DNA of 64,000 nucleotides from positions 42,766-106,765 of the IMG/VR virus record IMGVR_UViG_3300023276_000007, one strand, 5' to 3'. Below, piece by piece: positions 1 to 64,000 of the stretch. Origin of the DNA: a virus. The notes beneath the pieces are model-generated. The model did no database searches and was not told where the DNA came from. It was given only the letters and a program-made list of their open reading frames with translations. The translations under genes and the position numbers were made by a program. Each line of letters begins with the position of its first letter. The first letter of the stretch is position 1.

Positions 1-2950
1 CGGTAACGCAGCAATCTATCTTCTCGATCAGACTGCTACTTACGATGACGCTTTCGGAGATCAATCACAAGGTGTAAGCGATCTAGACATCACAGTTACG
101 ATCGTAGCAGGCGGAGTTGCCACTAGTGGTAATGTCACTGCTAACGTCTCTAATGCTTCAGGAACGTACAACCGTACAGGTGTTCCAATAGTTGCAGATG
201 CTAACTACCCTGATGGTAGTATCTATATCGGTAGCAACATGGTTCTCGCCTTTGACGCTACAGGTGATACTTCTGGATCAGGCGGTGGACCTGACAGAGA
301 ATTCAAAGCTGGTGACAGTTATGAAGTATCTGGAGTCCTTACCCCAGTTAACGCTGTTAACAATCTTATTGTCGAGGGTTCTTACTCTGGTCAGCAAGAT
401 ACTACTTACAGACTAGAAGTTGTTCGTGGCGGACTTTTCGATAGAACAGTTGTTGCTCAGCCAGGTGTTAACTACTTCGGTAGAGGCCATAACGCTGTCT
501 ACGCTAATACAGTTATTACTTCTGCAGGTCAGCCTGCTGATACAGAAACCCTCACATTAAATGATGGGTTTAACAGTGTTGTCTTCGAGTTCGATAACAA
601 TGCTACTGTTTCTGGTACTAACGTTGCTGTAGTTATCGGTGGAACTGCCGCAGACACACTAACTAACTTACTAGCAGCTATCCAAGGAAGTTCTCTTGAT
701 GCTCAGGCAATCGAGACTGTCTCTGGTACTGAGATCACAGTTACGTCTAACAACCTAGCTAACGACCTCACTTCTGCAGGAACACCAACTAACTACTCTA
801 CAGTAGATACCGCACTATCAACTCCGACAGCCTCTACGGTTATCGCAGCAGTAGTCGACATCTCTCAGTGGACTGGTGGTGATCTTGATGACGAGTATCG
901 TCTAGTTGTTACTAAAGCAGGTGGTAACCTTGTTTCGACTGAGTTCGCTCTTGAGTCTAACGCTGGTGATAACCAGAACGGTATTTCCTTCCCAGCCTTC
1001 GCTACATCTGTAGACGTCGGTATCAAAGGACTTGCAATCACTCTTACTGATGGTGGCGCTGTTAACCCAGCCTTCGCTGTAGGTGAGACTTTCGTTCTAG
1101 ACTTGAGACTCTCAAGACCTAAGCTTAAGATTACAGACTCTGCAGGTATCGATCAGCAGACTAACGTTGTAGTTGCAGATGGTGACATCATTAACGTCGG
1201 ACTTAACGGCGTAACTGTTGAATTCCCTTCTAACACCAACTCTAACGGTGGAATCGACATTAACGGCGGACTAAGCTTAGGCGACGTCTGGACTATTGAA
1301 GCTACTGCAAAAGCAAACGGACCTCTTAAGACTCTTGTTCTTAGTGAGCCTGTTTCTGATAACGTCGCAGCTGCAATCGACTCAGCAGGAGTTCCGGTAC
1401 CAATACCTGACCTTTTCGCTATCGACCTGTTCTTGTTTAGCAACTCAGTCACTATCCCAAGTGAGCAGCGTGATCCTAACGTAGCCGCTGGTTTCTTTAA
1501 CTGGCAAGGTATTGCAGCAAGCTTGACATCTAACTCTGGAATAACACTCCAGGATAGCAGATGGGTAGACCCAAGTGACAGTTCTATGCCTTACCTTGAA
1601 TTATGGCAAGGTTCACTTTATGTAGAGTACAGAGCATTACTCAGAGAGTATACTAGCTCAATCTTCTCTATATCTAACATTGACGATGTGGTCAGTTCAC
1701 TCGGTCCAATTGTTCCAGACAACCCACTAGCTCTAGGTGTTTACAAAGCACTACAGAACAGTGCAGATGCTACCGTGTATTTCATGGGAGTTGAATCTGA
1801 TGATGTTGCTGGATACTCTAAGGTCCTAAGTAAAGCTACTCTTTCTGATAAGCTTTACAGTCTCGTACCTCTTACGTTCGACGATACAATCCACGGATTG
1901 GTTGATGCGCATGTTGACGAGATGTCCACAGAAAATCGTAAGAGATGGAGAATAGCATTCCTCGCAGCTGAGACCAGCTTCGAAAACGCAATCCTTTGGG
2001 GTGGTAACCATCCTACTAATGGAGTGTGGAACGCTACTATCACTGACGATACACGAGCTGTCGGTACTCAATACACAAGAGTTGAGTTCACAGAGTTCGC
2101 AAACCTACTAGGTACTGTTGCAGTTGGCGATGAAATTCGTTTCAACTTCGATATCGATGCTTGGGGTAACGAGACTCACACGTCAGCTGTCGTAGCAGAA
2201 TTGGAAAGTAATCAGGTTCTTTACCTCGATGCCGCCCAGCCAGCCGCGATCACAACTGCAGTGAAGATGGAAATTTACCATCCTCTAAGCACAAGTGAGC
2301 AGGCTTCTAAACTTGCAGAAACTTCCGCAGCTTACGCCGACAGAAGAATGTATGCAGTTTACCCAGACGTACTGTTTAACGAAGGCGTTGCAGAACCAGG
2401 ATACTTCGCAGCAGCGGGTGTAGCCGGGTTAGCAAGCTCAGTAGTTCCTCAGCAAGGGTTAACAAACACTGAAGTAGCAGGGTTCGATGACGTTCCAGCT
2501 ATCTACAGCATCTTTAGTGAAGATGACCTTAACACTATGGCCGAGGGTGGTACATTGATCGTAGCTCAAGAGCTACCAGGTGGTCCGGTATTTATCCGTC
2601 ACCAGATCTCTACCAACCAACGTAGCGGTGTTCTTGCTAAGACTGAATTGTCAATGGTTAAAAACTTTGACTCCATCAGTTACTACTTCGCTAACAAACT
2701 GTCCCCTTACATTGGTAAGTATAACGTAACTCCAGCACTTGTTGACCACCTCCGCACAGAGATTCTGTCTGGTATCAACTTCTTGAGTTCATTTACAGGT
2801 GTAGGTCTTCTTAGCCCGCAGGTCATTAAGGAAAACAGTGAGATAGTTCTCATTCAGCAGCACCCAACGCTCGCTGATACGATTATCGCCAATGTGAACC
2901 TGAACTTACCAGCGCCGCTTAACGTAATCGAACTACACTTAGTAGTATAA
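1..2950 (+). CDS. Tail sheath protein (5' end outside window)
   Basis: The reading frame is open from the first base of the window, so the true start lies upstream and the visible 982 residues are a C-terminal part. The last ~150 residues look like a contractile-tail sheath C-terminus: an R-x-I-S/T-T segment, a KNFDSISYYFANKL helix, a region on N-terminal side of a long helix, and a final beta strand near LPAPLNVIELHLVV. In the family this domain packs on the tail tube and contracts. The protein is much longer than T4 gp18 (659 residues). The extra length is beta-rich and includes a segment at about nt 541-830 with the pattern NDG...VVFEFD...V.IGG..A.TL..L..AI seen in many virion decoration domains. 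The tail tube gene follows immediately, which supports the call. Confidence 0.85.
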   Translation, partial: GNAAIYLLDQTATYDDAFGDQSQGVSDLDITVTIVAGGVATSGNVTANVSNASGTYNRTGVPIVADANYPDGSIYIGSNMVLAFDATGDTSGSGGGPDREFKAGDSYEVSGVLTPVNAVNNLIVEGSYSGQQDTTYRLEVVRGGLFDRTVVAQPGVNYFGRGHNAVYANTVITSAGQPADTETLTLNDGFNSVVFEFDNNATVSGTNVAVVIGGTAADTLTNLLAAIQGSSLDAQAIETVSGTEITVTSNNLANDLTSAGTPTNYSTVDTALSTPTASTVIAAVVDISQWTGGDLDDEYRLVVTKAGGNLVSTEFALESNAGDNQNGISFPAFATSVDVGIKGLAITLTDGGAVNPAFAVGETFVLDLRLSRPKLKITDSAGIDQQTNVVVADGDIINVGLNGVTVEFPSNTNSNGGIDINGGLSLGDVWTIEATAKANGPLKTLVLSEPVSDNVAAAIDSAGVPVPIPDLFAIDLFLFSNSVTIPSEQRDPNVAAGFFNWQGIAASLTSNSGITLQDSRWVDPSDSSMPYLELWQGSLYVEYRALLREYTSSIFSISNIDDVVSSLGPIVPDNPLALGVYKALQNSADATVYFMGVESDDVAGYSKVLSKATLSDKLYSLVPLTFDDTIHGLVDAHVDEMSTENRKRWRIAFLAAETSFENAILWGGNHPTNGVWNATITDDTRAVGTQYTRVEFTEFANLLGTVAVGDEIRFNFDIDAWGNETHTSAVVAELESNQVLYLDAAQPAAITTAVKMEIYHPLSTSEQASKLAETSAAYADRRMYAVYPDVLFNEGVAEPGYFAAAGVAGLASSVVPQQGLTNTEVAGFDDVPAIYSIFSEDDLNTMAEGGTLIVAQELPGGPVFIRHQISTNQRSGVLAKTELSMVKNFDSISYYFANKLSPYIGKYNVTPALVDHLRTEILSGINFLSSFTGVGLLSPQVIKENSEIVLIQQHPTLADTIIANVNLNLPAPLNVIELHLVV

Positions 2951-2965
2951 GGAGAGGTATTAACA

Positions 2966-3454
2966 ATGGCTGATATATTTGGTTATAACAGAGGGGCGAA
3001 AGCTAAGCAGGTGTTCTCTTCGGAGAATACTAGATTGGACTTCGCCACAGGCGGCGCGGGCTTAGCGGCCAACGCCGGTGGTTACCTTGTACAAAACTGG
3101 GCCGTTAACTACGGCCAGCAAGTACAAGAAGTATTTGAATTAGGTTCTAACGCGCTTTACTGGGTGAAGGGTCGACCGCAAGGTTCTGGCACTATCTCCC
3201 GAGTAATCGGACCAGCACCAGCTTCCACAGGTCGTCAAGGTTTATTCCCACAGGAAGCCTTTGATATTTGTGAAGGTGGCGCAATGTTTAACTTGAACGT
3301 CCGAGGCGGTTCTTGTGATAACAACGAGCTGGAAGGTGTTAACATATCCATGGATGGCTGTGTTATTACTACTATCGGGTTCTCTGCTAACGTTGCAGAC
3401 GCGCGTGTCATGGAAAATATAGGTTGGCGTTTCGCTCACCTAGAAGTGGCATAA
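2966..3454 (+). CDS. Tail tube protein
   Basis: A 162-residue protein directly downstream of the sheath gene, the usual sheath-tube order of contractile-tail phages, with a strong SD (AAGGAGAG) before ATG. The sequence is beta-rich with a central hydrophobic segment (YWVKGRPQGSGTISRVIGP) and ends in an acidic strand. Length fits tube proteins of this class (about 140-170 residues). Four cysteines lie close together around residues 94-130 (DICEGG, GGSCDN, DGCVI). A terminator hairpin follows, so tube and sheath may form the end of one transcription unit and be made in large amounts. The call rests mainly on position and size; the sequence itself is weakly diagnostic. Confidence 0.7.
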   Translation: MADIFGYNRGAKAKQVFSSENTRLDFATGGAGLAANAGGYLVQNWAVNYGQQVQEVFELGSNALYWVKGRPQGSGTISRVIGPAPASTGRQGLFPQEAFDICEGGAMFNLNVRGGSCDNNELEGVNISMDGCVITTIGFSANVADARVMENIGWRFAHLEVA

Positions 3455-3478
3455 GTTACCGAACTTAAGTTATTAACG

Positions 3479-3517
3479 ACCGGTAACCGCTCATGAGTGG
3501 TTACCGGTTTCTTTTTT
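3479..3517 (+). terminator. Rho-independent terminator after the tail tube gene
   Basis: A perfect 10-bp inverted repeat (ACCGGTAACC at 3479-3488 and GGTTACCGGT at 3499-3508) with a 10-base loop is followed by TTCTTTTTT. It lies in the 77-base gap between tube and spike genes, where a terminator separating highly expressed sheath/tube from the baseplate operon makes sense. Confidence 0.85.
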
Positions 3518-3531
3518 AAAGGATCAGCTAT

Positions 3532-5886
3532 ATGCCCAGTAAGCTTTACAATGACAATTTTAAAAATTCTACCGGTACTAAAGGCGGTCCTAAAGGATGT
3601 CGTGGTGAGTTCAAGCAAGGAATCATCACCAGAGCACTACAAGGTCAATTCTCTTATTCTGTAGAAACCGACAAAGGCGAGACTATCACATGTAAGTCTG
3701 CAGCTAGTATGGTTTCCAATATTGTAGGTGTGAAGGACTTAGCAACACTGTCGTCAGGAACTCCGGTAATATTATGGACTGACGCCCCTGGAGCACAGAA
3801 TGGTGTTATACTGTGTGCCCTACCTACCCATGCTAAGGGTAAACAAGAAATAACACCTAGACAGTTCTCAGCAGACCCCGAGTCTGGCACAGCTATGTGG
3901 AGTAGTCAGTACTACCAAGAGATGTTGAAAAATAGAGATTTCAAACAAAAGATATTCGCTAACAATGGAAGACCTTTTGATGTAAACCCAGGGGACTGGG
4001 GTAAGATAAACGATCACGGAGTCTTCCTAGGTATTATGGGAATGACTGCCACTATGCGAGGGTCGCAGCAATGTGCGATTGAAGTGCATACCCTCGACGA
4101 CCTATTAAGACTCAGAAGCGGCCAGTACCAGCATTTCTCTTCTTTCGGAGAGCAACACATCTATAATGATGGTGGTAATATATCTGTAGAGATATGCGGA
4201 TCTTCTAGGCAGCATGAAGTTTCTGGCAAGGACGACATCGGTGAAGAGGTTTTCGAAGAGTCGGACGATATTAGCAATGACTATAAAGATTTAAACATCA
4301 AACCCAAAGAGGCAGAGGCTACCCTAAAACGTCGTTTCCAGATGTTCTTCGGACACCTAGGATTGCTACAGATGTTTGTTGCCAACCCTGAAGAGGGTGA
4401 TGAGAAGTATTCAAGGAAAGCAAAGCATCAAGGACTTTTTCATCTTAACATCGCAGACAGCGGGCATCTAGGCGTTACCTCTGCAGCAGGTATGGCGTTT
4501 ACTCGTGACGATATCATCCCTATACCTAAGAAGCTTAAAGAACCTTGGGACCCGTCAGGCGACAAGACAGAAGACGGTGAGATCGGAGAAGAGAAGGAAC
4601 CTTATAAGATACCCCCAGCATTTAAGGGAGGTACTCATTTACTTGTAAGAGATATGACTGCATGGTCTAGAAAGAATAGTTACCAAAGATTTGACGAGCA
4701 AGAAAAGGATTGGTATGTACCCGAAGCAGATGACCTAGAAACTCCTAAGGATAAGTACGACACGTTATCCAATGGTAAGGAGTCTACAGAAGAGTTCCAG
4801 GATAAGAAAGAACTTAGAGCTGGTGTGTATATAAACCCAGACGGGTCTGTTACTATTATGGATGCAGCTGGAACACAGCTAGTCCTTGATGGTAAAGGCG
4901 GAATGCAGCTTGGTGGAGCAGGTGCTTTAACTTTAATGCCCGGAACTAACGTAAATATATTAGGCGGTGACGATGTTGTCATTAAAGCCAAGAATAGCGT
5001 AGACATCACAGCTACAGATAAGGATGTACGACTTAAGGCTGAGAAGAACCTACATAGTTTCTCTAATGGCGGAATACTACTAGAGTCAGCAGGAGAGCAG
5101 TCTGGCCATGGCTTTTCAGACGGAACTGACGGTGAGGCAGTTAATAGTTCTGGTATTGTCCTTAAGGCAGCAGAAAGCTCTATCTTTCTATGGGGGCAGG
5201 AAGTACTCTTGTCTGGTATTAGAGGTATTGGCATAGAAGCTGTGAAGGGTGCCGCTAAAGGTGTCCGTATTGTAGGTGACGTCGTGAGAGCTATTGGCGA
5301 CCGCATCCTAGCAGCTACTGGTGGAGCGTACTTACAGCTAACTGACACACAAGCAGCTCTAGCTGCATCTGGTAACGCTTTCTTAGGTGGTGAGTCTGGC
5401 GCAGCTATCGGTGACGGTGGCGAGTATTGGGTGCCACTAACTAAAGCAGGTGACGATGTTTCCACACCACAGCTAGTAGGAGCCAGTAGGCAAGAGAAGG
5501 CCTTCTCCTTTGATAGCAGGTCTTGGTTAAGTACTTTTGAAGAAGGACAACGTGATCCTATAAAGTTCACGTTCAGAAGCTCTGACGAGTATGCTACCAA
5601 TGACTTTGAACTATATCAACTTTCATGGCAGATACTTATAGATAAGAGCCCTATGGCACTGACAGATGCCGGCCTCACCTCTAGTGATTCCTGGCAAGAG
5701 ATTGAAGTTAATGGAACAATGCCATTTCCGGGTAAAGACAAAATTAACAGTAACGTATATATTGTCCTAACCAGCGGCGAAGAAAACGTCGATGAGAATG
5801 GAAAGATGAAGAACCGTGAGTCTATGACAAACGAACCACAGTTTCAGAAGACTTCCTTAAACGAATACAAAGTAACGAAAAGGTAG
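3532..5886 (+). CDS. Baseplate central spike / gp5-VgrG-like protein
   Basis: A 784-residue protein with an N-terminal ~100-residue beta domain that fits an OB-fold (residues ~20-100). A mixed central region follows, then a repeat-rich stretch at residues ~435-620 (INPDGSVTIMDAAG, LTLMPGTNVNIL, VVIKAKNSVDITA, DVRLKAEKN) typical of the trimeric beta-helix of T4 gp5 and VgrG spikes. I see no lysozyme domain, unlike T4 gp5. A C-terminal ~150-residue tail follows the helix. It would form the membrane-piercing needle under the baseplate hub. The start has AAGGA seven bases upstream. The product sits between the tube and the tail assembly chaperone, an unusual place for a spike gene, which more often follows the tape measure. 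Confidence 0.7.
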   Translation: MPSKLYNDNFKNSTGTKGGPKGCRGEFKQGIITRALQGQFSYSVETDKGETITCKSAASMVSNIVGVKDLATLSSGTPVILWTDAPGAQNGVILCALPTHAKGKQEITPRQFSADPESGTAMWSSQYYQEMLKNRDFKQKIFANNGRPFDVNPGDWGKINDHGVFLGIMGMTATMRGSQQCAIEVHTLDDLLRLRSGQYQHFSSFGEQHIYNDGGNISVEICGSSRQHEVSGKDDIGEEVFEESDDISNDYKDLNIKPKEAEATLKRRFQMFFGHLGLLQMFVANPEEGDEKYSRKAKHQGLFHLNIADSGHLGVTSAAGMAFTRDDIIPIPKKLKEPWDPSGDKTEDGEIGEEKEPYKIPPAFKGGTHLLVRDMTAWSRKNSYQRFDEQEKDWYVPEADDLETPKDKYDTLSNGKESTEEFQDKKELRAGVYINPDGSVTIMDAAGTQLVLDGKGGMQLGGAGALTLMPGTNVNILGGDDVVIKAKNSVDITATDKDVRLKAEKNLHSFSNGGILLESAGEQSGHGFSDGTDGEAVNSSGIVLKAAESSIFLWGQEVLLSGIRGIGIEAVKGAAKGVRIVGDVVRAIGDRILAATGGAYLQLTDTQAALAASGNAFLGGESGAAIGDGGEYWVPLTKAGDDVSTPQLVGASRQEKAFSFDSRSWLSTFEEGQRDPIKFTFRSSDEYATNDFELYQLSWQILIDKSPMALTDAGLTSSDSWQEIEVNGTMPFPGKDKINSNVYIVLTSGEENVDENGKMKNRESMTNEPQFQKTSLNEYKVTKR

Positions 5887-5892
5887 ACCATT

Positions 5893-6639
5893 ATGTCAGA
5901 CAGTGTAAAAGATAAGATTAGCAAGAAGCTAGGTGACGGCGAAAGCCTCGGTAGTGGAGATTTTGCAGAATTCTCTCAGCCTAAGAAAAAAGGCGACGCA
6001 GAACTAAGTAGCTCAGTACCTGTAGTAGACAGTGCTAAAGACGACCCCATCATGGGCGCAGGATCAGATGAAGCTGCACCGACTAACGCCGCAAGGTTGA
6101 ACTTACATAAGTCTGGTGCCGATTTAGGTATTACTATAAACTATGACGAGGTAGAGATTACAGAAGACGATCGTGACGAGTTTCTAAACTGCCTTATAGA
6201 TAACAAACGATTCACCAGAGAGTTTACCATATTTGGTGGAAAAGTTACCGGCACCTTAAGAAGCAGAACCTCTGACGAAAGTAGAGCACTTATCTACGAA
6301 TCTCAAAGAAGAGTTACTATGGGAGAGATCCTATCCGACTCAGACTATGCAGCTGTTTTCAGAAGAGCTACTATGAGGTTTCAGATACAGCGGTTAAACG
6401 CTACAGAGTACCCAGAGGCTAAAGGGCCTTTCTTGGCACAAGCAACTTTTAAGTCGTTCATGTTGGATGACAAAGCAGCCGAAGCACCTAAGTGGTATGA
6501 AGAAGCAGAAACCGCTTGGCAAGGTATGCAAACAGGACTTGAAGCAGCTATCTTCGCAGAGATACTGAAATTTGAGTATAAATATTGGACAATGGTAGAG
6601 AATGCTAATAATCAGGATTTTTGGAATCCCGAAGGTTAA
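5893..6639 (+). CDS. Tail assembly chaperone, upstream frame (gpG-like)
   Basis: A 248-residue acidic protein, with a low-complexity N-terminus (residues 1-65) and a helical body. It lies between tail shaft genes and the tape measure, the position of lambda gpG and its many analogues. These proteins coat the tape measure during tail assembly and are not in the final virion. The ending (DFWNPEG) and its overlap with an open -1 frame that runs to 7025 match the gpG/gpGT arrangement. A T-run at 6618-6622 and a GC-rich hairpin just downstream would give a -1 fusion of about 377 residues (243 + 134). The function is inferred from position and architecture, not from a recognised domain. Confidence 0.65.
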   Translation: MSDSVKDKISKKLGDGESLGSGDFAEFSQPKKKGDAELSSSVPVVDSAKDDPIMGAGSDEAAPTNAARLNLHKSGADLGITINYDEVEITEDDRDEFLNCLIDNKRFTREFTIFGGKVTGTLRSRTSDESRALIYESQRRVTMGEILSDSDYAAVFRRATMRFQIQRLNATEYPEAKGPFLAQATFKSFMLDDKAAEAPKWYEEAETAWQGMQTGLEAAIFAEILKFEYKYWTMVENANNQDFWNPEG

Positions 6640-7025
6640 ACCTCGGCCTTCGGGCTCGCCTTCGGGGAATACCTACTAGAGATTCCGAAAAACATAGACA
6701 CTCGGGAAAGTTCTACGCTACGGTATGTGAGGTTATCGAGAGCGACATCCTTCGTGAAGTACGAGGACAGAAGTACACGGGTTTGATGGCAGGAGCCACT
6801 CACCCGACTATAGATTATGATAAAGCTATGGGTGTAGCTATAGATGCCTACTATAGCTTGTTAGAAACGATTCCTTACTTAACAGGAGGAGCCACTAAAG
6901 AGGACATGAAGAAGATGGAAAGAGAAAGAGCCGTCAAGGACTACCACGAGAACGTGGCCTTCGATAAGAGAGACAACTCTACCGAACCTCCACCTGTTTA
7001 TGACCATAAGAAGGTTGGAGAATAA
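6612..7025 (+). CDS. Tail assembly chaperone, -1 frame extension (gpT-like)
   Basis: This frame is open from 6612 to the stop at 7025. The only early start-like codon is TTG at 6621, inside the end of the preceding gene; the first ATG is at 6786. It encodes about 134 residues, helical and charged, with YKAMG/AYYSLLETIPYL in the middle and an acidic, proline-containing end. The absence of an independent strong start, the position immediately before the tape measure gene, and the slippery T-run plus hairpin at the overlap argue that it is made as a C-terminal extension of the upstream protein by -1 frameshifting. Independent TTG initiation (AGGA lies 4 bases upstream) is the alternative. Confidence 0.6.
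   Translation, partial: SGFLESRRLNLGLRARLRGIPTRDSEKHRHSGKFYATVCEVIESDILREVRGQKYTGLMAGATHPTIDYDKAMGVAIDAYYSLLETIPYLTGGATKEDMKKMERERAVKDYHENVAFDKRDNSTEPPPVYDHKKVGE
6618..6667 (+). promoter_or_regulatory. Programmed -1 ribosomal frameshift signal
   Basis: The zero-frame codons GAT TTT TGG contain a five-T run (6618-6622), so P-site tRNA-Phe can re-pair one base back on TTT and the next codon becomes TTG (Leu). Three bases after the A-site codon starts a perfect 8-bp GC-rich hairpin: CCCGAAGG (6628-6635) with CCTTCGGG (6647-6654), loop 11 bases. A second copy of CCTTCGGG at 6659-6666 can compete for the same 5' arm. The zero-frame stop (6637-6639) is in the loop. The heptamer is not the canonical X-XXY-YYZ, since A-site Trp re-pairs poorly. 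Confidence 0.65.
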
Positions 7026-7027
7026 CT

Positions 7028-9421
7028 GTGGCGCAATCCCCATATAACACCCAGTATACCCCTAACGCCGTAAGCTCTAACTGGATGGTTAACACAGCCT
7101 ACCAGATGGGCACCAACATGATGGGTATGTCTCAGTCTCCTGGCTTTGTTATGGGGCAGCGCCCTTCCGATACTATGTTTGTAGTTAACGGAGGAAGCCA
7201 ACGCAATCAAAAGGCCCATGAAGACCTCGTGGGTCATATCAACATAATAAATTCGCTACGTAATACAGGAGGAGAGGCTGGAAACATCGCCAGTACTGCA
7301 AGTGGTTACGATAACATGGCTAACTCTTACTTAAGCCAATTTGATTTTGTAAAGCAGGCGACTGGGGGTAACCTCGACGAATTCTCTCGTAGGATGATTG
7401 GAGGAGCTACCAGCATTGCCGGTGGTGGTGACTTAACTAATGCACCTGGTGCTAATAGTTGGCAGAAGCAGATGGCATTCCACCAGCAGCATGTACAGCG
7501 GGCTAAAAGTTTTGGCAAGAGTATACTAGACTCAGCATACGTAGGTGGTGACGCTACAAAGGTTAACAAGAGCTTCACTAGAGGGTTTAAGATAGAAGAG
7601 GTCGCTGATGTAGTTAGCCAACTTGGTTACGAAGGCGGGGTAAGCTGGACAAACCGAGACGGCAGCAAAAGATCAGACGAGCAGAATAAAGACGTAGTAA
7701 GTCAGCGACTAGGTAAACTTGCGGCAGCTAGAAACGTCTTTGGAGAGGGTGACGTTAATTCCCTACAGCAGCAGACACAGCAACTACTCGGCTCCAGCCT
7801 AGGGTCTAACGATGATGCCTCCGGTAAAATACTACAGCAGATTTCTGCAGAGGCTAGAGTTCTTAATAAAGATGTTAAGAACATGGTCAAGTCTAGAGAG
7901 GTCATTAAGAACACTCTAGTATCGTTAAATAAAGCTAGAGACTCTCGCGGTGTCAACTTAACCTACGATGGTACAGGGTCTATTAGTGGTGATATGGAAG
8001 TCACTGCAAATGCTATTGGGTCGTTAGTAGATCATGCAACAGCAGGTCTTCCAGGAAAGACGCAAGCAGCTATGTCACGTAACATGACTAGAACGCTTAT
8101 TAAAGACGTCGACTCTGACGCAGGGCAGTTAGCTAAGCTAATGCAAGCCGGTATGATGTCCGGAGAAGTTAGTAAAGAGGACTATAACATATTCCAACAG
8201 GCCCAACGCTCCGGTAACACCCGAGGAGCTTCCGACATAGCCAGACGTACTATTAAGGACGTTGATAAGATAATGTCAGATAAAGTCCTTTTCGAGAATA
8301 CTATAGGGTGGATGAATGAAGGGGCGATTAAGAATCAGTTTGGAGGTAACGTTGCCGAATTCCAAAAAGCCAACGCAGGATACTCAACACAACGTGTTCG
8401 TAATATTGCGTTAGGAGGTTCCGCACAACAAGCCACTAGGATGCAGGAGATGGGCACCAAACGACGGCTCAATGATATGCGTAAAATTCGCAGAATTACT
8501 GGTGTCGAAGAAGATGAGTATACCGACGAGAATAAAATAGCTGACTATAAAAAAGATTTAGCTATAGGCGCTGGGAACCAAGCCGAGAATGAGAAGACTA
8601 TACAACGCCAGAAACATCAAAGAGGCGACCTAACAGATGACCAACTAAAAGAAAAGCTTGCCGAGATAGATAGTACTCTTGCAGACGACTTAGTCTCTAT
8701 CAAAGGGGTTTCCGGAGATAGCGTCTCAGACGTCAGAGGTGCTATTAGGTCCGGAAAGGTGGGTATATCTGAAGCACGGGCCGACAACATTTCCGATGTA
8801 GCAGACGCTGGGTTCACCAAGCGTCGGGCTAGGAAATACTTTAAAAAGGTTCAAAAGTCTGGCAAGCTAGGCGCCTATACTCAGCTAGACAGTCTTGTAG
8901 CCCGCAAAGCTATATCAAAGGACCAGATGGCCGAGATAATGGATATAGACGATAAAGAAGAACGTCAACAAAAGATCGAGGGTATTATAGGCGAACACTT
9001 CGGTGGAGACACTCGACAAGAGGATATATTTAGAAAACAGACATCGGCAGAAGCAGGCCGCATGACTAACATGTATCTAAGAGACGTAACCCTAAGTGGG
9101 GACCGTGGCTTTATAGATCATAAAACATACGCCAGCAGGAATAAACTTTCCAACGCAGTAGGTAAACAGGCGGGCAAGAGTAAAGACATATCAGACGCCG
9201 CTACTGACGATATGAAAGCAAGCGAGAGTCTTGCTGGAGATAAGAATAATGCAGAAAAGATTCTTAGTGGTATACAAGAACTAGCCGCCGCAGTAACTGA
9301 CGGCCAAAAAGCCAACCTCGACACCTACGGCGAAGGCGGTGTCCTGAAGGTTAAAATAATCAACCCTGAAGAAGTTAAGCCATCCGACCCACCTATGGTC
9401 GAAAGTGGCAGCGGCGGGTAA
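7028..9421 (+). CDS. Tape measure protein
   Basis: A 797-residue, largely alpha-helical protein rich in Gln, Lys, Asp and Ala, starting at GTG with GGAG upstream, directly after the chaperone pair. Long charged helices (about residues 270-650) and a Met/Gly-rich, more hydrophobic N-terminus (MAQSPYNTQY..., TAYQMGTNMMGMSQSPG) fit a tail length ruler that sits inside the tube and is expelled at infection. At about 1.5 angstrom per residue the whole chain would span roughly 120 nm, similar to the ~100 nm tails of T4-like phages. There is no visible peptidase or lysozyme domain. The call rests on position, composition and length. Confidence 0.7.
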   Translation: MAQSPYNTQYTPNAVSSNWMVNTAYQMGTNMMGMSQSPGFVMGQRPSDTMFVVNGGSQRNQKAHEDLVGHINIINSLRNTGGEAGNIASTASGYDNMANSYLSQFDFVKQATGGNLDEFSRRMIGGATSIAGGGDLTNAPGANSWQKQMAFHQQHVQRAKSFGKSILDSAYVGGDATKVNKSFTRGFKIEEVADVVSQLGYEGGVSWTNRDGSKRSDEQNKDVVSQRLGKLAAARNVFGEGDVNSLQQQTQQLLGSSLGSNDDASGKILQQISAEARVLNKDVKNMVKSREVIKNTLVSLNKARDSRGVNLTYDGTGSISGDMEVTANAIGSLVDHATAGLPGKTQAAMSRNMTRTLIKDVDSDAGQLAKLMQAGMMSGEVSKEDYNIFQQAQRSGNTRGASDIARRTIKDVDKIMSDKVLFENTIGWMNEGAIKNQFGGNVAEFQKANAGYSTQRVRNIALGGSAQQATRMQEMGTKRRLNDMRKIRRITGVEEDEYTDENKIADYKKDLAIGAGNQAENEKTIQRQKHQRGDLTDDQLKEKLAEIDSTLADDLVSIKGVSGDSVSDVRGAIRSGKVGISEARADNISDVADAGFTKRRARKYFKKVQKSGKLGAYTQLDSLVARKAISKDQMAEIMDIDDKEERQQKIEGIIGEHFGGDTRQEDIFRKQTSAEAGRMTNMYLRDVTLSGDRGFIDHKTYASRNKLSNAVGKQAGKSKDISDAATDDMKASESLAGDKNNAEKILSGIQELAAAVTDGQKANLDTYGEGGVLKVKIINPEEVKPSDPPMVESGSGG

Positions 9422-9431
9422 TGGAGGAATT

Positions 9432-9950
9432 ATGCCAGTAATATTTGGAACAGACGAGAGTAGCCCTAGAGGCTGCTTTATGGCTTTTACCTTTGACGGT
9501 GGTAACAGCAAAGGAGCATTGCTCACGTTACCAGGCGGTAACTTAATAACTAAGCAAGACCCTACTTGGCCGTTGATTGTAACATCAGTCAAAACAGAGT
9601 TTAAAGAGAACACTCAGTTCCTTAAATGTTTTAATGACCGTATCTACACATACACCTTCGGAGGTGACGTAGGTATTATGTCTGTGAACTTTATGGGATT
9701 CATCGAAGGTGGTGTAGAGGCTGGCGGCGGTGGAGGCGGCGCAGGAGCTGGCCAAGGACCTTGGGAGATTATGATAGATGGGTATAACGAAGCCCGAGTT
9801 TCTAAGTCATTAGACTTTGCAGTCTTAACAGTAGGTAAGAAGTCTATACAAGGTCTTGTGGGATCATTAACTTCCACCACACAGTCGCCAGAGTATGGAC
9901 TACAAGGTTTTGCGCTAACATTAGCATACCTGCCGGAGGCTAACCAATGA
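9432..9950 (+). CDS. Conserved-type tail/baseplate protein, unknown
   Basis: I place the start at ATG 9432 (172 residues), because GGAGGAA lies five bases upstream; an earlier in-frame GTG (9405) has no such site. The protein is beta-rich with a glycine-only linker around residues 97-107 (EAGGGGGGAGAGQG), splitting it into an N-terminal ~95-residue and a C-terminal ~65-residue part. It sits between the tape measure and the baseplate hub genes, the place of tail tube initiator or hub-cap proteins in other myoviruses. I do not recognise the family. The last codons overlap the next gene by ATGA. Confidence 0.6.
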   Translation: MPVIFGTDESSPRGCFMAFTFDGGNSKGALLTLPGGNLITKQDPTWPLIVTSVKTEFKENTQFLKCFNDRIYTYTFGGDVGIMSVNFMGFIEGGVEAGGGGGGAGAGQGPWEIMIDGYNEARVSKSLDFAVLTVGKKSIQGLVGSLTSTTQSPEYGLQGFALTLAYLPEANQ

Positions 9951-10435
9951 TAAATCATGCAAGAACACTTTTATTAAATGCACAGATACCTAACAGCGAA
10001 ATATACATACCAGAAACCTATGGTGCGATAACCATACCGTTGTATCTACAGCGGTTCAGGCAGCAGGCGTTAGGTGATGGTGAAAACTTACAAACCCTAG
10101 AGCCTACTGTAGACTCTTGGCTAGGGTTACTACATCAGGCAGATAGAGAATCATATGTCTTGGCTATAGATAAAAGAATTACCTATAAGCCGTTAGGACG
10201 TAAGAATATAAATAACAATAAAGTAAACCTAGCCTCTAAAATAAAAGCAACAGTGTTAAGCGCTAGCCCTTTAGCCGGCTCGGGTAAGTCAGGACTGTTC
10301 AAGTTAGTCCCAGGCTACACGAAGCAGTTAGAAGACTTAAAAGAGATATGGGACTCCAGCACTCGTGATGAGGACAGAGCCTGTGTAGCTGTCATTGGTT
10401 ATATCTATCAGTTGGAAGGAATACGTAATGGCTGA
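9947..10435 (+). CDS. Unknown structural/baseplate protein
   Basis: A 162-residue protein starting within the stop codon of the previous gene, with GGAGG upstream. It has a mixed composition, with a helical N-terminal third (LYLQRFRQQAL) and a Lys/Asn-rich middle (RKNINNNKVN). Nothing specific is recognised. Translational coupling to both neighbours and position between tape measure and hub suggest a baseplate assembly role, but this is inference only. Confidence 0.55.
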   Translation: MINHARTLLLNAQIPNSEIYIPETYGAITIPLYLQRFRQQALGDGENLQTLEPTVDSWLGLLHQADRESYVLAIDKRITYKPLGRKNINNNKVNLASKIKATVLSASPLAGSGKSGLFKLVPGYTKQLEDLKEIWDSSTRDEDRACVAVIGYIYQLEGIRNG

Positions 10436-12296
10436 TTTTGTTGTTGAGAACCTTCAAGAAATGTATGAACTATCCTTGTCCGCCTCAGGAGACACCTCCG
10501 AGGTTACAGACGAGGCGCTAACTTATATGCGTAACGAGGTTGGTCCATATACTAATATAGACGGCTGGTCAGTACCAGTAGTTCCTATAGCTACAGCCCG
10601 TAGCCTTTTTGCTAGTGGGTCGGCAGTACCAGGCGTGGCTGTCAACGGAAGTGCGGGAACCCCAAAGAATAGCTCGGATTCCCAGAGTGGGTCTGAGAAC
10701 AATGAAGCTAGCGATGATGTGTTCCAGTTCTTTAAAGAAAGTGCGGGAGACAACATAACGGTAACTATAGATGGAGACGACTACCCAGTAGCTGCTGTAG
10801 AGATGATTGCCACGCATAACGCCATACCATACTTTGTTTTAGTTATCGATGGCAAGCCTGTCAGCGGGTCTGACACAGGCAGCATAAGAAAACCCGACCT
10901 AGCAGAGATCCAAGAGGTGCGAGCATCTTTAAGTAAGTATATCTATGACTATGAGCAGCCAGTATCCTTTAAGTTACAAGAGGGTAACCTCAACGGTGTT
11001 ACCCAGACTATGGAAGTTAAGGAGTGGATAATCTCTGGAGTAGGTAGTACTCAGATGGGAGCTTCTGGTGGCTATGCTATCAGTATAACAGTTAGTCATC
11101 CACTTATCATGGCAGACGTCACCCATACGAACCTCTTCAATGCTAAGGACGTCAAAGAACCAGCTAAGATAGATGGCGGCTCTAACATTAAAGATAAAGT
11201 AGTTAAGACTCTAGAAAAATACCTAGAGACTGTAGGTAGTGACGTCTTGTCTGTAAAAGGCATAGAAAAGGCTGATTGGGAAAAGCTTAAAGGAAGAGTT
11301 AAAAGAGCGGTGTCTGCTCTAGACGATAAACTTGAATGGAATAATAAAGGCGGAGACGACCTGCCATTCTTTAAAGGGTCAGAGATAGACCTTACAGAAA
11401 AGCTTAGTAAGTACTTCGATACTGCCATCTGGCATGAGGTATTCAAGGCGACAGAGGGTAACCACAGTCCGTTAAACACTATAAAGGCTTTTACACAAGG
11501 ACTTTACGGAGTAGGTATGGATGGTGGGTTTAATGATAAGCCTGTAATGCTTTCTCCTGAGGTACCATGGGGATTAGCTACTGCGACTATTTATGATGAT
11601 GAGATAGCTCAGATATCCTTACCAGCGATAGACGACCTACCGCTTGCTGGTTTAGTAATACCATACCCATCTAAGAAGGATGGAGCTACTTGGGACGTAG
11701 AAGCTCCTGGCCCTGACGGAGAGAACGAAAAAAGAAAAGATTCATGCGCGTTCTATATTGACCCAGCACTAGAAGGCCAAGTAGGTGCAATACCTTATGA
11801 CTCCTTGCCAGGATGGTTACTATCTTACCCAGAGTTTGCAGTACAGGACTACGATAGATTTGACCCAGCAGACAGGAAGAATTATAGCATAGAGGCTCCT
11901 ATCAGTACTGGAGACACCGATGATATTGCTGAGGACTTTGAGAAGGCTGCAAAAGTATGGGCCTTGAATAGGTTTAGAGAATACTTCGGAGTAGGCAAGA
12001 CCTGCAACATAAGCACCAAGCTAAACATCGGAACTGAGTGGTCTAGCATCTATACTGGCGACAATGTAGAAGTTAAGAGTAGGCAGACAGGTAAAGCGTT
12101 ATTCTACTTTAATGTTAAGGCTATTAAGCATATTGTATCACCAAGTTCTAGTAAGGCCGGAACAGAATACTATGGTACACATGTAAGGCCACCAGAAGGA
12201 TACCCGTCTGCTAAGATCACAGCAGGAGATGTCTCAGGAGGTATTCCTAACCTTCTATATAATGCTATAGCTAAATTTAATGTATCTGGAGATTAA
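10428..12296 (+). CDS. Baseplate hub-like protein (gp27/gpD-like, tentative)
   Basis: The start is taken as ATG 10428 (622 residues), with GGAAGGA just upstream; an earlier in-frame ATG at 10395 lacks an SD. The N-terminal ~100 residues are acidic and Ser/Gly-rich. Residues ~130-230 hold beta strands with an insertion-like ITVSHPLIM segment, and the C-terminus (residues ~525-620) has a WSSIYTGDNVEVKSRQTGK...FNVKAIKHIVSP pattern. That resembles the domain of hub proteins where a ligand-type beta barrel ends in a v..v.H strand. Hub proteins form the ring that joins spike, tube and wedges. The gene precedes gp25- and J-like genes, as the hub gene D does in Mu/P2-like clusters. Confidence 0.5.
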   Translation: MADFVVENLQEMYELSLSASGDTSEVTDEALTYMRNEVGPYTNIDGWSVPVVPIATARSLFASGSAVPGVAVNGSAGTPKNSSDSQSGSENNEASDDVFQFFKESAGDNITVTIDGDDYPVAAVEMIATHNAIPYFVLVIDGKPVSGSDTGSIRKPDLAEIQEVRASLSKYIYDYEQPVSFKLQEGNLNGVTQTMEVKEWIISGVGSTQMGASGGYAISITVSHPLIMADVTHTNLFNAKDVKEPAKIDGGSNIKDKVVKTLEKYLETVGSDVLSVKGIEKADWEKLKGRVKRAVSALDDKLEWNNKGGDDLPFFKGSEIDLTEKLSKYFDTAIWHEVFKATEGNHSPLNTIKAFTQGLYGVGMDGGFNDKPVMLSPEVPWGLATATIYDDEIAQISLPAIDDLPLAGLVIPYPSKKDGATWDVEAPGPDGENEKRKDSCAFYIDPALEGQVGAIPYDSLPGWLLSYPEFAVQDYDRFDPADRKNYSIEAPISTGDTDDIAEDFEKAAKVWALNRFREYFGVGKTCNISTKLNIGTEWSSIYTGDNVEVKSRQTGKALFYFNVKAIKHIVSPSSSKAGTEYYGTHVRPPEGYPSAKITAGDVSGGIPNLLYNAIAKFNVSGD

Positions 12297-12298
12297 TA

Positions 12299-13009
12299 AT
12301 GAGTGAAGTTGATAATGCGTATGCGACATGGCTAGAAGATCCAAACCCAAGGTCAATGGCTGCAATTATAAAGGCGTTGAGTCCAGCTGTTAACTCTGAG
12401 ATCCAACAGTTCAGCGGACCTAAACAATTACTAAGACAACGTGCTAAACTACTTACAATCAAAGCAGTTAAGAACTATGACCCCACGTCTAAGGCAAAAC
12501 TTAAGTCTTGGGTCGTCACTAACATGCAGCCTCTTAAGCGATATAACCGCGAACTAGGTAACGCTGTCCACGTACCCGAGCAAGCACAGCAGCAGGCAGC
12601 CCTTCTTAACAGAAGAGTTGAGGAGATCAAAGCGGAAACAGGCGAAGAGCCTAATGACGGTCAACTGGCCGACGAGATAGGAATATCTACCGATCGAGTT
12701 AAAAACCTTAGAGCTATGTCTAAAGCCGTTGTTTATGAAGGCACGGTCAAAACAGATGCAGAGACAAACGTTTCAGACCTTGCAGTAGATAGCGGCAGGG
12801 ACGGACGTATAGACGCAGCCGTCGATACTGTGTACAATTCCTTAGACTCAAGAGACCAGATGATCTACGACCTAAAGACCGGTATAAACGCCGCTCCTGC
12901 GTTGGATAACCAAGGCGTAGCCAAGAGGTTAGGAGTGAGTCCTGGGCTGGTAAGTCAGCGTAGTGCTGATATAAGTAATAGGATACTGGAGGCAAGAGAT
13001 CGTGTCTGA
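12299..13009 (+). CDS. Sigma-70-like RNA polymerase sigma factor
   Basis: A 236-residue protein with the parts of a minimal sigma-70 factor in order. Residues ~45-95 resemble region 2 (KLLTIKAVKNYDPT, then KLKSWVVTNM with aromatic/basic residues, then NAVHVPEQ, matching the a..glikAv..fD...g..F.tyv...i.....v.vP pattern). Residues ~98-140 resemble region 3 (EIKAETGEEPNDGQLADEIGIS). Residues ~180-232 resemble region 4 with a helix-turn-helix (DNQGVAKRLGVSPGLVSQR). It would bind host RNA polymerase core and redirect it to phage promoters, probably late ones. The -35-reading region 4 looks intact. It is embedded between baseplate genes with tight spacing on both sides, so it is made along with the structural proteins, which is unusual. 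Confidence 0.82.
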   Translation: MSEVDNAYATWLEDPNPRSMAAIIKALSPAVNSEIQQFSGPKQLLRQRAKLLTIKAVKNYDPTSKAKLKSWVVTNMQPLKRYNRELGNAVHVPEQAQQQAALLNRRVEEIKAETGEEPNDGQLADEIGISTDRVKNLRAMSKAVVYEGTVKTDAETNVSDLAVDSGRDGRIDAAVDTVYNSLDSRDQMIYDLKTGINAAPALDNQGVAKRLGVSPGLVSQRSADISNRILEARDRV

Positions 13010-13418
13010 GATTAAGGATGTAGTAAAGTGGTTAAAGAAAGTCCATGAAGACAATGCCGACGCAGCTATGAATAAGTCTGTTAAGCGTTGGTCTACTAGT
13101 GACTACGATAGCTATTCTGCGTTACTTAACGAAGTGGCCGACTCTGATGACCTTAGTGAGAAACTTGCAAAGAGCATTACAGAAGCCATCGATGGTAGCG
13201 GCGGCAGAGACTTCGCCAAGAATAATGCACAAGAACTGTCTCTCCAAGTTGTTAATGCTATCAAAGGATCTTTACGACGTAAGTTTGTACACGATACAGA
13301 AGATAAAGAGTTTGCCAGCATAAATTTTCAAAGGTATGCTGTAAACGAGCGTAAGGAAGCTGTAGTTATTTTAGAAAGATTAGAAGCATGGGCTGAGCAG
13401 GCTCTCGGAGGTGGCTAA
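13002..13418 (+). CDS. Unknown small helical protein
   Basis: A 138-residue, mostly helical, charged protein starting at GTG 13002 with GGAGG eight bases upstream, overlapping the end of the sigma factor gene by 8 bases. There is no recognisable domain. It could be a baseplate component or a partner of the sigma factor (co-translated and tightly coupled), but nothing in the sequence decides between them. Confidence 0.6.
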   Translation: MSEIKDVVKWLKKVHEDNADAAMNKSVKRWSTSDYDSYSALLNEVADSDDLSEKLAKSITEAIDGSGGRDFAKNNAQELSLQVVNAIKGSLRRKFVHDTEDKEFASINFQRYAVNERKEAVVILERLEAWAEQALGGG

Positions 13419-13906
13419 TGCCCGTTGCTATTACGACAGACTATAGTGGAAGAACCGTAGATCTAGAATCTTTACAGACCGCAGACGGAACTGTAGGGGT
13501 TAGGGAGCTAAGTCTTTCTGTTAGAGACAATAACCTTTCTAGGAGAATCACTGGTATCCAGAAACTTGCACAGCGGTATGCTACCTTATTCCTCACACAA
13601 AAAGGTTCTGTAGGCTTCTCAGCAGGGCAGGGTTCTGACTTTATAGAACCAGCGACGACAGGGCAGATAGCCAATGGCGCGAACTTAACACATTTTTTTA
13701 ACATAGCTAACTTTCAAACAACGAGGCAGATGCGGCTAGACGACGTTGATCCAGCTTTTGGTGACACGCCTCCAGATGATGAGCGTATACAAACTGCAAC
13801 CCTCATTGACTTTGAAGTCGATAAATTCCAAGGACGAATTTACCTTAAGGTTAGATTAACAAGTTTGGCTGGAGACGATTATGTATACGTTCTCCCTGCT
13901 ATTTAA
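13418..13906 (+). CDS. Baseplate wedge protein, gp25-like
   Basis: A 162-residue protein whose middle (residues ~45-80) carries the signature of the T4 gp25/P2 W family: RRITGIQKLAQRYATLFLT followed by a Gly/Ser-rich GSVGFSAGQGSDF turn, then a helix and a C-terminal strand region. This family joins the sheath to the baseplate wedges and triggers contraction. The start overlaps the previous stop (TAATG) with GGAGG upstream. Its position directly before a J-like gene is the standard W-J order. Confidence 0.8.
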   Translation: MPVAITTDYSGRTVDLESLQTADGTVGVRELSLSVRDNNLSRRITGIQKLAQRYATLFLTQKGSVGFSAGQGSDFIEPATTGQIANGANLTHFFNIANFQTTRQMRLDDVDPAFGDTPPDDERIQTATLIDFEVDKFQGRIYLKVRLTSLAGDDYVYVLPAI

Positions 13907-13917
13907 GGAGGCCTGAT

Positions 13918-15582
13918 ATGGCAATAGATAGAAATTTAAGCGACGTCAATCAAGATGACTTCGATGCTGCAGAAGCTAAACTCATCGCAGCTATAAGGGA
14001 ATATAACCCCTCAGTAGACTTAAGAGTAGGTACTGCCCTGCGTGATTTATTAGTGAGACAATCGTCTCTACTTAACGCTTATAATGAGAAACTTAACGAA
14101 GACCTGCGTAACAGTCAGTCTTTACTAGCGGTTAGTGAGAACCCAGACTTAGCAGATGATGATGTAATTGCTGGAATACTTTCTAACATCAATGTAGTCC
14201 GACGAGATGGATCACCTGCGTCTGGGTTGGTAATTGTTACAGTACCTAACGAAGAGCGGTTTATTGTTCCAGAGGGATACACCTTTACTACTTCAGGCGG
14301 GGTTGCGTATGCTACTACTCAAGCCTACAGAGCTAGACCCTCTGCAGTATTTACTGCCGGACTAGACGAGTTATTAATAACAGCACACACTACTGACGCA
14401 CTGTTGGGGAGCTTCTATGTTATAATACCTGTAGTCGCCACCACCACAGGTTCTAACACTAATATAAGTTCTGGCATAGCCATGACAGTGACAGAAGCTC
14501 TCGTAGTAGGGCTTACCAGTCAAGAGTCATATAACAACTTCACAGGCGGAGCTGATCAAGAGTCTATTGATGAACTCTTGGCCCGAGTACCGACAGCCCT
14601 AGGGCAGAAGTCCATGGAGTCGCAACAGTCGATAGGCTCAGTTCTTCAAGGACAATTCCCGTCTGTCAGGGAGGTATCTGCAGTAGGCTTTGGTTTCGAA
14701 GCCCAACTTAGAGACAAACATAATATCTTCGGATCTGCTATGGGTGGCAAGGTTGATATCTATGTAAGACCATCTACAGCTCCAGAGACTCTCACAATAC
14801 TAGCTACGGCTACTAAAGTTTCAGATGGTGTTTATAGCGTAACACTTACACCAGATGTTGCAGCAGGTATACAATTTATAAGATCTGTAACGTCACCAGA
14901 TGTTATTACCCCGGCAACCCCTTTAACAGACCAGCTACCTGTAATCGGTTCTTACCCATTTACATTCAGCAGAGGTTCTGCCGGTATGGATAGCAGCTAC
15001 CACGACTTTGACGTTAATAACCTTTCTGTAGAAACGGCATATAGCGCCTATCAGACTGTGACTCTAGTCGTTACCGATATACCAGCCATAGTCGAAGACG
15101 GTCAGTCAGTATGGCCAGATACCTTGACTCTTAAGGTCGAAGCATACGTTGCTAAGCTTATTAGAGAGATACAGTCCTATGTAGACAGTGAAGTAGTTAG
15201 AAACTTGAAAGCCGATCATGTAGTACGTTCTTTCGTACCAGTGATGGTATCGTTAACAGCTACACTCAATGAATCCCCAGGAGAGACTCTGGACACGACT
15301 GCGATAAGACAGGCGGTTGTGGACTACATTAATTCTAAAACATTTGGAGAGATTGTCACACCATCACAGATTGATAGTGTGTTACACACCTTTCCTATCG
15401 TTACCGTTAAAAGCCTAGAGCTGTCCGCCGTGACTGTAGACGCTGCTAATAACATCATACCTATTGCAGGGCCTACTCTAGATATTAGTGATGTATCGGT
15501 TCCGGAATATTTGTTAAACGGTACGACTGCTATGTTCAGCGCGGACATACGGGATATATTCATTACCACAACGGAGTCTTAA
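13918..15582 (+). CDS. Baseplate J-like protein (gp6-like wedge)
   Basis: A 554-residue protein with typical Baseplate_J features. The N-terminal helix contains a DLRVGTALRDLLVRQ motif, followed by a beta domain with a threshold GLVIVTVPNEERFIVPEG strand. The conserved ...NFTGGADQESIDELLARVP segment lies near residue 205, then a domain reading VREVSAVGFG. The C-terminal third ends in strands. These proteins form the wedge ring that holds fibres and hub. It lies directly after the gp25-like gene with a strong SD (AAGGAGG). Length is within the range for the family. Confidence 0.88.
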   Translation: MAIDRNLSDVNQDDFDAAEAKLIAAIREYNPSVDLRVGTALRDLLVRQSSLLNAYNEKLNEDLRNSQSLLAVSENPDLADDDVIAGILSNINVVRRDGSPASGLVIVTVPNEERFIVPEGYTFTTSGGVAYATTQAYRARPSAVFTAGLDELLITAHTTDALLGSFYVIIPVVATTTGSNTNISSGIAMTVTEALVVGLTSQESYNNFTGGADQESIDELLARVPTALGQKSMESQQSIGSVLQGQFPSVREVSAVGFGFEAQLRDKHNIFGSAMGGKVDIYVRPSTAPETLTILATATKVSDGVYSVTLTPDVAAGIQFIRSVTSPDVITPATPLTDQLPVIGSYPFTFSRGSAGMDSSYHDFDVNNLSVETAYSAYQTVTLVVTDIPAIVEDGQSVWPDTLTLKVEAYVAKLIREIQSYVDSEVVRNLKADHVVRSFVPVMVSLTATLNESPGETLDTTAIRQAVVDYINSKTFGEIVTPSQIDSVLHTFPIVTVKSLELSAVTVDAANNIIPIAGPTLDISDVSVPEYLLNGTTAMFSADIRDIFITTTES

Positions 15583-15585
15583 TAA

Positions 15586-17226
15586 ATGAAATCAGTTCCT
15601 TCAGATAATGCACAGCCTTATGGCACGACGCTGTTCAATCTCTTAGGAGATTACTGGACACGTTTGTATGCTGATTCAGAACTGTTAGCTAAGTTTAGCA
15701 ATGGTAATGGATTAGCAGCTGCTCAAACCTACCTTGATTTCGTAGAGACAGTGCTATGCCTAGACAGGCAAAACATGCCAGCGTACCATAGGGAGATGTT
15801 TATACCTATCGTCATCAAGGCTTCCGAAGTTAACACAGGCGTTGCGCTTAAGATAGGTCAGCAGCCAGTAGTAGGTATCGGACCACAACTAGACGGAGAT
15901 TATACTGGCGGTGACATATTTAAGGTGGGTGGTAACGCAGCCCTTAAGGACACACTATCTTATGTCATCAACACAAATGTTCCTTTCGACAAGGGTATCG
16001 ACTCTATAAGCAATAAATTATTTAGCGCAGAAGCTACACTTGTTTCAGGTAAAGACTTCTATGTAGAAGGTAGCGTTTTATTCATTGATAAGACTAAAGA
16101 CCCGTTCAAGTCTGATAGGTATATGGTGAGAGAGGTTAGTGGTGCTAACGGCACTAAAGACTACGAGATTCTTCTGTGGGGCTCTAATGCCTTGGTAGAT
16201 GATGACTTTACCCACACTCATTATGGCTACCCTCTTGGTAGGTATGATAAGGACCCAGAAATATACCGTAAGCAAATAAACGCTCTGTGGGATTTACAAT
16301 TTGTAGGCTTTGACATCCAAGTGGTTAAGAGAGCCTTAGCCACCTTGATTAACGTACCAAGTATTAACGAAGACGGTGAAGTTGTTGAAACTATCGTCGG
16401 AGGTCAGGATGGTGAGAGTTACGTCGTTACAGACAAGCATTCCTACTTAGTAGAGCTTCCAGACACGATCATGCCACATATAATACCAGGAGCAGTTCTT
16501 CTTAAAGGTGACTACCTTACGGACGCACTCAAGGTTTATTGGAACCTGGATACAACTAAGTTCGTCTACCCACCAAATGACAAGATCACGTTATCAAGCT
16601 TTGTAGCAGATGTACCATCACTGCACCTACCTAAAGGCGTAGCCGGTAACTACTCTGCAGACTCCGGTATCATCGTGGATTGGGCAGACAGCCCTATAAC
16701 CTATGAAGGTCTTGATGAAAATGGTAATTGGAAGATAAGGTTTGACCTCCAAGCTAACTTTGGTAAGTCAGACATCTTCTGGCAGGAGATATGGGATAGA
16801 GCAGAGGCTAACAGCACAGACCTAGCCGAAGTATTTGCAGAGTTCATAACAGGACCTGCTGGTAATGTAGGTAGCGTTGTTGGCTCTATTAATCCATTAA
16901 AGTATTACATGGATAACTTCCTAAAAGCCAATGCCTCAATTGTTACTATAAACTTCAATTCCCTACCAAGTAGTATAACTTCTTTACGAGCATTAACGAG
17001 GTTGAAGAGTATAGTACCTGCTCATACATTACTATTACTGATTGGAAGACTGGCTATTACTGAGCTACCTTATGACTTAAGCGATAGTAGTCAGGATGTT
17101 ATAAATTATTATGATGCTTTTATTGTAGAGGATGAAGGTAACATACACGGTGCTGTTAGTAGTGACACGAACCTGACGTACAGAGACGCTAACTTAAAAA
17201 CTAAATGGATAAGACGATGCAGCTAA
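15586..17226 (+). CDS. Baseplate wedge / tail protein, gp7- or gpI-position
   Basis: A 546-residue protein following the J-like gene by 3 bases. The N-terminus (residues 1-60) is helical with a FNLLGDYWTRLYADSELL segment and may contact the J-like partner; the rest is mixed. Residues around 140-200 (KDFYVEGSVLFIDKTKDPF) are beta-like. By position it corresponds to gpI/T4 gp7-type wedge proteins, but I recognise no defining motif. It ends inside the start region of the next gene. Confidence 0.55.
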   Translation: MKSVPSDNAQPYGTTLFNLLGDYWTRLYADSELLAKFSNGNGLAAAQTYLDFVETVLCLDRQNMPAYHREMFIPIVIKASEVNTGVALKIGQQPVVGIGPQLDGDYTGGDIFKVGGNAALKDTLSYVINTNVPFDKGIDSISNKLFSAEATLVSGKDFYVEGSVLFIDKTKDPFKSDRYMVREVSGANGTKDYEILLWGSNALVDDDFTHTHYGYPLGRYDKDPEIYRKQINALWDLQFVGFDIQVVKRALATLINVPSINEDGEVVETIVGGQDGESYVVTDKHSYLVELPDTIMPHIIPGAVLLKGDYLTDALKVYWNLDTTKFVYPPNDKITLSSFVADVPSLHLPKGVAGNYSADSGIIVDWADSPITYEGLDENGNWKIRFDLQANFGKSDIFWQEIWDRAEANSTDLAEVFAEFITGPAGNVGSVVGSINPLKYYMDNFLKANASIVTINFNSLPSSITSLRALTRLKSIVPAHTLLLLIGRLAITELPYDLSDSSQDVINYYDAFIVEDEGNIHGAVSSDTNLTYRDANLKTKWIRRCS

Positions 17227-17825
17227 AGGAATCATACTTAGGAACTCAGGGGCGTATAAAAGCTTCATGGGTTAAGAATAAGGTCGTAGACAAAGACCCG
17301 GCCTACAATGGTAAAAACATTTTCACATTTAATGGAGCAGACGTATTAGCTAAGCTAATCGGCGGAGATACTACCTTTGTTCCAAATCAGCTAGGCTTCA
17401 TCTACGGACCACAAGCCGGCGCGATGGCAAACCCTTCAGCCACTAGACAGCATACCTGGGATAGCATTGCTTCCGACGTTGCTGCCTTAGGTGGTAATAT
17501 GATCCTAAGCCCTATAAGTAGCTGCCCCTCTTTCCGGGTCGACGGCGATGCTACTCGTTACAATCATAACGTAGTGACTCTCAACGCTATCAGTGACCCT
17601 ACAGCTAACCTTGTGTTCTCCGGAGGCTCTTATGCAACACAGCCACCACAGAACCCCGATGATAGATTTTTTCAGGTAGTCCTTATCTCAGCCGTTAAGA
17701 AGCTTGGTTCAACTACCCCAACATACGTTCCGCTGGCCAGAGCACAGCTTGATGCAGGAACCAGTGGCTTACTGGTGCAGCAGCAGTCAGACTTGGCAGT
17801 ATTTTGGGACTTAATATTTAGATAA
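17205..17825 (+). CDS. Baseplate/tail protein, unknown
   Basis: A 206-residue beta-rich protein, overlapping the previous gene by 22 bases. Two starts are possible (ATG 17205 and ATG 17217); the second has a weak GGATAAG SD, the first has none, so the N-terminal four residues are uncertain. The body has Gly/Asn-rich turns and a C-terminal ALAVFWDLIFR-type amphipathic end. The product belongs to the baseplate set by position only; T4 gp8-type wedge proteins occupy a similar place. Confidence 0.55.
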   Translation: MDKTMQLKESYLGTQGRIKASWVKNKVVDKDPAYNGKNIFTFNGADVLAKLIGGDTTFVPNQLGFIYGPQAGAMANPSATRQHTWDSIASDVAALGGNMILSPISSCPSFRVDGDATRYNHNVVTLNAISDPTANLVFSGGSYATQPPQNPDDRFFQVVLISAVKKLGSTTPTYVPLARAQLDAGTSGLLVQQQSDLAVFWDLIFR

Positions 17826-17837
17826 TGGAGTAACGAC

Positions 17838-20519
17838 ATGCCTACATTTCCAGCCGTAGATGGTTATAAAAATGAAGAAGACGTCGAAGAGGATATCCTC
17901 AATCGACCTATATTAGCCCTTAAAGAGCGCACAGAGTTCCTTAGACAACAACTAGAGAACTTAGCAGGGCAGCAGGCCTTTGAGTCTGTAAGAATAACAG
18001 ACGTAGACTTAAACACTGAAGTACCTCCCGTAGTGTACGATTTTGTATTTGTAGAGCAGGGTAACACCTTCTCTAAGGCGATTGCCGCTTCGTCACAAAA
18101 TTTCTTAACACCTTATCAGATGGCAGAAGATTCTGCATTTGCTGTAGGTATCCTGACCAGCATCTCTGGTGCAGGTAAAGGAACAGTTGCCTTATATGGT
18201 AAACTAGACCTGCCTTCTAATGTTGATGTTAACACACTTCTTGAAAGCGGCGAAAGCTTCCGACCAGGACCATATTACCTCTCGACTAGCGAAGAAGGTA
18301 AACTTACTGCTACACCGAAAGGCCCGGCAGTCTATGTTGGCTTTATTATAGATGATACCGCAGACACCTCTATATCTGCGACTATCATGTTAGCACCTCA
18401 GTATAAAGATTTATGGCAGGCCCACTCACATTTTAAATTTGTCTTATCCGACAATGTGGCTGGCCGTCATGTACGAACAGGTGTTGACGTTGATGATGCA
18501 CATGGTATCGCACCATTCCAGACAGATACTCCTAATGACTTAGGTTGTTTCATTCTAGGTGGTTATACCGCCGATGAGTCTGGTGTAGCTCCTGTGTACA
18601 CTTTGGTTCTAGAAGGTACTGACTTTGATGACATGGTTCTCAAGTGGTCTACCGATGACGGGTCTGATGACGGACTAGCAGGCCAGGCTGATCCTAAGTA
18701 CGGTGCAAACACTGGGGTAAGAATTACTTCACTGTATAGACCCGTTAGCTTTGGTAGCTTTGGTTTCCAGTTTGTGCTACATGCAGACTTAGATCCATTA
18801 AGTATGCCAGCAGTGCCGTCACAGCCGTGGGTTCCACCTTTGACAGCTACCGCAGCAGAACGTACATGGACACTTACATTACCAGATGACGCCAAAGGTT
18901 GGCTTCCTCGTATGCACTATTCCGAAGGTGTCAGCACTACTGGTGATCTTCCATTTGCTATCTTCGGGTACAATTACGATAACACCGCCAACGAGACAGC
19001 TCCTACATTCTCTTTAGAAGTGACTGTAGCAGGTGATGTCGATACAGGTGGCCCTTTTCCTGATGTCGAGGTATTCGATAGTGCAGGTACTTCACTAGCT
19101 ACACTCTCTGCAGTGTCAGGCAACAGCTTTATCCCAATAGCGGATGGCTTGTTCCTATATATCCCGCTATTTACCTCCGCTGGTGCCGCAGCAACGTCTG
19201 CGTTAGCTCTAGCCGAGACTTGGGACTTTTCTTTGGAAGATAGAGTGCCTCAAAGCTTATTTGAGTACGCTATCGACATGGATAAGTCTTTAACGGCCTA
19301 TTACCCACCATCGCCAGTTAGTTCTGTAGTTATGGAGCTTAATGGCCTAACTATGAGCCAACGTGGTGAATTTGAGGCTGGAAAAGGCCTATATACCCCA
19401 GATGTTGCTACTTTATACTGGTTTGCCGATACTTTCGGCGGAACGCCTTGGAATAGGGATATACAGTTTGAAGTTACCCCTGACGCCCGCTTTGACGCCG
19501 ATGTTGCTATTTATATGACCAAAATGGCTCTAAATGCTGCTGGTATCGTTAATTCTATAAAAGTAGAAGAAGGTGCGCCCCTAACTATCGTTGACTGCCA
19601 CACAGGACTACCTGCGTCTACAGGCGACCTTTTAATCAAGGCTGCGTTCAACTTCTCTATCTTAGAAGGTAACTTAGGCGGATTTAAGACTGTTAAAGGT
19701 GTAGATGCGGAAGGTAACTTCCTAACTGGCCCTGTAGTTGAGAAACTAGTAGCAGGTCCTAATATCCTTATAGAAGGAGATACTTCTGCCCCTGGGCAAG
19801 GTATTGTTAGAGTTTCCGCTATCATAGAAGGTTCTAACCGAGGGCAGTTCCACGACGTAAGCCTGTTGAACGCTAAGTACGAAAGACTTAGAGACAGGTT
19901 ATTCACATTCTTAAAGCTACTCGCATGGGACAGTCAGTCTGTTAACAATGTAGAGACAGGCTTTACGATGCAGTTCCGGGTTCCCGACTATTTGACCAGT
20001 AACTATAAAGTAAGCATGTACCTCACAACGTTTGGCCTAGCCGATGTTGCAGCAGGCGGTGTTAATAACGGTAGAAAGTACGCCGGCCTTAACATCAGCT
20101 ATAACGTAGTTCCTGACCTTACCAACGTTAATGGTAATGGAGTCTTTGCCTTTGTAGGTAGAAACCTTGTAGATGCAGGAGCTTCCGGAATACTTACAGG
20201 AGAAGTCGATGCCGACATCGTCTTAGGTGCCGACGGCTCAGACTACACAGCATATGACCCACTTCTCGTTACAAGCGATCCATCTATCTCTCCGATACCA
20301 GGGCAGGTAGTTCTTCCTGGAGGTCTCTCACAGATTCCTTTCCCAGGCGGAGACATAGCACATGTTACTGCTGGAGACATTGTCACAATCAAAGTGTCAA
20401 GAACTTCTCCTGTGACAAACATCGGCTCAAGCCCTGTAGCGGGAACTGATTATGAGTATACTGATGAGATCGGTTTCCTTAATCTTGACTGGAAATTAAC
20501 TGACGTAGGCACTGTCTAA
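17838..20519 (+). CDS. Large baseplate/fibre-type structural protein
   Basis: An 893-residue, beta-rich protein starting with TGGAG upstream of ATG. Its N-terminal ~50 residues (NEEDVEEDILNRPILALKERTEFLRQQLENL) are a charged helix likely to be the attachment/coiled-coil segment. The rest is a long beta-rich shaft with Thr/Gly/Asp-rich loops and a C-terminal domain near GSSPVAGTDYEYTDEIG. It is the first of the adhesion genes and overlaps the first of the five YPF-motif genes by one base. It may be a fibre-base or a baseplate-fibre connector; no sequence family is recognised. Confidence 0.55.
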   Translation: MPTFPAVDGYKNEEDVEEDILNRPILALKERTEFLRQQLENLAGQQAFESVRITDVDLNTEVPPVVYDFVFVEQGNTFSKAIAASSQNFLTPYQMAEDSAFAVGILTSISGAGKGTVALYGKLDLPSNVDVNTLLESGESFRPGPYYLSTSEEGKLTATPKGPAVYVGFIIDDTADTSISATIMLAPQYKDLWQAHSHFKFVLSDNVAGRHVRTGVDVDDAHGIAPFQTDTPNDLGCFILGGYTADESGVAPVYTLVLEGTDFDDMVLKWSTDDGSDDGLAGQADPKYGANTGVRITSLYRPVSFGSFGFQFVLHADLDPLSMPAVPSQPWVPPLTATAAERTWTLTLPDDAKGWLPRMHYSEGVSTTGDLPFAIFGYNYDNTANETAPTFSLEVTVAGDVDTGGPFPDVEVFDSAGTSLATLSAVSGNSFIPIADGLFLYIPLFTSAGAAATSALALAETWDFSLEDRVPQSLFEYAIDMDKSLTAYYPPSPVSSVVMELNGLTMSQRGEFEAGKGLYTPDVATLYWFADTFGGTPWNRDIQFEVTPDARFDADVAIYMTKMALNAAGIVNSIKVEEGAPLTIVDCHTGLPASTGDLLIKAAFNFSILEGNLGGFKTVKGVDAEGNFLTGPVVEKLVAGPNILIEGDTSAPGQGIVRVSAIIEGSNRGQFHDVSLLNAKYERLRDRLFTFLKLLAWDSQSVNNVETGFTMQFRVPDYLTSNYKVSMYLTTFGLADVAAGGVNNGRKYAGLNISYNVVPDLTNVNGNGVFAFVGRNLVDAGASGILTGEVDADIVLGADGSDYTAYDPLLVTSDPSISPIPGQVVLPGGLSQIPFPGGDIAHVTAGDIVTIKVSRTSPVTNIGSSPVAGTDYEYTDEIGFLNLDWKLTDVGTV

Positions 20520-21415
20520 TGAGTAACGTACTTGAATGGCTAAATGAGAACTCCTTAAGAGCTTACCCTTTTAAGGAAGATACCTCGCGCTCCGATGGTA
20601 CGCATGTTATCCCTAACGACCTTATAGTTGATATGGCCTTCGTCGTACCCGTTGCTACCACAGACACGTTCTACCTTAAAACTTTAATGATATCAGGAAC
20701 ACAGATTACAGGTGTTCTTGCTAATCAAAACGAGAATAACGTAGGAACGTTCTCAGTACCTGTAACTTCTCATAAAGAGAATGACGGCTACGAGATAGTA
20801 GGCGCTGGTACATACACGGATGCCAGAGGTAGAGTTGTTGTAGGAGACCTTACGGATCTTGCTATAAAACTTCCAGAAGGTGTTTATAACTATGAAGTAG
20901 AAGCTACAGCCTTTGAGCTTTCTGCTATCCGACCTGACCTTCGTAAGCTTAGGGGTATAAAGATAGAAAAGGCCGATGGGTCTGTATCCGACTTATTAAC
21001 CGGTATAGTGACTCTGGTGTCAGGAACAAACGTAACTTTAGAAAACCCTTCAGCAGGTCTTGTAAGAATCAATGCTATTGGTAACGAAGACTATATAGAA
21101 GACTGTGGAGATTGCCTTAACGGATTCTCTATACCTGACCCGATAAGAACTATTAACGGAGTGGGTGGAGACGAAACTGGCAATCTAAATTTAATCTCTA
21201 CGGAGCAGTGTTTAGTAATAACCCCAGACGCATCAAACTTTGCAGTTAATCTTGCAGATACTTGTGCGCAGCCTTGTTGTGGCTGTACGGAGTTGGAATT
21301 CTTAACGACGTCATTGTCTACATTGAGAGATAGCCTCTCTAGACTTGATAACCTGTCCCAAGAGTTACAAGGTAGACAAACGGAGTTTTTCCAGAACGTA
21401 CTAAGCTCACTATGA
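20519..21415 (+). CDS. YPF-module protein 1 (tandem paralogue family)
   Basis: A 298-residue protein, first of five adjacent genes sharing an N-terminal W...N..R.YPF.E......lPn.li.D module. Here residues 4-33 contain EWLNENSLRAYPFKEDTSRS and VIPNDLIVDM. A middle beta module (VTLVSGTNVTLENPSAG) and a C-terminal module with INGVGGDETGN and clustered cysteines (DCGDCLNGF, PCCGCTELEF) follow, then a coiled-coil-like tail rich in Leu. The gene starts at an overlapping ATG after the 17838 gene. A shared module in a virion-gene cluster suggests a common docking site on the baseplate with different outward parts; that is inference. Confidence 0.65.
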   Translation: MSNVLEWLNENSLRAYPFKEDTSRSDGTHVIPNDLIVDMAFVVPVATTDTFYLKTLMISGTQITGVLANQNENNVGTFSVPVTSHKENDGYEIVGAGTYTDARGRVVVGDLTDLAIKLPEGVYNYEVEATAFELSAIRPDLRKLRGIKIEKADGSVSDLLTGIVTLVSGTNVTLENPSAGLVRINAIGNEDYIEDCGDCLNGFSIPDPIRTINGVGGDETGNLNLISTEQCLVITPDASNFAVNLADTCAQPCCGCTELEFLTTSLSTLRDSLSRLDNLSQELQGRQTEFFQNVLSSL

Positions 21416-22755
21416 TAAACGAAGAGTATTTAACAGGCAACGGGTTGATAGCCTACCCATTTAAAGAAACCTCCCGAGGTTTGACAGGAGATGAGAAATC
21501 GTCTACTGACTCTTGGGCTGCTGGTGAGATCCCTCGTGATGCCATCGTAGACTTCTTTATGTTTGTTAACAGCGATCCAGAATACCTAAGTCTCACGTAC
21601 ATAGCAAGATCTGGTACAGAGATGACGCTAAGATTCACGGACACCAGCTCTGTCGATGTATTCGAGGCTTCCTTTGATCTCTCGTCATTAGTGGAGTACC
21701 AAGCCTTAGTTCTTTTCCAAGACTTGATTGACCCAGATTTGCTGGATATTACAGGGGCTATGACAGTAGGTCCGGGATTACTAACGTTCCCAGACCTTAT
21801 GACTATCTCATTCGATGTTGGTGACGTTATTCTTTTAGAATCAACTACACCTATTAAGACCAACCCGATAACCCAACTTAACGTAGATGCTATAACCGAC
21901 GTCAATGATGACGGTATTATCACTATAAAGGAAGGTTACAATATTGAGATCAATGCTGCAACTGGTGATGATGAAGATACTACAGAGCTGACAATAATTG
22001 CAGGCCCCGGTCTGGGAGAAGGTAAGGTGCCTCCGGAAGCTCAAGTCTCTCCTACGTACCTGACTTCCTTAAACGATGTAGTCAAAGCAAACGCTGATGG
22101 CGCGGTCAATATAGCACAGGCTGATGACTGCCATAGGTTTATAGCTATGCCCAACTCTAATTCTATTGCTATACATAATGATTGCGACCCGTGCTGCGAT
22201 TGTGCAGACTATGCCGGGCCAGTAACTGTCATGGACGGCCAGTGGGAAGAACTGGAGGCACTTAGGATTAGACTCTACGCTGCTATCGATTTATATAATA
22301 CCCACGTACTGCTATGGAATGATGAGCTACTACCTAACATAAGGAAAGTCTACGTTAGTGGTGTGGCTGTTAAGAGTTTCATTGCTGACCGCAATAAGCA
22401 CACAATCAGTGTGAGCGTAATCAATCAAGGCCCGAGTGTTGCTGGTAGGTTCATAATAACGCTACCCGATAATACAGAAGAGGTTCTTAAAGCCGTACTT
22501 GAGAGTGAAAAAGAGTCTCCAAGGAAGTGCGCAGACAGAGAAGAAGATGCGCCAGACCCTATAATTACAGGGCCGCACATTAATGAAGCAGAGGTTAGGG
22601 CTTTCTTTAAACCACTGTGTTACTGTACGACAGCACAGGTTCTTATCGTTCTTAGGATGCCTGTAGAAACCGACCCATCTGAGAACGTCACGATTAGCTT
22701 TGTTGCTGATGAGGGTGACGAAGTATTAGCTACGAAGGTGCTACAATGGAAATGA
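21412..22755 (+). CDS. YPF-module protein 2
   Basis: A 447-residue paralogue overlapping the preceding gene by four bases. Residues 4-16 read EYLTGNGLIAYPF, but the following spacer is longer (TGDEKSSTDSWAAGE) before IPRDAIVDF. A middle module (IITIKEGYNIEINA) aligns with the other copies. The Cys-rich segment (DPCCDCADYAG) follows, then a C-terminal ~170 residue extension with helix (EELEALRIRLYAAIDLY) and an Ig-like/beta end with CADREEDAP and CYCTTAQVLI. It is the longest of the five, so the C-terminal addition is specific to it. Confidence 0.65.
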   Translation: MINEEYLTGNGLIAYPFKETSRGLTGDEKSSTDSWAAGEIPRDAIVDFFMFVNSDPEYLSLTYIARSGTEMTLRFTDTSSVDVFEASFDLSSLVEYQALVLFQDLIDPDLLDITGAMTVGPGLLTFPDLMTISFDVGDVILLESTTPIKTNPITQLNVDAITDVNDDGIITIKEGYNIEINAATGDDEDTTELTIIAGPGLGEGKVPPEAQVSPTYLTSLNDVVKANADGAVNIAQADDCHRFIAMPNSNSIAIHNDCDPCCDCADYAGPVTVMDGQWEELEALRIRLYAAIDLYNTHVLLWNDELLPNIRKVYVSGVAVKSFIADRNKHTISVSVINQGPSVAGRFIITLPDNTEEVLKAVLESEKESPRKCADREEDAPDPIITGPHINEAEVRAFFKPLCYCTTAQVLIVLRMPVETDPSENVTISFVADEGDEVLATKVLQWK

Positions 22756-23423
22756 ACACAGAATGGTATAATACTAATGAACACAGGAAGTACCCTGTCG
22801 CTAGTCACGTTTCTACAAAGGACAATGATGGAGACATACTCCCAACATCTCTTATTGCAGACTTGGCTGTGGTTTACAATGACACCGTACCAGCAGGAGA
22901 CGGCCCGTACTTATCCAGTTTAGTTATTGGGCCAGCACTAGTTACTGTGTCTATATCTTTAGATGGAGCGGTGCTAGTGTCTGAGAGTTTCACTAAGCCA
23001 GTCGCTATAAGAAAAGGCCTTCCTCTTAAGGCTAACTCTATAAGTGCCTCTGGTTACATAGTTTTCGGTATCGATATAAATGACACCACAGGTAGCTTCA
23101 GGTTTAGTAGTGCAGCACAGTCTGGACTAGATCCTAAAGCCGCTAGAAAGTTTTCTGCGTTACCCATCACTTCCCTATCTGTAGCGGGGGATTCAGAAGA
23201 ACCTCTTACCGATATTATATCGCTAATACCTAAGGGTCCGATAGACATAACGCATGAAGGTAATAATGTAGTTAGTATATCTTTAAAGCCTGCAGCTAGG
23301 CGAGAGTTCTTAGGTCCATGTGATAATGCCATAAGCCCGGACGGCTGTGGTCCTGCACCTTTGAGAAGAATTAACGGAGTCGGTCCAGACAGTAATGGTA
23401 ATATTTTTATCGAGGTGGAGTAA
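22746..23423 (+). CDS. YPF-module protein 3
   Basis: A 225-residue paralogue starting inside the end of the previous gene, with GAAGGTG upstream. The N-terminal module is diverged (EWYNTNEHRKYPV, phenylalanine replaced by valine) followed by ILPTSLIADLA. The middle strand module is present (PIDITHEGNNVVSISL), and the C-terminus is INGVGPDSNGN, the same turn as in the first paralogue. It lacks the C-terminal coiled coil of copy 1. It is the shortest of the five and has only one cysteine pair (GPCDNAISPDGCG). Confidence 0.6.
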   Translation: MEMNTEWYNTNEHRKYPVASHVSTKDNDGDILPTSLIADLAVVYNDTVPAGDGPYLSSLVIGPALVTVSISLDGAVLVSESFTKPVAIRKGLPLKANSISASGYIVFGIDINDTTGSFRFSSAAQSGLDPKAARKFSALPITSLSVAGDSEEPLTDIISLIPKGPIDITHEGNNVVSISLKPAARREFLGPCDNAISPDGCGPAPLRRINGVGPDSNGNIFIEVE

Positions 23424-24403
23424 TGCCAGCAGAATCAATGTACCAAGAGTGGCAGTCTTCCAACAAAGATAGAGCACACCCATTCTCCGAGAGTGTTACT
23501 ACAATCTCTACAAATGGGATAGAGTTCCCTAATAGAGTATTTACGGATGGTTTCTTCTACCCAATAAACCTTGTAGGCAGCCTATACATCTCAGAGGTCA
23601 ACTATACGGCCAACACTATAACGGTGGCAGACAGCGAGGACGGTTCTGTTAAAGGTATATCCTCTTCCATCTTCGGCTCCGGTAAGCATGAGTTCTATGA
23701 CGAGATAGGCAGATACATAGGTTGCCTTATTGAAGGACCTGCCGCAGCAAACCTAGACGCCGATTATGCCTTTACTGCCGATACTGGATTGCTTGCAGTG
23801 GCAGTAGTTTATGCCCAAAATCAACAAGGTGTACGAGGATTAAAGCTTGAAGACGGCACAGTTCTTACTGGAGAGGTTACCCTTGTAGGTACTGATGGTG
23901 TTGTCTTGACTACCAATAACGATGGTACGATAAAAGTGGATATCGTAGGAACACCTGGTGATCCTAACCTTTTATCCCCTATAATAAAAAACATTGTTGT
24001 ATATGGCAACTGCGTACTACTTGCAACGCAGAACGATAACGTTGCCGACATAATATCTATATATGACCGACCACAGGACATCTGTACAGCTAAGGCAAAC
24101 ATAATTACTCCAGATGGCCTATTTCCTATAGAAGACAGCGATCCTTGTGTAGAGCCGCCAGAGCCTCCAGTATGGGAGCCATGCCCTCCTGCATTAGATC
24201 CTGGGTCACCTATACCGCCATGCGACCATGGAGGTTATTTCTTTTTCAATGCACTATCGCCTGTTATAGATATAAAGGCGTTAGAATACCCAGGTCCAGT
24301 AGTTTCTATAACTGGTGTCGCCTCTTCAGAAAACTTTGAAGAATTAGCTAACCTACTGCCGCCTAGAAGCTTAGGTGCACTTAGATTCAGTATGAAAGGG
24401 TGA
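23423..24403 (+). CDS. YPF-module protein 4
   Basis: A 326-residue paralogue starting in a TAATG overlap with GGTGGAG upstream. The N-terminal module is EWQSSNKDRAHPF, with tyrosine changed to histidine, then IEFPNRVFTDG. The middle module (VRGLKLEDGTVL, GEVTLVGTDGVVLTT) matches copy 1. The C-terminal part has several cysteines and a proline-rich stretch (EPPEPPVWEPCPPALDP) that may be an extended linker ahead of a terminal beta/helix segment. Confidence 0.6.
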   Translation: MPAESMYQEWQSSNKDRAHPFSESVTTISTNGIEFPNRVFTDGFFYPINLVGSLYISEVNYTANTITVADSEDGSVKGISSSIFGSGKHEFYDEIGRYIGCLIEGPAAANLDADYAFTADTGLLAVAVVYAQNQQGVRGLKLEDGTVLTGEVTLVGTDGVVLTTNNDGTIKVDIVGTPGDPNLLSPIIKNIVVYGNCVLLATQNDNVADIISIYDRPQDICTAKANIITPDGLFPIEDSDPCVEPPEPPVWEPCPPALDPGSPIPPCDHGGYFFFNALSPVIDIKALEYPGPVVSITGVASSENFEELANLLPPRSLGALRFSMKG

Positions 24404-24407
24404 TGAT

Positions 24408-25298
24408 ATGATACTTAACTGGGAAAACCTTAATAGATTTAGAAGCTACCCGTTTAAAGAGGATGCTTCTCGTAAAGACACGACAGACGCCCTAACATTG
24501 CCTAACGACTTTTTAGTTGCGTTCACTGCATCCTTCTATGGGAGTGCGGGTGCTACTATTATTCTTAGGACGCTAGACGTTGCTGTTGGTGGCGCAAGTT
24601 TGACTGCAACGTTCTTAGTTAACGGGGTGACTCCTGCTGCAGTAACTATACCTTCTGGCGCTGCATACCCATTCAACACAGAATATGTGGTTCAGTCGGG
24701 AAGCTTCTCTACTATAAGAGTAACCCCTATCTTCGGGCCGGGTGTTGATATCATTTTAGCCAACGCCACATACCATGGGAACATATACACGTTTAACGCC
24801 GAGATAGAGCCATCTCTGGTAGCTAGCCCATACAACCATGCGCTAACTAAGCTGATAGCTAAAAACATAGATATAAATGATAATGAGATAATACTGCCGG
24901 ATGTAGGAGAGGGAGCCATAACTTTCATAAATGGTTACAACTCAAAGATTAGCTCCGACGGTACAGACTCTCTGACGTTCAACGCCGCTAAAGGTGCTGG
25001 AGCCGGAGAACCTTGTGATCCTATATATGACCTAGTAGACTGTAGTTGTGGTATATACTTTATAAATGGAAAGCACCCGGACTGGCTAGGTAACTTCTTA
25101 TTTGAAGCGGGTAAATATATGACTGTAATAAACGACCCAAGTAACTTTAAAGTTAAAATTAAAACATCGATCCGTAATGGTACGCCTAAGTGTCAAGATC
25201 CTAATGATGACCCAGGAAGGCTGCCTCCAGAAGAACCGCCGTGCGAACCAGAACCACTACCGGCAGAACTTCCTGTAGAACTTTGCGACAATGAATAG
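24408..25298 (+). CDS. YPF-module protein 5
   Basis: A 296-residue paralogue, with AGGGTGATG before ATG. Its N-terminal module (NWENLNRFRSYPFKEDASR) is the closest match to copy 1, with LPNDFLVAF following. The middle module includes ITFINGYNSKISSDG, and a Cys pair (DCSCGIYFINGKHPD) carries the same ING turn as copies 1 and 3. It ends in a proline-rich, cysteine-containing tail (RLPPEEPPCEPEPLPA). The gene is followed directly by a repeat-built fibre gene. Confidence 0.65.
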   Translation: MILNWENLNRFRSYPFKEDASRKDTTDALTLPNDFLVAFTASFYGSAGATIILRTLDVAVGGASLTATFLVNGVTPAAVTIPSGAAYPFNTEYVVQSGSFSTIRVTPIFGPGVDIILANATYHGNIYTFNAEIEPSLVASPYNHALTKLIAKNIDINDNEIILPDVGEGAITFINGYNSKISSDGTDSLTFNAAKGAGAGEPCDPIYDLVDCSCGIYFINGKHPDWLGNFLFEAGKYMTVINDPSNFKVKIKTSIRNGTPKCQDPNDDPGRLPPEEPPCEPEPLPAELPVELCDNE

Positions 25299-25308
25299 GA
25301 GCTGAACA

Positions 25309-27702
25309 ATGGCACAAGGACTTATAACATATAATACAAAGGTCGACAATGACGGAGCTACCGACGAAGGGTTGGTACTACCTCAAGACCTTAATGATAT
25401 TAAAAACATAGTTAATCAAAACTCGGCAGATGCTGAGTCTAGGTTACAGACCATAGAGTTGGGTACTGTCCAAGGTCCTGGGTCTGCTACGGTAAGTGCT
25501 ATTGCACTATATGATAACGTGTCTGGAAAGATTCTTAAGAACAGCGTTGTCCTAGTCGATGCCTCTGGTAACATCACTGGTATAAATGAGTTAACTCTTA
25601 ATGGTTTTCTTGCTATGCAAGAAGGTGCCTCCCCATCTACACCAGCGTCAGGCTACGGGGTTCTTTACACAAAGTCCTCTGACTCAGGACTTTATTATAA
25701 AAATGACGGCGGCACAGAATTTAATGTCCTCGACACAGGCCCAATCGGAAATGTTGTCGGCCCAGGGTCTTCTACAGATACCGCCTTAGCAAGATTCGAT
25801 TTAGCTACCGGAGAATTACTACAAGACAGTGTGGCGCTACTAAGTGATACTGGAAGACTTACAGGCATAAGCTCTCTAAGCATGTCTGCAGATTTATGTA
25901 TGGATGCGATGAATCCACCAGCCACACCACCAGCAGGTATAGGTTGCCTGTTCGTTAATCTTGCAGATGATAAACTTTACTACGGAAATAACTCTAGCGT
26001 TTTTGACCTAACAGAGGTAGGTGGAGACGCCTCCGGACCAGCATCTTCTACGGATAATGCGTTGGCAAGATTCGATTTAGCTACCGGCAAACTGTTACAA
26101 GACAGTGCGGCTATACTGGACGACGCTGGAAACCTAAGTGGCATCAACGACTTAACTATCTTAAATAACTTTCTAATAGCAGAAGGGGCTGCAGCGCCAA
26201 CACCTGCCTCTGGGTTCATAGCACTGTACGCTAAGTCCGGTGATTCTAAACTTTATTACAAAAATGATGCAGGAACAGAATTTGGGCTAGGCGGAGACGT
26301 TTCAGGCCCAGGTAGTTCCACAGTCAACGCGCTAACAAGATTCTCCACCACTTCAGGTAAGGACATCAAAAGCGGCTCGGCAACTTTAACAGACGCAGGC
26401 GTCTTGGCAGGTATCATAGGAATAGGGCCTGGTGCAGGCAATGACTTAGACGTAACGCTAGGTGATGACGCTGGTGTTAATAAGCTATCTATTAAGAATG
26501 CTTCTAACGCTGAGGTGGCTAGTTTAAATTCTCTAGGAGCCCTCAGCTTGTCTGTCGGGTTGCTGGCAGACTCTGTATCGATGCCAAAGATAGCTTCACC
26601 AACTTACGGCACATTAGAGGATGCAAGTAACCTACTTTCTGGTGTCGGTCTAATAGCCGGTGCTGATTCAATAACAGATGCAGGCGCTGGTGCCGTAGAC
26701 GTGGCTCAACTTGAGTTCCGTATTCGAGCGGCAGATACCGACGTAGGACAAGTACTCTACGGAACAACAGCAGCTGTTGCAGCCTTGGCGTTGACAGACA
26801 ACTCCTTAAACTATTTATATGTAGAATATAACGCAGGCACGCCTCAGGTAGTTGCGACCATTACTAAAAGATCTGACTATAATACCAACGTATACTTAGG
26901 TACGGTATATCGGATAGGTGCGGTGGTACATATTACTAATGGTTTAGCAGTAACTCTAGGGAACCATGCAAGCGTCCTTTTGCGACGTGTTCAAGAAACC
27001 GCCTCAGTTGCGAGAGTTACTGGTATAATTATCTCTGAAACCGGAACAAGAAACTATGCGTTAACTGCAGGTGTAGTATGGCAAGGTCTTGATCGAATAC
27101 TAGTAAATGCCGTCGATACTTCCGGAGGAGATACCTTTGCAGCATTCTATCAAGACGGTGTAGGTGGCTGGACAGAGATTCTGACACAGACTCAGATTAA
27201 TAACACCCAGTTCGATGACGGCACAGGCGTGTTACAATCTTTAACAAATAAGCGTTACGGGGTTCACTGGGAATTTAAAGGGTTAGATGGCCACAACTAT
27301 GTAGTCTTCGGGCGGGGTGACTACAAGTTAAATGAAGCCCAAGCTGCGACTGTTCCGTCAAACTTACCGCCGCACTTTGAGGACCACGCTTTCGTTGTTG
27401 GTAAGATTATTATCAAAAAAGATGACGCAGCGTTCACAGAGGTAGCTACTCCGTTTGTAGATCAGTTTACAGCAAGCGCTCCTGCGAACCACAGTGAACT
27501 TGGGGGGTTAGGGGATGACGACCATACTCAGTACGTATTAACAGACGGAACTAGAGATACTGCGAAGATGTCACTAACTGACGGTATAACCGCTCCAGGG
27601 GTCGTTGTTGGTCTAGCGCAGATATACGTCGACACCGCCGACGGCGACCTTAAAGTAATATTCGGTGATGGTACCGTTAAAACGATAGTAACAGATTCTT
27701 AA
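25309..27702 (+). CDS. Tail fibre, repeat-built
   Basis: A 797-residue protein with GGAG upstream. Residues ~50-370 hold about 3.5 copies of a ~90-residue unit: GPGSST..ALARFDLATGKLLQDS..LLSDTG.L.GI..L..., then P..P.G.GC/..LY...DSKLYYKN..GTEF. This kind of repeat forms the shaft of many phage fibres. The later half is beta-rich with a HSELGGLGDDDHTQYVLTDG motif near residues 725-745 typical of phage fibre C-terminal regions. The N-terminus would attach to the baseplate and the C-terminus contact the host; that order is inferred from the family. Confidence 0.75.
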   Translation: MAQGLITYNTKVDNDGATDEGLVLPQDLNDIKNIVNQNSADAESRLQTIELGTVQGPGSATVSAIALYDNVSGKILKNSVVLVDASGNITGINELTLNGFLAMQEGASPSTPASGYGVLYTKSSDSGLYYKNDGGTEFNVLDTGPIGNVVGPGSSTDTALARFDLATGELLQDSVALLSDTGRLTGISSLSMSADLCMDAMNPPATPPAGIGCLFVNLADDKLYYGNNSSVFDLTEVGGDASGPASSTDNALARFDLATGKLLQDSAAILDDAGNLSGINDLTILNNFLIAEGAAAPTPASGFIALYAKSGDSKLYYKNDAGTEFGLGGDVSGPGSSTVNALTRFSTTSGKDIKSGSATLTDAGVLAGIIGIGPGAGNDLDVTLGDDAGVNKLSIKNASNAEVASLNSLGALSLSVGLLADSVSMPKIASPTYGTLEDASNLLSGVGLIAGADSITDAGAGAVDVAQLEFRIRAADTDVGQVLYGTTAAVAALALTDNSLNYLYVEYNAGTPQVVATITKRSDYNTNVYLGTVYRIGAVVHITNGLAVTLGNHASVLLRRVQETASVARVTGIIISETGTRNYALTAGVVWQGLDRILVNAVDTSGGDTFAAFYQDGVGGWTEILTQTQINNTQFDDGTGVLQSLTNKRYGVHWEFKGLDGHNYVVFGRGDYKLNEAQAATVPSNLPPHFEDHAFVVGKIIIKKDDAAFTEVATPFVDQFTASAPANHSELGGLGDDDHTQYVLTDGTRDTAKMSLTDGITAPGVVVGLAQIYVDTADGDLKVIFGDGTVKTIVTDS
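25465..26440 (+). repeat. Tandem ~90-residue fibre repeats
   Basis: Three full and one partial unit begin at about 25465, 25750, 26025 and 26296. Protein identity between units is high (for example ALARFDLATGELLQDS and ALARFDLATGKLLQDS), with diverged third positions, so the repeat is ancient rather than a fresh duplication. Confidence 0.7.
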
Positions 27703-27712
27703 GGAGCCAACG

Positions 27713-28252
27713 ATGGGAAAACCGATGTATCAGCTTGATGAAGACATTAGAAGGGTAGACCACAATAAGTGGCCAAAGCGCTTGGTGTGCGGAAATTACC
27801 TATCTTTAAAAAAGATGACCTTCCAAACTAGAGTAGTTGGATATAGGGCGGAGATTATTAGAGAGTCTGATGGTCAATGCCTAGCTAAACTATATAAGAA
27901 TGGAAAGATTACAGTTTTCCCTGGATACTACTGGGACGGGCCTAGTGGGCCTACTGTGGACACCGTGGCTTTTGTTATTGCTTCACTACCTCACGACATA
28001 TTTTATCAAATGCTGCGAGAAGACTTACTTATAGACGTAAGTAACTATGTAGCATTCCCAGAACCTTATTATGAAGAGTTTGAAAAAGTTAGAAGGTGGG
28101 CAGATGATACTATGCGTGAAGTTAACATAAAGAATGGTATGACTAAGTTTAGGGCGTATTATACATATAAATTTGTACGCTGGTATGGCGAAGAAAGTGC
28201 CTTATCACGGTATGTTAAAGACTACAATGAATATTGGATGAATCACGGTTAA
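27713..28252 (+). CDS. DUF1353-like protein
   Basis: A 179-residue protein with AAGGAG upstream. The pattern ...GKITVFPGYYWDGPSGPT...FVIASLPHDIFYQML matches the DUF1353 signature (a P-G-F/Y-x-x-D-G-x-S-x-P strand-turn followed by an HD-containing helix with a tyrosine-phenylalanine). DUF1353 proteins occur near tail fibre and lysis genes of many phages and have no assigned function. The C-terminal helix ends in many aromatic residues. Here it lies between two adhesin genes, so an assembly or decoration role would be a guess. Confidence 0.6.
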   Translation: MGKPMYQLDEDIRRVDHNKWPKRLVCGNYLSLKKMTFQTRVVGYRAEIIRESDGQCLAKLYKNGKITVFPGYYWDGPSGPTVDTVAFVIASLPHDIFYQMLREDLLIDVSNYVAFPEPYYEEFEKVRRWADDTMREVNIKNGMTKFRAYYTYKFVRWYGEESALSRYVKDYNEYWMNHG

Positions 28253-28262
28253 CGGATAAATT

Positions 28263-30425
28263 ATGGCACGACAACCTTTTGAGTATGGCCCCGATTGTGA
28301 TGGCCCTGATGTAGATATTAACATAATACCTACATCTTTCCCATTGTGTGATGAAGTCGTCTTTGAAGATCCTGACTTACTACCCACCTGCACCGACTTT
28401 GAGACTGTAGATTTTATAGTTCCCCCAGTCTGCCCATGTTTCCCTGAACGTATGGGTCTTACTGATAACTCGAATGCAAGTATTGCTTGTGGCGGGCCTC
28501 TACCTTCAATAACCTTTGATGCAGCTATCGTTAACGTAGCACCGGACGACTGCTGTGCTCCAGAGTTTAAGCTTGATATACAGTTAGATATACAAGTACC
28601 TTGTGTAGGTGCTGTCGGAGGCTGTGCCGCTATAGTTGGTCAAGTTGACATCAAAATTGATGAAGGTCCGCTTGGATGGTTCTTTGATTGGGAAAAATGT
28701 ATCGATGACCAAGGTAACATTATAAACGACCCCTGCTGTATTCGGCTAGTGGGTGAGATGTTTATACCTTGTATAGACGGTATAACATTTAAAGTTGAAC
28801 ATAATATCCAAGAGACCGGTGCAGTAGATATCCCTACCATCGAGGAGTTTACTATAGAAGCGTCTGATGACGTTCCATGTGAATACGATGTAGTATTCGA
28901 CATGCTAGTTCCTTTACCAGAGGACCCTACAATACCTATAAGCCCTACAGACCCAAATATACCACCCGGCCAGAACTGCTGTAATGGTGTAGGTTATTGT
29001 CCCGACGAAGGTACGTTTAGCGACCTAGGAAAAATGAAAACAGAGACTATTTCGGTCGTCACCAATATTACCTGTGATCTGGAAGGTAATTTAACTGTGG
29101 AGAGGACAGAACTTGAGTATGTTTGCGGGCTCCTTAAAGATTTCAGGATAGCTGGGAACGACGCGATTCCCTGCGCTGGGGCTCAGTCGTACAATGAGGA
29201 TTGCTGTCCAAGCACTACGACGACAGATCCGGACTACCCACCACCAACTACAGAGCCAGGTGAGGGCCCCTATGGCCCGTATATCCCGCCAGAAACCTGT
29301 CAGTGTCGGTGTGACAAATATTACGTGTGTGACAAAGAGACAGGGAAGACAATCCCAGACCTCTATGTTGAGGTTTACGACCTGTCCGGCGATGGTAGCT
29401 GTGCTTACCGTATTGTAGATGGTGACAGTGTAGACGAGAATAACAACGCGGTAATTATGCACGAAGGCCTAGGATGTCCAGACCCTGACGAAAATATATC
29501 TAACGGTTCTACTACGTGGGTTCTAGCGTGTGAACCCTGTAGTGATTGGCCGGATAACAGTACCACGACAACTACTACTACCACGACAACTACTACTACA
29601 CCGCCTATCATCATCGATGAGAAGTACTATTGCGTACAGATCGGTACCGGTGCTCCGAAGCAATGCGTTATCGGTGCAGCACTAGTTCCAGGATCACCAA
29701 TCTCAGCAGGACCTTTCGATAGTGCGTCTGAATGTGCAGCAAACTGTAATACAAACAGCTACGAGTATGAAGAGTGCCCTGCCTCGACAACAACCACAAC
29801 CACGACGACGACAACCACAACCACGACAACCACGACAACCGCGACAACCGCACCTCCTATGGCGGCGGCTTGTGGTACTGACAATGGTCACCCAACTATG
29901 CTAGTCACTATGACTTGGACAGGTGGCCCAGCTACTCGTGATTACATGGGATGTAATGACTGGGAGTCAGGCCAGCAGCGCGTCTTAAATGCCGATACCT
30001 ATGACCGGTACCAGAACACCATGGGTGGTTGCCTAGGTGAAGAAGGTGAATATTGGAGAAAGGGTGCAGACAGTGACGCATTTAACATGTCAGGTTTCGT
30101 AGATTTCTTCGGAGGATTTTTCTGGCAACTTAAGAATGAATATAACGGCGTTGGAGAATTGAACCATGGTACAGCAGCTATTGATGGTTACGTTTATGAT
30201 AGCCTCTCTGCGTTCTCACCAGGGCCAGGCGCGTTTTACCCTTTCGGTAACTCATTCCTAGACGGCCCTTTTGGTGGAAATACCGCCTTCCCTCCGCCGT
30301 CCACAGGCATGAGCGGGTGTTTAACCGGGGCATACCTCGGAGATCTTAAATCTGCACAGCTCAGCGGTAGCGTGACGTTCGCTAACGGTGTTACGGTGAC
30401 GTGGGAACAAGGAACAGGATGGTAA
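28263..30425 (+). CDS. Cysteine-rich, poly-Thr-linked adhesin/stalk protein
   Basis: A 720-residue protein with two parts. The N-terminal ~300 residues are beta-like with many cysteines (for example VCPCFPERM, APDDCC, NDPCC, ENCC). Then come acidic, Cys-rich segments separated by Thr-only runs (13 and 18 residues) and Pro-rich linkers. The final ~170 residues form a module (CGTDNGHPTMLVTMTWTG...GSVTFANGVTVTWEQGTGW) repeated in two other genes here. The Thr runs resemble flexible, possibly glycosylated stalks. A small Cys domain (CVQIGTGAPKQC...SECAANC) sits between them. It is probably a virion adhesin, on position and architecture. Confidence 0.6.
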   Translation: MARQPFEYGPDCDGPDVDINIIPTSFPLCDEVVFEDPDLLPTCTDFETVDFIVPPVCPCFPERMGLTDNSNASIACGGPLPSITFDAAIVNVAPDDCCAPEFKLDIQLDIQVPCVGAVGGCAAIVGQVDIKIDEGPLGWFFDWEKCIDDQGNIINDPCCIRLVGEMFIPCIDGITFKVEHNIQETGAVDIPTIEEFTIEASDDVPCEYDVVFDMLVPLPEDPTIPISPTDPNIPPGQNCCNGVGYCPDEGTFSDLGKMKTETISVVTNITCDLEGNLTVERTELEYVCGLLKDFRIAGNDAIPCAGAQSYNEDCCPSTTTTDPDYPPPTTEPGEGPYGPYIPPETCQCRCDKYYVCDKETGKTIPDLYVEVYDLSGDGSCAYRIVDGDSVDENNNAVIMHEGLGCPDPDENISNGSTTWVLACEPCSDWPDNSTTTTTTTTTTTTTPPIIIDEKYYCVQIGTGAPKQCVIGAALVPGSPISAGPFDSASECAANCNTNSYEYEECPASTTTTTTTTTTTTTTTTTTATTAPPMAAACGTDNGHPTMLVTMTWTGGPATRDYMGCNDWESGQQRVLNADTYDRYQNTMGGCLGEEGEYWRKGADSDAFNMSGFVDFFGGFFWQLKNEYNGVGELNHGTAAIDGYVYDSLSAFSPGPGAFYPFGNSFLDGPFGGNTAFPPPSTGMSGCLTGAYLGDLKSAQLSGSVTFANGVTVTWEQGTGW
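29562..29600 (+). repeat. Poly-threonine linker 1 (13 codons)
   Basis: Thirteen consecutive Thr codons, built from a near-perfect six-codon unit (acc acg aca act act act) repeated twice. All four Thr codons are used in alternation, so the amino acid run is conserved by selection or by unit duplication, not by a mononucleotide slip. Confidence 0.85.
29787..29852 (+). repeat. Poly-threonine linker 2 (18 Thr then ATTA)
   Basis: Eighteen consecutive Thr codons from 29787 to 29840, followed by Ala-Thr-Thr-Ala-Pro-Pro. Units of aca/acc/acg alternate, and slippage would change length in multiples of three without breaking the frame. Confidence 0.85.
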
Positions 30426-30429
30426 ACTT

Positions 30430-31446
30430 ATGAGTAGCTTATTTTTTAAAGACGACCACGGTCAATTTATCAAACACGGCAACAAATGCTACACGAAGGT
30501 AGGTGCCTCTCAGGTTATGCCCGACGTTACAACAGCCCCGGATGGTGGGTCTTCTTTTGTTGATTGCGATGATTGCAACTCTGGTACTACGACCACTACT
30601 ACGACCACTACTACGACAGCCTTATCCGGGTTATCATTTGGGCAAACCAACACTCCTGCAGAAGGCGACCCAGAAAGTACAGTAGTTGGCGACTTAACAC
30701 CTACCGGCGGTACAGGCCCGTTCACGTATGCAATGAAAGCAGGGGCAGGTGATGGTGACAACGGTAGTTATAAGATTGTAGGATCACAGTTACAGTTAAG
30801 CGCGGCACCTAGTATCTCGGAACCGACCGACAGTATACGAGTAGAAGTTACCGATAGCCTAATGGCCACCTTTGACGACACCTTCTCAGTTGATGTATAC
30901 CCAACAACAGGATCTATGACCGTTGAACTAGCAGAAGGTTCACCGCTATACGACGACGCCTCTCCTGGTGAGGACGTAGGTGAAGTATCTGCAGGAACTA
31001 ACTTAGGCGACATAAACGCTGCCAATGGTAATCCATCCACACGACTAGTTTACGTATCAGGACCGGAAGTCTCCTTCTTAGGTAAGGACTGGAGTCCTAA
31101 CGATTACGGCGAGCTCTATACAGACGCAGTTCCGTATTCAGTGCCAGACCAGCACGAGTGGGGTAGTGATACACCTGCCAACCCTGGTTTGTATATGCAC
31201 GACTATCACGAAATGCCTTATGTAGGTGATTATGTGTCTCGGGTATCTTTCCGTATAGATGCAAGTAACCAATTAGACATTACTAACCAGACAACAGGTG
31301 GTACTATTGATAATAGCGTCGGCGTGACCTCTGGTAACGATCCAAACTTATTAGTACCAGATGGAACCATCGACACAGCCGCTTTTCAGGAAGTGACTTT
31401 TGCTAACGGACAAACCTGGAAGTGGCAACAGGAATCTGGATGGTAA
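30430..31446 (+). CDS. Poly-Thr stalk protein with cadherin/Ig-like unit
   Basis: A 338-residue protein starting four bases after the previous gene. The first ~50 residues are Cys-containing (DDCDCN-like), then 11 consecutive Thr, then a ~100-residue beta-sandwich unit (GLSFGQTNTPAEGDPESTVVGDLTPTGG... ending in IRVEVTDSLMATFDDTFSVDV), and a C-terminal module ending VTFANGQTWKWQQESGW. The cadherin-like unit is shared with the two downstream genes. The C-terminal ~NG.T..W...GW ending is shared with the preceding and the 32102 genes. Likely a fibre/adhesin. Confidence 0.6.
   Translation: MSSLFFKDDHGQFIKHGNKCYTKVGASQVMPDVTTAPDGGSSFVDCDDCNSGTTTTTTTTTTTALSGLSFGQTNTPAEGDPESTVVGDLTPTGGTGPFTYAMKAGAGDGDNGSYKIVGSQLQLSAAPSISEPTDSIRVEVTDSLMATFDDTFSVDVYPTTGSMTVELAEGSPLYDDASPGEDVGEVSAGTNLGDINAANGNPSTRLVYVSGPEVSFLGKDWSPNDYGELYTDAVPYSVPDQHEWGSDTPANPGLYMHDYHEMPYVGDYVSRVSFRIDASNQLDITNQTTGGTIDNSVGVTSGNDPNLLVPDGTIDTAAFQEVTFANGQTWKWQQESGW
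30586..30618 (+). repeat. Poly-threonine linker 3 (11 codons)
   Basis: Eleven consecutive Thr codons in a three-codon-type pattern (act acg acc act repeated), joining the N-terminal part of the 30430 protein to its Ig-like unit. Confidence 0.85.
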
Positions 31447-31488
31447 GTATGTATAACTTAAAAACAATAAAACTATAGAGGAATTAAC

Positions 31489-32076
31489 ATGGCCATTACA
31501 TATACAATAGAAGCAGACCCTACCGCAGGCGGAAACGATGCGAATAACGCAGACTTTGACATAGAGAATCCAGACGTACTGGAGCTGTCCTCTAATGCAC
31601 CTTTAGCAGGCGGTAGTTATAAAGTTACAGTAAAAGCTGTTGATGGCGTATCTGGTGAGTTTGGCTATGGCTTCTTTACGGTAGTAATCAACCCTAGAAT
31701 CACAGCCCTAACACTGAATCAGACTAACGTACCTATCGTTGGCGATTCTGCAGGTACTCTTGTTGGTGACCTTCAAGTTACTGGCGGTACTGCTCCGTTC
31801 ACGTTTGCTTTAGTAGCAGGTGCAGGAGATGGAGATAACGGTAACTATCAAGTAAACGTTGCTGATATTGAAGTAAAGGCTGCGGCTGTCTTGACAGACC
31901 CAACTGACGCAATAAGAGTAGAAGTTACTGATGCGGCGGGTGACACGTTTGAGCAAGCACTCACAGTCAACGTACAACCAGTAACAGGAACTCTGACAGT
32001 TATATTGACTCTAGGATCTCCACTATTCGACGACGACAGTCCTACAACAGACGTCGGTACAGTAAGCGCGTCTTAA
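31489..32076 (+). CDS. Short cadherin/Ig-like paralogue, truncated relative to neighbours
   Basis: A 195-residue protein with GAGGAATT before ATG. It has an N-terminal ~70 residues (MAITYTIEADPTAGGN...) nearly the same as the start of the next gene, followed by one cadherin-like unit (LTLNQTNVPIVGDSAGTLVGDLQ). It ends abruptly at GSPLFDDDSPTTDVGTVSAS, where its counterpart in the 30430 gene continues for more than 100 residues. It is therefore a product of duplication with loss of the C-terminal module. Whether it is a working small protein or a relic is open. Confidence 0.6.
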   Translation: MAITYTIEADPTAGGNDANNADFDIENPDVLELSSNAPLAGGSYKVTVKAVDGVSGEFGYGFFTVVINPRITALTLNQTNVPIVGDSAGTLVGDLQVTGGTAPFTFALVAGAGDGDNGNYQVNVADIEVKAAAVLTDPTDAIRVEVTDAAGDTFEQALTVNVQPVTGTLTVILTLGSPLFDDDSPTTDVGTVSAS

Positions 32077-32101
32077 CCTAGCGCAGACAAAGGAAGCGTA
32101 A

Positions 32102-33946
32102 ATGGCTATAACATATACAATAGCAGCAGATCCAACGGCGTCGGGAAACGACGCCAATAACTTGGACTTTGAAATAGAGAACCCAGACGTACTGGAGTTA
32201 TCTGCTAACGCCCCTTTGACTGCCGCCACCTATAAGGTAACGGTAAAAGCCGTTGATGGTGTATCTGGTGAATTTGGCTACGGCTTCTTTGACGTAGTAA
32301 TCAACGCGGCTGTCACAGCGCTATCCCTTAATCAAACAAACACCCCTCAGGCGGGTGACCCAGTAGACACTTTAGTAGGTGACCTCCAAGTTACAGGGGG
32401 AACTGCTCCTTACACGTTTGCTTTAGTAGCAGGTGCTGGTGATGGTGACAACACACATTACCAAGTTGATGGTTCTAATATAGAGTTAAGTGCCTCTGGC
32501 GGCACAACAGCCGGAACTGATGCAATAAGAGTAGAAGTTACCGACGATAAAGGCTATACGTTTGAACAATCTTTAACTGTTAATATAGCCGTTGCTCCGA
32601 CCACGACCACTACGGCCGCCGCTACTACGGCACCTCCAGGACCACTAGCCTGTGGAACCCCTAATAGCGACCCTACTATGATCGTTACTATGTCCTGGAC
32701 GGATGTTGATGTAACCAAGAGTTACCTAGGGTGTACCTGGACTAATGGGGAAACTAAAGAATTATATACCACCTTCTATCAGGCAGTGGTTGGATCGCTG
32801 GAAACGTGGCGTAGAGATGCAGGACCAGACCCACAACTGTTTCATTTACACGGTAATGAATATTATCCGGGGACAGCCCCCTCCCTCTACGAAACCATAT
32901 TGGGAGGAGCTAGTATCGGCGTAGTATATCATACTAATTATAGACTTCAGATCTTTAAGGATTCAACTTTTACAGGATCCTCTGGCAATGTAGGAGTAAG
33001 TGCGTCCTCCCCGACAGCGGGTGCTCTAGTTACGGGTGCCCCTATAGCCCCAAGTCATAAAAGTGGTTCGGTCACTTTCACGAATGGCATCACCGTAAGT
33101 TGGGGGGAAGGTAACTTATGGCCACCACCGATTACGGATATAACCCTTAACCAGACTAATACACCGACAGAGGGTGACCCAGTAGCTACTTTGATTGGTG
33201 ACTTAACACCGACAGGTGGTACTGCATCATTTACGTATGCACTGGTAGCTGGTACCGGAGACACTGATAACTCTCATTACCAAATAACCGGCGCTAACCT
33301 AGAGTTAAGTGCCTCTGGTGGCTCAACATCCTTAACAGACTCAGTACGTATAGAAGTGACTGATGCGACTGGACGTAAATTCGAGAAGGCCTTTACTGTG
33401 ACAGTCGACCCCGTACCTATGGCAAGCCCTTGTTTACCAGACCTCGGACATCCGTCTATGCTAGTAACACTGTCCTGGACAGGAGGACCAGCCACTAGGA
33501 CATTCTTAGGGTGTACTGATTGGGCACCAGGACAACAGCGCGTAGTGAACGCAACTGGCTATAACTTAACTTACACGCCGACCACCGCAGTATCTGGCGT
33601 TAATTCTGCTGGATGGAATGCTGCCGGCGGTGGCGACGGCGACCTTATTAGATTCGGAGGGACTACCCTTCTAAGCTCATTCTCTAGTAGACAAGCTGGT
33701 AGCGTACGGTTTAACGGTATAGAGGGTGTCATCGGTGCCCCTGCCGACCCAACCTTCTCAATCTTTCGAGTTGACTTTAAATCCTTTACTGGCTACAACG
33801 GGAGCTTCAACAACTTAGTTACGGCAGGGTTCAGTCCTACTAAAACTAATGTCGGCGTAGGGGTACCTCTAGACGCCAGTAGAAAGAGCGGCTCAGTTAC
33901 CGATGTAAACGGTATTACGTATAGCTGGCAACCTAACGGCTGGTAG
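32102..33946 (+). CDS. Two-headed adhesin of shuffled Ig-like and GW modules
   Basis: A 614-residue protein with AAAGGAAG before ATG. Order: N-terminal MAITYTIAADPT module (~70 residues), cadherin-like unit, short Thr/Ala linker (PTTTTTAAATTAPP), GW module (CGTPNSDPTMIV ... SVTFTNGITVSWGEG), a second cadherin-like unit (LNQTNTPTEGDPVATLIG), then a second GW module ending DVNGITYSWQPNGW. Two complete linker-unit-head blocks in one chain imply internal duplication. GW modules share paired cysteines. Role is inferred as receptor binding. Confidence 0.62.
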   Translation: MAITYTIAADPTASGNDANNLDFEIENPDVLELSANAPLTAATYKVTVKAVDGVSGEFGYGFFDVVINAAVTALSLNQTNTPQAGDPVDTLVGDLQVTGGTAPYTFALVAGAGDGDNTHYQVDGSNIELSASGGTTAGTDAIRVEVTDDKGYTFEQSLTVNIAVAPTTTTTAAATTAPPGPLACGTPNSDPTMIVTMSWTDVDVTKSYLGCTWTNGETKELYTTFYQAVVGSLETWRRDAGPDPQLFHLHGNEYYPGTAPSLYETILGGASIGVVYHTNYRLQIFKDSTFTGSSGNVGVSASSPTAGALVTGAPIAPSHKSGSVTFTNGITVSWGEGNLWPPPITDITLNQTNTPTEGDPVATLIGDLTPTGGTASFTYALVAGTGDTDNSHYQITGANLELSASGGSTSLTDSVRIEVTDATGRKFEKAFTVTVDPVPMASPCLPDLGHPSMLVTLSWTGGPATRTFLGCTDWAPGQQRVVNATGYNLTYTPTTAVSGVNSAGWNAAGGGDGDLIRFGGTTLLSSFSSRQAGSVRFNGIEGVIGAPADPTFSIFRVDFKSFTGYNGSFNNLVTAGFSPTKTNVGVGVPLDASRKSGSVTDVNGITYSWQPNGW

Positions 33947-33948
33947 TT

Positions 33949-34446
33949 ATGGATAATCACGGAGTGACGATACATCTCTACGGGTACCCATGCTCCGGTA
34001 AAACTACGATAGGTGGTTCGTTAGCTAAAGCATTAGGTAGAACTATAATCCTAGATGGCGACTATGTAAGAAAACATATAAGCAAAGACTTAGGATTTTC
34101 TAAGAAGGACCGTATAGAGAACGCCCGCAGAATAGGTAGCTATACCTCCCTATTAAACGACCAAGGGTTTAATGCGGTAGTATGTACAGTAGCTCCTCAT
34201 AAGAAGTGTCGAAGACTAATACGCGACCACGTCAAGTACTACACCTCTGTGTTTATAGACACACCTTTAAAGGATTGTATAATGCGTGACACTAAAGGTA
34301 TGTACAAGAAGGCTGTGTCCGGAGAGATACAAAATTTTACAGGAGTACATTCTTTTATAGATAGAGGTACACCCGACATCGTAGTAACACCTGGGCCAGT
34401 ACATCTTCAAGTCCAGTACATAATTTCACAATTGGCTGGAAATTAA
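33949..34446 (+). CDS. cysC: Adenylylsulfate (APS) kinase
   Basis: A 165-residue protein with the APS kinase fold signature in order. Walker A at residues 12-20 (GYPCSGKTT); the APS-binding LDGDYVRKHISKDLGFS at 35-51, with D36, D38 and R41 and then KKDRIENARRIG; later the RDTKGMYKKAVSGEIQNFTGV stretch at about residues 112-132. The enzyme phosphorylates APS with ATP to give PAPS, the sulfate donor. It is about 35 residues shorter than typical bacterial CysC, mainly in the region between the motifs. ATP sulfurylase is not in the window, so APS would come from the host. It lies directly upstream of a sulfotransferase gene. Confidence 0.9.
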   Translation: MDNHGVTIHLYGYPCSGKTTIGGSLAKALGRTIILDGDYVRKHISKDLGFSKKDRIENARRIGSYTSLLNDQGFNAVVCTVAPHKKCRRLIRDHVKYYTSVFIDTPLKDCIMRDTKGMYKKAVSGEIQNFTGVHSFIDRGTPDIVVTPGPVHLQVQYIISQLAGN

Positions 34447-34447
34447 G

Positions 34448-34500
34448 TACTAACTGTTTATACTAACTACACTAATACGAAAACAAAAAAGGTACTAACT
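34448..34500 (+). repeat. Three copies of TACTAACT before the sulfotransferase start
   Basis: The octamer TACTAACT occurs at 34448-34455, 34461-34468 and 34493-34500, the last abutting the ATG at 34501. The 54-base gap also contains TTTATACT. It may be a binding site cluster or chance AT-rich sequence. Confidence 0.4.
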
Positions 34501-35625
34501 ATGTTGAATATCGTAAGCGGTTGTCCTCGCTCTGGGACTAGTCTATTAATGAACGTCATGCTCTCCATCTTTGGTGAAAAAAACATTATGGGTGGTGGCA
34601 AGCCCAACCTTGACTTTGACTACGACGCTGAGCTTGCTAAGCTAAGCAACAGAGAACAGGCTATGGTTTGGTCTCAAGAGAGAGCCTTAGCTGCAAAAGG
34701 CCAGACGAGAGAAAAGAGGTTGGAGATACAAGCGAAAACTATGGATCTTAACCCCAACGGGTTCTTCGAGTGTCAGTACAGCGTTCAAGGTATTTCCTAT
34801 AACTACCCAGACCGCGAGCAACTTAAAAAGTATGTTAGCGACGGCGGGGATAAACTATGCATGAAAATAGTCTCCAGTGGTCTGCGGGTTAGTGACCCAA
34901 GGTTTATTGGGAAGGTAGTCTACCTTATAAGACATCCTAGGTCTGTAGCTAAAAGCCAAGAAAGGCTACGTACGCAGCTTGATATGCTTTTTGAATCAAA
35001 CCCTGGTTATGAGGATATGAAGCAAAAGATGGTTATACATTCCCCGCGTATGTATATCAACTCTACAAGAGCAGCTTCCGAGTTTTTCCTAGAGAATCCA
35101 GACATACCTGTTCATCCATTACACTACGACGAGCTCATTGCTACTCCTGAGAAAGTTATTAAAGACTTAGCGGGATTCTTGGGTAAGAACAAAAAAACCG
35201 TATGGTCTAAGGCTAAAGGTATCGTAGATCCTAAGTTAAAGAGAAGTTACCCTGAAGATATCGAAAGTGACCTATGGGAAGACGCAGAAGAGGTTTACCG
35301 ACTTTTTGATAAGCAAGACTACCAAGGCGTTGTCGACTACCTCAAGCCTATGCACAGAAACACTAATCAAGCAAACTCTAATTGGGTATGTGCACGTAAC
35401 GGTATTCTGACTAACAAGGCACAGTGTACAAACTGCATCAATAATGAAACCGTAAGAACCAACTTTAAAAAAGCAGCTAACGAGAAGAAGATTGATTGGC
35501 GTAATGAGCCTTGCCTCTTTGAGTGCGGTATGAACCTCTCCTTAGAAGACGATAAGGTACTTACCTTAGAAGAAAGCACCAAGAATAACTTCTGGAGAGC
35601 AGGTGCTGAAAGGCTGGTTAAATGA
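34501..35625 (+). CDS. PAPS-type sulfotransferase with Cys-rich tail
   Basis: A 374-residue protein. Residues 7-17 (GCPRSGTSLLM) form the 5'-PAPS phosphate loop typical of sulfotransferases. A second PAPS motif follows at 141-152 (YLIRHPRSVAKS), whose R144 and S152 match the 3'-phosphate-binding Arg and Ser, and HYDELIATPEKVIKDLAGFLG is the usual C-terminal core helix region. A C-terminal extension (residues ~295-374) has clustered cysteines (WVCARNG, QCTNCINN, CLFECGM) that could bind zinc. It would transfer sulfate from the PAPS made by the upstream kinase to a carbohydrate or protein tyrosine. Neither substrate is visible in the sequence. Confidence 0.85.
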   Translation: MLNIVSGCPRSGTSLLMNVMLSIFGEKNIMGGGKPNLDFDYDAELAKLSNREQAMVWSQERALAAKGQTREKRLEIQAKTMDLNPNGFFECQYSVQGISYNYPDREQLKKYVSDGGDKLCMKIVSSGLRVSDPRFIGKVVYLIRHPRSVAKSQERLRTQLDMLFESNPGYEDMKQKMVIHSPRMYINSTRAASEFFLENPDIPVHPLHYDELIATPEKVIKDLAGFLGKNKKTVWSKAKGIVDPKLKRSYPEDIESDLWEDAEEVYRLFDKQDYQGVVDYLKPMHRNTNQANSNWVCARNGILTNKAQCTNCINNETVRTNFKKAANEKKIDWRNEPCLFECGMNLSLEDDKVLTLEESTKNNFWRAGAERLVK

Positions 35626-36560
35626 ACAAACTAACCTGTATTCTAACCTTCTTAAATGAAGGTATAGAAGTCTTTAGGACGGTTAAAAGCATACGGGACA
35701 GTGTAGGGGATACTGTAGATATCTTATTGGTAGACGACTCCAGTACAGATGGGGTGCCCTATAAAGTTGTTGCCAACAAATTTAACTGTGACTATGTGAA
35801 GTCGGATACTCGACAAGGAGTGGCTGGCGCGAGAGATCTTGGAGTGTCTTTAGCTAAGACGCCATACTGTATACTCTTCGATGCCCACATGAGGTTCGAC
35901 AAAAGAAGTAATTGGGCAGAACGAGTTGTAGAAGAAATAGAAAATAACGACAGGCGTATTTACTGCACAACTTGTGTATCCTTGTGGTATCCGTTTATAG
36001 AGCAGTCCCAAAGTGTTACCCACCAAAGAAGCACAGGAGCTTACCTAGCGACATCTTTCAAGGATAGCCACACTAGCCTTGCGGCTAAGTGGATACCGCT
36101 CAAACTAACAGGCGTAGAACCAGTTCCTTTAGTTCTTGGGGCGACCTATGCCTTCTCTGTAGAGTACTACCGTGAGTTGCGAGGTTTAGCCGGCTTGAAG
36201 TATTATGGCAGTGACGAACCTTGGATATCCCTAAAGTCTTGGGCGATAGGTGATGGCTGCGCAGTTATAACAGATGTTAACATAGGCCACCTATTCCGAT
36301 CCAAGCACCCGTATCCAGCGTATGGACTAGACGCCCTCTATAATAAACTTTTTATGGCGGCTGTAGTTTTTCCTAAGAAGACTAAGTGGTTAGAGGACCT
36401 AATGAGGTTGGGCGGCCCAAAGGTAAGTAAGATGTTTAAAGAAAATGAAACTCAGTTTAGGGAAACAAGGTCTTGGTTTGCAGAAGTGGAGAAGCCCGGC
36501 TGGCGGGAGACATTCTCTCAATTGAATGGAGAATTTACTGAACAGGTAATTACGTTATGA
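35622..36560 (+). CDS. Family 2 (GT-A) glycosyltransferase
   Basis: A 312-residue protein overlapping the sulfotransferase stop. The N-terminus TCILTFLNEG, the nucleotide-binding VDDSSTDG at 37-44, and the DXH/DXD-like metal site FDAHMRF around D87-H89 are standard GT2 elements; the DAH form is seen in polypeptide GalNAc transferases among others. No membrane segment is present, so it acts in the cytoplasm, as would suit modification of virion proteins. It transfers a sugar from a nucleotide donor. The sugar and acceptor are not known. Confidence 0.82.
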   Translation: MNKLTCILTFLNEGIEVFRTVKSIRDSVGDTVDILLVDDSSTDGVPYKVVANKFNCDYVKSDTRQGVAGARDLGVSLAKTPYCILFDAHMRFDKRSNWAERVVEEIENNDRRIYCTTCVSLWYPFIEQSQSVTHQRSTGAYLATSFKDSHTSLAAKWIPLKLTGVEPVPLVLGATYAFSVEYYRELRGLAGLKYYGSDEPWISLKSWAIGDGCAVITDVNIGHLFRSKHPYPAYGLDALYNKLFMAAVVFPKKTKWLEDLMRLGGPKVSKMFKENETQFRETRSWFAEVEKPGWRETFSQLNGEFTEQVITL

Positions 36561-37252
36561 ATGAAGTCTACTTAGTAAGCAAACATACTTCCTACCGAAA
36601 TATGGGGCTAATGGAGCAAGAAACGTTACAGAGTGGTTTTGTAGCTGCCTTAGACGGTTATCTTGATGGACCTTTCTTAGAGTCTGGTGTAGTGCCTATG
36701 ATGCAGCTATACACACCCGAAAATGGGATACCTACGGAAGTTGTAGGAACTAACGTGGTCAGCCTTAGCTACTCTGGAAAGGTGCGGAACGCTTTAGATA
36801 AAATATTTAATTACTTCCCAGCAGACCAGGCCGTTGTGGTTAGAGTATTAGGCGCCGACCTTCTTGAAGAACTGACAGCAGATCCAGAGTTCTATGAGAT
36901 TATAGAGGAGTGGGTTAGCAGGGATCGGGGCGTTAGTGTCGTCTACGACGGAGCAGTTGCTTCCCCAAACCACTTGATACCTATCTATACATTTAAAGAT
37001 AAGAAACCTATCCGAAATGATGGTGGTGCGTATGCCTGCGACCTCGACTATCGATGTAAAGACTATAGCCGTAAGGATGAAAGCCATGTTTCCAGAGAAG
37101 TATATTTGAAGAGGTGGAATACTTGTATAGGCTGCCCTGCTATGAAGCAGAGCGGAAAGACCATGCAGTGCTCGCTATGCACCTGCGCAATGAAAATCAA
37201 AGCTAAATGGAAAAGTGCCACCTGCAGTGACAAGGCAAACCGTAAGTGGTAA
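36557..37252 (+). CDS. Cys-rich putative zinc-binding protein of modification cassette
   Basis: A 231-residue protein starting in the stop codon of the GT gene. The first ~170 residues are mixed without a recognised domain. The C-terminus (residues ~185-231) has the pattern C..C...(12)...CSLCTC.MKIKAKWKSATC...KW, a zinc-knuckle-like tail found in a range of phage proteins. The tight overlap with the sulfotransferase and glycosyltransferase suggests it acts in the same pathway, perhaps as an acceptor-recognition protein, but this is inference. Confidence 0.6.
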   Translation: MNEVYLVSKHTSYRNMGLMEQETLQSGFVAALDGYLDGPFLESGVVPMMQLYTPENGIPTEVVGTNVVSLSYSGKVRNALDKIFNYFPADQAVVVRVLGADLLEELTADPEFYEIIEEWVSRDRGVSVVYDGAVASPNHLIPIYTFKDKKPIRNDGGAYACDLDYRCKDYSRKDESHVSREVYLKRWNTCIGCPAMKQSGKTMQCSLCTCAMKIKAKWKSATCSDKANRKW

Positions 37253-37320
37253 CACCTTATTCAGGTGGACGTTTCGGTGTTTAGCATATATAATTAAGAA
37301 AGCTTATGAGGAATTTATAA

Positions 37321-37722
37321 ATGCCCGCATCGATAACGTTAAAAAGAACAGTAAGGAAGTCCGACCCAGCACTTTACATGGGCTATGCTATGATAGTAGA
37401 GGTCACCAACGCCATCGATGTAGCGGAGGAGATATTCGTCATACAGCGTAAGGTAGCTCCTTCGGTTTCCGCAGAAGATGATGAGAAGACTGACCGATTT
37501 ATGAAAGTAGGATCTCCTGTTGACCTACAAGACTACCCACCAGCCCCTACAGAGTTTACCGAAGATATACCCTATTACCGTGTAGCATCCGTTGAACTGT
37601 GGTTCCGGACTGAAGAGGAACGAGATGACACTTGGACCCTTATACAAGAAGATGTTACCGGCCTATTAAACTTTTTAAACAACCACTTAGACGATACGTT
37701 TACAGAGGAGGTTACTCTTTAA
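37321..37722 (+). CDS. Unknown 133-residue protein
   Basis: ATG at 37321 with GAGGAA upstream. Mixed alpha/beta composition; an acidic, Thr-rich C-terminus (DDTFTEEVTL). It follows a 68-base gap after the modification cassette and is coupled to the next gene (TAATG at 37720-37724). No family is recognised. Confidence 0.6.
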   Translation: MPASITLKRTVRKSDPALYMGYAMIVEVTNAIDVAEEIFVIQRKVAPSVSAEDDEKTDRFMKVGSPVDLQDYPPAPTEFTEDIPYYRVASVELWFRTEEERDDTWTLIQEDVTGLLNFLNNHLDDTFTEEVTL

Positions 37723-37997
37723 TGGTAGTGGTTATAAGTATAGGTTTAGTAGGAAACGCCCTACGGAGTAGTAAATTTAAGAGTGCATTCCCTGAGTTCA
37801 ATGGGATCGTAACACAACCTAAGACAGGGTGTCCTGGTTGTGGTTCTCGCAGTAAACAATTAGTGGCCCCTACTCAGGTATCTGTTTTCTTGCGTATCAT
37901 GGAGTCCCTACCTACAAGTAAGCTTGCATCTTTTAAAAAGTATTTTAACGCTGGGTCTTTACAATACCGGCTAAACAATGAAGTGAGAACATTATGA
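37722..37997 (+). CDS. Unknown small protein with CPGC motif
   Basis: Start set at ATG 37722 (91 residues), since GAGGAGG lies 10 bases upstream; a longer frame to 37632 would overlap the previous gene by 90 bases. Contains a CPGCG motif near residue 37 and a C-terminal helix. It ends in the start region of the large fibre gene (ATGA). Confidence 0.6.
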   Translation: MVVVISIGLVGNALRSSKFKSAFPEFNGIVTQPKTGCPGCGSRSKQLVAPTQVSVFLRIMESLPTSKLASFKKYFNAGSLQYRLNNEVRTL

Positions 37998-40222
37998 GCA
38001 AAGATAGATCTAACGCTTTCAGCCCTGATCAGGGCTACAGTCCTATAGGTGATGACGTTAAGTATGCGCACATGGTGCCAGTGCTTGACGAAAACGGGTT
38101 ACTAGACTCTAGCCTCTTTAACGTCGACACAGGTTCTCCTTCTGGCGGTGTATTAATTGACCAAGGGTTTTACTACATCGACGTAATCAACGGTAACGAC
38201 ACTACAGGCGACGGAACTATAAGCCTACCTTACCAGACCATCAATAAGGCAATCGCCGACGATGTTGCTAAGGCTGGGGCAAATACTACGCTGGTACTCA
38301 GCCTGCTAGGTTCTACTGGAACCAACTACGCAGCAGCAGCTACTGCAGAAGCTAGACATGAAAAGGTTGTTATACAGAGTACATTAGGCGTTCCTGCAAA
38401 TGTTGACAGTTTTACTTTTAATAATACACCTGTTGGTGGTAACGTGGAGCTTCTAGTTACGCAAGGCGTTAAAGTTGCCGCGGCTACAAGTAGCGACGGT
38501 GCTGTCGACTTCACAGTAGACTGTAGAGATGGTGGCTATGTCACTACAGCCAGCACTGCGCTAACAGGAACCTTCTATTCTTATGGGAACCTAAACCCAG
38601 CAATGTCGCCAGGTTTCACTTTTGTACCTTTTATAGACGCCACCTTCGTCAGCTACACTCCTGGCGACGCAGGCGACTGGTCAAGTGTACCATCACTAGC
38701 TTCTGCTGCTTTAGATATATTAGCTAACGACTTGGCAAATAAACTTAATGTTGCCGTAGGTGCGGTGGCAGCCGGAGAGCTTGCCGTATTTGATGACGCT
38801 ACCGGAGAGAACATATCTTCTGCAAGCATCTTAGCATCTGCACTCTACACAACCCTAGCAGATGCTGGTGGTGGTTTATCACTCATTAACGCAGATGCTG
38901 CCCCTTCTTTAACTTTTAATACTTTTGGCGACAATGCACACCCTGCGTTAACTATGTCTAATATCTCAGACGTACTTACTGTGAGCTTTCTTCCAGGTAA
39001 CTTAGACCACGACGAGCTTAACGGCATAGGCGATGATGACCATACTCAGTATGTACATAATACTGTAGACAGGACTATCTCGGCCAGTCACACGTTTAAC
39101 CCTACAGTAGCAGGTACTCCTTTTATTCTTGGAGCAAATGCCCTTGACCAATTGGTAACAGGACTTAACGCAGAGAAGCTAAGTGGTAACGTTGCGTCGG
39201 ACAATGTTTGGAATGCAGGATTCTTCGACGGTATAGTCGCAGACGCCGCAGGTATCACTGACACACAGTATATGGCGTATGACCTAGCACAGAATAAGTT
39301 TTTACCAGCGTCGCCGTTAATCCCTACAGTAGCTCAGTTCAACGCTGATAAGATTGTAGGTAAAACTGTTGATGACGCCAACATAGCCGACGGAAGAGTG
39401 TTGGCGTATAACTTATCAACTACGAACCTTGAATATGTAGACGTGTTGAATCCGGCAGTAGCTCAGTTCAACGCTAACCGCATACAGGATATCACTGTAG
39501 ACCTTACTGGTATGTCGGATCAGGATGTTCTTCTTTATAATCTTGGCACAAATACTTTTATCGCATCAAGCTCTCTTAATCCGTCGGTGGCTCAGTTCAA
39601 CGCAAGTCAGATACAGAGTAAGGTTGTCAACGATGCAGCAATCGCAGATACTAACGTATTGGCCTATGACCTAGGTGGTGACGAGATCATTTATAGAGCT
39701 ATCCCTCTAGAGACTACAGAATCTTTCAATGCCAACCAGATCATGAGTAAGACTGTTAATAATACAGCCATCGCTGACAAGTACGCTCTTCTGTATGACC
39801 TAGGTGGTGACGAGATAATTTATGCACCAGTTCCGTTTGCAGAGTCTGGTGTTAGAGCTATTGAGTACAGGTTCCTTGCAGATGACGTAGATCTTAAGTC
39901 TCTGTCAGACACTACCATATTTACAGTACCTGCAGGGCAGAGAGTTGTTATCGACGAAGTGCAGGTTCTTATAAAAGATGCTTCAGGAGTAACAATACCA
40001 CCTGAAGTATCTGCAGGTATTACAGGTGATACTACCAAGTACGTAGCAGCCGTAGTGTTAGGTGCCCCGTCAATAACCGCTGGTAACAGAGAGGACCTTA
40101 CACTAGCAAGTTTGACACAAGTGTCGGCAGGAGAAGATATTACTTTCTCAGTAACCACAGTAGGCACAGCGACAGGCTCTTATACAGCTACTATACTAAT
40201 CAGAGGAACAATATTAATTTAG
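37994..40222 (+). CDS. Tail fibre with 45-residue repeats
   Basis: A 742-residue protein. An N-terminal ~150 residues with a parallel beta-type segment (LIDQGFYYIDVINGNDTTGDGTISLPYQTINKAI) that resembles the start of right-handed beta-helix fibres. A HDELNGIGDDDHTQYV motif near residue 335 shared with the 25309 fibre, and about four ~45-residue units (AQFNA..I..KTV....IAD..VLAYNL....) from residue ~445 to ~610 make a shaft. It ends in a beta-rich domain. A host-contacting fibre is the best reading. Confidence 0.7.
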   Translation: MSKDRSNAFSPDQGYSPIGDDVKYAHMVPVLDENGLLDSSLFNVDTGSPSGGVLIDQGFYYIDVINGNDTTGDGTISLPYQTINKAIADDVAKAGANTTLVLSLLGSTGTNYAAAATAEARHEKVVIQSTLGVPANVDSFTFNNTPVGGNVELLVTQGVKVAAATSSDGAVDFTVDCRDGGYVTTASTALTGTFYSYGNLNPAMSPGFTFVPFIDATFVSYTPGDAGDWSSVPSLASAALDILANDLANKLNVAVGAVAAGELAVFDDATGENISSASILASALYTTLADAGGGLSLINADAAPSLTFNTFGDNAHPALTMSNISDVLTVSFLPGNLDHDELNGIGDDDHTQYVHNTVDRTISASHTFNPTVAGTPFILGANALDQLVTGLNAEKLSGNVASDNVWNAGFFDGIVADAAGITDTQYMAYDLAQNKFLPASPLIPTVAQFNADKIVGKTVDDANIADGRVLAYNLSTTNLEYVDVLNPAVAQFNANRIQDITVDLTGMSDQDVLLYNLGTNTFIASSSLNPSVAQFNASQIQSKVVNDAAIADTNVLAYDLGGDEIIYRAIPLETTESFNANQIMSKTVNNTAIADKYALLYDLGGDEIIYAPVPFAESGVRAIEYRFLADDVDLKSLSDTTIFTVPAGQRVVIDEVQVLIKDASGVTIPPEVSAGITGDTTKYVAAVVLGAPSITAGNREDLTLASLTQVSAGEDITFSVTTVGTATGSYTATILIRGTILI
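39330..39835 (+). repeat. Fibre shaft repeats (~45 residues)
   Basis: Four to five units of the form VAQFNA..I..KTV...NIAD..VLAYNL start near 39330, 39460, 39590 and 39725. Nucleotide similarity is moderate (for example gctcagttcaacgct recurs in three units). Confidence 0.6.
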
Positions 40223-40227
40223 TAAGT

Positions 40228-40265
40228 TTGAAAGTATAATAATTTATTTTATGTTATAGTTAAGT
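40228..40265 (+). promoter_or_regulatory. Possible promoter before the 40283 operon
   Basis: The 60-base gap holds TGTTATAGT (40252-40260), an extended -10-like element that matches ATGTTATA at 51718 and 50462. TTGAAA at 40228-40233 is a -35-like hexamer but 21 bases away, too far for a standard sigma-70 promoter. A different sigma factor could read it. Confidence 0.35.
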
Positions 40266-40282
40266 TAACCGGAGAATTGTAA

Positions 40283-40744
40283 ATGCCAGGACCAGTAGGA
40301 ATACCACCCAAGAGTGGGCCGATTCATAAAAGGATACATAGTTTGTATCAAGGCGATTATTTCTGCATGGACACTGACGCCTGCTTCCCTAATGGCGAGG
40401 TAGCTACCCCGGAAAACTCACGACTATTATTTACCGTCGTTGACGACAGATACTGCCAGGACGATGTTAATACTTTCTATACCGCAGAGTGGAACGATAA
40501 CATAACACAAATAGAAGACTCTGTTGGAGGTGTGAAAGTCTGTATACCTCAATCTGTTACTTGTCGGTTCCGTAGAGGTACCTTTAAGTACAGTCTAACA
40601 CTTTCAGATAAGCTGGGTCAGAATAGAAGAACCCTTGAAGACGGCAACCTTATCGTTGAGTACGCAGCAGACGCGCCACTACCTGACGCTAAATACAGGG
40701 AAGGTTTAAATACCCAGAATCACACCCTCGGAGAATTAAAATGA
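40283..40744 (+). CDS. Unknown virion-like beta protein
   Basis: A 153-residue protein with CCGGAG upstream and three visible cysteines in the first half (FCMDTDACF, DDRYC). The body is beta-rich with strand pattern (YSLTLSDKLG, GNLIVEYAAD) that recalls small Ig-like distal tail proteins, though I cannot fix a family. It starts a block of coupled genes that runs to 45208. Confidence 0.55.
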   Translation: MPGPVGIPPKSGPIHKRIHSLYQGDYFCMDTDACFPNGEVATPENSRLLFTVVDDRYCQDDVNTFYTAEWNDNITQIEDSVGGVKVCIPQSVTCRFRRGTFKYSLTLSDKLGQNRRTLEDGNLIVEYAADAPLPDAKYREGLNTQNHTLGELK

Positions 40745-41178
40745 ATGAACGAGATATAATAGCGATGCTGGGTCAGGTTAAAACCCCTACACCAACGCCG
40801 CGTAAGAAGAAAAAGAAACCTTTACTAGCCAACCCCTTTCCAGACTTTGGTAAATCAATAGTCACACAAGGTAAGGGCGACCCAACCACCTCAGGTCTTT
40901 TACGAGGGGCAGGTACTGGTGCTCTTGGTGCTGTGCTTGGTGCTCTTGGTGCTAAAACTATGGATGCCAGTAATAAGGACACAGCATTGGCTGCCCTACT
41001 TGCAGGCTTACTTACCGGTACTGCTGGGTATAGCTCTGGTAAACGTGAGCAAGAGAGTGACAACACTAGACTGTTGGCACTCAGGCGTTTAGGCATCGAA
41101 ACACCTGGCGAGCAGGAATTCTCTGAAGAGTATCCTTTACTCTCCACTAGAGTAACTACTAAAGGAGTTAGAATATAA
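40741..41178 (+). CDS. Glycine-zipper membrane-type protein A
   Basis: A 145-residue protein with a basic N-terminus (RKKKKKP) and a glycine/alanine-rich hydrophobic hairpin (residues ~52-95, GALGAVLGALGAK ... LAALLAGLLTGTAGY), a glycine zipper typical of membrane-inserting helices. Overlaps the neighbours on both sides. A channel or ejected virion protein is possible. No family is recognised. Confidence 0.6.
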   Translation: MNERDIIAMLGQVKTPTPTPRKKKKKPLLANPFPDFGKSIVTQGKGDPTTSGLLRGAGTGALGAVLGALGAKTMDASNKDTALAALLAGLLTGTAGYSSGKREQESDNTRLLALRRLGIETPGEQEFSEEYPLLSTRVTTKGVRI

Positions 41179-41789
41179 TGAAATCTGACTTACTTAAAAA
41201 ACTTTTAAGCGATGACATTAGGGCGATAGCTGGTCGAGGTGCCCTTGGTGCCGGAGCAGGTGCCTACCTAGGTCACGAAGTCACACCACAGCTATTTGGC
41301 TATGAAGATGACGAAGCAGCTAAGAATATGAGTACACTACTTGATGCAGCTCTTTATGGAACACTTGGAGGCCTCGGCCCTAAAGGTGTTGGTAAACTTA
41401 TGAAGAAAAGCCCAGTAGGGTTCGCCGGCTCAGTAGCTGGTGGTGAGCTGTTACCCGTAGGTATGCACGGGGCGCAAGAAGGTATCAAAGCCATGGGTGC
41501 CGGGACTCGTGCAATGGACGAATTTAACCCACCAACTGCTTCTGAGCAGATGGCTTCTATACTAGGCTCACCAGAGTCTAGAGGTGCTATGGGTGGCGCA
41601 GCGGTCGCCGGTATAGGTTCCCTACTATCAGGTTTACTCAGATCTAAGTCTGAGAAAGAAAGGCAGGAAGATAAGTCTCGTGGCGGAATGGTCACAAACG
41701 ACTTCCTGAAGTATTTACTACCAGCAATGGTCGCTGGTGGTGTATTAGGTAATGTAGCCAAAGGCGATCAGCCGCCGAAGCAAGTCTAA
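41178..41789 (+). CDS. Glycine-zipper membrane-type protein B
   Basis: A 203-residue protein following protein A with AAAGGAG upstream. It holds repeated Gly/Ala-rich segments (GRGALGAGAGAYLG, GGAAVAGIGSLLSG, PAMVAGGVLGNVA). These could insert into a membrane or oligomerise. The similarity in composition to the previous protein suggests a functional pair, but the two are not clear homologues. Confidence 0.55.
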   Translation: MKSDLLKKLLSDDIRAIAGRGALGAGAGAYLGHEVTPQLFGYEDDEAAKNMSTLLDAALYGTLGGLGPKGVGKLMKKSPVGFAGSVAGGELLPVGMHGAQEGIKAMGAGTRAMDEFNPPTASEQMASILGSPESRGAMGGAAVAGIGSLLSGLLRSKSEKERQEDKSRGGMVTNDFLKYLLPAMVAGGVLGNVAKGDQPPKQV

Positions 41790-41800
41790 GGAGAAAACAA

Positions 41801-42847
41801 ATGGACGTCATCAACGACAATTCAAAACGGGGCTGGATCAAAGTGGCAAATTCCCACCAGGTACCAGCTTATGTAAGTGATCACACACCTCTAACTAAGG
41901 AAGCAGCAGCATCTGTATCTGACGAGTTATTCGCAGACGACGCTAAGAGACTGTTCCCTATAAACTCAAAAGCCGACGTATGGCTGTCAGCAGCTTACTT
42001 TAAAGAAGCTTCTGCCACTTATGGTTCCGCTATGGGTGATTATGTTAAAGATCGTATCGAGAAAGCAGCTTCTGTGTACGGAATATCTGCCGACGTAGAA
42101 GAAGCCTTCAACGCAGCACAAGTTAAAACTGCATCTGCTACAGATGATCCGACCAACTACTGTTTGGTAGACGGAGCAGGTACACGTAGCTACCCTGTAT
42201 TTGACAAAGAAGGCGCAGCTAAAGCTATGCGTTACTTTGAAGAGCATAGACTCGGGTACCCTCTTGATACTCGTATTAAGCTTGCAAGAAACATTCTTAA
42301 GAAAGCTTGTGACTATTCACTGGACCCTTCTGAAATCCTTATGAAAGAAGCAGGCTTTGCTGTTCCTAATAGAGCTCAGCTCATGGAAGAGATCCTGGAA
42401 AGAGCCAAGACGAGTAGTGACCCAGAGATTTCTGTTAAGTTTGCAGAGATCAATGAAGTTATCGCTAATTCTTCTAATGAAGAGTTCATAGGCAGCCTTG
42501 ACAAGATAGCCGAGGTTATTGACGCTCTTGACGGGTTCAATGGTATGCGCAACCAGTATGATGTTAAACTATTGTCTCCGCAAGAAATAATTTATTCTAT
42601 GTCAGTCAAAGAAGCCAGTGCTATTCTAGAGAGCTCTCTTGTGCTTAATAGGCATACGTTTAAGCTTGATAAGATGGCGGAACTTAACCCCGACACATTC
42701 AACGTTTTGGGTGATAACTTTTCTGATGAACTTTCTACAGATGGCAAGCTGGACATTAAAAAGATGGCAGCTATACTACCAACGCTCCCAACTCCCGACA
42801 AGCGTTTGCTTGAAGAGGAAATTGAAGCGAGCTTTGGAGTTATCTAA
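41801..42847 (+). CDS. Unknown virion-block protein (348 aa)
   Basis: A 348-residue helical protein with AAGGAG upstream. It recurs with K-E-A/K-x-A tripeptides (TKEAAAS, FKEASATY, MKEAGFAV, VKEASAIL), the type of short acidic/alanine sites that capsid-maturation proteases cleave in other phages, although no protease is in the window. A helical ~100-residue C-terminal domain follows. Unknown function. Confidence 0.55.
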   Translation: MDVINDNSKRGWIKVANSHQVPAYVSDHTPLTKEAAASVSDELFADDAKRLFPINSKADVWLSAAYFKEASATYGSAMGDYVKDRIEKAASVYGISADVEEAFNAAQVKTASATDDPTNYCLVDGAGTRSYPVFDKEGAAKAMRYFEEHRLGYPLDTRIKLARNILKKACDYSLDPSEILMKEAGFAVPNRAQLMEEILERAKTSSDPEISVKFAEINEVIANSSNEEFIGSLDKIAEVIDALDGFNGMRNQYDVKLLSPQEIIYSMSVKEASAILESSLVLNRHTFKLDKMAELNPDTFNVLGDNFSDELSTDGKLDIKKMAAILPTLPTPDKRLLEEEIEASFGVI

Positions 42848-43503
42848 TGTCAACTCACCGAGAAAGATTCTTGGTAAAAGAAGCCTTAGAGTCGCCAGAA
42901 ACCCTGGCGGCTGTTCTTTACTTTATTGTTAAAGACACCTTTGGTGACGATGCCTTCTTCTGGGACCCTACCACATTATTCCTCGAACTTAAAGACGAGT
43001 TTGGAGCTACACCAGCTTCAGAAGTAATGGATAGGCTATCTGCCGTGCAGGTATTAGTCACAGGAGACGTATTCTTTGAAGACCCTAGTGCATTTATTAA
43101 CATGGTTAATACTTTCGCCGATGGAAGCCCTTCCTTCTCGGTATTCAACCCAGCAGAGGTTGAGGAAATAGCATGGACTGCAGTAGAGGTTGCTATCATT
43201 AGAGACTTACTACCATTCAGCTATAACATTAAGCAATACGTAAAGAAGATGTTGCACATAGACGGCTACGGCGACGACTACCCAGAATTGTTTGATGAAA
43301 TCCTAGGAGCGGCTCCTGATAGAGCTGACGTGATTGACGAGGCTCAAGAGATAGTGCACGAAGATCAAAGAGGCATTATAGAAGACTTTGTTAACGATAA
43401 CCTAAAGATTCTTTTACACCAAGCTAATAAGCTACCTAAAGTATCTGAGGATCTATGGGCTTCGATGCGTAGCCAAGAGCAGGAGGGAGTAACACTAGTA
43501 TGA
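42847..43503 (+). CDS. Unknown helical protein of virion block (218 aa)
   Basis: A 218-residue acidic helical protein coupled to the previous gene. N-terminal VKEALESPETLAAVLYF and an alpha-rich C-terminus (EAQEIVHEDQRGIIEDFVNDNLKIL). No known motif. Its tight coupling (ATG within the preceding stop) places it in the same operon. Confidence 0.55.
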   Translation: MSTHRERFLVKEALESPETLAAVLYFIVKDTFGDDAFFWDPTTLFLELKDEFGATPASEVMDRLSAVQVLVTGDVFFEDPSAFINMVNTFADGSPSFSVFNPAEVEEIAWTAVEVAIIRDLLPFSYNIKQYVKKMLHIDGYGDDYPELFDEILGAAPDRADVIDEAQEIVHEDQRGIIEDFVNDNLKILLHQANKLPKVSEDLWASMRSQEQEGVTLV

Positions 43504-44528
43504 AGCTCTCAAAGTTAAAAGGTATGTTAGGGTTAGGCGCTGCAGCAGCTGGCGGTGGCGCTATCTATGGCGGTAGTGAGTATAAACCTGGCGACGACGT
43601 AAAAGTACATGGCAACTGGGACGACATAATAACAGAAGACACCCCGAAGCTTACCAACTGGGGTATGTGGCAAAATAAGCGACGATTAAATAAGATACAT
43701 GAAAGACTTGCGTCAGGTGACCCTAAGGATGTAGACGTATTAGTCGATACCGGCCTACACAGGGTTAAAGCCCCTAAGGAAGATATAAACCTTAAAGCTT
43801 TGAAATACTTAAATTTTACACCCTCTCTTATAGCAGTGCCAGAACGTGGTCAAGACAAGATGATGACCTTTAGGCAGTATGGTACTAACCTGCATATGCA
43901 CCAACACCCTAAGAATAGGTTCTTCCATAAAGATAGATGGCCTTCTTTAATGATGGCGTGGAACCAGACAGAAGGAAGACCCCGAGAACAAAGGTTAGCG
44001 GCGATAAAGGATTCCATGAAGCATATAACCTTGGAAGGTATTCCAGGGTTTGCGAAATACTTTAAGAATGTAGCAGATGACGCACCTACCTTTGAGGAGC
44101 TAGTTAAGAACAGTGCCGACAGTACAGCATGGCTAAACTTTACTCCGAGAGAAGGTAACTCCATGGTGCCAATGCGCTTCGAAAAGCAAGCCGGAGGGTA
44201 CAGTCCTTTAGTTGCTGAGGTTGTAGAGACTGACCATAATGCTATACTAGGTTTAAGTAATATAGATTTTATCCCCGAAGATTACGGGATGCTTTTTAAG
44301 CAAGCCAATGGGTTTTGGATGCCTGAAGTTAAATTTGATCTTGACGTTATCTATATGGATAAGGTCGGACAGATTCAGGAAGTTCAAAGAATGGTAAAAG
44401 TAGACGGCGGTATACCACCTGTGTATCGACCAGAAAAGACGGCAGCAGTAGCTTTGGAGACCCGACCAGGCTGGTGTGAGCGGAATAATATTAAGGTAGG
44501 CGATAAGCTTGCCGTAAATGGAGACTAA
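43500..44528 (+). CDS. Unknown protein with hydrophobic N-terminus (342 aa)
   Basis: A 342-residue protein with GGAGGGAG upstream. The N-terminal ~27 residues (KLKGMLGLGAAAAGGGAIYGG) are Gly/Ala hydrophobic and may be a membrane or signal-type segment. The body has His clusters (LHMHQHPKNRFFHKDRW at ~130-147) and a C-terminal beta-like part. Not recognised. Confidence 0.55.
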   Translation: MKLSKLKGMLGLGAAAAGGGAIYGGSEYKPGDDVKVHGNWDDIITEDTPKLTNWGMWQNKRRLNKIHERLASGDPKDVDVLVDTGLHRVKAPKEDINLKALKYLNFTPSLIAVPERGQDKMMTFRQYGTNLHMHQHPKNRFFHKDRWPSLMMAWNQTEGRPREQRLAAIKDSMKHITLEGIPGFAKYFKNVADDAPTFEELVKNSADSTAWLNFTPREGNSMVPMRFEKQAGGYSPLVAEVVETDHNAILGLSNIDFIPEDYGMLFKQANGFWMPEVKFDLDVIYMDKVGQIQEVQRMVKVDGGIPPVYRPEKTAAVALETRPGWCERNNIKVGDKLAVNGD

Positions 44529-44530
44529 CT

Positions 44531-44920
44531 ATGTCCTATGTAATAACAGGTGTTAAAAGAAAGGCTGACTATAAAGGTACCGGATCAAACAGCGGTAACC
44601 GTCGGCAACAATTAAAGTCAAGAGCCGCGAGTGTGGACGAAATTGACAATTATGGTAACGGAGCAGTAGCAGTGTCTACTTATGCACCAGTTACTAAGAG
44701 TTTAGTAGACGAGGCAGGCGGTGGCGTTATATATGTTGGACAAGCAGCTCCTGGAAGTTTATTGGCAGACCCCGTGTGGCGTATTAAGAAGCTTACTACT
44801 GTAGGTACTGTGACAACCACTGAGTGGGCTGTCGTAGTTGCTGGAGACGCAGATGCTGGTGATCAGCTAGCTGGGTTCCATCACATTTGGGATGGCAGAG
44901 CAGGGCTAACCTACCTATAA
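44531..44920 (+). CDS. Short virion-type protein (129 aa)
   Basis: A 129-residue protein. It has the pattern YVGQAAPGSLLADPVWRIKKLT...GTVTTTEWAV ... FHHIWDGRAGLTYL, which is common in small decoration or fibre-tip proteins of phages (the W-R-I core and the final W..R..L.Y). Start has GGAG upstream. Function unknown. Confidence 0.6.
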   Translation: MSYVITGVKRKADYKGTGSNSGNRRQQLKSRAASVDEIDNYGNGAVAVSTYAPVTKSLVDEAGGGVIYVGQAAPGSLLADPVWRIKKLTTVGTVTTTEWAVVVAGDADAGDQLAGFHHIWDGRAGLTYL

Positions 44921-44932
44921 AAGGAGGCTATC

Positions 44933-45208
44933 ATGCCCGTAATATTTGATAGAGCTCAGTGTCGCCCGAGATTCATCTCAGATAATGCACTTGCTAATGG
45001 GGGTTATTACTTCGACGTAATAAACTCCCAAGATGGCTTTATACCACAAGATGCCATTTCTAAGACTTTATACCTAGACCCGCTAACCGGACTACTAACG
45101 TATAAAACAGCAGGCGCAGTAGGACCGGCACCTCAAGATTTCCTTTTTGCAGACGGTACTCCGTTCCTCTTTGCAGATGGAAGCCAATTCGAATTTTCAG
45201 GAATTTAA
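44933..45208 (+). CDS. Small virion-block protein (91 aa)
   Basis: A 91-residue protein with AAAGGAGG upstream. The C-terminus has the near-duplicate segment FADGTPFLFADGSQFEF. No family is recognised. It is followed by a 24-base gap to the next fibre gene. Confidence 0.6.
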   Translation: MPVIFDRAQCRPRFISDNALANGGYYFDVINSQDGFIPQDAISKTLYLDPLTGLLTYKTAGAVGPAPQDFLFADGTPFLFADGSQFEFSGI

Positions 45209-45232
45209 CATTTATAATACAGGATTTTTATT

Positions 45233-46402
45233 ATGGGAACACTAGAAGGAAGAGGCGCTTACCCAGCCCTATTGACGTTAGACGACATTATCTACGTTGA
45301 TAAGTTTGGTGGCGCAGTCACAGAAGACGGTTACATAACCCTTACACAACTACAAGCACTTTTAGATGCAACTCTGAAATCAGACACATCCTTAACAGGT
45401 AACGGTTACTTTAAAAACGATAGTTCGTTTGCAACCCCTGACGCATCGAAAGTACCGTCAGAACTTGCCGTAAAGGTTTATGTTGATGCAAACATAGCGG
45501 GAGTACCTGCCAAAGAGAACGCTCACGTAGCCACAGATACCTACTTAGACAATGTAGGTGTAGGCACTTGGACAAAAGCAGGAACTAAGGCTACAAAGAC
45601 TTTAACAGCCGGAAGCGTAGGTATACTCACTATAGATGGAATTGCTACAGTGTTAGGTGACAGAATTTACATCAAAAACGAAGATGGCTCGTCAACGAAC
45701 TTAACTGACGTTGACCAAGGTATGTATGATGTTACTACAGAAGGTACAGCCGGTGTAGCTGCTATTTTAACTAGGTCGGAGGACTTTAACGGAGATCCCG
45801 CCTCAGAAGTTAAAAATGGCGTATACGCTTATGTGACGTTAGGTACGCTTAATAGTAATTCAGGCTGGAGAGTATTAGCCGTAGGAACCGTCGATGTCGA
45901 TGTCGATCCTATGGTGATCACACAATTCCAGGGACTTCCTGGAAACCATGCCGCTTCTCATACTAACGGTACTGATGATATTCAAGATGCTACACTTGCT
46001 CAGAAAGGCTTAATGACAATAGCTCAAGCAACTAAGCTAGACACAGTTGAGCAGCGAGCCAATCACACAGGCACACAGCTAATGTCTACAGTTAGTGATG
46101 CAGGAGCTTTGGCTACACTAGATCAAGTAGATACTCCTGAGATAGTAGATCTAGCAGTAACAACCGCAAAGCTAGCGGATCTATCAGTAACCACACCAAA
46201 GATAGTTGATGATGCAGTCACTCCTGAAAAGAACTCTCAGTTCTCTGCTAACGGCGAGGAAGGGTCAACTCAGGCAATGGTCCCGTTTACAGCAGCTCCG
46301 ATTGTCCCTGTAGAGGGTACCTTTTGGTTCAGCGTGATCGGTGGGCTAACGTATATAAACTACCATATAAGTGGTGTAACAAAATCAGTGGAACTTAGCT
46401 AA
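45233..46402 (+). CDS. Tail fibre-like protein (389 aa)
   Basis: A 389-residue protein. Residues ~90-220 form a mixed alpha/beta repeat, and the C-terminal ~170 residues carry typical fibre elements (HAASHTNGTDDIQDA, KLDTVEQRANHTGTQ, VTTAKLADLSVTTPKIVDDAVTPEK). The shaft repeat of the last type (~10 residues) is common in T4-like long fibres. The start lacks a strong SD (only AGGA), so this ATG is likely but not certain. Confidence 0.65.
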   Translation: MGTLEGRGAYPALLTLDDIIYVDKFGGAVTEDGYITLTQLQALLDATLKSDTSLTGNGYFKNDSSFATPDASKVPSELAVKVYVDANIAGVPAKENAHVATDTYLDNVGVGTWTKAGTKATKTLTAGSVGILTIDGIATVLGDRIYIKNEDGSSTNLTDVDQGMYDVTTEGTAGVAAILTRSEDFNGDPASEVKNGVYAYVTLGTLNSNSGWRVLAVGTVDVDVDPMVITQFQGLPGNHAASHTNGTDDIQDATLAQKGLMTIAQATKLDTVEQRANHTGTQLMSTVSDAGALATLDQVDTPEIVDLAVTTAKLADLSVTTPKIVDDAVTPEKNSQFSANGEEGSTQAMVPFTAAPIVPVEGTFWFSVIGGLTYINYHISGVTKSVELS

Positions 46403-47886
46403 TGCCTAACCTGCTAACAGTACCTCCTGGCTACCAACGTACGGTAGACCAGCTCTGGACGCCTCAGGCTATCCAGACAACATGGTGGCTTGATGCTGCA
46501 GATCCTAATACGATTATAGACTCAGGAGGAGCAGTCAGCCAATGGAATGATAAAAGCATCAAGCAAATTGATCTAACTCAAGGTACGGCATCAAAGCAGC
46601 CGACTACAGATGCTCGAACATTAGGCGGGTTAAATGTACTTGAGTTTGACGGTACAGACGTTTTCCAAACCAATCAATCAAAGCATGGGACAAGTTACTT
46701 AGTCGCCATAATGCTAGATTACGACTCGGGTAGTTCGGTTCTATCGGAGAGTAGTAGTGGTGGTAGTCAATCATTTACTATCGGTGACGCTGGAGTAACA
46801 TTGCAAGCAGACTCTAATATAGTATATAGTGGAGGATCTCTTAGCGGCCCTACACTATTGGTACTGAAAATCGACAGAGTGTTGAATGTAGCAACTATAT
46901 ATAGAAATGGAATTAGTGAAGGAACGTCCGCCCTTACTGCAGATGTCGGAGGTGGGGTAGCGGTTAGGATAGGGTCTAACTTTGTCGGTGGTATATCTTA
47001 TGATGGAGGATTGGGCGAGGTAGTATATTCTGATAATATAACAGATACAACGAGACAGCTACTAGAAGGGTACTTAGCTTGGAAATGGGGAACAACCCTT
47101 CCAGTAGGACATCCTTATGAATTTGCAAGACCTACAATGAATCCTATATGGACTCCGCATCACGTAGAGAAGTTAGGATGGTATGACCCTTCGGATATAT
47201 CTACTATTACAGATACAGCAGGTGCGGTGTCTCAGATAGACGATAAATCAGGTACTGAACATTTAGTTCAAGCGGTAGGTTCAAAGCAACCAACTACAGG
47301 TACTCGTACTATAAACGGTTTAAATGTATTAGACCACGATGGTGATGACTTCCTGGAGAAATTGTCTTTCACGCTACCTTCGAGTGGTGACGTTGCATTC
47401 TTTATGGTATGTGAAATAGATTCTGTAGATAATACTTTCGATTCCATATTCTCAGTGAATGGGACAACAGATTTCCAACTTGAAGCTCGTAGCCCTTCTC
47501 AGTTTTTAGGAGCACTGAAATCGACAGGACTAGGCGGTGGTATTATAAACTTTGTAGATGGTCCGTATGATGGCGCTGGCACAATTATAATGTGTGCGAT
47601 ATTCGATAAGACTAATAGTTTACGGTATGTGTTTTCTAATGGAGCAGAGCAAGGAAGTGACGTATATACTACTAAACTATCACCCACTACAATACTAAGC
47701 GCATTTACAAACCGTGCGGCTGACGCAAGTCCTAACGGTGCGATGGGCGAGTTTATTATCACTTCTAATGTTAGTGCTTATTCAAGACAAAAGATCGAAG
47801 GCTACTTAGCTTGGAAGTGGGGATCAGTAGAGTCCTTGCCAGTAGATCATCCCTATAAAACTGATGGGTCGCTTTTTGGCTATTAA
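46402..47886 (+). CDS. Fibre adhesin with two concanavalin/LamG-like units
   Basis: A 494-residue protein. It consists of two ~240-residue units, each with WTP..I..WLDA.D..TI.. GGAVSQWNDKS..., a beta-jelly-roll body, and ending LEGYLAWKWG..LP..HPY. This pattern belongs to the concanavalin A-like/LamG superfamily of carbohydrate-binding phage fibre domains. The C-terminus is HPYKTDGSLFGY, identical to the end of the next gene. Binding of host glycans is a family expectation. Confidence 0.75.
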   Translation: MPNLLTVPPGYQRTVDQLWTPQAIQTTWWLDAADPNTIIDSGGAVSQWNDKSIKQIDLTQGTASKQPTTDARTLGGLNVLEFDGTDVFQTNQSKHGTSYLVAIMLDYDSGSSVLSESSSGGSQSFTIGDAGVTLQADSNIVYSGGSLSGPTLLVLKIDRVLNVATIYRNGISEGTSALTADVGGGVAVRIGSNFVGGISYDGGLGEVVYSDNITDTTRQLLEGYLAWKWGTTLPVGHPYEFARPTMNPIWTPHHVEKLGWYDPSDISTITDTAGAVSQIDDKSGTEHLVQAVGSKQPTTGTRTINGLNVLDHDGDDFLEKLSFTLPSSGDVAFFMVCEIDSVDNTFDSIFSVNGTTDFQLEARSPSQFLGALKSTGLGGGIINFVDGPYDGAGTIIMCAIFDKTNSLRYVFSNGAEQGSDVYTTKLSPTTILSAFTNRAADASPNGAMGEFIITSNVSAYSRQKIEGYLAWKWGSVESLPVDHPYKTDGSLFGY

Positions 47887-47903
47887 CGATAACGGAGTAA
47901 CAA

Positions 47904-50093
47904 ATGAATAAAATGACAGTAAGTCCGTTTTGGACTCCTGAGTATATAGATACAGAGTTATGGCTTGATGCATCTGATACAGATACTATCACAGAAGCTG
48001 CCGGAGCTGTTAGTCAATGGAATGATAAAAGCGGAAATGATTGTCATGCAGTTCAAGCTTCTAGCATAAGTCAACCAATAACCAACTCACGCACATTAAA
48101 CGGTTTAAACGTCCTCGACTTTGATGGTAGCAATGATGATATGTCTATGGTAGCGGGGCCACAGCCTGATTCCGCACAGACAATCATGATAGCAGTAGTA
48201 GACTTGGATTCGCCATTGAAAGCAGAAGGACAACGATTGCTTAACTTCCAAGTAGGCGCGAGTTCACGGTGGTCGTTACGTCTTGAAGATGAGCTTCTTG
48301 CTCAGTATACCAACGCAGCTTCTTTTACTGGCCCCGAAATAGCCATAACATCAGGAGCAAGACTAATATCTGGCTATCGAGATGGTACGACAGTTGGGGT
48401 GAGTGTTAATGGCGGTGTGCCTGTTACAGATACAAGTGGAGGAAATGCTACAGTAGATACATGGAAGGTGGGTTCGTATGATTCAGCGAATGATTTCCTA
48501 GATGGAGGATTTGCCGAAGTTGTTGTTTTGAAATCATACACCTTAGAGACTCTCCAAAAACTAGAAGGTTACCTCGCTTGGAAGTGGGGAATACAAACTT
48601 CTTTACCACTAGATCACCCTTATCGTTTTAACGGAACACTATTTGGGTATGCTCTTACATATTGGACTCCTGCCGATATAACTACAGAAGCTTGGTATGA
48701 TGCAGTTGATTCAAGCACCATCACAGAATCAGGCGGAGAAGTTAGTCAGTGGGATGATAAAAGTGGTAATGGGAATCACATGGAACAAGGAACGGGATCT
48801 AAGCAACCTTTAACCAACTCGACAAACATAAACGGACTGAATACCATATCCTTCGACAAGACATCCTCTCAGTTAATGGAAACATCAAGCAACCCTTTCG
48901 GTGGAAGCGTTGTTGATGCTCATGTGTTTCAAGTTTTCAAAACAGCTTCTACCTTAGTAACTGGTACAAACTTTAGTTTAACAGGTAGTAGCAACGGTGG
49001 TAACAAATGGCAGGCTCTTGTTTGGGATGATACTAATTGTTACTTTGATACCGGTGGAATTAGTCCACCAAACCGACTCCAAACCAATAGTTGGGCTACA
49101 ACCAGTGAAGAAATTATGGGGTCTTTTTACGGTTCAGATACCGAAGAGGTGCAGGAAATCTGGAAGAATGGTACTCTCTCTGCGAGTGATGCCACAGGCC
49201 ACACAGTTAGTACAGTAGGTAACATGCAGATAGCTGTTCAAGGTACGATTAATCATCAAACATTTGAACTTGCTGAAATGGTTGTTGTCAATGGGACCAT
49301 GACTACTTCAGATAGGCAGAAGATGGAAGGATACCTCGCTTGGAAGTGGGGACTAGTTACCAAACTTCCTTCAGACCACCCTTACCGATTTGATGGAACA
49401 CTATTCGGATATGAGAAGTTTTGGTCACCGGAAGAGATAGTCACAGAAGCTTGGTACGACGCTTCTGATGCAAGCACCATTACAGAAGCAGGTGGATCTG
49501 TTAGTCAGATTGATGACAAGAGTGGAAATAATGTGCATGCTGTCCAAGCAGTTGGTGGAGATCAACCGTTGATAGTTGCGGGTGCTATGAATGGATTAGA
49601 TGCCCTTCATTTTGTAGGGAGAAATAATCACATGGATGGTAATAGCCTTATCGATTTTGACTGGGTTATAACTGTTATCCATTATCTCGCTACCCCTGCT
49701 TTTAGTCAAGCGTTAGGTAGCCAAACTCTCCCTAGGGTGGGATACACCATCCAGTACAGAGGAGATATCAACATTGATAGATGGAACTCTAGCCTGTACA
49801 CAAATGGTAACCCACTAAGCACTGTCGGAGCTACCCCGATAACCGTCGGTCCGACTATAGTTGGACGAGACTTACAAGGCTTGTCTAACTTCGCCCTACA
49901 ACTAGGTGGAGATCGTGGACTTCCCAATCGAGGCTGGGATGGATACATAGGTGAGGTTATCTACGGTAATCAGACTCTCGATACAGCCACAAGACAACTA
50001 CTAGAAGGTTACCTTGCATGGAAGTGGGGAACACAAACTTCCCTACCAGTAGGTCATCCTTACAAAACTGATGGAAGTCTCTTCGGTTATTAA
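47904..50093 (+). CDS. Fibre adhesin with three concanavalin/LamG-like units
   Basis: A 729-residue protein with three units of the same family as in the previous gene, each starting with WTPEYI..ELWLDASDTDTIT or FWSPEEIVTEAWYDASD and ending in EGYLAWKWG and HPYRFNGTLFGY or HPYKTDGSLFGY. GGAG lies upstream of ATG. Units one to three are more alike to each other than to those of the neighbour, which suggests expansion by duplication after a first split. It probably binds surface sugars. Confidence 0.75.
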   Translation: MNKMTVSPFWTPEYIDTELWLDASDTDTITEAAGAVSQWNDKSGNDCHAVQASSISQPITNSRTLNGLNVLDFDGSNDDMSMVAGPQPDSAQTIMIAVVDLDSPLKAEGQRLLNFQVGASSRWSLRLEDELLAQYTNAASFTGPEIAITSGARLISGYRDGTTVGVSVNGGVPVTDTSGGNATVDTWKVGSYDSANDFLDGGFAEVVVLKSYTLETLQKLEGYLAWKWGIQTSLPLDHPYRFNGTLFGYALTYWTPADITTEAWYDAVDSSTITESGGEVSQWDDKSGNGNHMEQGTGSKQPLTNSTNINGLNTISFDKTSSQLMETSSNPFGGSVVDAHVFQVFKTASTLVTGTNFSLTGSSNGGNKWQALVWDDTNCYFDTGGISPPNRLQTNSWATTSEEIMGSFYGSDTEEVQEIWKNGTLSASDATGHTVSTVGNMQIAVQGTINHQTFELAEMVVVNGTMTTSDRQKMEGYLAWKWGLVTKLPSDHPYRFDGTLFGYEKFWSPEEIVTEAWYDASDASTITEAGGSVSQIDDKSGNNVHAVQAVGGDQPLIVAGAMNGLDALHFVGRNNHMDGNSLIDFDWVITVIHYLATPAFSQALGSQTLPRVGYTIQYRGDINIDRWNSSLYTNGNPLSTVGATPITVGPTIVGRDLQGLSNFALQLGGDRGLPNRGWDGYIGEVIYGNQTLDTATRQLLEGYLAWKWGTQTSLPVGHPYKTDGSLFGY

Positions 50094-50119
50094 TTAAAAC
50101 TAAAACTAGGAATAATAAA

Positions 50120-50434
50120 ATGGAATACTACATATTCGCAACAGAAGCAGGCGCAGTCGCTTGTTTGAACTATATTAACTCAACACCTTGGTTCCCATTA
50201 GCGGGACAGGTGAAAGGGCAGCCTGCGCCAGAAGCTAACCAGAAGACTACTAAATGGGCAGATGCTCCACAGGAAATGGTTTCGGGAGAATGGGCAGTAC
50301 CTAGAATTCCCGAATCAAGGTTAAACTACCTAGAGGTCCCACAAGCAGACAGAGATAACTTCATAGCTGCGTTCGGTCAAGATATCCGCCAGCTGACTTC
50401 AGCAGATTTTCCCGTCATAGAGGAGGAGCTATAG
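50120..50434 (+). CDS. Small protein, fibre-associated position
   Basis: A 104-residue protein with TAGGAA upstream. It has a Trp-rich N-terminal half (TPWFPLAGQ, KWADAPQEM, EWAVPRIPE) and an acidic tail. Its place after the fibre adhesins is where fibre assembly chaperones often lie, but there is no sequence signature. Confidence 0.55.
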   Translation: MEYYIFATEAGAVACLNYINSTPWFPLAGQVKGQPAPEANQKTTKWADAPQEMVSGEWAVPRIPESRLNYLEVPQADRDNFIAAFGQDIRQLTSADFPVIEEEL

Positions 50435-50505
50435 GGTTGGACTAACCAGCAGAAACCTGTATGTTATGACCTGACCTGCGAAATAAAATTAAATGGTGAT
50501 TAATA
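50435..50505 (+). promoter_or_regulatory. Intergenic region with ATGTTATG element
   Basis: The 71-base gap contains TGTTATGAC at 50462-50470, partially matching the TGTTATAxT elements at 40252 and 51718. No inverted repeat of terminator type was found. It may carry a promoter. Confidence 0.25.
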
Positions 50506-51078
50506 ATGGACTATAGCGACGTAATAACAGCGGCAGTAACCACAGTATCCACTCTGGTATTGACGTACTTTGGCTACGTTAGGAAACGCCTTGTAACTAT
50601 AGACAAGGTGTCTAAATCTGTGCATGGGGACGAGGACTCATCTGGATTAGTAAAGACGGTTAGTAAGATAACTGACGCCCTCAACGGGGTCGGTGCTGAA
50701 GACGGTGTATTAAAAGAGTTAAGAGAAGTAATCGAAGAGCTAGAAAAAATAGACAAAAAGGTCCACAACCATGATGAGTACCTAAATGGTAATGGCGTCT
50801 ATGACGGGGCGATGAAGAGGTTGAAGGAGCTAGAAGATCATTTGGAAGAATGCCTAGCCCGAGCCGCCACAGTTACTGCATTTGGAAAAACCTTAGACTC
50901 AATACAAAGACAATTAGATGACCTTAAAAGAACCTCTACGAAAGATACCCAAGAGCTAATTAAAGAGGCGCTAAAGCCTCTGTGGGCTGTTATGGAAAAG
51001 AAGATCGGTAAAGATCTTGCAGACATACAGTTCAAACACATGATGAGCGAAATAGAGAAGATAGGCCGCGAGAGATAA
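50506..51078 (+). CDS. Membrane-anchored coiled-coil protein
   Basis: A 190-residue protein with one N-terminal membrane segment (residues ~6-24) and a long charged helical body with coiled-coil character (KELREVIEELEKIDKK, KRLKELEDHLEECL). The topology (short N-terminus, single anchor, coiled coil) resembles some spanin or holin-like and membrane scaffold proteins. No lysis gene was found near it, so function is open. Confidence 0.55.
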   Translation: MDYSDVITAAVTTVSTLVLTYFGYVRKRLVTIDKVSKSVHGDEDSSGLVKTVSKITDALNGVGAEDGVLKELREVIEELEKIDKKVHNHDEYLNGNGVYDGAMKRLKELEDHLEECLARAATVTAFGKTLDSIQRQLDDLKRTSTKDTQELIKEALKPLWAVMEKKIGKDLADIQFKHMMSEIEKIGRER

Positions 51079-51105
51079 ATGCACACATTAACTAAGGATA
51101 GCACT

Positions 51106-51483
51106 ATGTCTAAAAAAACCATTAATACTAAAAGTAGCACCCAGACTGTAGCAGTCTTTGACGATGACGAAAGCATCTGCAAAACTATACAAGCTCTGGT
51201 CGAAAAGCAAGGGATGGTGTGTGTTTCAGCCACGTCTATCCCTGGTGCTGCATTCGAGATAGGGAGAAATAAGCCCGACATTATAGTAACCGACTTCGAG
51301 TTTCAGCATAGCTTCAACATAGCCTTATTGGCCGAACATCTAGAAGCAAGCGCAGACCGGGTTATTATCCTTACAGGTGGTAATCCTAAAGAAATTCTCC
51401 GCAAGTATCCAGCACTTTCATTTGCAAAATTTATAAAAAAGGGTAGTCCTTTACGTAACGTAATTAAAGAAATTACGGCATAA
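51106..51483 (+). CDS. CheY-like response regulator receiver domain
   Basis: The start is set at ATG 51106 (AAGGA upstream), giving 125 residues; the earlier ATG 51079 lacks a good SD. The whole protein is one receiver domain: acidic pocket D19-D21 (VFDDDES), phosphoacceptor D63 (IIVTDFE), T90 in ILTGG, K111/K112 in FIKKGSP, with the alternating helix-strand pattern between. There is no output domain and no histidine kinase in the window. It would accept phosphate from a host kinase or titrate one. The domain is complete and the active residues are kept, which argues for function. Confidence 0.85.
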   Translation: MSKKTINTKSSTQTVAVFDDDESICKTIQALVEKQGMVCVSATSIPGAAFEIGRNKPDIIVTDFEFQHSFNIALLAEHLEASADRVIILTGGNPKEILRKYPALSFAKFIKKGSPLRNVIKEITA

Positions 51484-51501
51484 TACGAAAAGGACATACG
51501 A

Positions 51502-51705
51502 ATGAAAACATACACAATTACAGAACAGCAGATCCAGACGCTAGCCGCCTATATGGGCGAGATACCTTATAAGACAGTCAAAGAGGCTATGGCGATTATA
51601 CACGTAGTAGCCTCTCGCCAAGAGATAAAAGAGATAAAAGACACACCAGCCCCAGAAGACGCCAAGAAAAAGGCTGTTCCAGACGCAAAAGAATCGGCTA
51701 AATAA
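51502..51705 (+). CDS. Small unknown protein (67 aa)
   Basis: A 67-residue protein with AAAAGGACAT before ATG. A helical N-terminal half (TITEQQIQTLAAYMGEI), then a charged Lys/Glu tail. It directly follows the receiver domain gene, so it could be its partner; nothing shows that. Confidence 0.55.
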   Translation: MKTYTITEQQIQTLAAYMGEIPYKTVKEAMAIIHVVASRQEIKEIKDTPAPEDAKKKAVPDAKESAK

Positions 51706-51711
51706 CGACCT

Positions 51712-51735
51712 TAAATATGTTATAATAACTATACA
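51712..51735 (+). promoter_or_regulatory. Extended -10 promoter
   Basis: TGTTATAAT (51718-51726) is a perfect extended -10 (TGN-TATAAT). The -35 region 17 bases upstream is weak, as is allowed for extended -10 promoters. It would start a ~115-base leader before the 51852 ORF that includes the hairpins described below. Confidence 0.5.
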
Positions 51736-51737
51736 CC

Positions 51738-51763
51738 AGTTAGATATCTCGTAGCGTCTAACT
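51738..51763 (+). promoter_or_regulatory. Small hairpin in the 51706-51851 leader
   Basis: AGTTAGA (51738-51744) pairs with TCTAACT (51757-51763) across a 12-base loop, just after the extended -10. It may be part of an attenuator-like leader or a 5' stabilising stem. Confidence 0.4.
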
Positions 51764-51774
51764 TAAAGTGTTTC

Positions 51775-51851
51775 AAAGCCTCCTTTGTTATTCTCATTAC
51801 ACTAAGTACTTTATACTAACGTAATGAACATAACAAAGGAGGCTTTTTTTT
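51775..51851 (+). promoter_or_regulatory. Long hairpin ending in U8 that contains the SD of the next ORF
   Basis: Perfect 17-bp arms: 51775-51791 and 51830-51846. A second 6-bp inner stem pairs CATTAC (51795-51800) with GTAATG (51821-51826). The right arm holds AAAGGAGG (51835-51842), which is nine bases before the ATG at 51852, and the eight T residues at 51844-51851 end right at the start codon. It could be a rho-independent terminator or an RBS-sequestering switch, or both. Confidence 0.75.
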
Positions 51852-52058
51852 ATGGCTACAATAAATAAATCCGCTGAGTACTATAGGTACACAGCCAAAT
51901 TAGCAAGAGGTCAAGATATTGAATCAAGCCAAGGTACCTGTAAACGGTACCAAACAAATAATATTCTCTCAGCAAAGCGAGATGACCGCCTAACGCACGG
52001 TCGACCAGGAAAATGGTTACCGTATTTGCCGGGGTCGTATTCTTCGGATCTGTCATAG
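51852..52058 (+). CDS. Small unknown protein, SD inside hairpin
   Basis: A 68-residue basic protein whose SD lies in the right arm of the terminator-like hairpin (see 51775-51851). Residues (KSAEYYRYTAKLARGQD, RDDRLTHGRPGKWLP) show no known family. If the hairpin is a terminator this ORF may not be expressed. It overlaps the next ORF by 46 bases in a different frame. Confidence 0.4.
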   Translation: MATINKSAEYYRYTAKLARGQDIESSQGTCKRYQTNNILSAKRDDRLTHGRPGKWLPYLPGSYSSDLS

Positions 52059-52222
52059 CTGCAGGCTCGTCAGAGATTAGTTATAGGAAAACTGTTAAAA
52101 GAAGGGACGATAAAGTTTCGGAATGGAAGCAGGCTTCTAAAGAACTACTCAGACAGCAGCAGCGCGTAGCACAGACCAAGGTAGAATACGAGCGAATCAA
52201 GAGAATCTCTTCCCTTGATTAA
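52013..52222 (+). CDS. Small membrane-anchored protein (69 aa)
   Basis: A 69-residue protein with AGGAAA before ATG. An N-terminal hydrophobic segment (residues 1-20, VFAGVVFFGSVIAAG) is followed by a basic coiled-coil-like helix (RQQQRVAQTKVEYERIKR). Single-span membrane protein of unknown role. Confidence 0.55.
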   Translation: MVTVFAGVVFFGSVIAAGSSEISYRKTVKRRDDKVSEWKQASKELLRQQQRVAQTKVEYERIKRISSLD

Positions 52223-52224
52223 TT

Positions 52225-52232
52225 TATAAATA
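52225..52232 (+). promoter_or_regulatory. Exact T4-late-type TATAAATA box
   Basis: TATAAATA at 52225-52232, in the 40-base gap before the 52263 gene. This is the consensus -10 of T4 late promoters read by gp55-type sigma factors. The spacing to the following gene (30 bases) allows a short leader. Alone it could be chance in AT-rich DNA. Confidence 0.35.
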
Positions 52233-52262
52233 CGAAACAAACAAAAACGAAAGGAGCGGCGT

Positions 52263-52718
52263 ATGATCGCAGAAGCTCTTCTATTAGGCTCTATAGCCGG
52301 AATGGTTTATGCAGACCGTCGTAAAAGAAAACGACATCTTGTAGCCAGGCATAATATAGTCATGCAAGAACAGATCGATGCGGATATAGAGGCCAGTAAG
52401 ACTCTAATGGAGCAGGCCAATATCCAAGAAGCCTTGATATTAAAACATCGGGTAACGAAACAAGGAGTGGCATTGTATCAAGCCACCCGACTAGATTATG
52501 AGCTGTCAGATAAGTCTGAGACGCTTTTAACTATGATAATGAAGCGAGTTCCAGATTCGGTACTTGCTTTTAAAAGTCTTAATAGTAGGATGCCTACTAT
52601 TGATGACCACGAGGTGGTTACAGTGGACGACCTCGTATTTGTCGAGGCGTTAAGCAAATGCTTAGGGGGAAATAATAAGCAGCGTCCAAAAGGTCGCCCT
52701 TCCCTCGCACTAGCCTAG
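52263..52718 (+). CDS. N-terminally anchored protein (151 aa)
   Basis: Start ATG 52263 with AAAGGAGC upstream. Residues 2-17 (IAEALLLGSIAGMVYA) form a membrane segment followed by a basic stretch (RRKRKRH), so the body is cytoplasmic. The rest is helical with IMKRVPDSVLAFKSLN. No family is recognised. It is followed by a terminator. Confidence 0.6.
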   Translation: MIAEALLLGSIAGMVYADRRKRKRHLVARHNIVMQEQIDADIEASKTLMEQANIQEALILKHRVTKQGVALYQATRLDYELSDKSETLLTMIMKRVPDSVLAFKSLNSRMPTIDDHEVVTVDDLVFVEALSKCLGGNNKQRPKGRPSLALA

Positions 52719-52734
52719 CAACCCCCACGCAGAT

Positions 52735-52787
52735 GAAGCGATAACTTTCTTGTACATATATACAAGAGAGTTATCGCTTCTCTTTTT
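52735..52787 (+). terminator. Rho-independent terminator after 52263 gene
   Basis: A 20-bp inverted repeat with one G-T wobble (52735-52754 and 52761-52780), loop CATATA, followed by TCTTTTTT. Strong terminator in a 122-base gap. It closes the small-gene cluster of 51502-52718. Confidence 0.9.
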
Positions 52788-52840
52788 TACCTTAATAAAT
52801 AAATAAAATAACTTAAATTTAGCTATTGGAGAAAATAGAC

Positions 52841-53737
52841 ATGCTAACAAACAATATGATTAACGTAGACCCATTCTGCGACGTAGACATGAACTCACTA
52901 GAAGCAGTAGGCCTACCTGATAAATTCGTAGTACGCCTTCGGGACACAGACAGCGGTGATATGGTTCCTATTAATACTAAAGGAGCAATCCACGGACCAG
53001 GTTACCGTTTAGTTCCGAACTCTCGCGTTAACCAGATTACACAGGATGTATTAACCCGTACAGGTATGGACTGGGAAGCTCTTCCTAAGTATGGACAGTC
53101 TAAAGTGTCAGACCAGGAATGGGATGGTAAGAAATTCGCACAGCGCTTTTTCATACCAGAAGTCAACATCGACGTTGAAGAAGGTGAAGGCACTAAGCTC
53201 ATGCTTGGTGTAGAAGCGGTTAATAGCTATGATGGTTCATATGGCGTTGCTTTACAATTCTTTATGATGAGCATGGCCTGTAGCAACCAGTTCCGACCAA
53301 GCAACTTCTTGGGCGGGTTCAACTTCAGACACCATGAATCAGAGGACACTTCTTTGGAAGCCGACCTTAAGGACGCCTCAGAGTTGCTCATGCAGCAGGC
53401 TGAGAAGTTCGGAACCATCGGTGCTAAGGTTGACAGACTTCTCAACACTACCCTTGAGCAGGCCTACAAACAGAAGGATCGTATGAGCGGTTTTCTTTCC
53501 ATGAGAGATTCTCTAGGTAAGAGCTGGCGCCCAAGCTACGATTCACATGTTCTTGATGAGTTGGCGCATAAGGGTGTCACTAGCCGTATGGACAGATCTC
53601 AAACTTCTCACACGAGAAACCTTTGGGGAACTCTTAATGCATATACAGCAGTTGCTACCCACCACATCGGTGGATTCAACGGTGTATCGGTTAACAGAGA
53701 TGTTACCGACAAGTTCATGGCTACTGTAAGTGCTTAA
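52841..53737 (+). CDS. DUF932-like protein
   Basis: The start is taken as ATG 52841 with GGAG upstream (298 residues). A longer TTG start at 52826 is possible. The central pattern YRLVPNSRVNQITQDVL ... GKKFAQRFFIPE ... VNSYDGSYGVALQFFMMSMACSNQF matches DUF932, a family of phage and plasmid proteins where the ...NSHDG... core and a C-aN motif are typical. The C-terminus is helical. Function in the family is unknown. It is possibly a DNA-metabolism or anti-defence gene, on context only. Confidence 0.7.
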   Translation: MLTNNMINVDPFCDVDMNSLEAVGLPDKFVVRLRDTDSGDMVPINTKGAIHGPGYRLVPNSRVNQITQDVLTRTGMDWEALPKYGQSKVSDQEWDGKKFAQRFFIPEVNIDVEEGEGTKLMLGVEAVNSYDGSYGVALQFFMMSMACSNQFRPSNFLGGFNFRHHESEDTSLEADLKDASELLMQQAEKFGTIGAKVDRLLNTTLEQAYKQKDRMSGFLSMRDSLGKSWRPSYDSHVLDELAHKGVTSRMDRSQTSHTRNLWGTLNAYTAVATHHIGGFNGVSVNRDVTDKFMATVSA

Positions 53738-53975
53738 GGCTACTATAACCCTCACACTATCAAACGAACACGGCGAGGTTAAACAAGACGTGTACGAGTG
53801 TGAGGGAGCTACCGTCGAGGAGATGGAGAAGCGCTTGGTTACCCAGGTCTTTGTAGATGGTGCTGGTAAGTTGGTGGATTCCATTTATGAAATGACCATA
53901 CCAGCTCCTAAGCCTAAAAAGACTAGGGCCAAGAAGAAACCTGCAGCTAAACAGCAGCTTACTAAGCTTGACTAG
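53730..53975 (+). CDS. Small charged protein (81 aa)
   Basis: Starts at GTG 53730, overlapping the DUF932 gene by eight bases, with no strong SD. The first half is beta-like (ATITLTLSNEHGEVKQDVYECEG), the second half basic (KPKKTRAKKKPAAKQQ). The basic tail could bind DNA or RNA. No known family. Confidence 0.5.
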   Translation: MLKATITLTLSNEHGEVKQDVYECEGATVEEMEKRLVTQVFVDGAGKLVDSIYEMTIPAPKPKKTRAKKKPAAKQQLTKLD

Positions 53976-53979
53976 TAAC

Positions 53980-54001
53980 AGGCCGGCCTTAGTGCCGGCT
54001 T
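53980..54001 (+). terminator. Short hairpin, possible terminator
   Basis: AGGCCGGC (53980-53987) pairs with GCCGGCTT (53994-54001), one G-T wobble, loop CTTAGT. No U-tract follows, so a terminator role is uncertain; it may protect mRNA ends. Confidence 0.4.
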
Positions 54002-54020
54002 CAACCCTAAAGGACACAAC

Positions 54021-54371
54021 ATGAGTAAGAACTGGCTGGTAGCAACGGATGTTGAAGAAGGTCAAAAGGTAACCTGCAAAGGCTTAATCTATAAGTGTCG
54101 CAATAACTATTTCATGAATAGCAAGGGCGAACTCGTAGACACAGTCCGTATGGTTCCTTTGAAAAGAAAGTCCTGCCCTGGCTGTGAAAAGTGTGGTGGG
54201 ACAGAGGAGTTTTTATCCGAAAGCATGGCCAATGAAGAATACCCAGTTACGTCTGGGCTAGAGGCTGACAAGGAGTACAAACTAATAGCATATAAAACTT
54301 ACCAAGGTGGTGGGTTCGACCCTGCTGAGTACGACGAATGGGCTCTCCAATTCGTACCAGCGGAATCTTAA
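54021..54371 (+). CDS. Small Cys-containing protein (116 aa)
   Basis: A 116-residue protein with AAAGGACA before ATG. A Cys cluster SCPGCEKCGG near residue 53 may bind zinc, with an acidic C-terminal half (EYDEWALQFVPAE). No family is recognised. It is separated from the 54400 gene by 28 bases. Confidence 0.55.
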   Translation: MSKNWLVATDVEEGQKVTCKGLIYKCRNNYFMNSKGELVDTVRMVPLKRKSCPGCEKCGGTEEFLSESMANEEYPVTSGLEADKEYKLIAYKTYQGGGFDPAEYDEWALQFVPAES

Positions 54372-54399
54372 AATAAACATAAAATAAAAAGGACATATC

Positions 54400-56439
54400 A
54401 TGTCAACAGTAATAGATGCCGGACTCGACTTCGGAATAATTAAGAAGGCTGTCGATGCACAGTTTAAAAAGATGTCACAAGGTAATCCGGAATTATTTAC
54501 GGTCACCTATGATAAGCAAGCTGTATGGGAAACATATCTACAGGCGTTCCCTGAAGGATCTAACCCTATATTTAAAGAACGCACAGAACATGATTGTGTC
54601 TGCTGCAAAAGCTTCATTCGACGAGTAGGCGGTGTTGTTAAGATTAATGAAGACGGAAGTCTTGATAGTATCTGGGATGTTAACCTAGAAGGACCTTATG
54701 GTGTCGTAGCAAAAGCTATGTCTAACTATGTAAAGTCCCGACCTATTGAAAACGTCTTCCGTAACTGGGAGCGTACAGCTGGTCAGGACAAGAGTGTGGT
54801 ACTAGATGAGACAACAAGCCAGACTGTCACGTGGAGACACTTCTATTGTACGACAGAGGACTACTTCCTTAAGGCAGATAAGACTCCAACATACTTAGGC
54901 GATAAGAGGTCTAACTTCGACGTTCTTAAAAGAAGCCTTGCAGAGCTAACTCTAGAGTCTGCTGAAATTGTTCTTGAACTAATCGAGCAGAACTCTCTGT
55001 ATCGTGGTGAAGAGCATAAGCGCACTGTTGATACCTTCATAAGGTTAAAGAACGAGTATGACGCAGTTGTCGGTGACAAGGATCGGTATGTTTGGTTGAA
55101 GTCTGTTGCTATGGGTGGTGCCAGTAAGATTCGTAACCAAGTTATTGGATCTTTGTTAATTGACCTATCCGAAGGTGCAGACCTGACAAGTGCTGTTAAG
55201 AGTTTCGAGGCAAAGGTAGCTCCGTCAAACTATAAGCGCCCAACAGCCTTGATTACTAAAGGTATGATCGACAAAGCACAGAAGACTGTAGTAGAGCTTG
55301 GATATGAGTCCGCACTACAACGTCGCTATGCTGTAACAGATGATATTACGATCAATAACGTCATCTATGCAGATAGATCTGTGAAGCCTGCCATGAAAGG
55401 TGTTTTCGAGGAACTGGCCGATACTATACAGGATAAGCCAAAGAGCCTCGAAAAGGTGGAGGAGATTAGCATTGAAGATTTTATCAACAATGTAGTCCCT
55501 AAAGCTACTGGCATCGAAATGCTTGTAGAGAATCGTCACTCAGGCAACTTAATGAGCTTAGTTGCTCCAGAAGATGCTGAAGCTAAACATATGTTCAAAT
55601 GGGATAATAACTTCTCATGGGGATATAACGGCGAAGTGGCAGACTCTATGAAGGAACATGTTAAGGCTGCTGGTGGTAACGTCACTGGTGACCTGCGCTG
55701 TTCTTTGATGTGGTATTCTAGGAATGACTTGGATCTACATTTGATAGAGCCTTGTGGTAACTTAATAAGCTTCTCTTCTATGGTATCTCGATGTGGTAAA
55801 GGTCGTCTCGATGTGGACAACACAAGTGGTGGTACTTTACAAAAGCCTGCAGTAGAAAACATCACATGGCAGAAGAGTAAGGATATTAAAGAAGGGCGTT
55901 ATAAAGTCCTAGTCCATAATTACAGTGGATCTAATACCAACGAGGCCGGGTTCGACTTTGAACTTGAATTCAAAGGTACGATCTATCCGATGTCTTATAA
56001 ACAGGCAGTCGGTGGTAAGAAGAAAGTTACCTGTGTTGAGTTTGACTATACCCATGCTGACGGTGTAAAGATCGTTAAGTCCTTGGATGTAGAGAGCGCC
56101 AGTAAAGAGGTGTGGGGAATTACTACCGAGTCATTTAACAAGGTGACTATGGTAATGCACTCTCCTAACCACTGGGATGGTAATAAGACTGGTAACAAAC
56201 ACTGGTTCTTTATTATGGAAAACTGTAACTCGGGCTCAAGCGCTCGTGGTTTCTTCAACGAGTTCTTGAAGGAAGAGTTGCATGAACACCGTAAAGTGTT
56301 CGAAGTTCTCGGTAGTAAGCTCAAAGTAAAAGAATCCGACAACCAGTTAAGTGGTATTGGGTTCTCCTCTACAGTAAGTAACCATGCCTACTTCAGAGTG
56401 AGCGGCGCTATGAAGAGAACTATAAAAGTTCGCTTCTAG
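54400..56439 (+). CDS. Large protein with DUF2135-like beta domain
   Basis: A 679-residue protein. Residues 1-~390 are mixed, with a CVCCKSFIRR zinc-knuckle-like cluster at about 65-75. A beta-sandwich domain follows at ~430-540: SLMWYSRNDLDLHLIEPCG, then GRLDVDN, then PAVENITWQ, then GRYKVLVHNYSG, which matches the DUF2135 pattern (W...-D-L-D-L-H-V, L-D-V-D-N and Y-x-V-x-V-x-x-Y). The C-terminal part (residues ~590-679) ends FSSTVSNHAYFRVSGAMKRTIKVRF. Role unknown. It precedes an HExxH protein with a one-base overlap. Confidence 0.6.
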   Translation: MSTVIDAGLDFGIIKKAVDAQFKKMSQGNPELFTVTYDKQAVWETYLQAFPEGSNPIFKERTEHDCVCCKSFIRRVGGVVKINEDGSLDSIWDVNLEGPYGVVAKAMSNYVKSRPIENVFRNWERTAGQDKSVVLDETTSQTVTWRHFYCTTEDYFLKADKTPTYLGDKRSNFDVLKRSLAELTLESAEIVLELIEQNSLYRGEEHKRTVDTFIRLKNEYDAVVGDKDRYVWLKSVAMGGASKIRNQVIGSLLIDLSEGADLTSAVKSFEAKVAPSNYKRPTALITKGMIDKAQKTVVELGYESALQRRYAVTDDITINNVIYADRSVKPAMKGVFEELADTIQDKPKSLEKVEEISIEDFINNVVPKATGIEMLVENRHSGNLMSLVAPEDAEAKHMFKWDNNFSWGYNGEVADSMKEHVKAAGGNVTGDLRCSLMWYSRNDLDLHLIEPCGNLISFSSMVSRCGKGRLDVDNTSGGTLQKPAVENITWQKSKDIKEGRYKVLVHNYSGSNTNEAGFDFELEFKGTIYPMSYKQAVGGKKKVTCVEFDYTHADGVKIVKSLDVESASKEVWGITTESFNKVTMVMHSPNHWDGNKTGNKHWFFIMENCNSGSSARGFFNEFLKEELHEHRKVFEVLGSKLKVKESDNQLSGIGFSSTVSNHAYFRVSGAMKRTIKVRF

Positions 56440-56858
56440 TGCAATACGCTACACGTAGCGGTAGGGAGCCTAGAGAGCAGATCGACATGGCCGACGTGCC
56501 TACTGGTTATCTAAGCAAGCTTAGTGAAGTACGGCGTTTGCTAGATAAAATAGCCAGGAAGTTCCCAGAGCTCCCTGTGGTAGGTTTGGAGATTGTAAGT
56601 CAGACCGTAGCTCCATGCCCAAGAACTCTTGGGTTCTCTGCCTTGGGTGGTGGTAAGATAATGATTACCGACCTGTGTTTTGAGGCCGGTGAACTCACCA
56701 GCACCGTGCTACACGAAGTATGCCATGCACTCTTCTCTGTTAAGCACGTAGAGCACTGTATCCTAATGTGCCCAACTATAGGTGCACCTCAAGAAGAAGG
56801 TGCGCTATGGGCCGTGTTCGAAAAATATGCATTAAACTACATTAACAATAATAAATAA
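56439..56858 (+). CDS. HExxH-type metallopeptidase-like protein
   Basis: A 139-residue protein starting at GTG within the stop codon of the preceding gene. H92-E93-V94-C95-H96 is the zinc-binding HExxH, followed by H103, H106 and C107, and an M (ILMCP) that could be a metzincin-like Met-turn. The spacing to the third histidine (HExxH then 6 residues) is one longer than the metzincin HExxHxxGxxH, so assignment to a clan is uncertain. It is a putative zinc protease. Coupling to the DUF2135-like gene suggests a joint role. Confidence 0.6.
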   Translation: MQYATRSGREPREQIDMADVPTGYLSKLSEVRRLLDKIARKFPELPVVGLEIVSQTVAPCPRTLGFSALGGGKIMITDLCFEAGELTSTVLHEVCHALFSVKHVEHCILMCPTIGAPQEEGALWAVFEKYALNYINNNK

Positions 56859-56868
56859 AGGAAGTACC

Positions 56869-57255
56869 ATGAGTAAATTATACAAAAGAGCAGCAAGAAT
56901 AAAGTTACGGTTCGAGTCAGCACGCGGGCTAGTCACCACAGAGGACTTGTTTAACTTACCTCTTGAGGAGCTGGACATCATTGCTAGAACTTATAGCAAG
57001 AAGACTAAAGAGTCTAAAGAAGAAAGCTTCATTAAGCCAGTCAAGACGGACGCTACTTCTGTCTTCAAGCTTAGCCTTGATATCGTTAAAGATGTCATTG
57101 CAGACAAGCTAGCTGCTAGAGATGCTGCACAGAAAGCTGCCGCAACTAAGATTAAGAAAGCTAAGATACTTGGTATCATGGCTGATAAGGAAAATGATGA
57201 GCTCAAAGGTAAGGACCTTGACGAGCTTAAAGAAATGCTCGACGAGCTTAGCTAA
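56869..57255 (+). CDS. Small helical basic protein (128 aa)
   Basis: A 128-residue, Lys/Ala/Glu-rich helical protein with AAGGAAG before ATG. Probable coiled coil (ADKLAARDAAQKAAATKIKKAKIL). No known family. It ends just before a terminator. Confidence 0.55.
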   Translation: MSKLYKRAARIKLRFESARGLVTTEDLFNLPLEELDIIARTYSKKTKESKEESFIKPVKTDATSVFKLSLDIVKDVIADKLAARDAAQKAAATKIKKAKILGIMADKENDELKGKDLDELKEMLDELS

Positions 57256-57261
57256 GTTATT

Positions 57262-57291
57262 GGTGGGAGGCTTAGGCTTCCCGCCTTTTTT
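57262..57291 (+). terminator. Rho-independent terminator after 56869 gene
   Basis: GGTGGGAGGC (57262-57271) pairs with GCTTCCCGCC (57276-57285) with wobbles, loop TTAG, then T6. It terminates the metallopeptidase-like operon. Confidence 0.75.
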
Positions 57292-57315
57292 ACAATTATA
57301 ATAAAGGAGATGACC

Positions 57316-57456
57316 GTGAGTAAGAATAAAGAAGTATTATGCCCAGAGTGTTTTAAAGGGAACGTAATCCCGGAGCCTAAAGGCGATGCGGGGTGCTGCG
57401 ATAAATGCGCAACACCGTTTACGTATAAAGCACCTACTACAGTGAGGTACAGCTAA
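57316..57456 (+). CDS. Small CxxC zinc-ribbon protein (46 aa)
   Basis: Starts at GTG 57316 with AAAGGAG upstream; 46 residues ending in TAA at 57454-57456, and its last base is the first base of the next ATG. Cysteines in CPEC and CCDKC spacing suggest one small zinc ribbon. It is in a place where no larger ORF competes. No family is recognised. Confidence 0.6.
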   Translation: MSKNKEVLCPECFKGNVIPEPKGDAGCCDKCATPFTYKAPTTVRYS

Positions 57457-58043
57457 TGGCTAACTGGTACGCAAATTACTTCGAAGTGAAAGACGTTAAA
57501 GCATTTAAGGAGGCTGTCGACGACTTCCCGGAGGTGGAACTAATTACCCAGGGTGAGAACCTGTTTGGGTTACTATCTACAAACGATGGTGGGGACTTTT
57601 GCTCTGTGGTGTACACAGGCGAGGATTGTGAAGAAGAGGACTTTGATGTTTTAGCTGAAATCGCCCCACACCTGAAAGATGGGCATGTGGCCATAGCGAT
57701 GACTATAGGTAACGAAAAGATGCGTTACCTCACCGGATACGCAGAGGGTATTAATAATAAAGCCCAACGAGTCAGCCTAAACCTTGACCACGTTTACGAG
57801 ATGGCTAAGGAGCTTGGTGAGCATGTTACGGAGTGTAAGTTACTAATGTCTAAAGAAACCATAATGACGATCGACAAGGAATTGTTAAACAAGCAACGTC
57901 TAACAATCTTCGGTATGATGGTCGAGAAGAAGTTATCTAGGGAACGTATTGATGTCCTACAAGGGGTCATCAACATGCTGGATGAGATCCAAGACCATAC
58001 AGAGTATGCACAAGGTAATTGTGTGAAGGTAAAGTTAGTATGA
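57456..58043 (+). CDS. Unknown protein with NWYANYFEVKD start (195 aa)
   Basis: A 195-residue acidic protein whose first 14 residues (ANWYANYFEVKD) match a motif seen in plasmid and phage small proteins of unknown function. The middle (HVAIAMTIGNEKMRYLTGYAEGI) resembles the same set, and the C-terminus is helical (MLDEIQDHTEYAQG). No known activity. The gene overlaps the next by ATGA. Confidence 0.6.
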   Translation: MANWYANYFEVKDVKAFKEAVDDFPEVELITQGENLFGLLSTNDGGDFCSVVYTGEDCEEEDFDVLAEIAPHLKDGHVAIAMTIGNEKMRYLTGYAEGINNKAQRVSLNLDHVYEMAKELGEHVTECKLLMSKETIMTIDKELLNKQRLTIFGMMVEKKLSRERIDVLQGVINMLDEIQDHTEYAQGNCVKVKLV

Positions 58044-58249
58044 GTAAGGTTCGTTCGCTGGTTAGCAGCGAACCTCATACTATCCTAAAAGGTCGTGACT
58101 ACGAAGTACTTGTGCCTCGTAAACAGGCGCCGCATGAACCAATTGCCTGGTACACTCTATTAAATGAGGTTAGAGTACCTATAAGGGTTCCGGCACGACT
58201 TGTGGAAGAATTACCCCCGGAGCTCAAGGAGGAAAATGAATGTTCGTGA
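58040..58249 (+). CDS. Small unknown protein (69 aa)
   Basis: Start ATG 58040 overlaps the previous stop (ATGA) with AAGGTAAAG upstream. 69 residues, beta-like in the middle (KGRDYEVLVPRK) and a Pro-containing acidic end (EELPPELKEEN). Confidence 0.55.
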   Translation: MSKVRSLVSSEPHTILKGRDYEVLVPRKQAPHEPIAWYTLLNEVRVPIRVPARLVEELPPELKEENECS

Positions 58250-58412
58250 CTTAATAATAGAGCTATGTCACCCAGACTACACCACAGACCGCAATAAGAA
58301 GCCTCTTGGTTTAGTTATGCGAGACAGTAAGGGGAAGGAGTTTAGACTTACGTCTGTCTGGACTTGTGAACAAACTAACGAATTAATACTTGAGATAAAA
58401 GAAGATGATTAA
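58236..58412 (+). CDS. Small unknown protein (58 aa)
   Basis: Start ATG 58236 with AAGGAGG upstream (58 residues); a longer upstream start is possible but lacks an SD. It overlaps the previous ORF by 14 bases. Beta-like sequence (EFRLTSVWTCEQTNELILEIKED). No family known. Confidence 0.55.
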   Translation: MNVRDLIIELCHPDYTTDRNKKPLGLVMRDSKGKEFRLTSVWTCEQTNELILEIKEDD

Positions 58413-58605
58413 AAAGTGCGGTCCCAAATGTCTCCTCTGCGGCTGCGGTCGTGGAGAAGGCCCTTGTACCTTTAAAGAGGCCAAGTTAAATGCCCTCCGA
58501 AAACGAGGACTGCTAACAGAGTCTAAAGAAAATAAAAATAAAATTAACAATAAATCGAAGCGTAAAGCAATAAAGGCTAAACGCAAGAAAGGTAGGAAGA
58601 AGTAA
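58405..58605 (+). CDS. Cys-rich basic small protein (66 aa)
   Basis: 66 residues starting in the end of the previous gene. CLLCGCGRGEGPC near the start is a four-cysteine cluster that may bind zinc; the second half is Lys/Arg/Asn-rich (KENKNKINNKSKRKAIKAKRKKGRKK in parts), suited to nucleic acid binding. Confidence 0.55.
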   Translation: MIKKCGPKCLLCGCGRGEGPCTFKEAKLNALRKRGLLTESKENKNKINNKSKRKAIKAKRKKGRKK

Positions 58606-58910
58606 TGCATGAAGAAATTATTTGGGCCGACGACAGCTGTTATGATTTTAAATATCCTGTAACGTACATTGTAGCAGCCGCCATGATAGTTGAAGGCGTG
58701 CTGTATGCAGGTATGCGTCATTCGCATTGTATACAAGCGGCCTATAAACGCACAGGCAAGCCTGTACTCAGCGAGAGTCCAGACGGGTTCATAGATAATC
58801 ATATGAATTTTCTAGACCGCAGGGAATCTCTAAAACTTGCAGAGAAGACCGGACAGCTACAAAGACGTACTGGACCAGGTGATGAATTATATAGCGAAGA
58901 TTTATGGTAA
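58605..58910 (+). CDS. Conserved phage protein with GF.D....F.DR.E motif
   Basis: A 101-residue protein. The second half reads HSHCIQAAYK... SPDGFIDNHMNFLDRRESLKLAEKTGQ, close to a motif of uncharacterised proteins common in many phages (G-F-x-d....F-x-dR-x-e....A...gQ). GRH/RHSHC gives a possible metal site. Role unknown. It is coupled to the preceding gene by a single base. Confidence 0.6.
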   Translation: MHEEIIWADDSCYDFKYPVTYIVAAAMIVEGVLYAGMRHSHCIQAAYKRTGKPVLSESPDGFIDNHMNFLDRRESLKLAEKTGQLQRRTGPGDELYSEDLW

Positions 58911-59155
58911 GGATGCAACAAGTGAACAACGAAAACAAGAAGCAGCTTTCTACACGGATATATTCCGCTTGTATTAAGTCTGTCTTAACCAAAGTAGGTC
59001 TGTGTTTATTACTGTGCCTACTTTCCCCCCTAATAGCTGCTTTCGTATTGGTAATATTTACCATGATGGCAGCTTTCTTATTCTTAGTAGGATTGATGTG
59101 TGCTGCTGTCGTCTTAGTGATGCTACCAGGCGCTCCTTTCTTCATTATGGATTAA
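58904..59155 (+). CDS. Small integral membrane protein (83 aa)
   Basis: An 83-residue protein overlapping the previous stop. The N-terminal ~25 residues are charged, and the rest is hydrophobic with two membrane helices (residues ~29-56 and ~57-80, LLLCLLSPLIAAFVLVIF and AAFLFLVGLMCAAVVLV). The start could also be ATG 58913. It could be a holin-like or scaffold membrane protein, but nothing specific supports it. Confidence 0.6.
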   Translation: MVRMQQVNNENKKQLSTRIYSACIKSVLTKVGLCLLLCLLSPLIAAFVLVIFTMMAAFLFLVGLMCAAVVLVMLPGAPFFIMD

Positions 59156-59170
59156 CCCAAGGATATAAAT

Positions 59171-60286
59171 ATGAAAATAGCACATCTAGGTGATGGCCAC
59201 CTAGGTAAGCGTCAGTATGGCTTGAAAGCACGAGAAGAAGACTCTCGTAAAGCTGTGACCGCTTGCTTTAATAAGGCCATCGCTAATAAATGCGATGTCA
59301 TTATAATACCTGGCGATATGTTTGACGTCTCCACTCAAAAGAGTGCGGCAGACTTACTACATCTCGCAAGGCTAGTGGACGAGGCTAAGAAAGCTCGCAT
59401 CCGCGTAATAGGTATCGACGGTAACCACGATAACGTAGATGTATCATGGCTGGCGGTATGTGGGGTAGAACTATTCCACGAACACGAAGTTATCACCATA
59501 GATGGTATATCCTTCTACGGCATAAATAATTGCAGGCCTAACCAATTCAAGGAAAGGCTTACAGCAGCAGTCGACTCGTTCATAACACAAGGGCAGGCTG
59601 TCGACGTCTTAATCATACATCAGGCATTAGCTGAGATGTGTGGTTTCGCAGGAGTAGACCTTACTGCCGAGTGGATATCTGAACAAGTTGCTATGATGGG
59701 TACTCGGTATGTTGCCATGGGTGATATACATGATTACTCTGAAGGTGTCTTCAATGAAGTACTATTCTGCTACCCAGGCTCTTGCGAGATGACCGCCCTA
59801 GGCGAACGTCGCGAGAAGTATTGGGTAGAGGCTGACATTGAAGAAGGCATTGCACTTCCCAAGTTAACCAAAAGAGAAATCCCCGTAAGAAAGATAAAAG
59901 AGTATATCCTAGGCACACAAGATGACATCACACAGATGATCAAAGAAGTGTCCAAGGAATATAAGAACCATCTAGTTATCGCTAGGGTGTCTACGGATAT
60001 CCTTGACGGTATGAAGATAGTTCATAACCTTTCTCACGATCTAAACGTTATGATGAGGATCATGCCGTTTAAGGATGACGATACAGAAGGTCAAGATAAA
60101 CTCGCCAACGCTATGCAGGTTCCTGTGTGGGAACGATCTGAAACAACGTCCGGAGTAGTGGAGGCTATAGAGAAATACTATACACCAGAGTCCGACGAGC
60201 ATCAGATGATAACGTCAATGCTGAGTAATCCTCAGTCAACAACCCTAATATGTCAAGGATTTCTAGATGATAGTAACAAGGCTTGA
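59171..60286 (+). CDS. sbcD: SbcD-like/Mre11-type exonuclease (T4 gp47-like)
   Basis: A 371-residue metallophosphoesterase with the Mre11 motifs in order: D8-G-H10 (HLGDGHLG), G48-D49-M-F-D52 (PGDMFD), G84-N-H86-D87, an IIHQAL histidine near residue 158, and GDIHDY later. The enzyme pairs with the SbcC-like ATPase in the next gene to degrade DNA ends and promote recombination-dependent replication in T4-like phages. The gene ends 19 bases inside the start of that partner. A canonical N-terminal nuclease domain and a short C-terminal capping part are visible. Confidence 0.9.
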   Translation: MKIAHLGDGHLGKRQYGLKAREEDSRKAVTACFNKAIANKCDVIIIPGDMFDVSTQKSAADLLHLARLVDEAKKARIRVIGIDGNHDNVDVSWLAVCGVELFHEHEVITIDGISFYGINNCRPNQFKERLTAAVDSFITQGQAVDVLIIHQALAEMCGFAGVDLTAEWISEQVAMMGTRYVAMGDIHDYSEGVFNEVLFCYPGSCEMTALGERREKYWVEADIEEGIALPKLTKREIPVRKIKEYILGTQDDITQMIKEVSKEYKNHLVIARVSTDILDGMKIVHNLSHDLNVMMRIMPFKDDDTEGQDKLANAMQVPVWERSETTSGVVEAIEKYYTPESDEHQMITSMLSNPQSTTLICQGFLDDSNKA

Positions 60287-62495
60287 AGCGAAGAATTATC
60301 GCCAACACCCTACTATTGATGCTGACTTCGATGGGCAGCTTGTAGGGTTAATAGGTGAAAATGGTACTGGTAAGTCTAACTTCTTGAAAGCTATACGTTA
60401 TGGCTTTATAGGAACAGACTCCGGAGAAACTAAACATCCTGTAACCAAAAGACTACCGTATATACGGTGGGGTGAGGAAAGTGGCTTCGTTAAGATTCAC
60501 TTTACCCATAAAGGTAAACCAGGAGAAATATGTAGGACCTTTACTCATAAGAAGACCGATGCCTCGTTTAGCTACGACGGTATGGAGTGTGAGGGAACTA
60601 CTAACGTTAATAACGCGGTCTCAGAACAGCTGGGTATGGAGAAAGAAGTAGCCAGACAGGCTGTATTCGTAGGACAGGATGAGCTAGACTCTATTCTGTT
60701 CACTGACCCAAGAGTACGTAAACTTGCGTGGCAGAAGCTATGTGGTATAGGTCAGGTGAATAACATTCACACTAAAATGGGTGATGTGTTAAAAAGCCTA
60801 CCTCCTGTACAAGATTACGACGGACAGATACGAGATGCAGAGTTTCAGCTAACAGATCTTGAAGAAGAGCTTAAGACTAAGACTGCTACTCTCGAAGAAG
60901 CTAAGAAGGAACTTCCTAAGGAGAACAACTTAGAAAAGCAAGCTGAAGACCTACGAAAGATGCAGGTGCTGCAAAGAGATTCGCTATCCCTTAAGGCAGA
61001 TGTTGATAACCGTGAACGTACACTTGCTCTAGAAGAAGTTAACTTAGTAGAGCTTGAGAAGAAAGCCTATGACTCCGATACTGCCACAAAGCAGTTAGAG
61101 GAGTTTCGGGAAACTAAACAAAAGCTTGAAGCAGCTAAGAAAGCCGTCGATACTGTCGAAGCTATTAAAAATAGCATCACAAACTCACAGGATTCAGTAA
61201 CTAAGACAACCGCAGCCCTGCAAGGGGTTAGAAGTGAGCAGGAACTTAACGCAGAACTTGTTAAGGTTAAATCTTTACAAGAAGAAGCCTCTAAGCTCGC
61301 TGGTACTGGACGTATGTATACAAAGCTATCCGAAGCTCTAACAAGCGAGGAAGCGGCGGATATGGACTCCTGTAGTCTTTGTGGTCAAGGTATCGCAGAC
61401 CCTGAGATGGTTAAAAGACATGTAGCTGAACAAAGTACGGCAATACATAGTCAGATAGCCGAGAAGTCTGTTGCTGCCGACGATAGTGTAATTCAAAATG
61501 AGTTAACCCATCGACGGAACCTTGAAAGAGAGTTAGCGCTAAGTACAGAACGCCTTAACGGGTTTAACAACCAACTTAAGGAATGGGAGTCTAGCGACAC
61601 TAACTACGACTATGCAATCTATATGGATACCATCGCTAAGATGTCATTCATAGAGTCGGAGCTTGATCAAGCCAAGCGCCACGTAGCAAACGTTATTAAA
61701 CTAAGGGAGTCGGTAAGACTTAACAAAGAATCAAGACAGGTATCATCAGATAAGCTGGCTAAGTTGATTTCAGAAGCTCAAGAGCTTATGCGATCTGCAG
61801 GCATTACGCCTATGTCCTTAGACCAGCAACTCGCTGAGGTACTTGCTGAACAACAAAGAGTACGTGGTATAGAAGTTAAGGTAGCAACCCTCACAGGTGA
61901 AGTTACCCAGCTTACTAATAATATAGCTACTCTAAAAGGTACAATCGAAAGTATTGAAACGAAACGTGAGTCACAGAGTGATGTGCTTGCTAAACGTGAG
62001 GTGCTTGAGAATGTACGGGACTGGTTCCATTATAATAAAGGACCCAGTATAATAATAAATAATCTACTCGATGAGATTACTGTGGCTGTTAATGACTTCC
62101 TATCGAAGTTTGACAGTCTCTTCAGTGTAGTTCCAAACTATAGTAGTATGTCATTTAATTACTACTATCATGATCCGGAAATACCTATTGACGACCCCTA
62201 TCCCCACTGTGCAGAGATGTCTGGTGGAGAGAAGGTCGTATTGGCCGTAGCCTTTCGGCTGGCCACGTATGCAATGTTTGCACAACGTGTAGGGCTCTTA
62301 GTCCTAGACGAACCGAGCGTGTACCTTGATTCCAAGAACGTAGGGAAACTAGGTACACTGCTTTATAGTATTAAGTCATTAGCGAAGAATCTAGGGTTAC
62401 AGGTATTTATATCTACCCATGAGGAAAGCTTAATGAATCACTTCGATAAAATCGTTAATTTTGGAACAAAAAACAAGGAACAAGAAAATGGGTAG
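60267..62495 (+). CDS. sbcC: SbcC-like/Rad50-type ATPase (T4 gp46-like)
   Basis: A 742-residue SMC-like ATPase. Walker A at residues 30-37 (GENGTGKS), long coiled coils from ~170 to ~590 with a zinc hook CSLC at 369-372, ABC signature MSGGEKV at 651-657, Walker B VLDEPS around 679-684 and the His switch ISTHEES near 710. It acts with the upstream SbcD-like nuclease in DNA end processing. It is shorter than bacterial SbcC (about 1050), consistent with the T4 gp46 class (about 560) to intermediate. Overlaps the next gene by eight bases. Confidence 0.92.
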   Translation: MIVTRLEAKNYRQHPTIDADFDGQLVGLIGENGTGKSNFLKAIRYGFIGTDSGETKHPVTKRLPYIRWGEESGFVKIHFTHKGKPGEICRTFTHKKTDASFSYDGMECEGTTNVNNAVSEQLGMEKEVARQAVFVGQDELDSILFTDPRVRKLAWQKLCGIGQVNNIHTKMGDVLKSLPPVQDYDGQIRDAEFQLTDLEEELKTKTATLEEAKKELPKENNLEKQAEDLRKMQVLQRDSLSLKADVDNRERTLALEEVNLVELEKKAYDSDTATKQLEEFRETKQKLEAAKKAVDTVEAIKNSITNSQDSVTKTTAALQGVRSEQELNAELVKVKSLQEEASKLAGTGRMYTKLSEALTSEEAADMDSCSLCGQGIADPEMVKRHVAEQSTAIHSQIAEKSVAADDSVIQNELTHRRNLERELALSTERLNGFNNQLKEWESSDTNYDYAIYMDTIAKMSFIESELDQAKRHVANVIKLRESVRLNKESRQVSSDKLAKLISEAQELMRSAGITPMSLDQQLAEVLAEQQRVRGIEVKVATLTGEVTQLTNNIATLKGTIESIETKRESQSDVLAKREVLENVRDWFHYNKGPSIIINNLLDEITVAVNDFLSKFDSLFSVVPNYSSMSFNYYYHDPEIPIDDPYPHCAEMSGGEKVVLAVAFRLATYAMFAQRVGLLVLDEPSVYLDSKNVGKLGTLLYSIKSLAKNLGLQVFISTHEESLMNHFDKIVNFGTKNKEQENG

Positions 62496-62811
62496 AAAAG
62501 CCAAAGAAGTATTACCAAAAGGTATGTTCGCAATCAACATCATGGGTAAGAAAGGTTACGATAGCGTAACAGGTACGAAGTCCAACATAAAGGACCGTAT
62601 TCGTGCAGAAGTCGGTGGTGGAAGCTACGTCAACAACGACGGAGAAGAAATTAGCGCATCGGGCGGTAAGTGGGTCCGTGTAACTAAGGGCGGCAAGCAA
62701 ACCGCTATTTACCAGGACGTTAAAGAGCTGGATGATGCTGCGTTTAAGCAGATCTTCAAAGGCGACGATGTTCTATTGATGGCAACCATCAAAGGTGGGG
62801 CATCAGCCTAA
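62488..62811 (+). CDS. Small basic protein (107 aa)
   Basis: The start ATG 62488 (AAGGAACAAG upstream) gives 107 residues; the overlap with the SbcC-like gene is 8 bases. Sequence is Lys/Gly-rich (MGRKAKEVLPKGMF, KVTKGGKQTAIYQD) and may bind nucleic acid. No family known. Its end overlaps a possible upstream extension of the next gene. Confidence 0.55.
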   Translation: MGRKAKEVLPKGMFAINIMGKKGYDSVTGTKSNIKDRIRAEVGGGSYVNNDGEEISASGGKWVRVTKGGKQTAIYQDVKELDDAAFKQIFKGDDVLLMATIKGGASA

Positions 62812-62840
62812 CCGAAGCACTCGACCGCGCTCAAAAGTAC

Positions 62841-63269
62841 TTGATCTTAGATCCGACCGTAGAGCGCGGTTGTTTTATTACGAATGAGTTTGAACTCATT
62901 CCATTTGATAATGTTAGCAAGCGACCAGTATCCCTGATAGAAGCATCTCCAGAAGACTGGATGAAGCTTGCTGATCTTATTATGGAAGATAATCTTTATG
63001 GGTGGGTACATAGCCATCCACACTCCTTGGCGATCCCGTCACGGACAGATATAGACTTCCACCAATTTCCCTGCAACATGATAATTTATTCAGTGCCCCG
63101 AAACCACTTTACGGAGTGGACTGTGGGCGATCTGGATAAGCTTGATGCTGGGCACTATATAAACTCAAAAGAAGAATATAAGGAGAAAATAATCCATGGA
63201 GAACTCAAGAATGAGCGTATGGGTGCTTACCTACCACGCCGTTGTGAACTGCCCGGAATGCGAAAGTAG
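62841..63269 (+). CDS. JAMM/MPN-type metalloprotease-like protein
   Basis: A 142-residue protein with the full JAMM motif H57-S-H59-P-x6-S67-R-T-D70 (YGWVHSHPH...SRTD), a zinc isopeptidase signature; E8 or E16 may supply the Glu. Standalone MPN domains in phages are often tail-associated or of unknown role. The start is a problem: the TTG at 62841 has no SD, and the frame stays open upstream with a helix-like SLTEALDRAQKYLILDP stretch to about 62802 but with no ATG, GTG or TTG there. A non-standard start near ATC 62802 (AAGGTGGG upstream) is possible. Confidence 0.7.
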   Translation: MILDPTVERGCFITNEFELIPFDNVSKRPVSLIEASPEDWMKLADLIMEDNLYGWVHSHPHSLAIPSRTDIDFHQFPCNMIIYSVPRNHFTEWTVGDLDKLDAGHYINSKEEYKEKIIHGELKNERMGAYLPRRCELPGMRK

Positions 63270-63639
63270 TCAAACCTACCCAGTCGCAGAACCGGTCCAC
63301 ACTGAAATAAACATGCCTTGGGACAGAAAATTCCAAAGAACGTACAATAGAGTTCAGGACACTCGTCGATACACTATTAGCATACAGTGTAAGGACTGTG
63401 AAGAGGACGTTACTAGGTTCACACGCTACGAGCCAATAGAAACTAAGGTTAAACTTAACCTAGAATCTATAGAGAAAGGCATTATGGACCTAGCCAAAAA
63501 GGCGGTAACTAATGTTACAAAAAGATCGTCAAATGGTACAGGCCGCGCCTCGGTAGATAAACGGGCATTAGCCTCAGACTCTCCCGGCCCGCAACGGATC
63601 GAGATAGCCGCTAGAGTTATCGAGGTCGATCATGCATAA
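63196..63639 (+). CDS. Zinc-ribbon protein, paralogue 1
   Basis: A 147-residue protein with AAGGAGA before ATG, overlapping the JAMM gene by 74 bases. CPECESS at the start and CKDCEED about 50 residues later form a four-cysteine ribbon. The C-terminal half (YEPIETKVKLNLESIEKGIMD ... ARVIEVDH) aligns with the next gene. Likely a small nucleic acid or protein binding factor. Confidence 0.6.
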   Translation: MENSRMSVWVLTYHAVVNCPECESSQTYPVAEPVHTEINMPWDRKFQRTYNRVQDTRRYTISIQCKDCEEDVTRFTRYEPIETKVKLNLESIEKGIMDLAKKAVTNVTKRSSNGTGRASVDKRALASDSPGPQRIEIAARVIEVDHA

Positions 63640-64000
63640 CACGGTATTCGAGCTATGGCGAGAACGGACGGGTTGTCGGGTTACTTGTCCAGAGTGCAAA
63701 AAGACGGAGACTCGCGTCAATTGGTGGCAGTTCAGAAAGTTCTGGCGCAAGAATGACCTCTTTGAGTGTAAAGACTGTGAAGGTGTCTTTGGGACCCAAG
63801 AGTATTTGGTAACCCCTGTAAAGGTTATAGTCAATCTAGAAGGTCTAGAGAAGACTGTGAACTACCTAGTAAGCGCTGCCCTGAATAACGCCAGCAAACG
63901 ATCTACTTCTTTAGTAGGTACCGCGAAGGTTGTGAAGCCTAGCCGCGACGAAGTACCTCAAGAAGAACAATCACTAGAATTAAACGTAAGAATAAAATAA
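63632..64000 (+). CDS. Zinc-ribbon protein, paralogue 2
   Basis: A 122-residue protein that ends with TAA on the last base of the window, so it is complete. CPECKKT and CKDCEGV match the spacing of the preceding gene, and VTPVKVIVNLEGLEKTVNYLVSAALNNASKRS parallels KVKLNLESIEKGIMDLAKKAVTNVTKRS of paralogue 1. The pair is a tandem duplication. Confidence 0.6.
   Translation: MHNTVFELWRERTGCRVTCPECKKTETRVNWWQFRKFWRKNDLFECKDCEGVFGTQEYLVTPVKVIVNLEGLEKTVNYLVSAALNNASKRSTSLVGTAKVVKPSRDEVPQEEQSLELNVRIK

Follow-up and report, generated by a model that had tools for sequence, protein, structure and literature searches.

A phage gene cassette that may place sulfated O-glycans on threonine-run adhesins

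The window analysed here, a 64,000-nucleotide stretch of viral DNA, comprises bases 42766-106765 of an IMG/VR source record of 106,765 bases, and almost all of its long open reading frames lie on the + strand. Near its middle are genes for an APS kinase, a PAPS-dependent sulfotransferase and a glycosyltransferase, placed directly after adhesin-like genes. What would a phage sulfate and glycosylate, and is the acceptor its own virion or the surface of its host?

The cassette and its enzymes

The cassette sits among structural genes, in a block that reads as late. The features concerned are as follows.

28263-30425, + strand, structural, adhesin-like gene carrying two Thr tracts, proposed acceptor
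30430-31446, + strand, adhesin-like gene with one 11-Thr tract, proposed acceptor
32102-33946, + strand, adhesin-like gene with a APTTTTTAAATTAPP linker at 32594-32638, possible acceptor
33949-34446, + strand, predicted PAPS-making APS kinase (PF01583, solved APS kinases, motifs)
34501-35625, + strand, PAPS-dependent sulfotransferase with a C-terminal extension (PF13469, PF00685, both PAPS motifs)
35622-36560, + strand, DxH-type glycosyltransferase resembling polypeptide GalNAc-transferases (PF00535, PDB matches, model fold)
36557-37252, + strand, Cys-rich protein with a C-terminal zinc-ribbon-like domain (phrog_13558)

The sulfotransferase and glycosyltransferase genes overlap by 4 bp, as do the glycosyltransferase and Cys-rich genes, and 54 bp separate the APS kinase gene from the sulfotransferase gene. 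The glycosyltransferase and the genes with Thr runs are separated by the APS kinase and the sulfotransferase. No membrane anchor was apparent by eye in the four cassette proteins, and motif inspection found the active-site motifs of all three enzymes intact.

The first gene product matches PF01583 in Pfam (E 6.4e-38) and solved APS kinases (1e-27), and its match to TIGR00455 (1.1e-37, 129.5 bits) falls 9 bits short of that model's curated cut-off of 138.7. The P-loop GYPCSGKTT and the LDGD, RDTKGMY and NFTG motifs are present and intact. By family and motifs, this protein is an APS kinase (CysC), predicted to convert APS to PAPS. The second product likewise groups, by family and PAPS motifs, with the PAPS-dependent sulfotransferases: its matches to PF13469 (9.2e-8) and PF00685 (2e-6) both exceed the Pfam cut-off, and it carries PRSGTS at residue 9 as its 5'-PSB motif and IRHPRSVAKS at residue 143 as its 3'-PB motif. 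Its structural model is poor (pLDDT 50); the top fold matches are sulfotransferases at TM-scores of about 0.26-0.3, the first being human TPST2. For the Cys-rich protein no Pfam family was matched, and its C-terminal domain matches phrog_13558 (1.4e-5).

A preliminary description of this DNA had reported four tightly spaced or overlapping genes, an APS kinase with intact catalytic motifs and a sulfotransferase with both PAPS-binding motifs, and in all of this it holds. It had also named a Cys-rich gene, of which the reading frame is there and the recognised part is the C-terminal domain only, and a "GT2" glycosyltransferase. The latter is indeed a glycosyltransferase (PF00535, 9.9e-16), but it is not a generic GT2 enzyme. 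Compared with all solved structures, its matches 1-15 are all polypeptide GalNAc-transferases (best 1.7e-10, residues 4-240 aligned). Its metal motif is D-A-H instead of D-x-D, it has a GHLFR motif, and a GSDE segment stands at the position of GGEN in GalNAc-transferases; residues D87, H89, E199 and H223 are invariant among 35 relatives. An AlphaFold model built on the 35 relatives has a mean pLDDT of 64, with the first 110 residues mostly at 80-95, and its fold matches GalNAc-T2 first, then other GalNAc-transferases and the wall-teichoic-acid enzyme TarP.

Among GT-A enzymes, replacement of the metal motif by DxH marks families GT27 and GT60, both of which O-glycosylate Ser/Thr of polypeptides (survey, PMC7185993). 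A GT27-type DxH metal site, the distal His and a GalNAc-transferase-like catalytic domain are all present in the phage enzyme. PF00535 was the sole domain found in its 312 residues, which hold neither a C-terminal ricin-type lectin domain nor a Golgi signal anchor, and because these are absent we class it as working like a GalNAc-transferase and not as a GT27 member. Against Pfam it did not match PF11397. Profiles of the phage DxH subfamilies described below score it at only 15-17 bits, yet it is their best match among 2,290 targets; judged on sequence, its similarity to GalNAc-transferases is the stronger tie. Since enzymes of the DxH type O-glycosylate polypeptides, the Thr runs in the adhesins of the phage itself are the likely acceptors.

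The 28263-30425 gene encodes 13 Thr at about 29559-29600 and 18 Thr at about 29784-29840, and the 30430-31446 gene encodes 11 Thr at 30586-30618; all the tracts of the upstream adhesins, the 32594-32638 linker included, are written in mixed ACN codons. Runs of at least 8 Thr occur at none of 80 random viral loci (0.70 Mb) and at none of 57 APS kinase loci. The preliminary description had mentioned the adjoining adhesins, neither their Thr runs nor a link between these and the glycosyltransferase.

Two further candidates for the pathway may be considered. A GT31-like protein is encoded at 1380-2066, towards the opposite end of the contig (locus L003, outside the window); it matches Galactosyl_T (2.4e-10), and its single solved match is glycoprotein-GalNAc 3-beta-galactosyltransferase 1 (7e-6). 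The latter is the core-1 enzyme, which acts after the GalNAc-transferase in mucin glycosylation. A reading frame at contig 2060-2713, fucosyltransferase-like by eye (GGLGNRLNNIF), was set aside for want of any database support. The other candidate is the zinc-ribbon protein, whose relatives are small genes with a CPxGKW motif. Among the matches listed, such genes occur at 5 of 80 poly-Thr loci versus 0 of 80 random loci, and they are present in eight loci of DxH subfamily b (below), several of them immediately before the glycosyltransferase; we tie the protein to the glycosyltransferase because of this recurrence near Thr-run adhesins and DxH enzymes.

Threonine-rich genes beside DxH glycosyltransferases in other viral contigs

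A scan of viral contigs for poly-Thr returned at least 80 loci, and a DxH glycosyltransferase lies near the Thr-run gene at 5 of 80 among the matches listed. Enzymes of this type judged real were found at 0 of 80 random loci and 0 of 57 APS kinase loci; pattern matches in two random loci, L238 and L254, proved false on inspection by eye. Reciprocal scans were made with two divergent DxH subfamilies, a and b, both seeded from poly-Thr contigs, with 80 loci each; a reading frame was counted as Thr-rich if a 20-residue stretch held 9 or more Thr. Such a gene lies immediately upstream of the glycosyltransferase at 55/80 loci of subfamily a and 45/80 of subfamily b, and immediately downstream at 1/69 and 1/79, against a background of 5/900 random viral reading frames.

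Near-identical contigs inflate these raw counts, which were therefore recomputed on loci de-replicated at 70% identity. For subfamily a the upstream association persists (13/21; p 3e-20 versus random, 2e-4 versus downstream). For subfamily b the signal at the immediate position is lost (1/14), and a Thr-rich reading frame is present within the locus in 8/14 cases versus 5/80 random loci (p 2.5e-5). Subfamily b matches PF11397 in Pfam, which we take to be the family of GT60. Two phages with PF11397 glycosyltransferases, XacN1 and RAS14, were rejected as examples of the link, as neither has a Thr-rich neighbour.

What the cassette sulfates

Close relatives of the window's sulfotransferase, glycosyltransferase and Cys-rich protein were not found among cultured phages, and scanning viral contigs with the single sulfotransferase and glycosyltransferase sequences gave no match. 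The sulfation module was approached through a contig scan with four phage APS kinases, which gave 56 loci; separately, matches of the APS kinase in OQ572406, MT838634 and MT839805, whose context looks bacterial, and in AGRM01, a bacterial record, were dropped as phage evidence. A sulfotransferase (PF13469 or PF00685, E ≤ 1e-3) is present in 15 of the 49 phage APS kinase records examined. In 9 of these 15 it lies inside the APS kinase's locus of some 16 kb, which makes up about 14% of the sequence searched, a clustering with p 6e-5 (3e-4 after two related records are merged). It is immediately upstream of the APS kinase in L008, L015, L033, L036 and L047.

The preliminary description had suggested looking for the four-gene order in other phages. 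The exact order was not found elsewhere; the components recombine instead. In an unrelated phage (L466, the record of L416, IMGVR 3300042402_004196) all component types fall within about 8 kb:

4063-4881, sulfotransferase
4814-5341, APS kinase
5338-5817, nucleotidyltransferase
6258-6758 and 6768-10508, Thr/Pro-rich genes (TPTPTTTPTNTPTPTNT)
10555-11799, PF11397 glycosyltransferase

Partial combinations also occur. At L468 a sulfotransferase is flanked by two Thr-rich adhesins, and an APS kinase lies elsewhere in the same record (L467); the phage of L036 has a DxH glycosyltransferase in addition to its adjacent sulfotransferase and APS kinase. Two loci from bacterial MAGs are similar: at L482 a DxH glycosyltransferase stands beside a Sulfotransfer_2 gene and a Thr/Ser-rich protein, and at L481 a glycosyltransferase protein with a weak N-terminal Sulfotransfer_2 match adjoins a Thr-rich protein.

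We put at about even the chance that the phage uses a self-encoded module to O-glycosylate and sulfate its own Thr-tract adhesins; the sequences show the enzyme families, their motifs, the Thr runs and the association of the genes across phages, and from these we infer the enzyme activities, the donor sugar, the Thr runs as acceptors here and the placement of sulfate on the glycan. The phage APS kinase would convert APS, presumably supplied by the host's ATP sulfurylase, to PAPS. In the cytoplasm, the DxH enzyme would place a HexNAc, probably GalNAc or GlcNAc, on the Thr runs of the 28263-33946 adhesins, and the core-1-galactosyltransferase-like enzyme encoded elsewhere in the genome may extend this sugar with Gal. 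The sulfotransferase would then sulfate the Thr-linked glycan, and the resulting stalks would be mucin-like, rigid and negatively charged. A broader proposal, which we hold more tentatively and at somewhat below an even chance, is that self-encoded mucin-type O-glycosylation by DxH glycosyltransferases acting on Thr-rich adhesins is widespread among tailed phages, and that some of them, including this one, add PAPS supply and a sulfotransferase to produce sulfated mucin-like virion stalks.

There is a small but real chance that the glycosyltransferase modifies the adhesins while the sulfotransferase has a different target on the virion, such as tyrosines or glycans that have nothing to do with the Thr runs. 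The first fold match of the sulfotransferase's weak model is a tyrosylprotein sulfotransferase, TPST2, and Thr-rich genes are present at just 3 of the 57 loci of phage APS kinases, whether or not a sulfotransferase accompanies the kinase. From this count, and from the presence of a clear APS kinase in only 5 of 50 DxH-glycosyltransferase records, it follows that adding sulfate to Thr-linked glycans would represent a special case within a broader phage habit of sulfation. (The sulfotransferase rate in DxH-glycosyltransferase records, 11/50 versus 1/50 in random records, is confounded by the differing lengths of the contigs and is kept out of the main evidence.) Against separate targets stand the 4-bp overlap of the sulfotransferase and glycosyltransferase genes, the union of Thr-rich adhesins, sulfotransferase, APS kinase and DxH glycosyltransferase at L466, and the neighbours of the L482 enzyme.

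The preliminary description had left the target of sulfation as either the virion or host-surface glycans. Sulfation of the virion, beside the adhesins, is the part favoured by the clustering of sulfotransferases with APS kinases and by L466. That the cassette instead alters host-surface glycans, masking a receptor or excluding later phages, seems unlikely. That phages encode enzymes altering the sugars of the host surface is, in general, well known, and several phage APS kinase loci lie amid glycosyltransferase and methyltransferase genes (e.g., L015). The four proteins here, however, show no membrane anchor by eye and are encoded in an apparently late block surrounded by structural genes, which makes this target less likely, and the PDB matches and model fold of the glycosyltransferase are those of a polypeptide-acting type.

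It appears quite unlikely that the Thr tracts serve simply as flexible linkers, with some other acceptor for the glycosyltransferase and an association that arises because both kinds of gene reside in variable adhesin loci. Runs of Thr occur commonly among viral contigs (at least 80 loci), and most of the poly-Thr loci listed have no DxH glycosyltransferase in the short stretch seen. Shared residence sits poorly, however, with a one-sided bias in which the Thr-rich gene is immediately upstream of the enzyme and almost never downstream, and which the raw counts give for two divergent subfamilies, one of them in PF11397.

Finally, viral cysC is commonly assigned to sulfate assimilation (PMC12713726), but an APS kinase acting here as an auxiliary metabolic gene in the host's assimilation of sulfur, with the sulfotransferase and glycosyltransferase as unrelated passengers, is very unlikely, and the assimilatory label fits viral cysC poorly in general, since a PAPS reductase (PF01507) is above cut-off in 1 of 49 phage APS kinase records and a sulfotransferase is present, and clustered, in 15 of the 49.

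Relation to known glycosylation systems

Should sulfated mucin-like stalks be the product, phage adhesion, receptor binding and virion surfaces in general would be viewed differently, and a function could be assigned to many phage glycosyltransferases and Thr-rich proteins. Some of the viral cysC genes would move from sulfur assimilation to PAPS supply for sulfation. The role of phage sulfotransferases, whose function has been described as unclear (PMC10580990), would become directly testable, and small soluble enzymes would be at hand for producing sulfated O-glycopeptides in bacteria. A search of the open-access literature turned up no description of a phage glycan-sulfating system of this kind.

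Among characterised phages, the Che8-type mycobacteriophages have glycosylated capsids (PMC11256854) and phage XacN1 has at least two glycoproteins (PMC5852040). They resemble the proposed system in combining phage-encoded glycosyltransferases with glycosylated virion proteins, and the XacN1 ORF334 product, a relative of PF11397-type glycosyltransferases, is 46% identical to the L466 enzyme; they differ in that sulfation is not described for them and that the XacN1 gene has no Thr-rich neighbour. The cultured cyanophages S-SKS1, S-SCSM1 and S-SRM01 carry relatives of the L466 sulfotransferase, in S-SRM01 near tail-fibre, glycosyltransferase and sugar-epimerase genes, but in the stretches read no APS kinase is annotated beside these sulfotransferase genes.

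Two further parallels come from eukaryotes. Enzymes of the GT60 type add alpha-GlcNAc to the Thr residues of T. cruzi mucins (PMC3769586); phage subfamily b belongs to the corresponding PF11397, and its loci hold Thr-rich genes, whereas the window enzyme lies outside that family. Compared with the GT27/GT31 route of mucin-type O-glycosylation, the phage glycosyltransferase is short (312 residues) and cytoplasmic, with no sign of the eukaryotic lectin domain or signal anchor, but the DxH and GHxFR metal-site motifs, the similarity of the GT-A domain, the Thr-rich acceptor-like tracts and a core-1 galactosyltransferase-like gene in the phage genome are all shared. If the proposed reading is correct, the cassette would give phages their own version of the mucin glycosylation seen in animals and trypanosomes, with sulfate added.

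RNA polymerase and response-regulator genes of the phage

Several parts of a multisubunit RNA polymerase are encoded by the phage in two stretches of its own contig, L003 and L004 (contig 17378-26353, outside the window), and one more, a sigma-70-region-3 protein, within the window. The window also holds a gene for a receiver domain.

L003:17378-19411, RNA polymerase beta N-terminal part
L004:412-2838, beta C-terminal/beta' N-terminal fusion
L004:5494-7353, beta' C-terminal part
window 12299-13009, sigma-70-region-3 protein
window 51079-51483, stand-alone response-regulator receiver domain

Partners of APS kinase in other phages

A nucleotidyltransferase domain (CTP_transf_like / NMNAT-like, GRWxPxHxGH) is joined to, or stands beside, several phage APS kinases, and in L466, an unrelated phage, the nucleotidyltransferase occupies its own gene. 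This domain might act as an unusual adenylyltransferase supplying APS. The APS kinase of a T4-like phage is flanked by putative tail-sheath and tail-tube genes, and no sulfotransferase was found in that contig.

L015:7650-8507, L055:7995-8843, L036:7905-8954 and L046:7659-8528, APS kinase with nucleotidyltransferase domain fused or alongside
L466:5338-5817, nucleotidyltransferase
L006/L007:7929-8498, APS kinase of the T4-like phage

Glycosyltransferase loci in phages and bacteria

In two poly-Thr phage loci (L071:1614-3834 and L134:6244-8153) a gene that by eye is radical-SAM-like adjoins the PF11397 glycosyltransferase; L071 also carries a CPxGKW ribbon gene. Four bacterial MAG loci (L481, L482, L485 and L491) encode large proteins in which a DxH glycosyltransferase domain is combined with TPR, PqqD-like or weak sulfotransferase parts, and next to these are small proteins that are rich in Thr and bear a Tat-like signal. 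The MAG loci possibly represent a related bacterial glycopeptide system.
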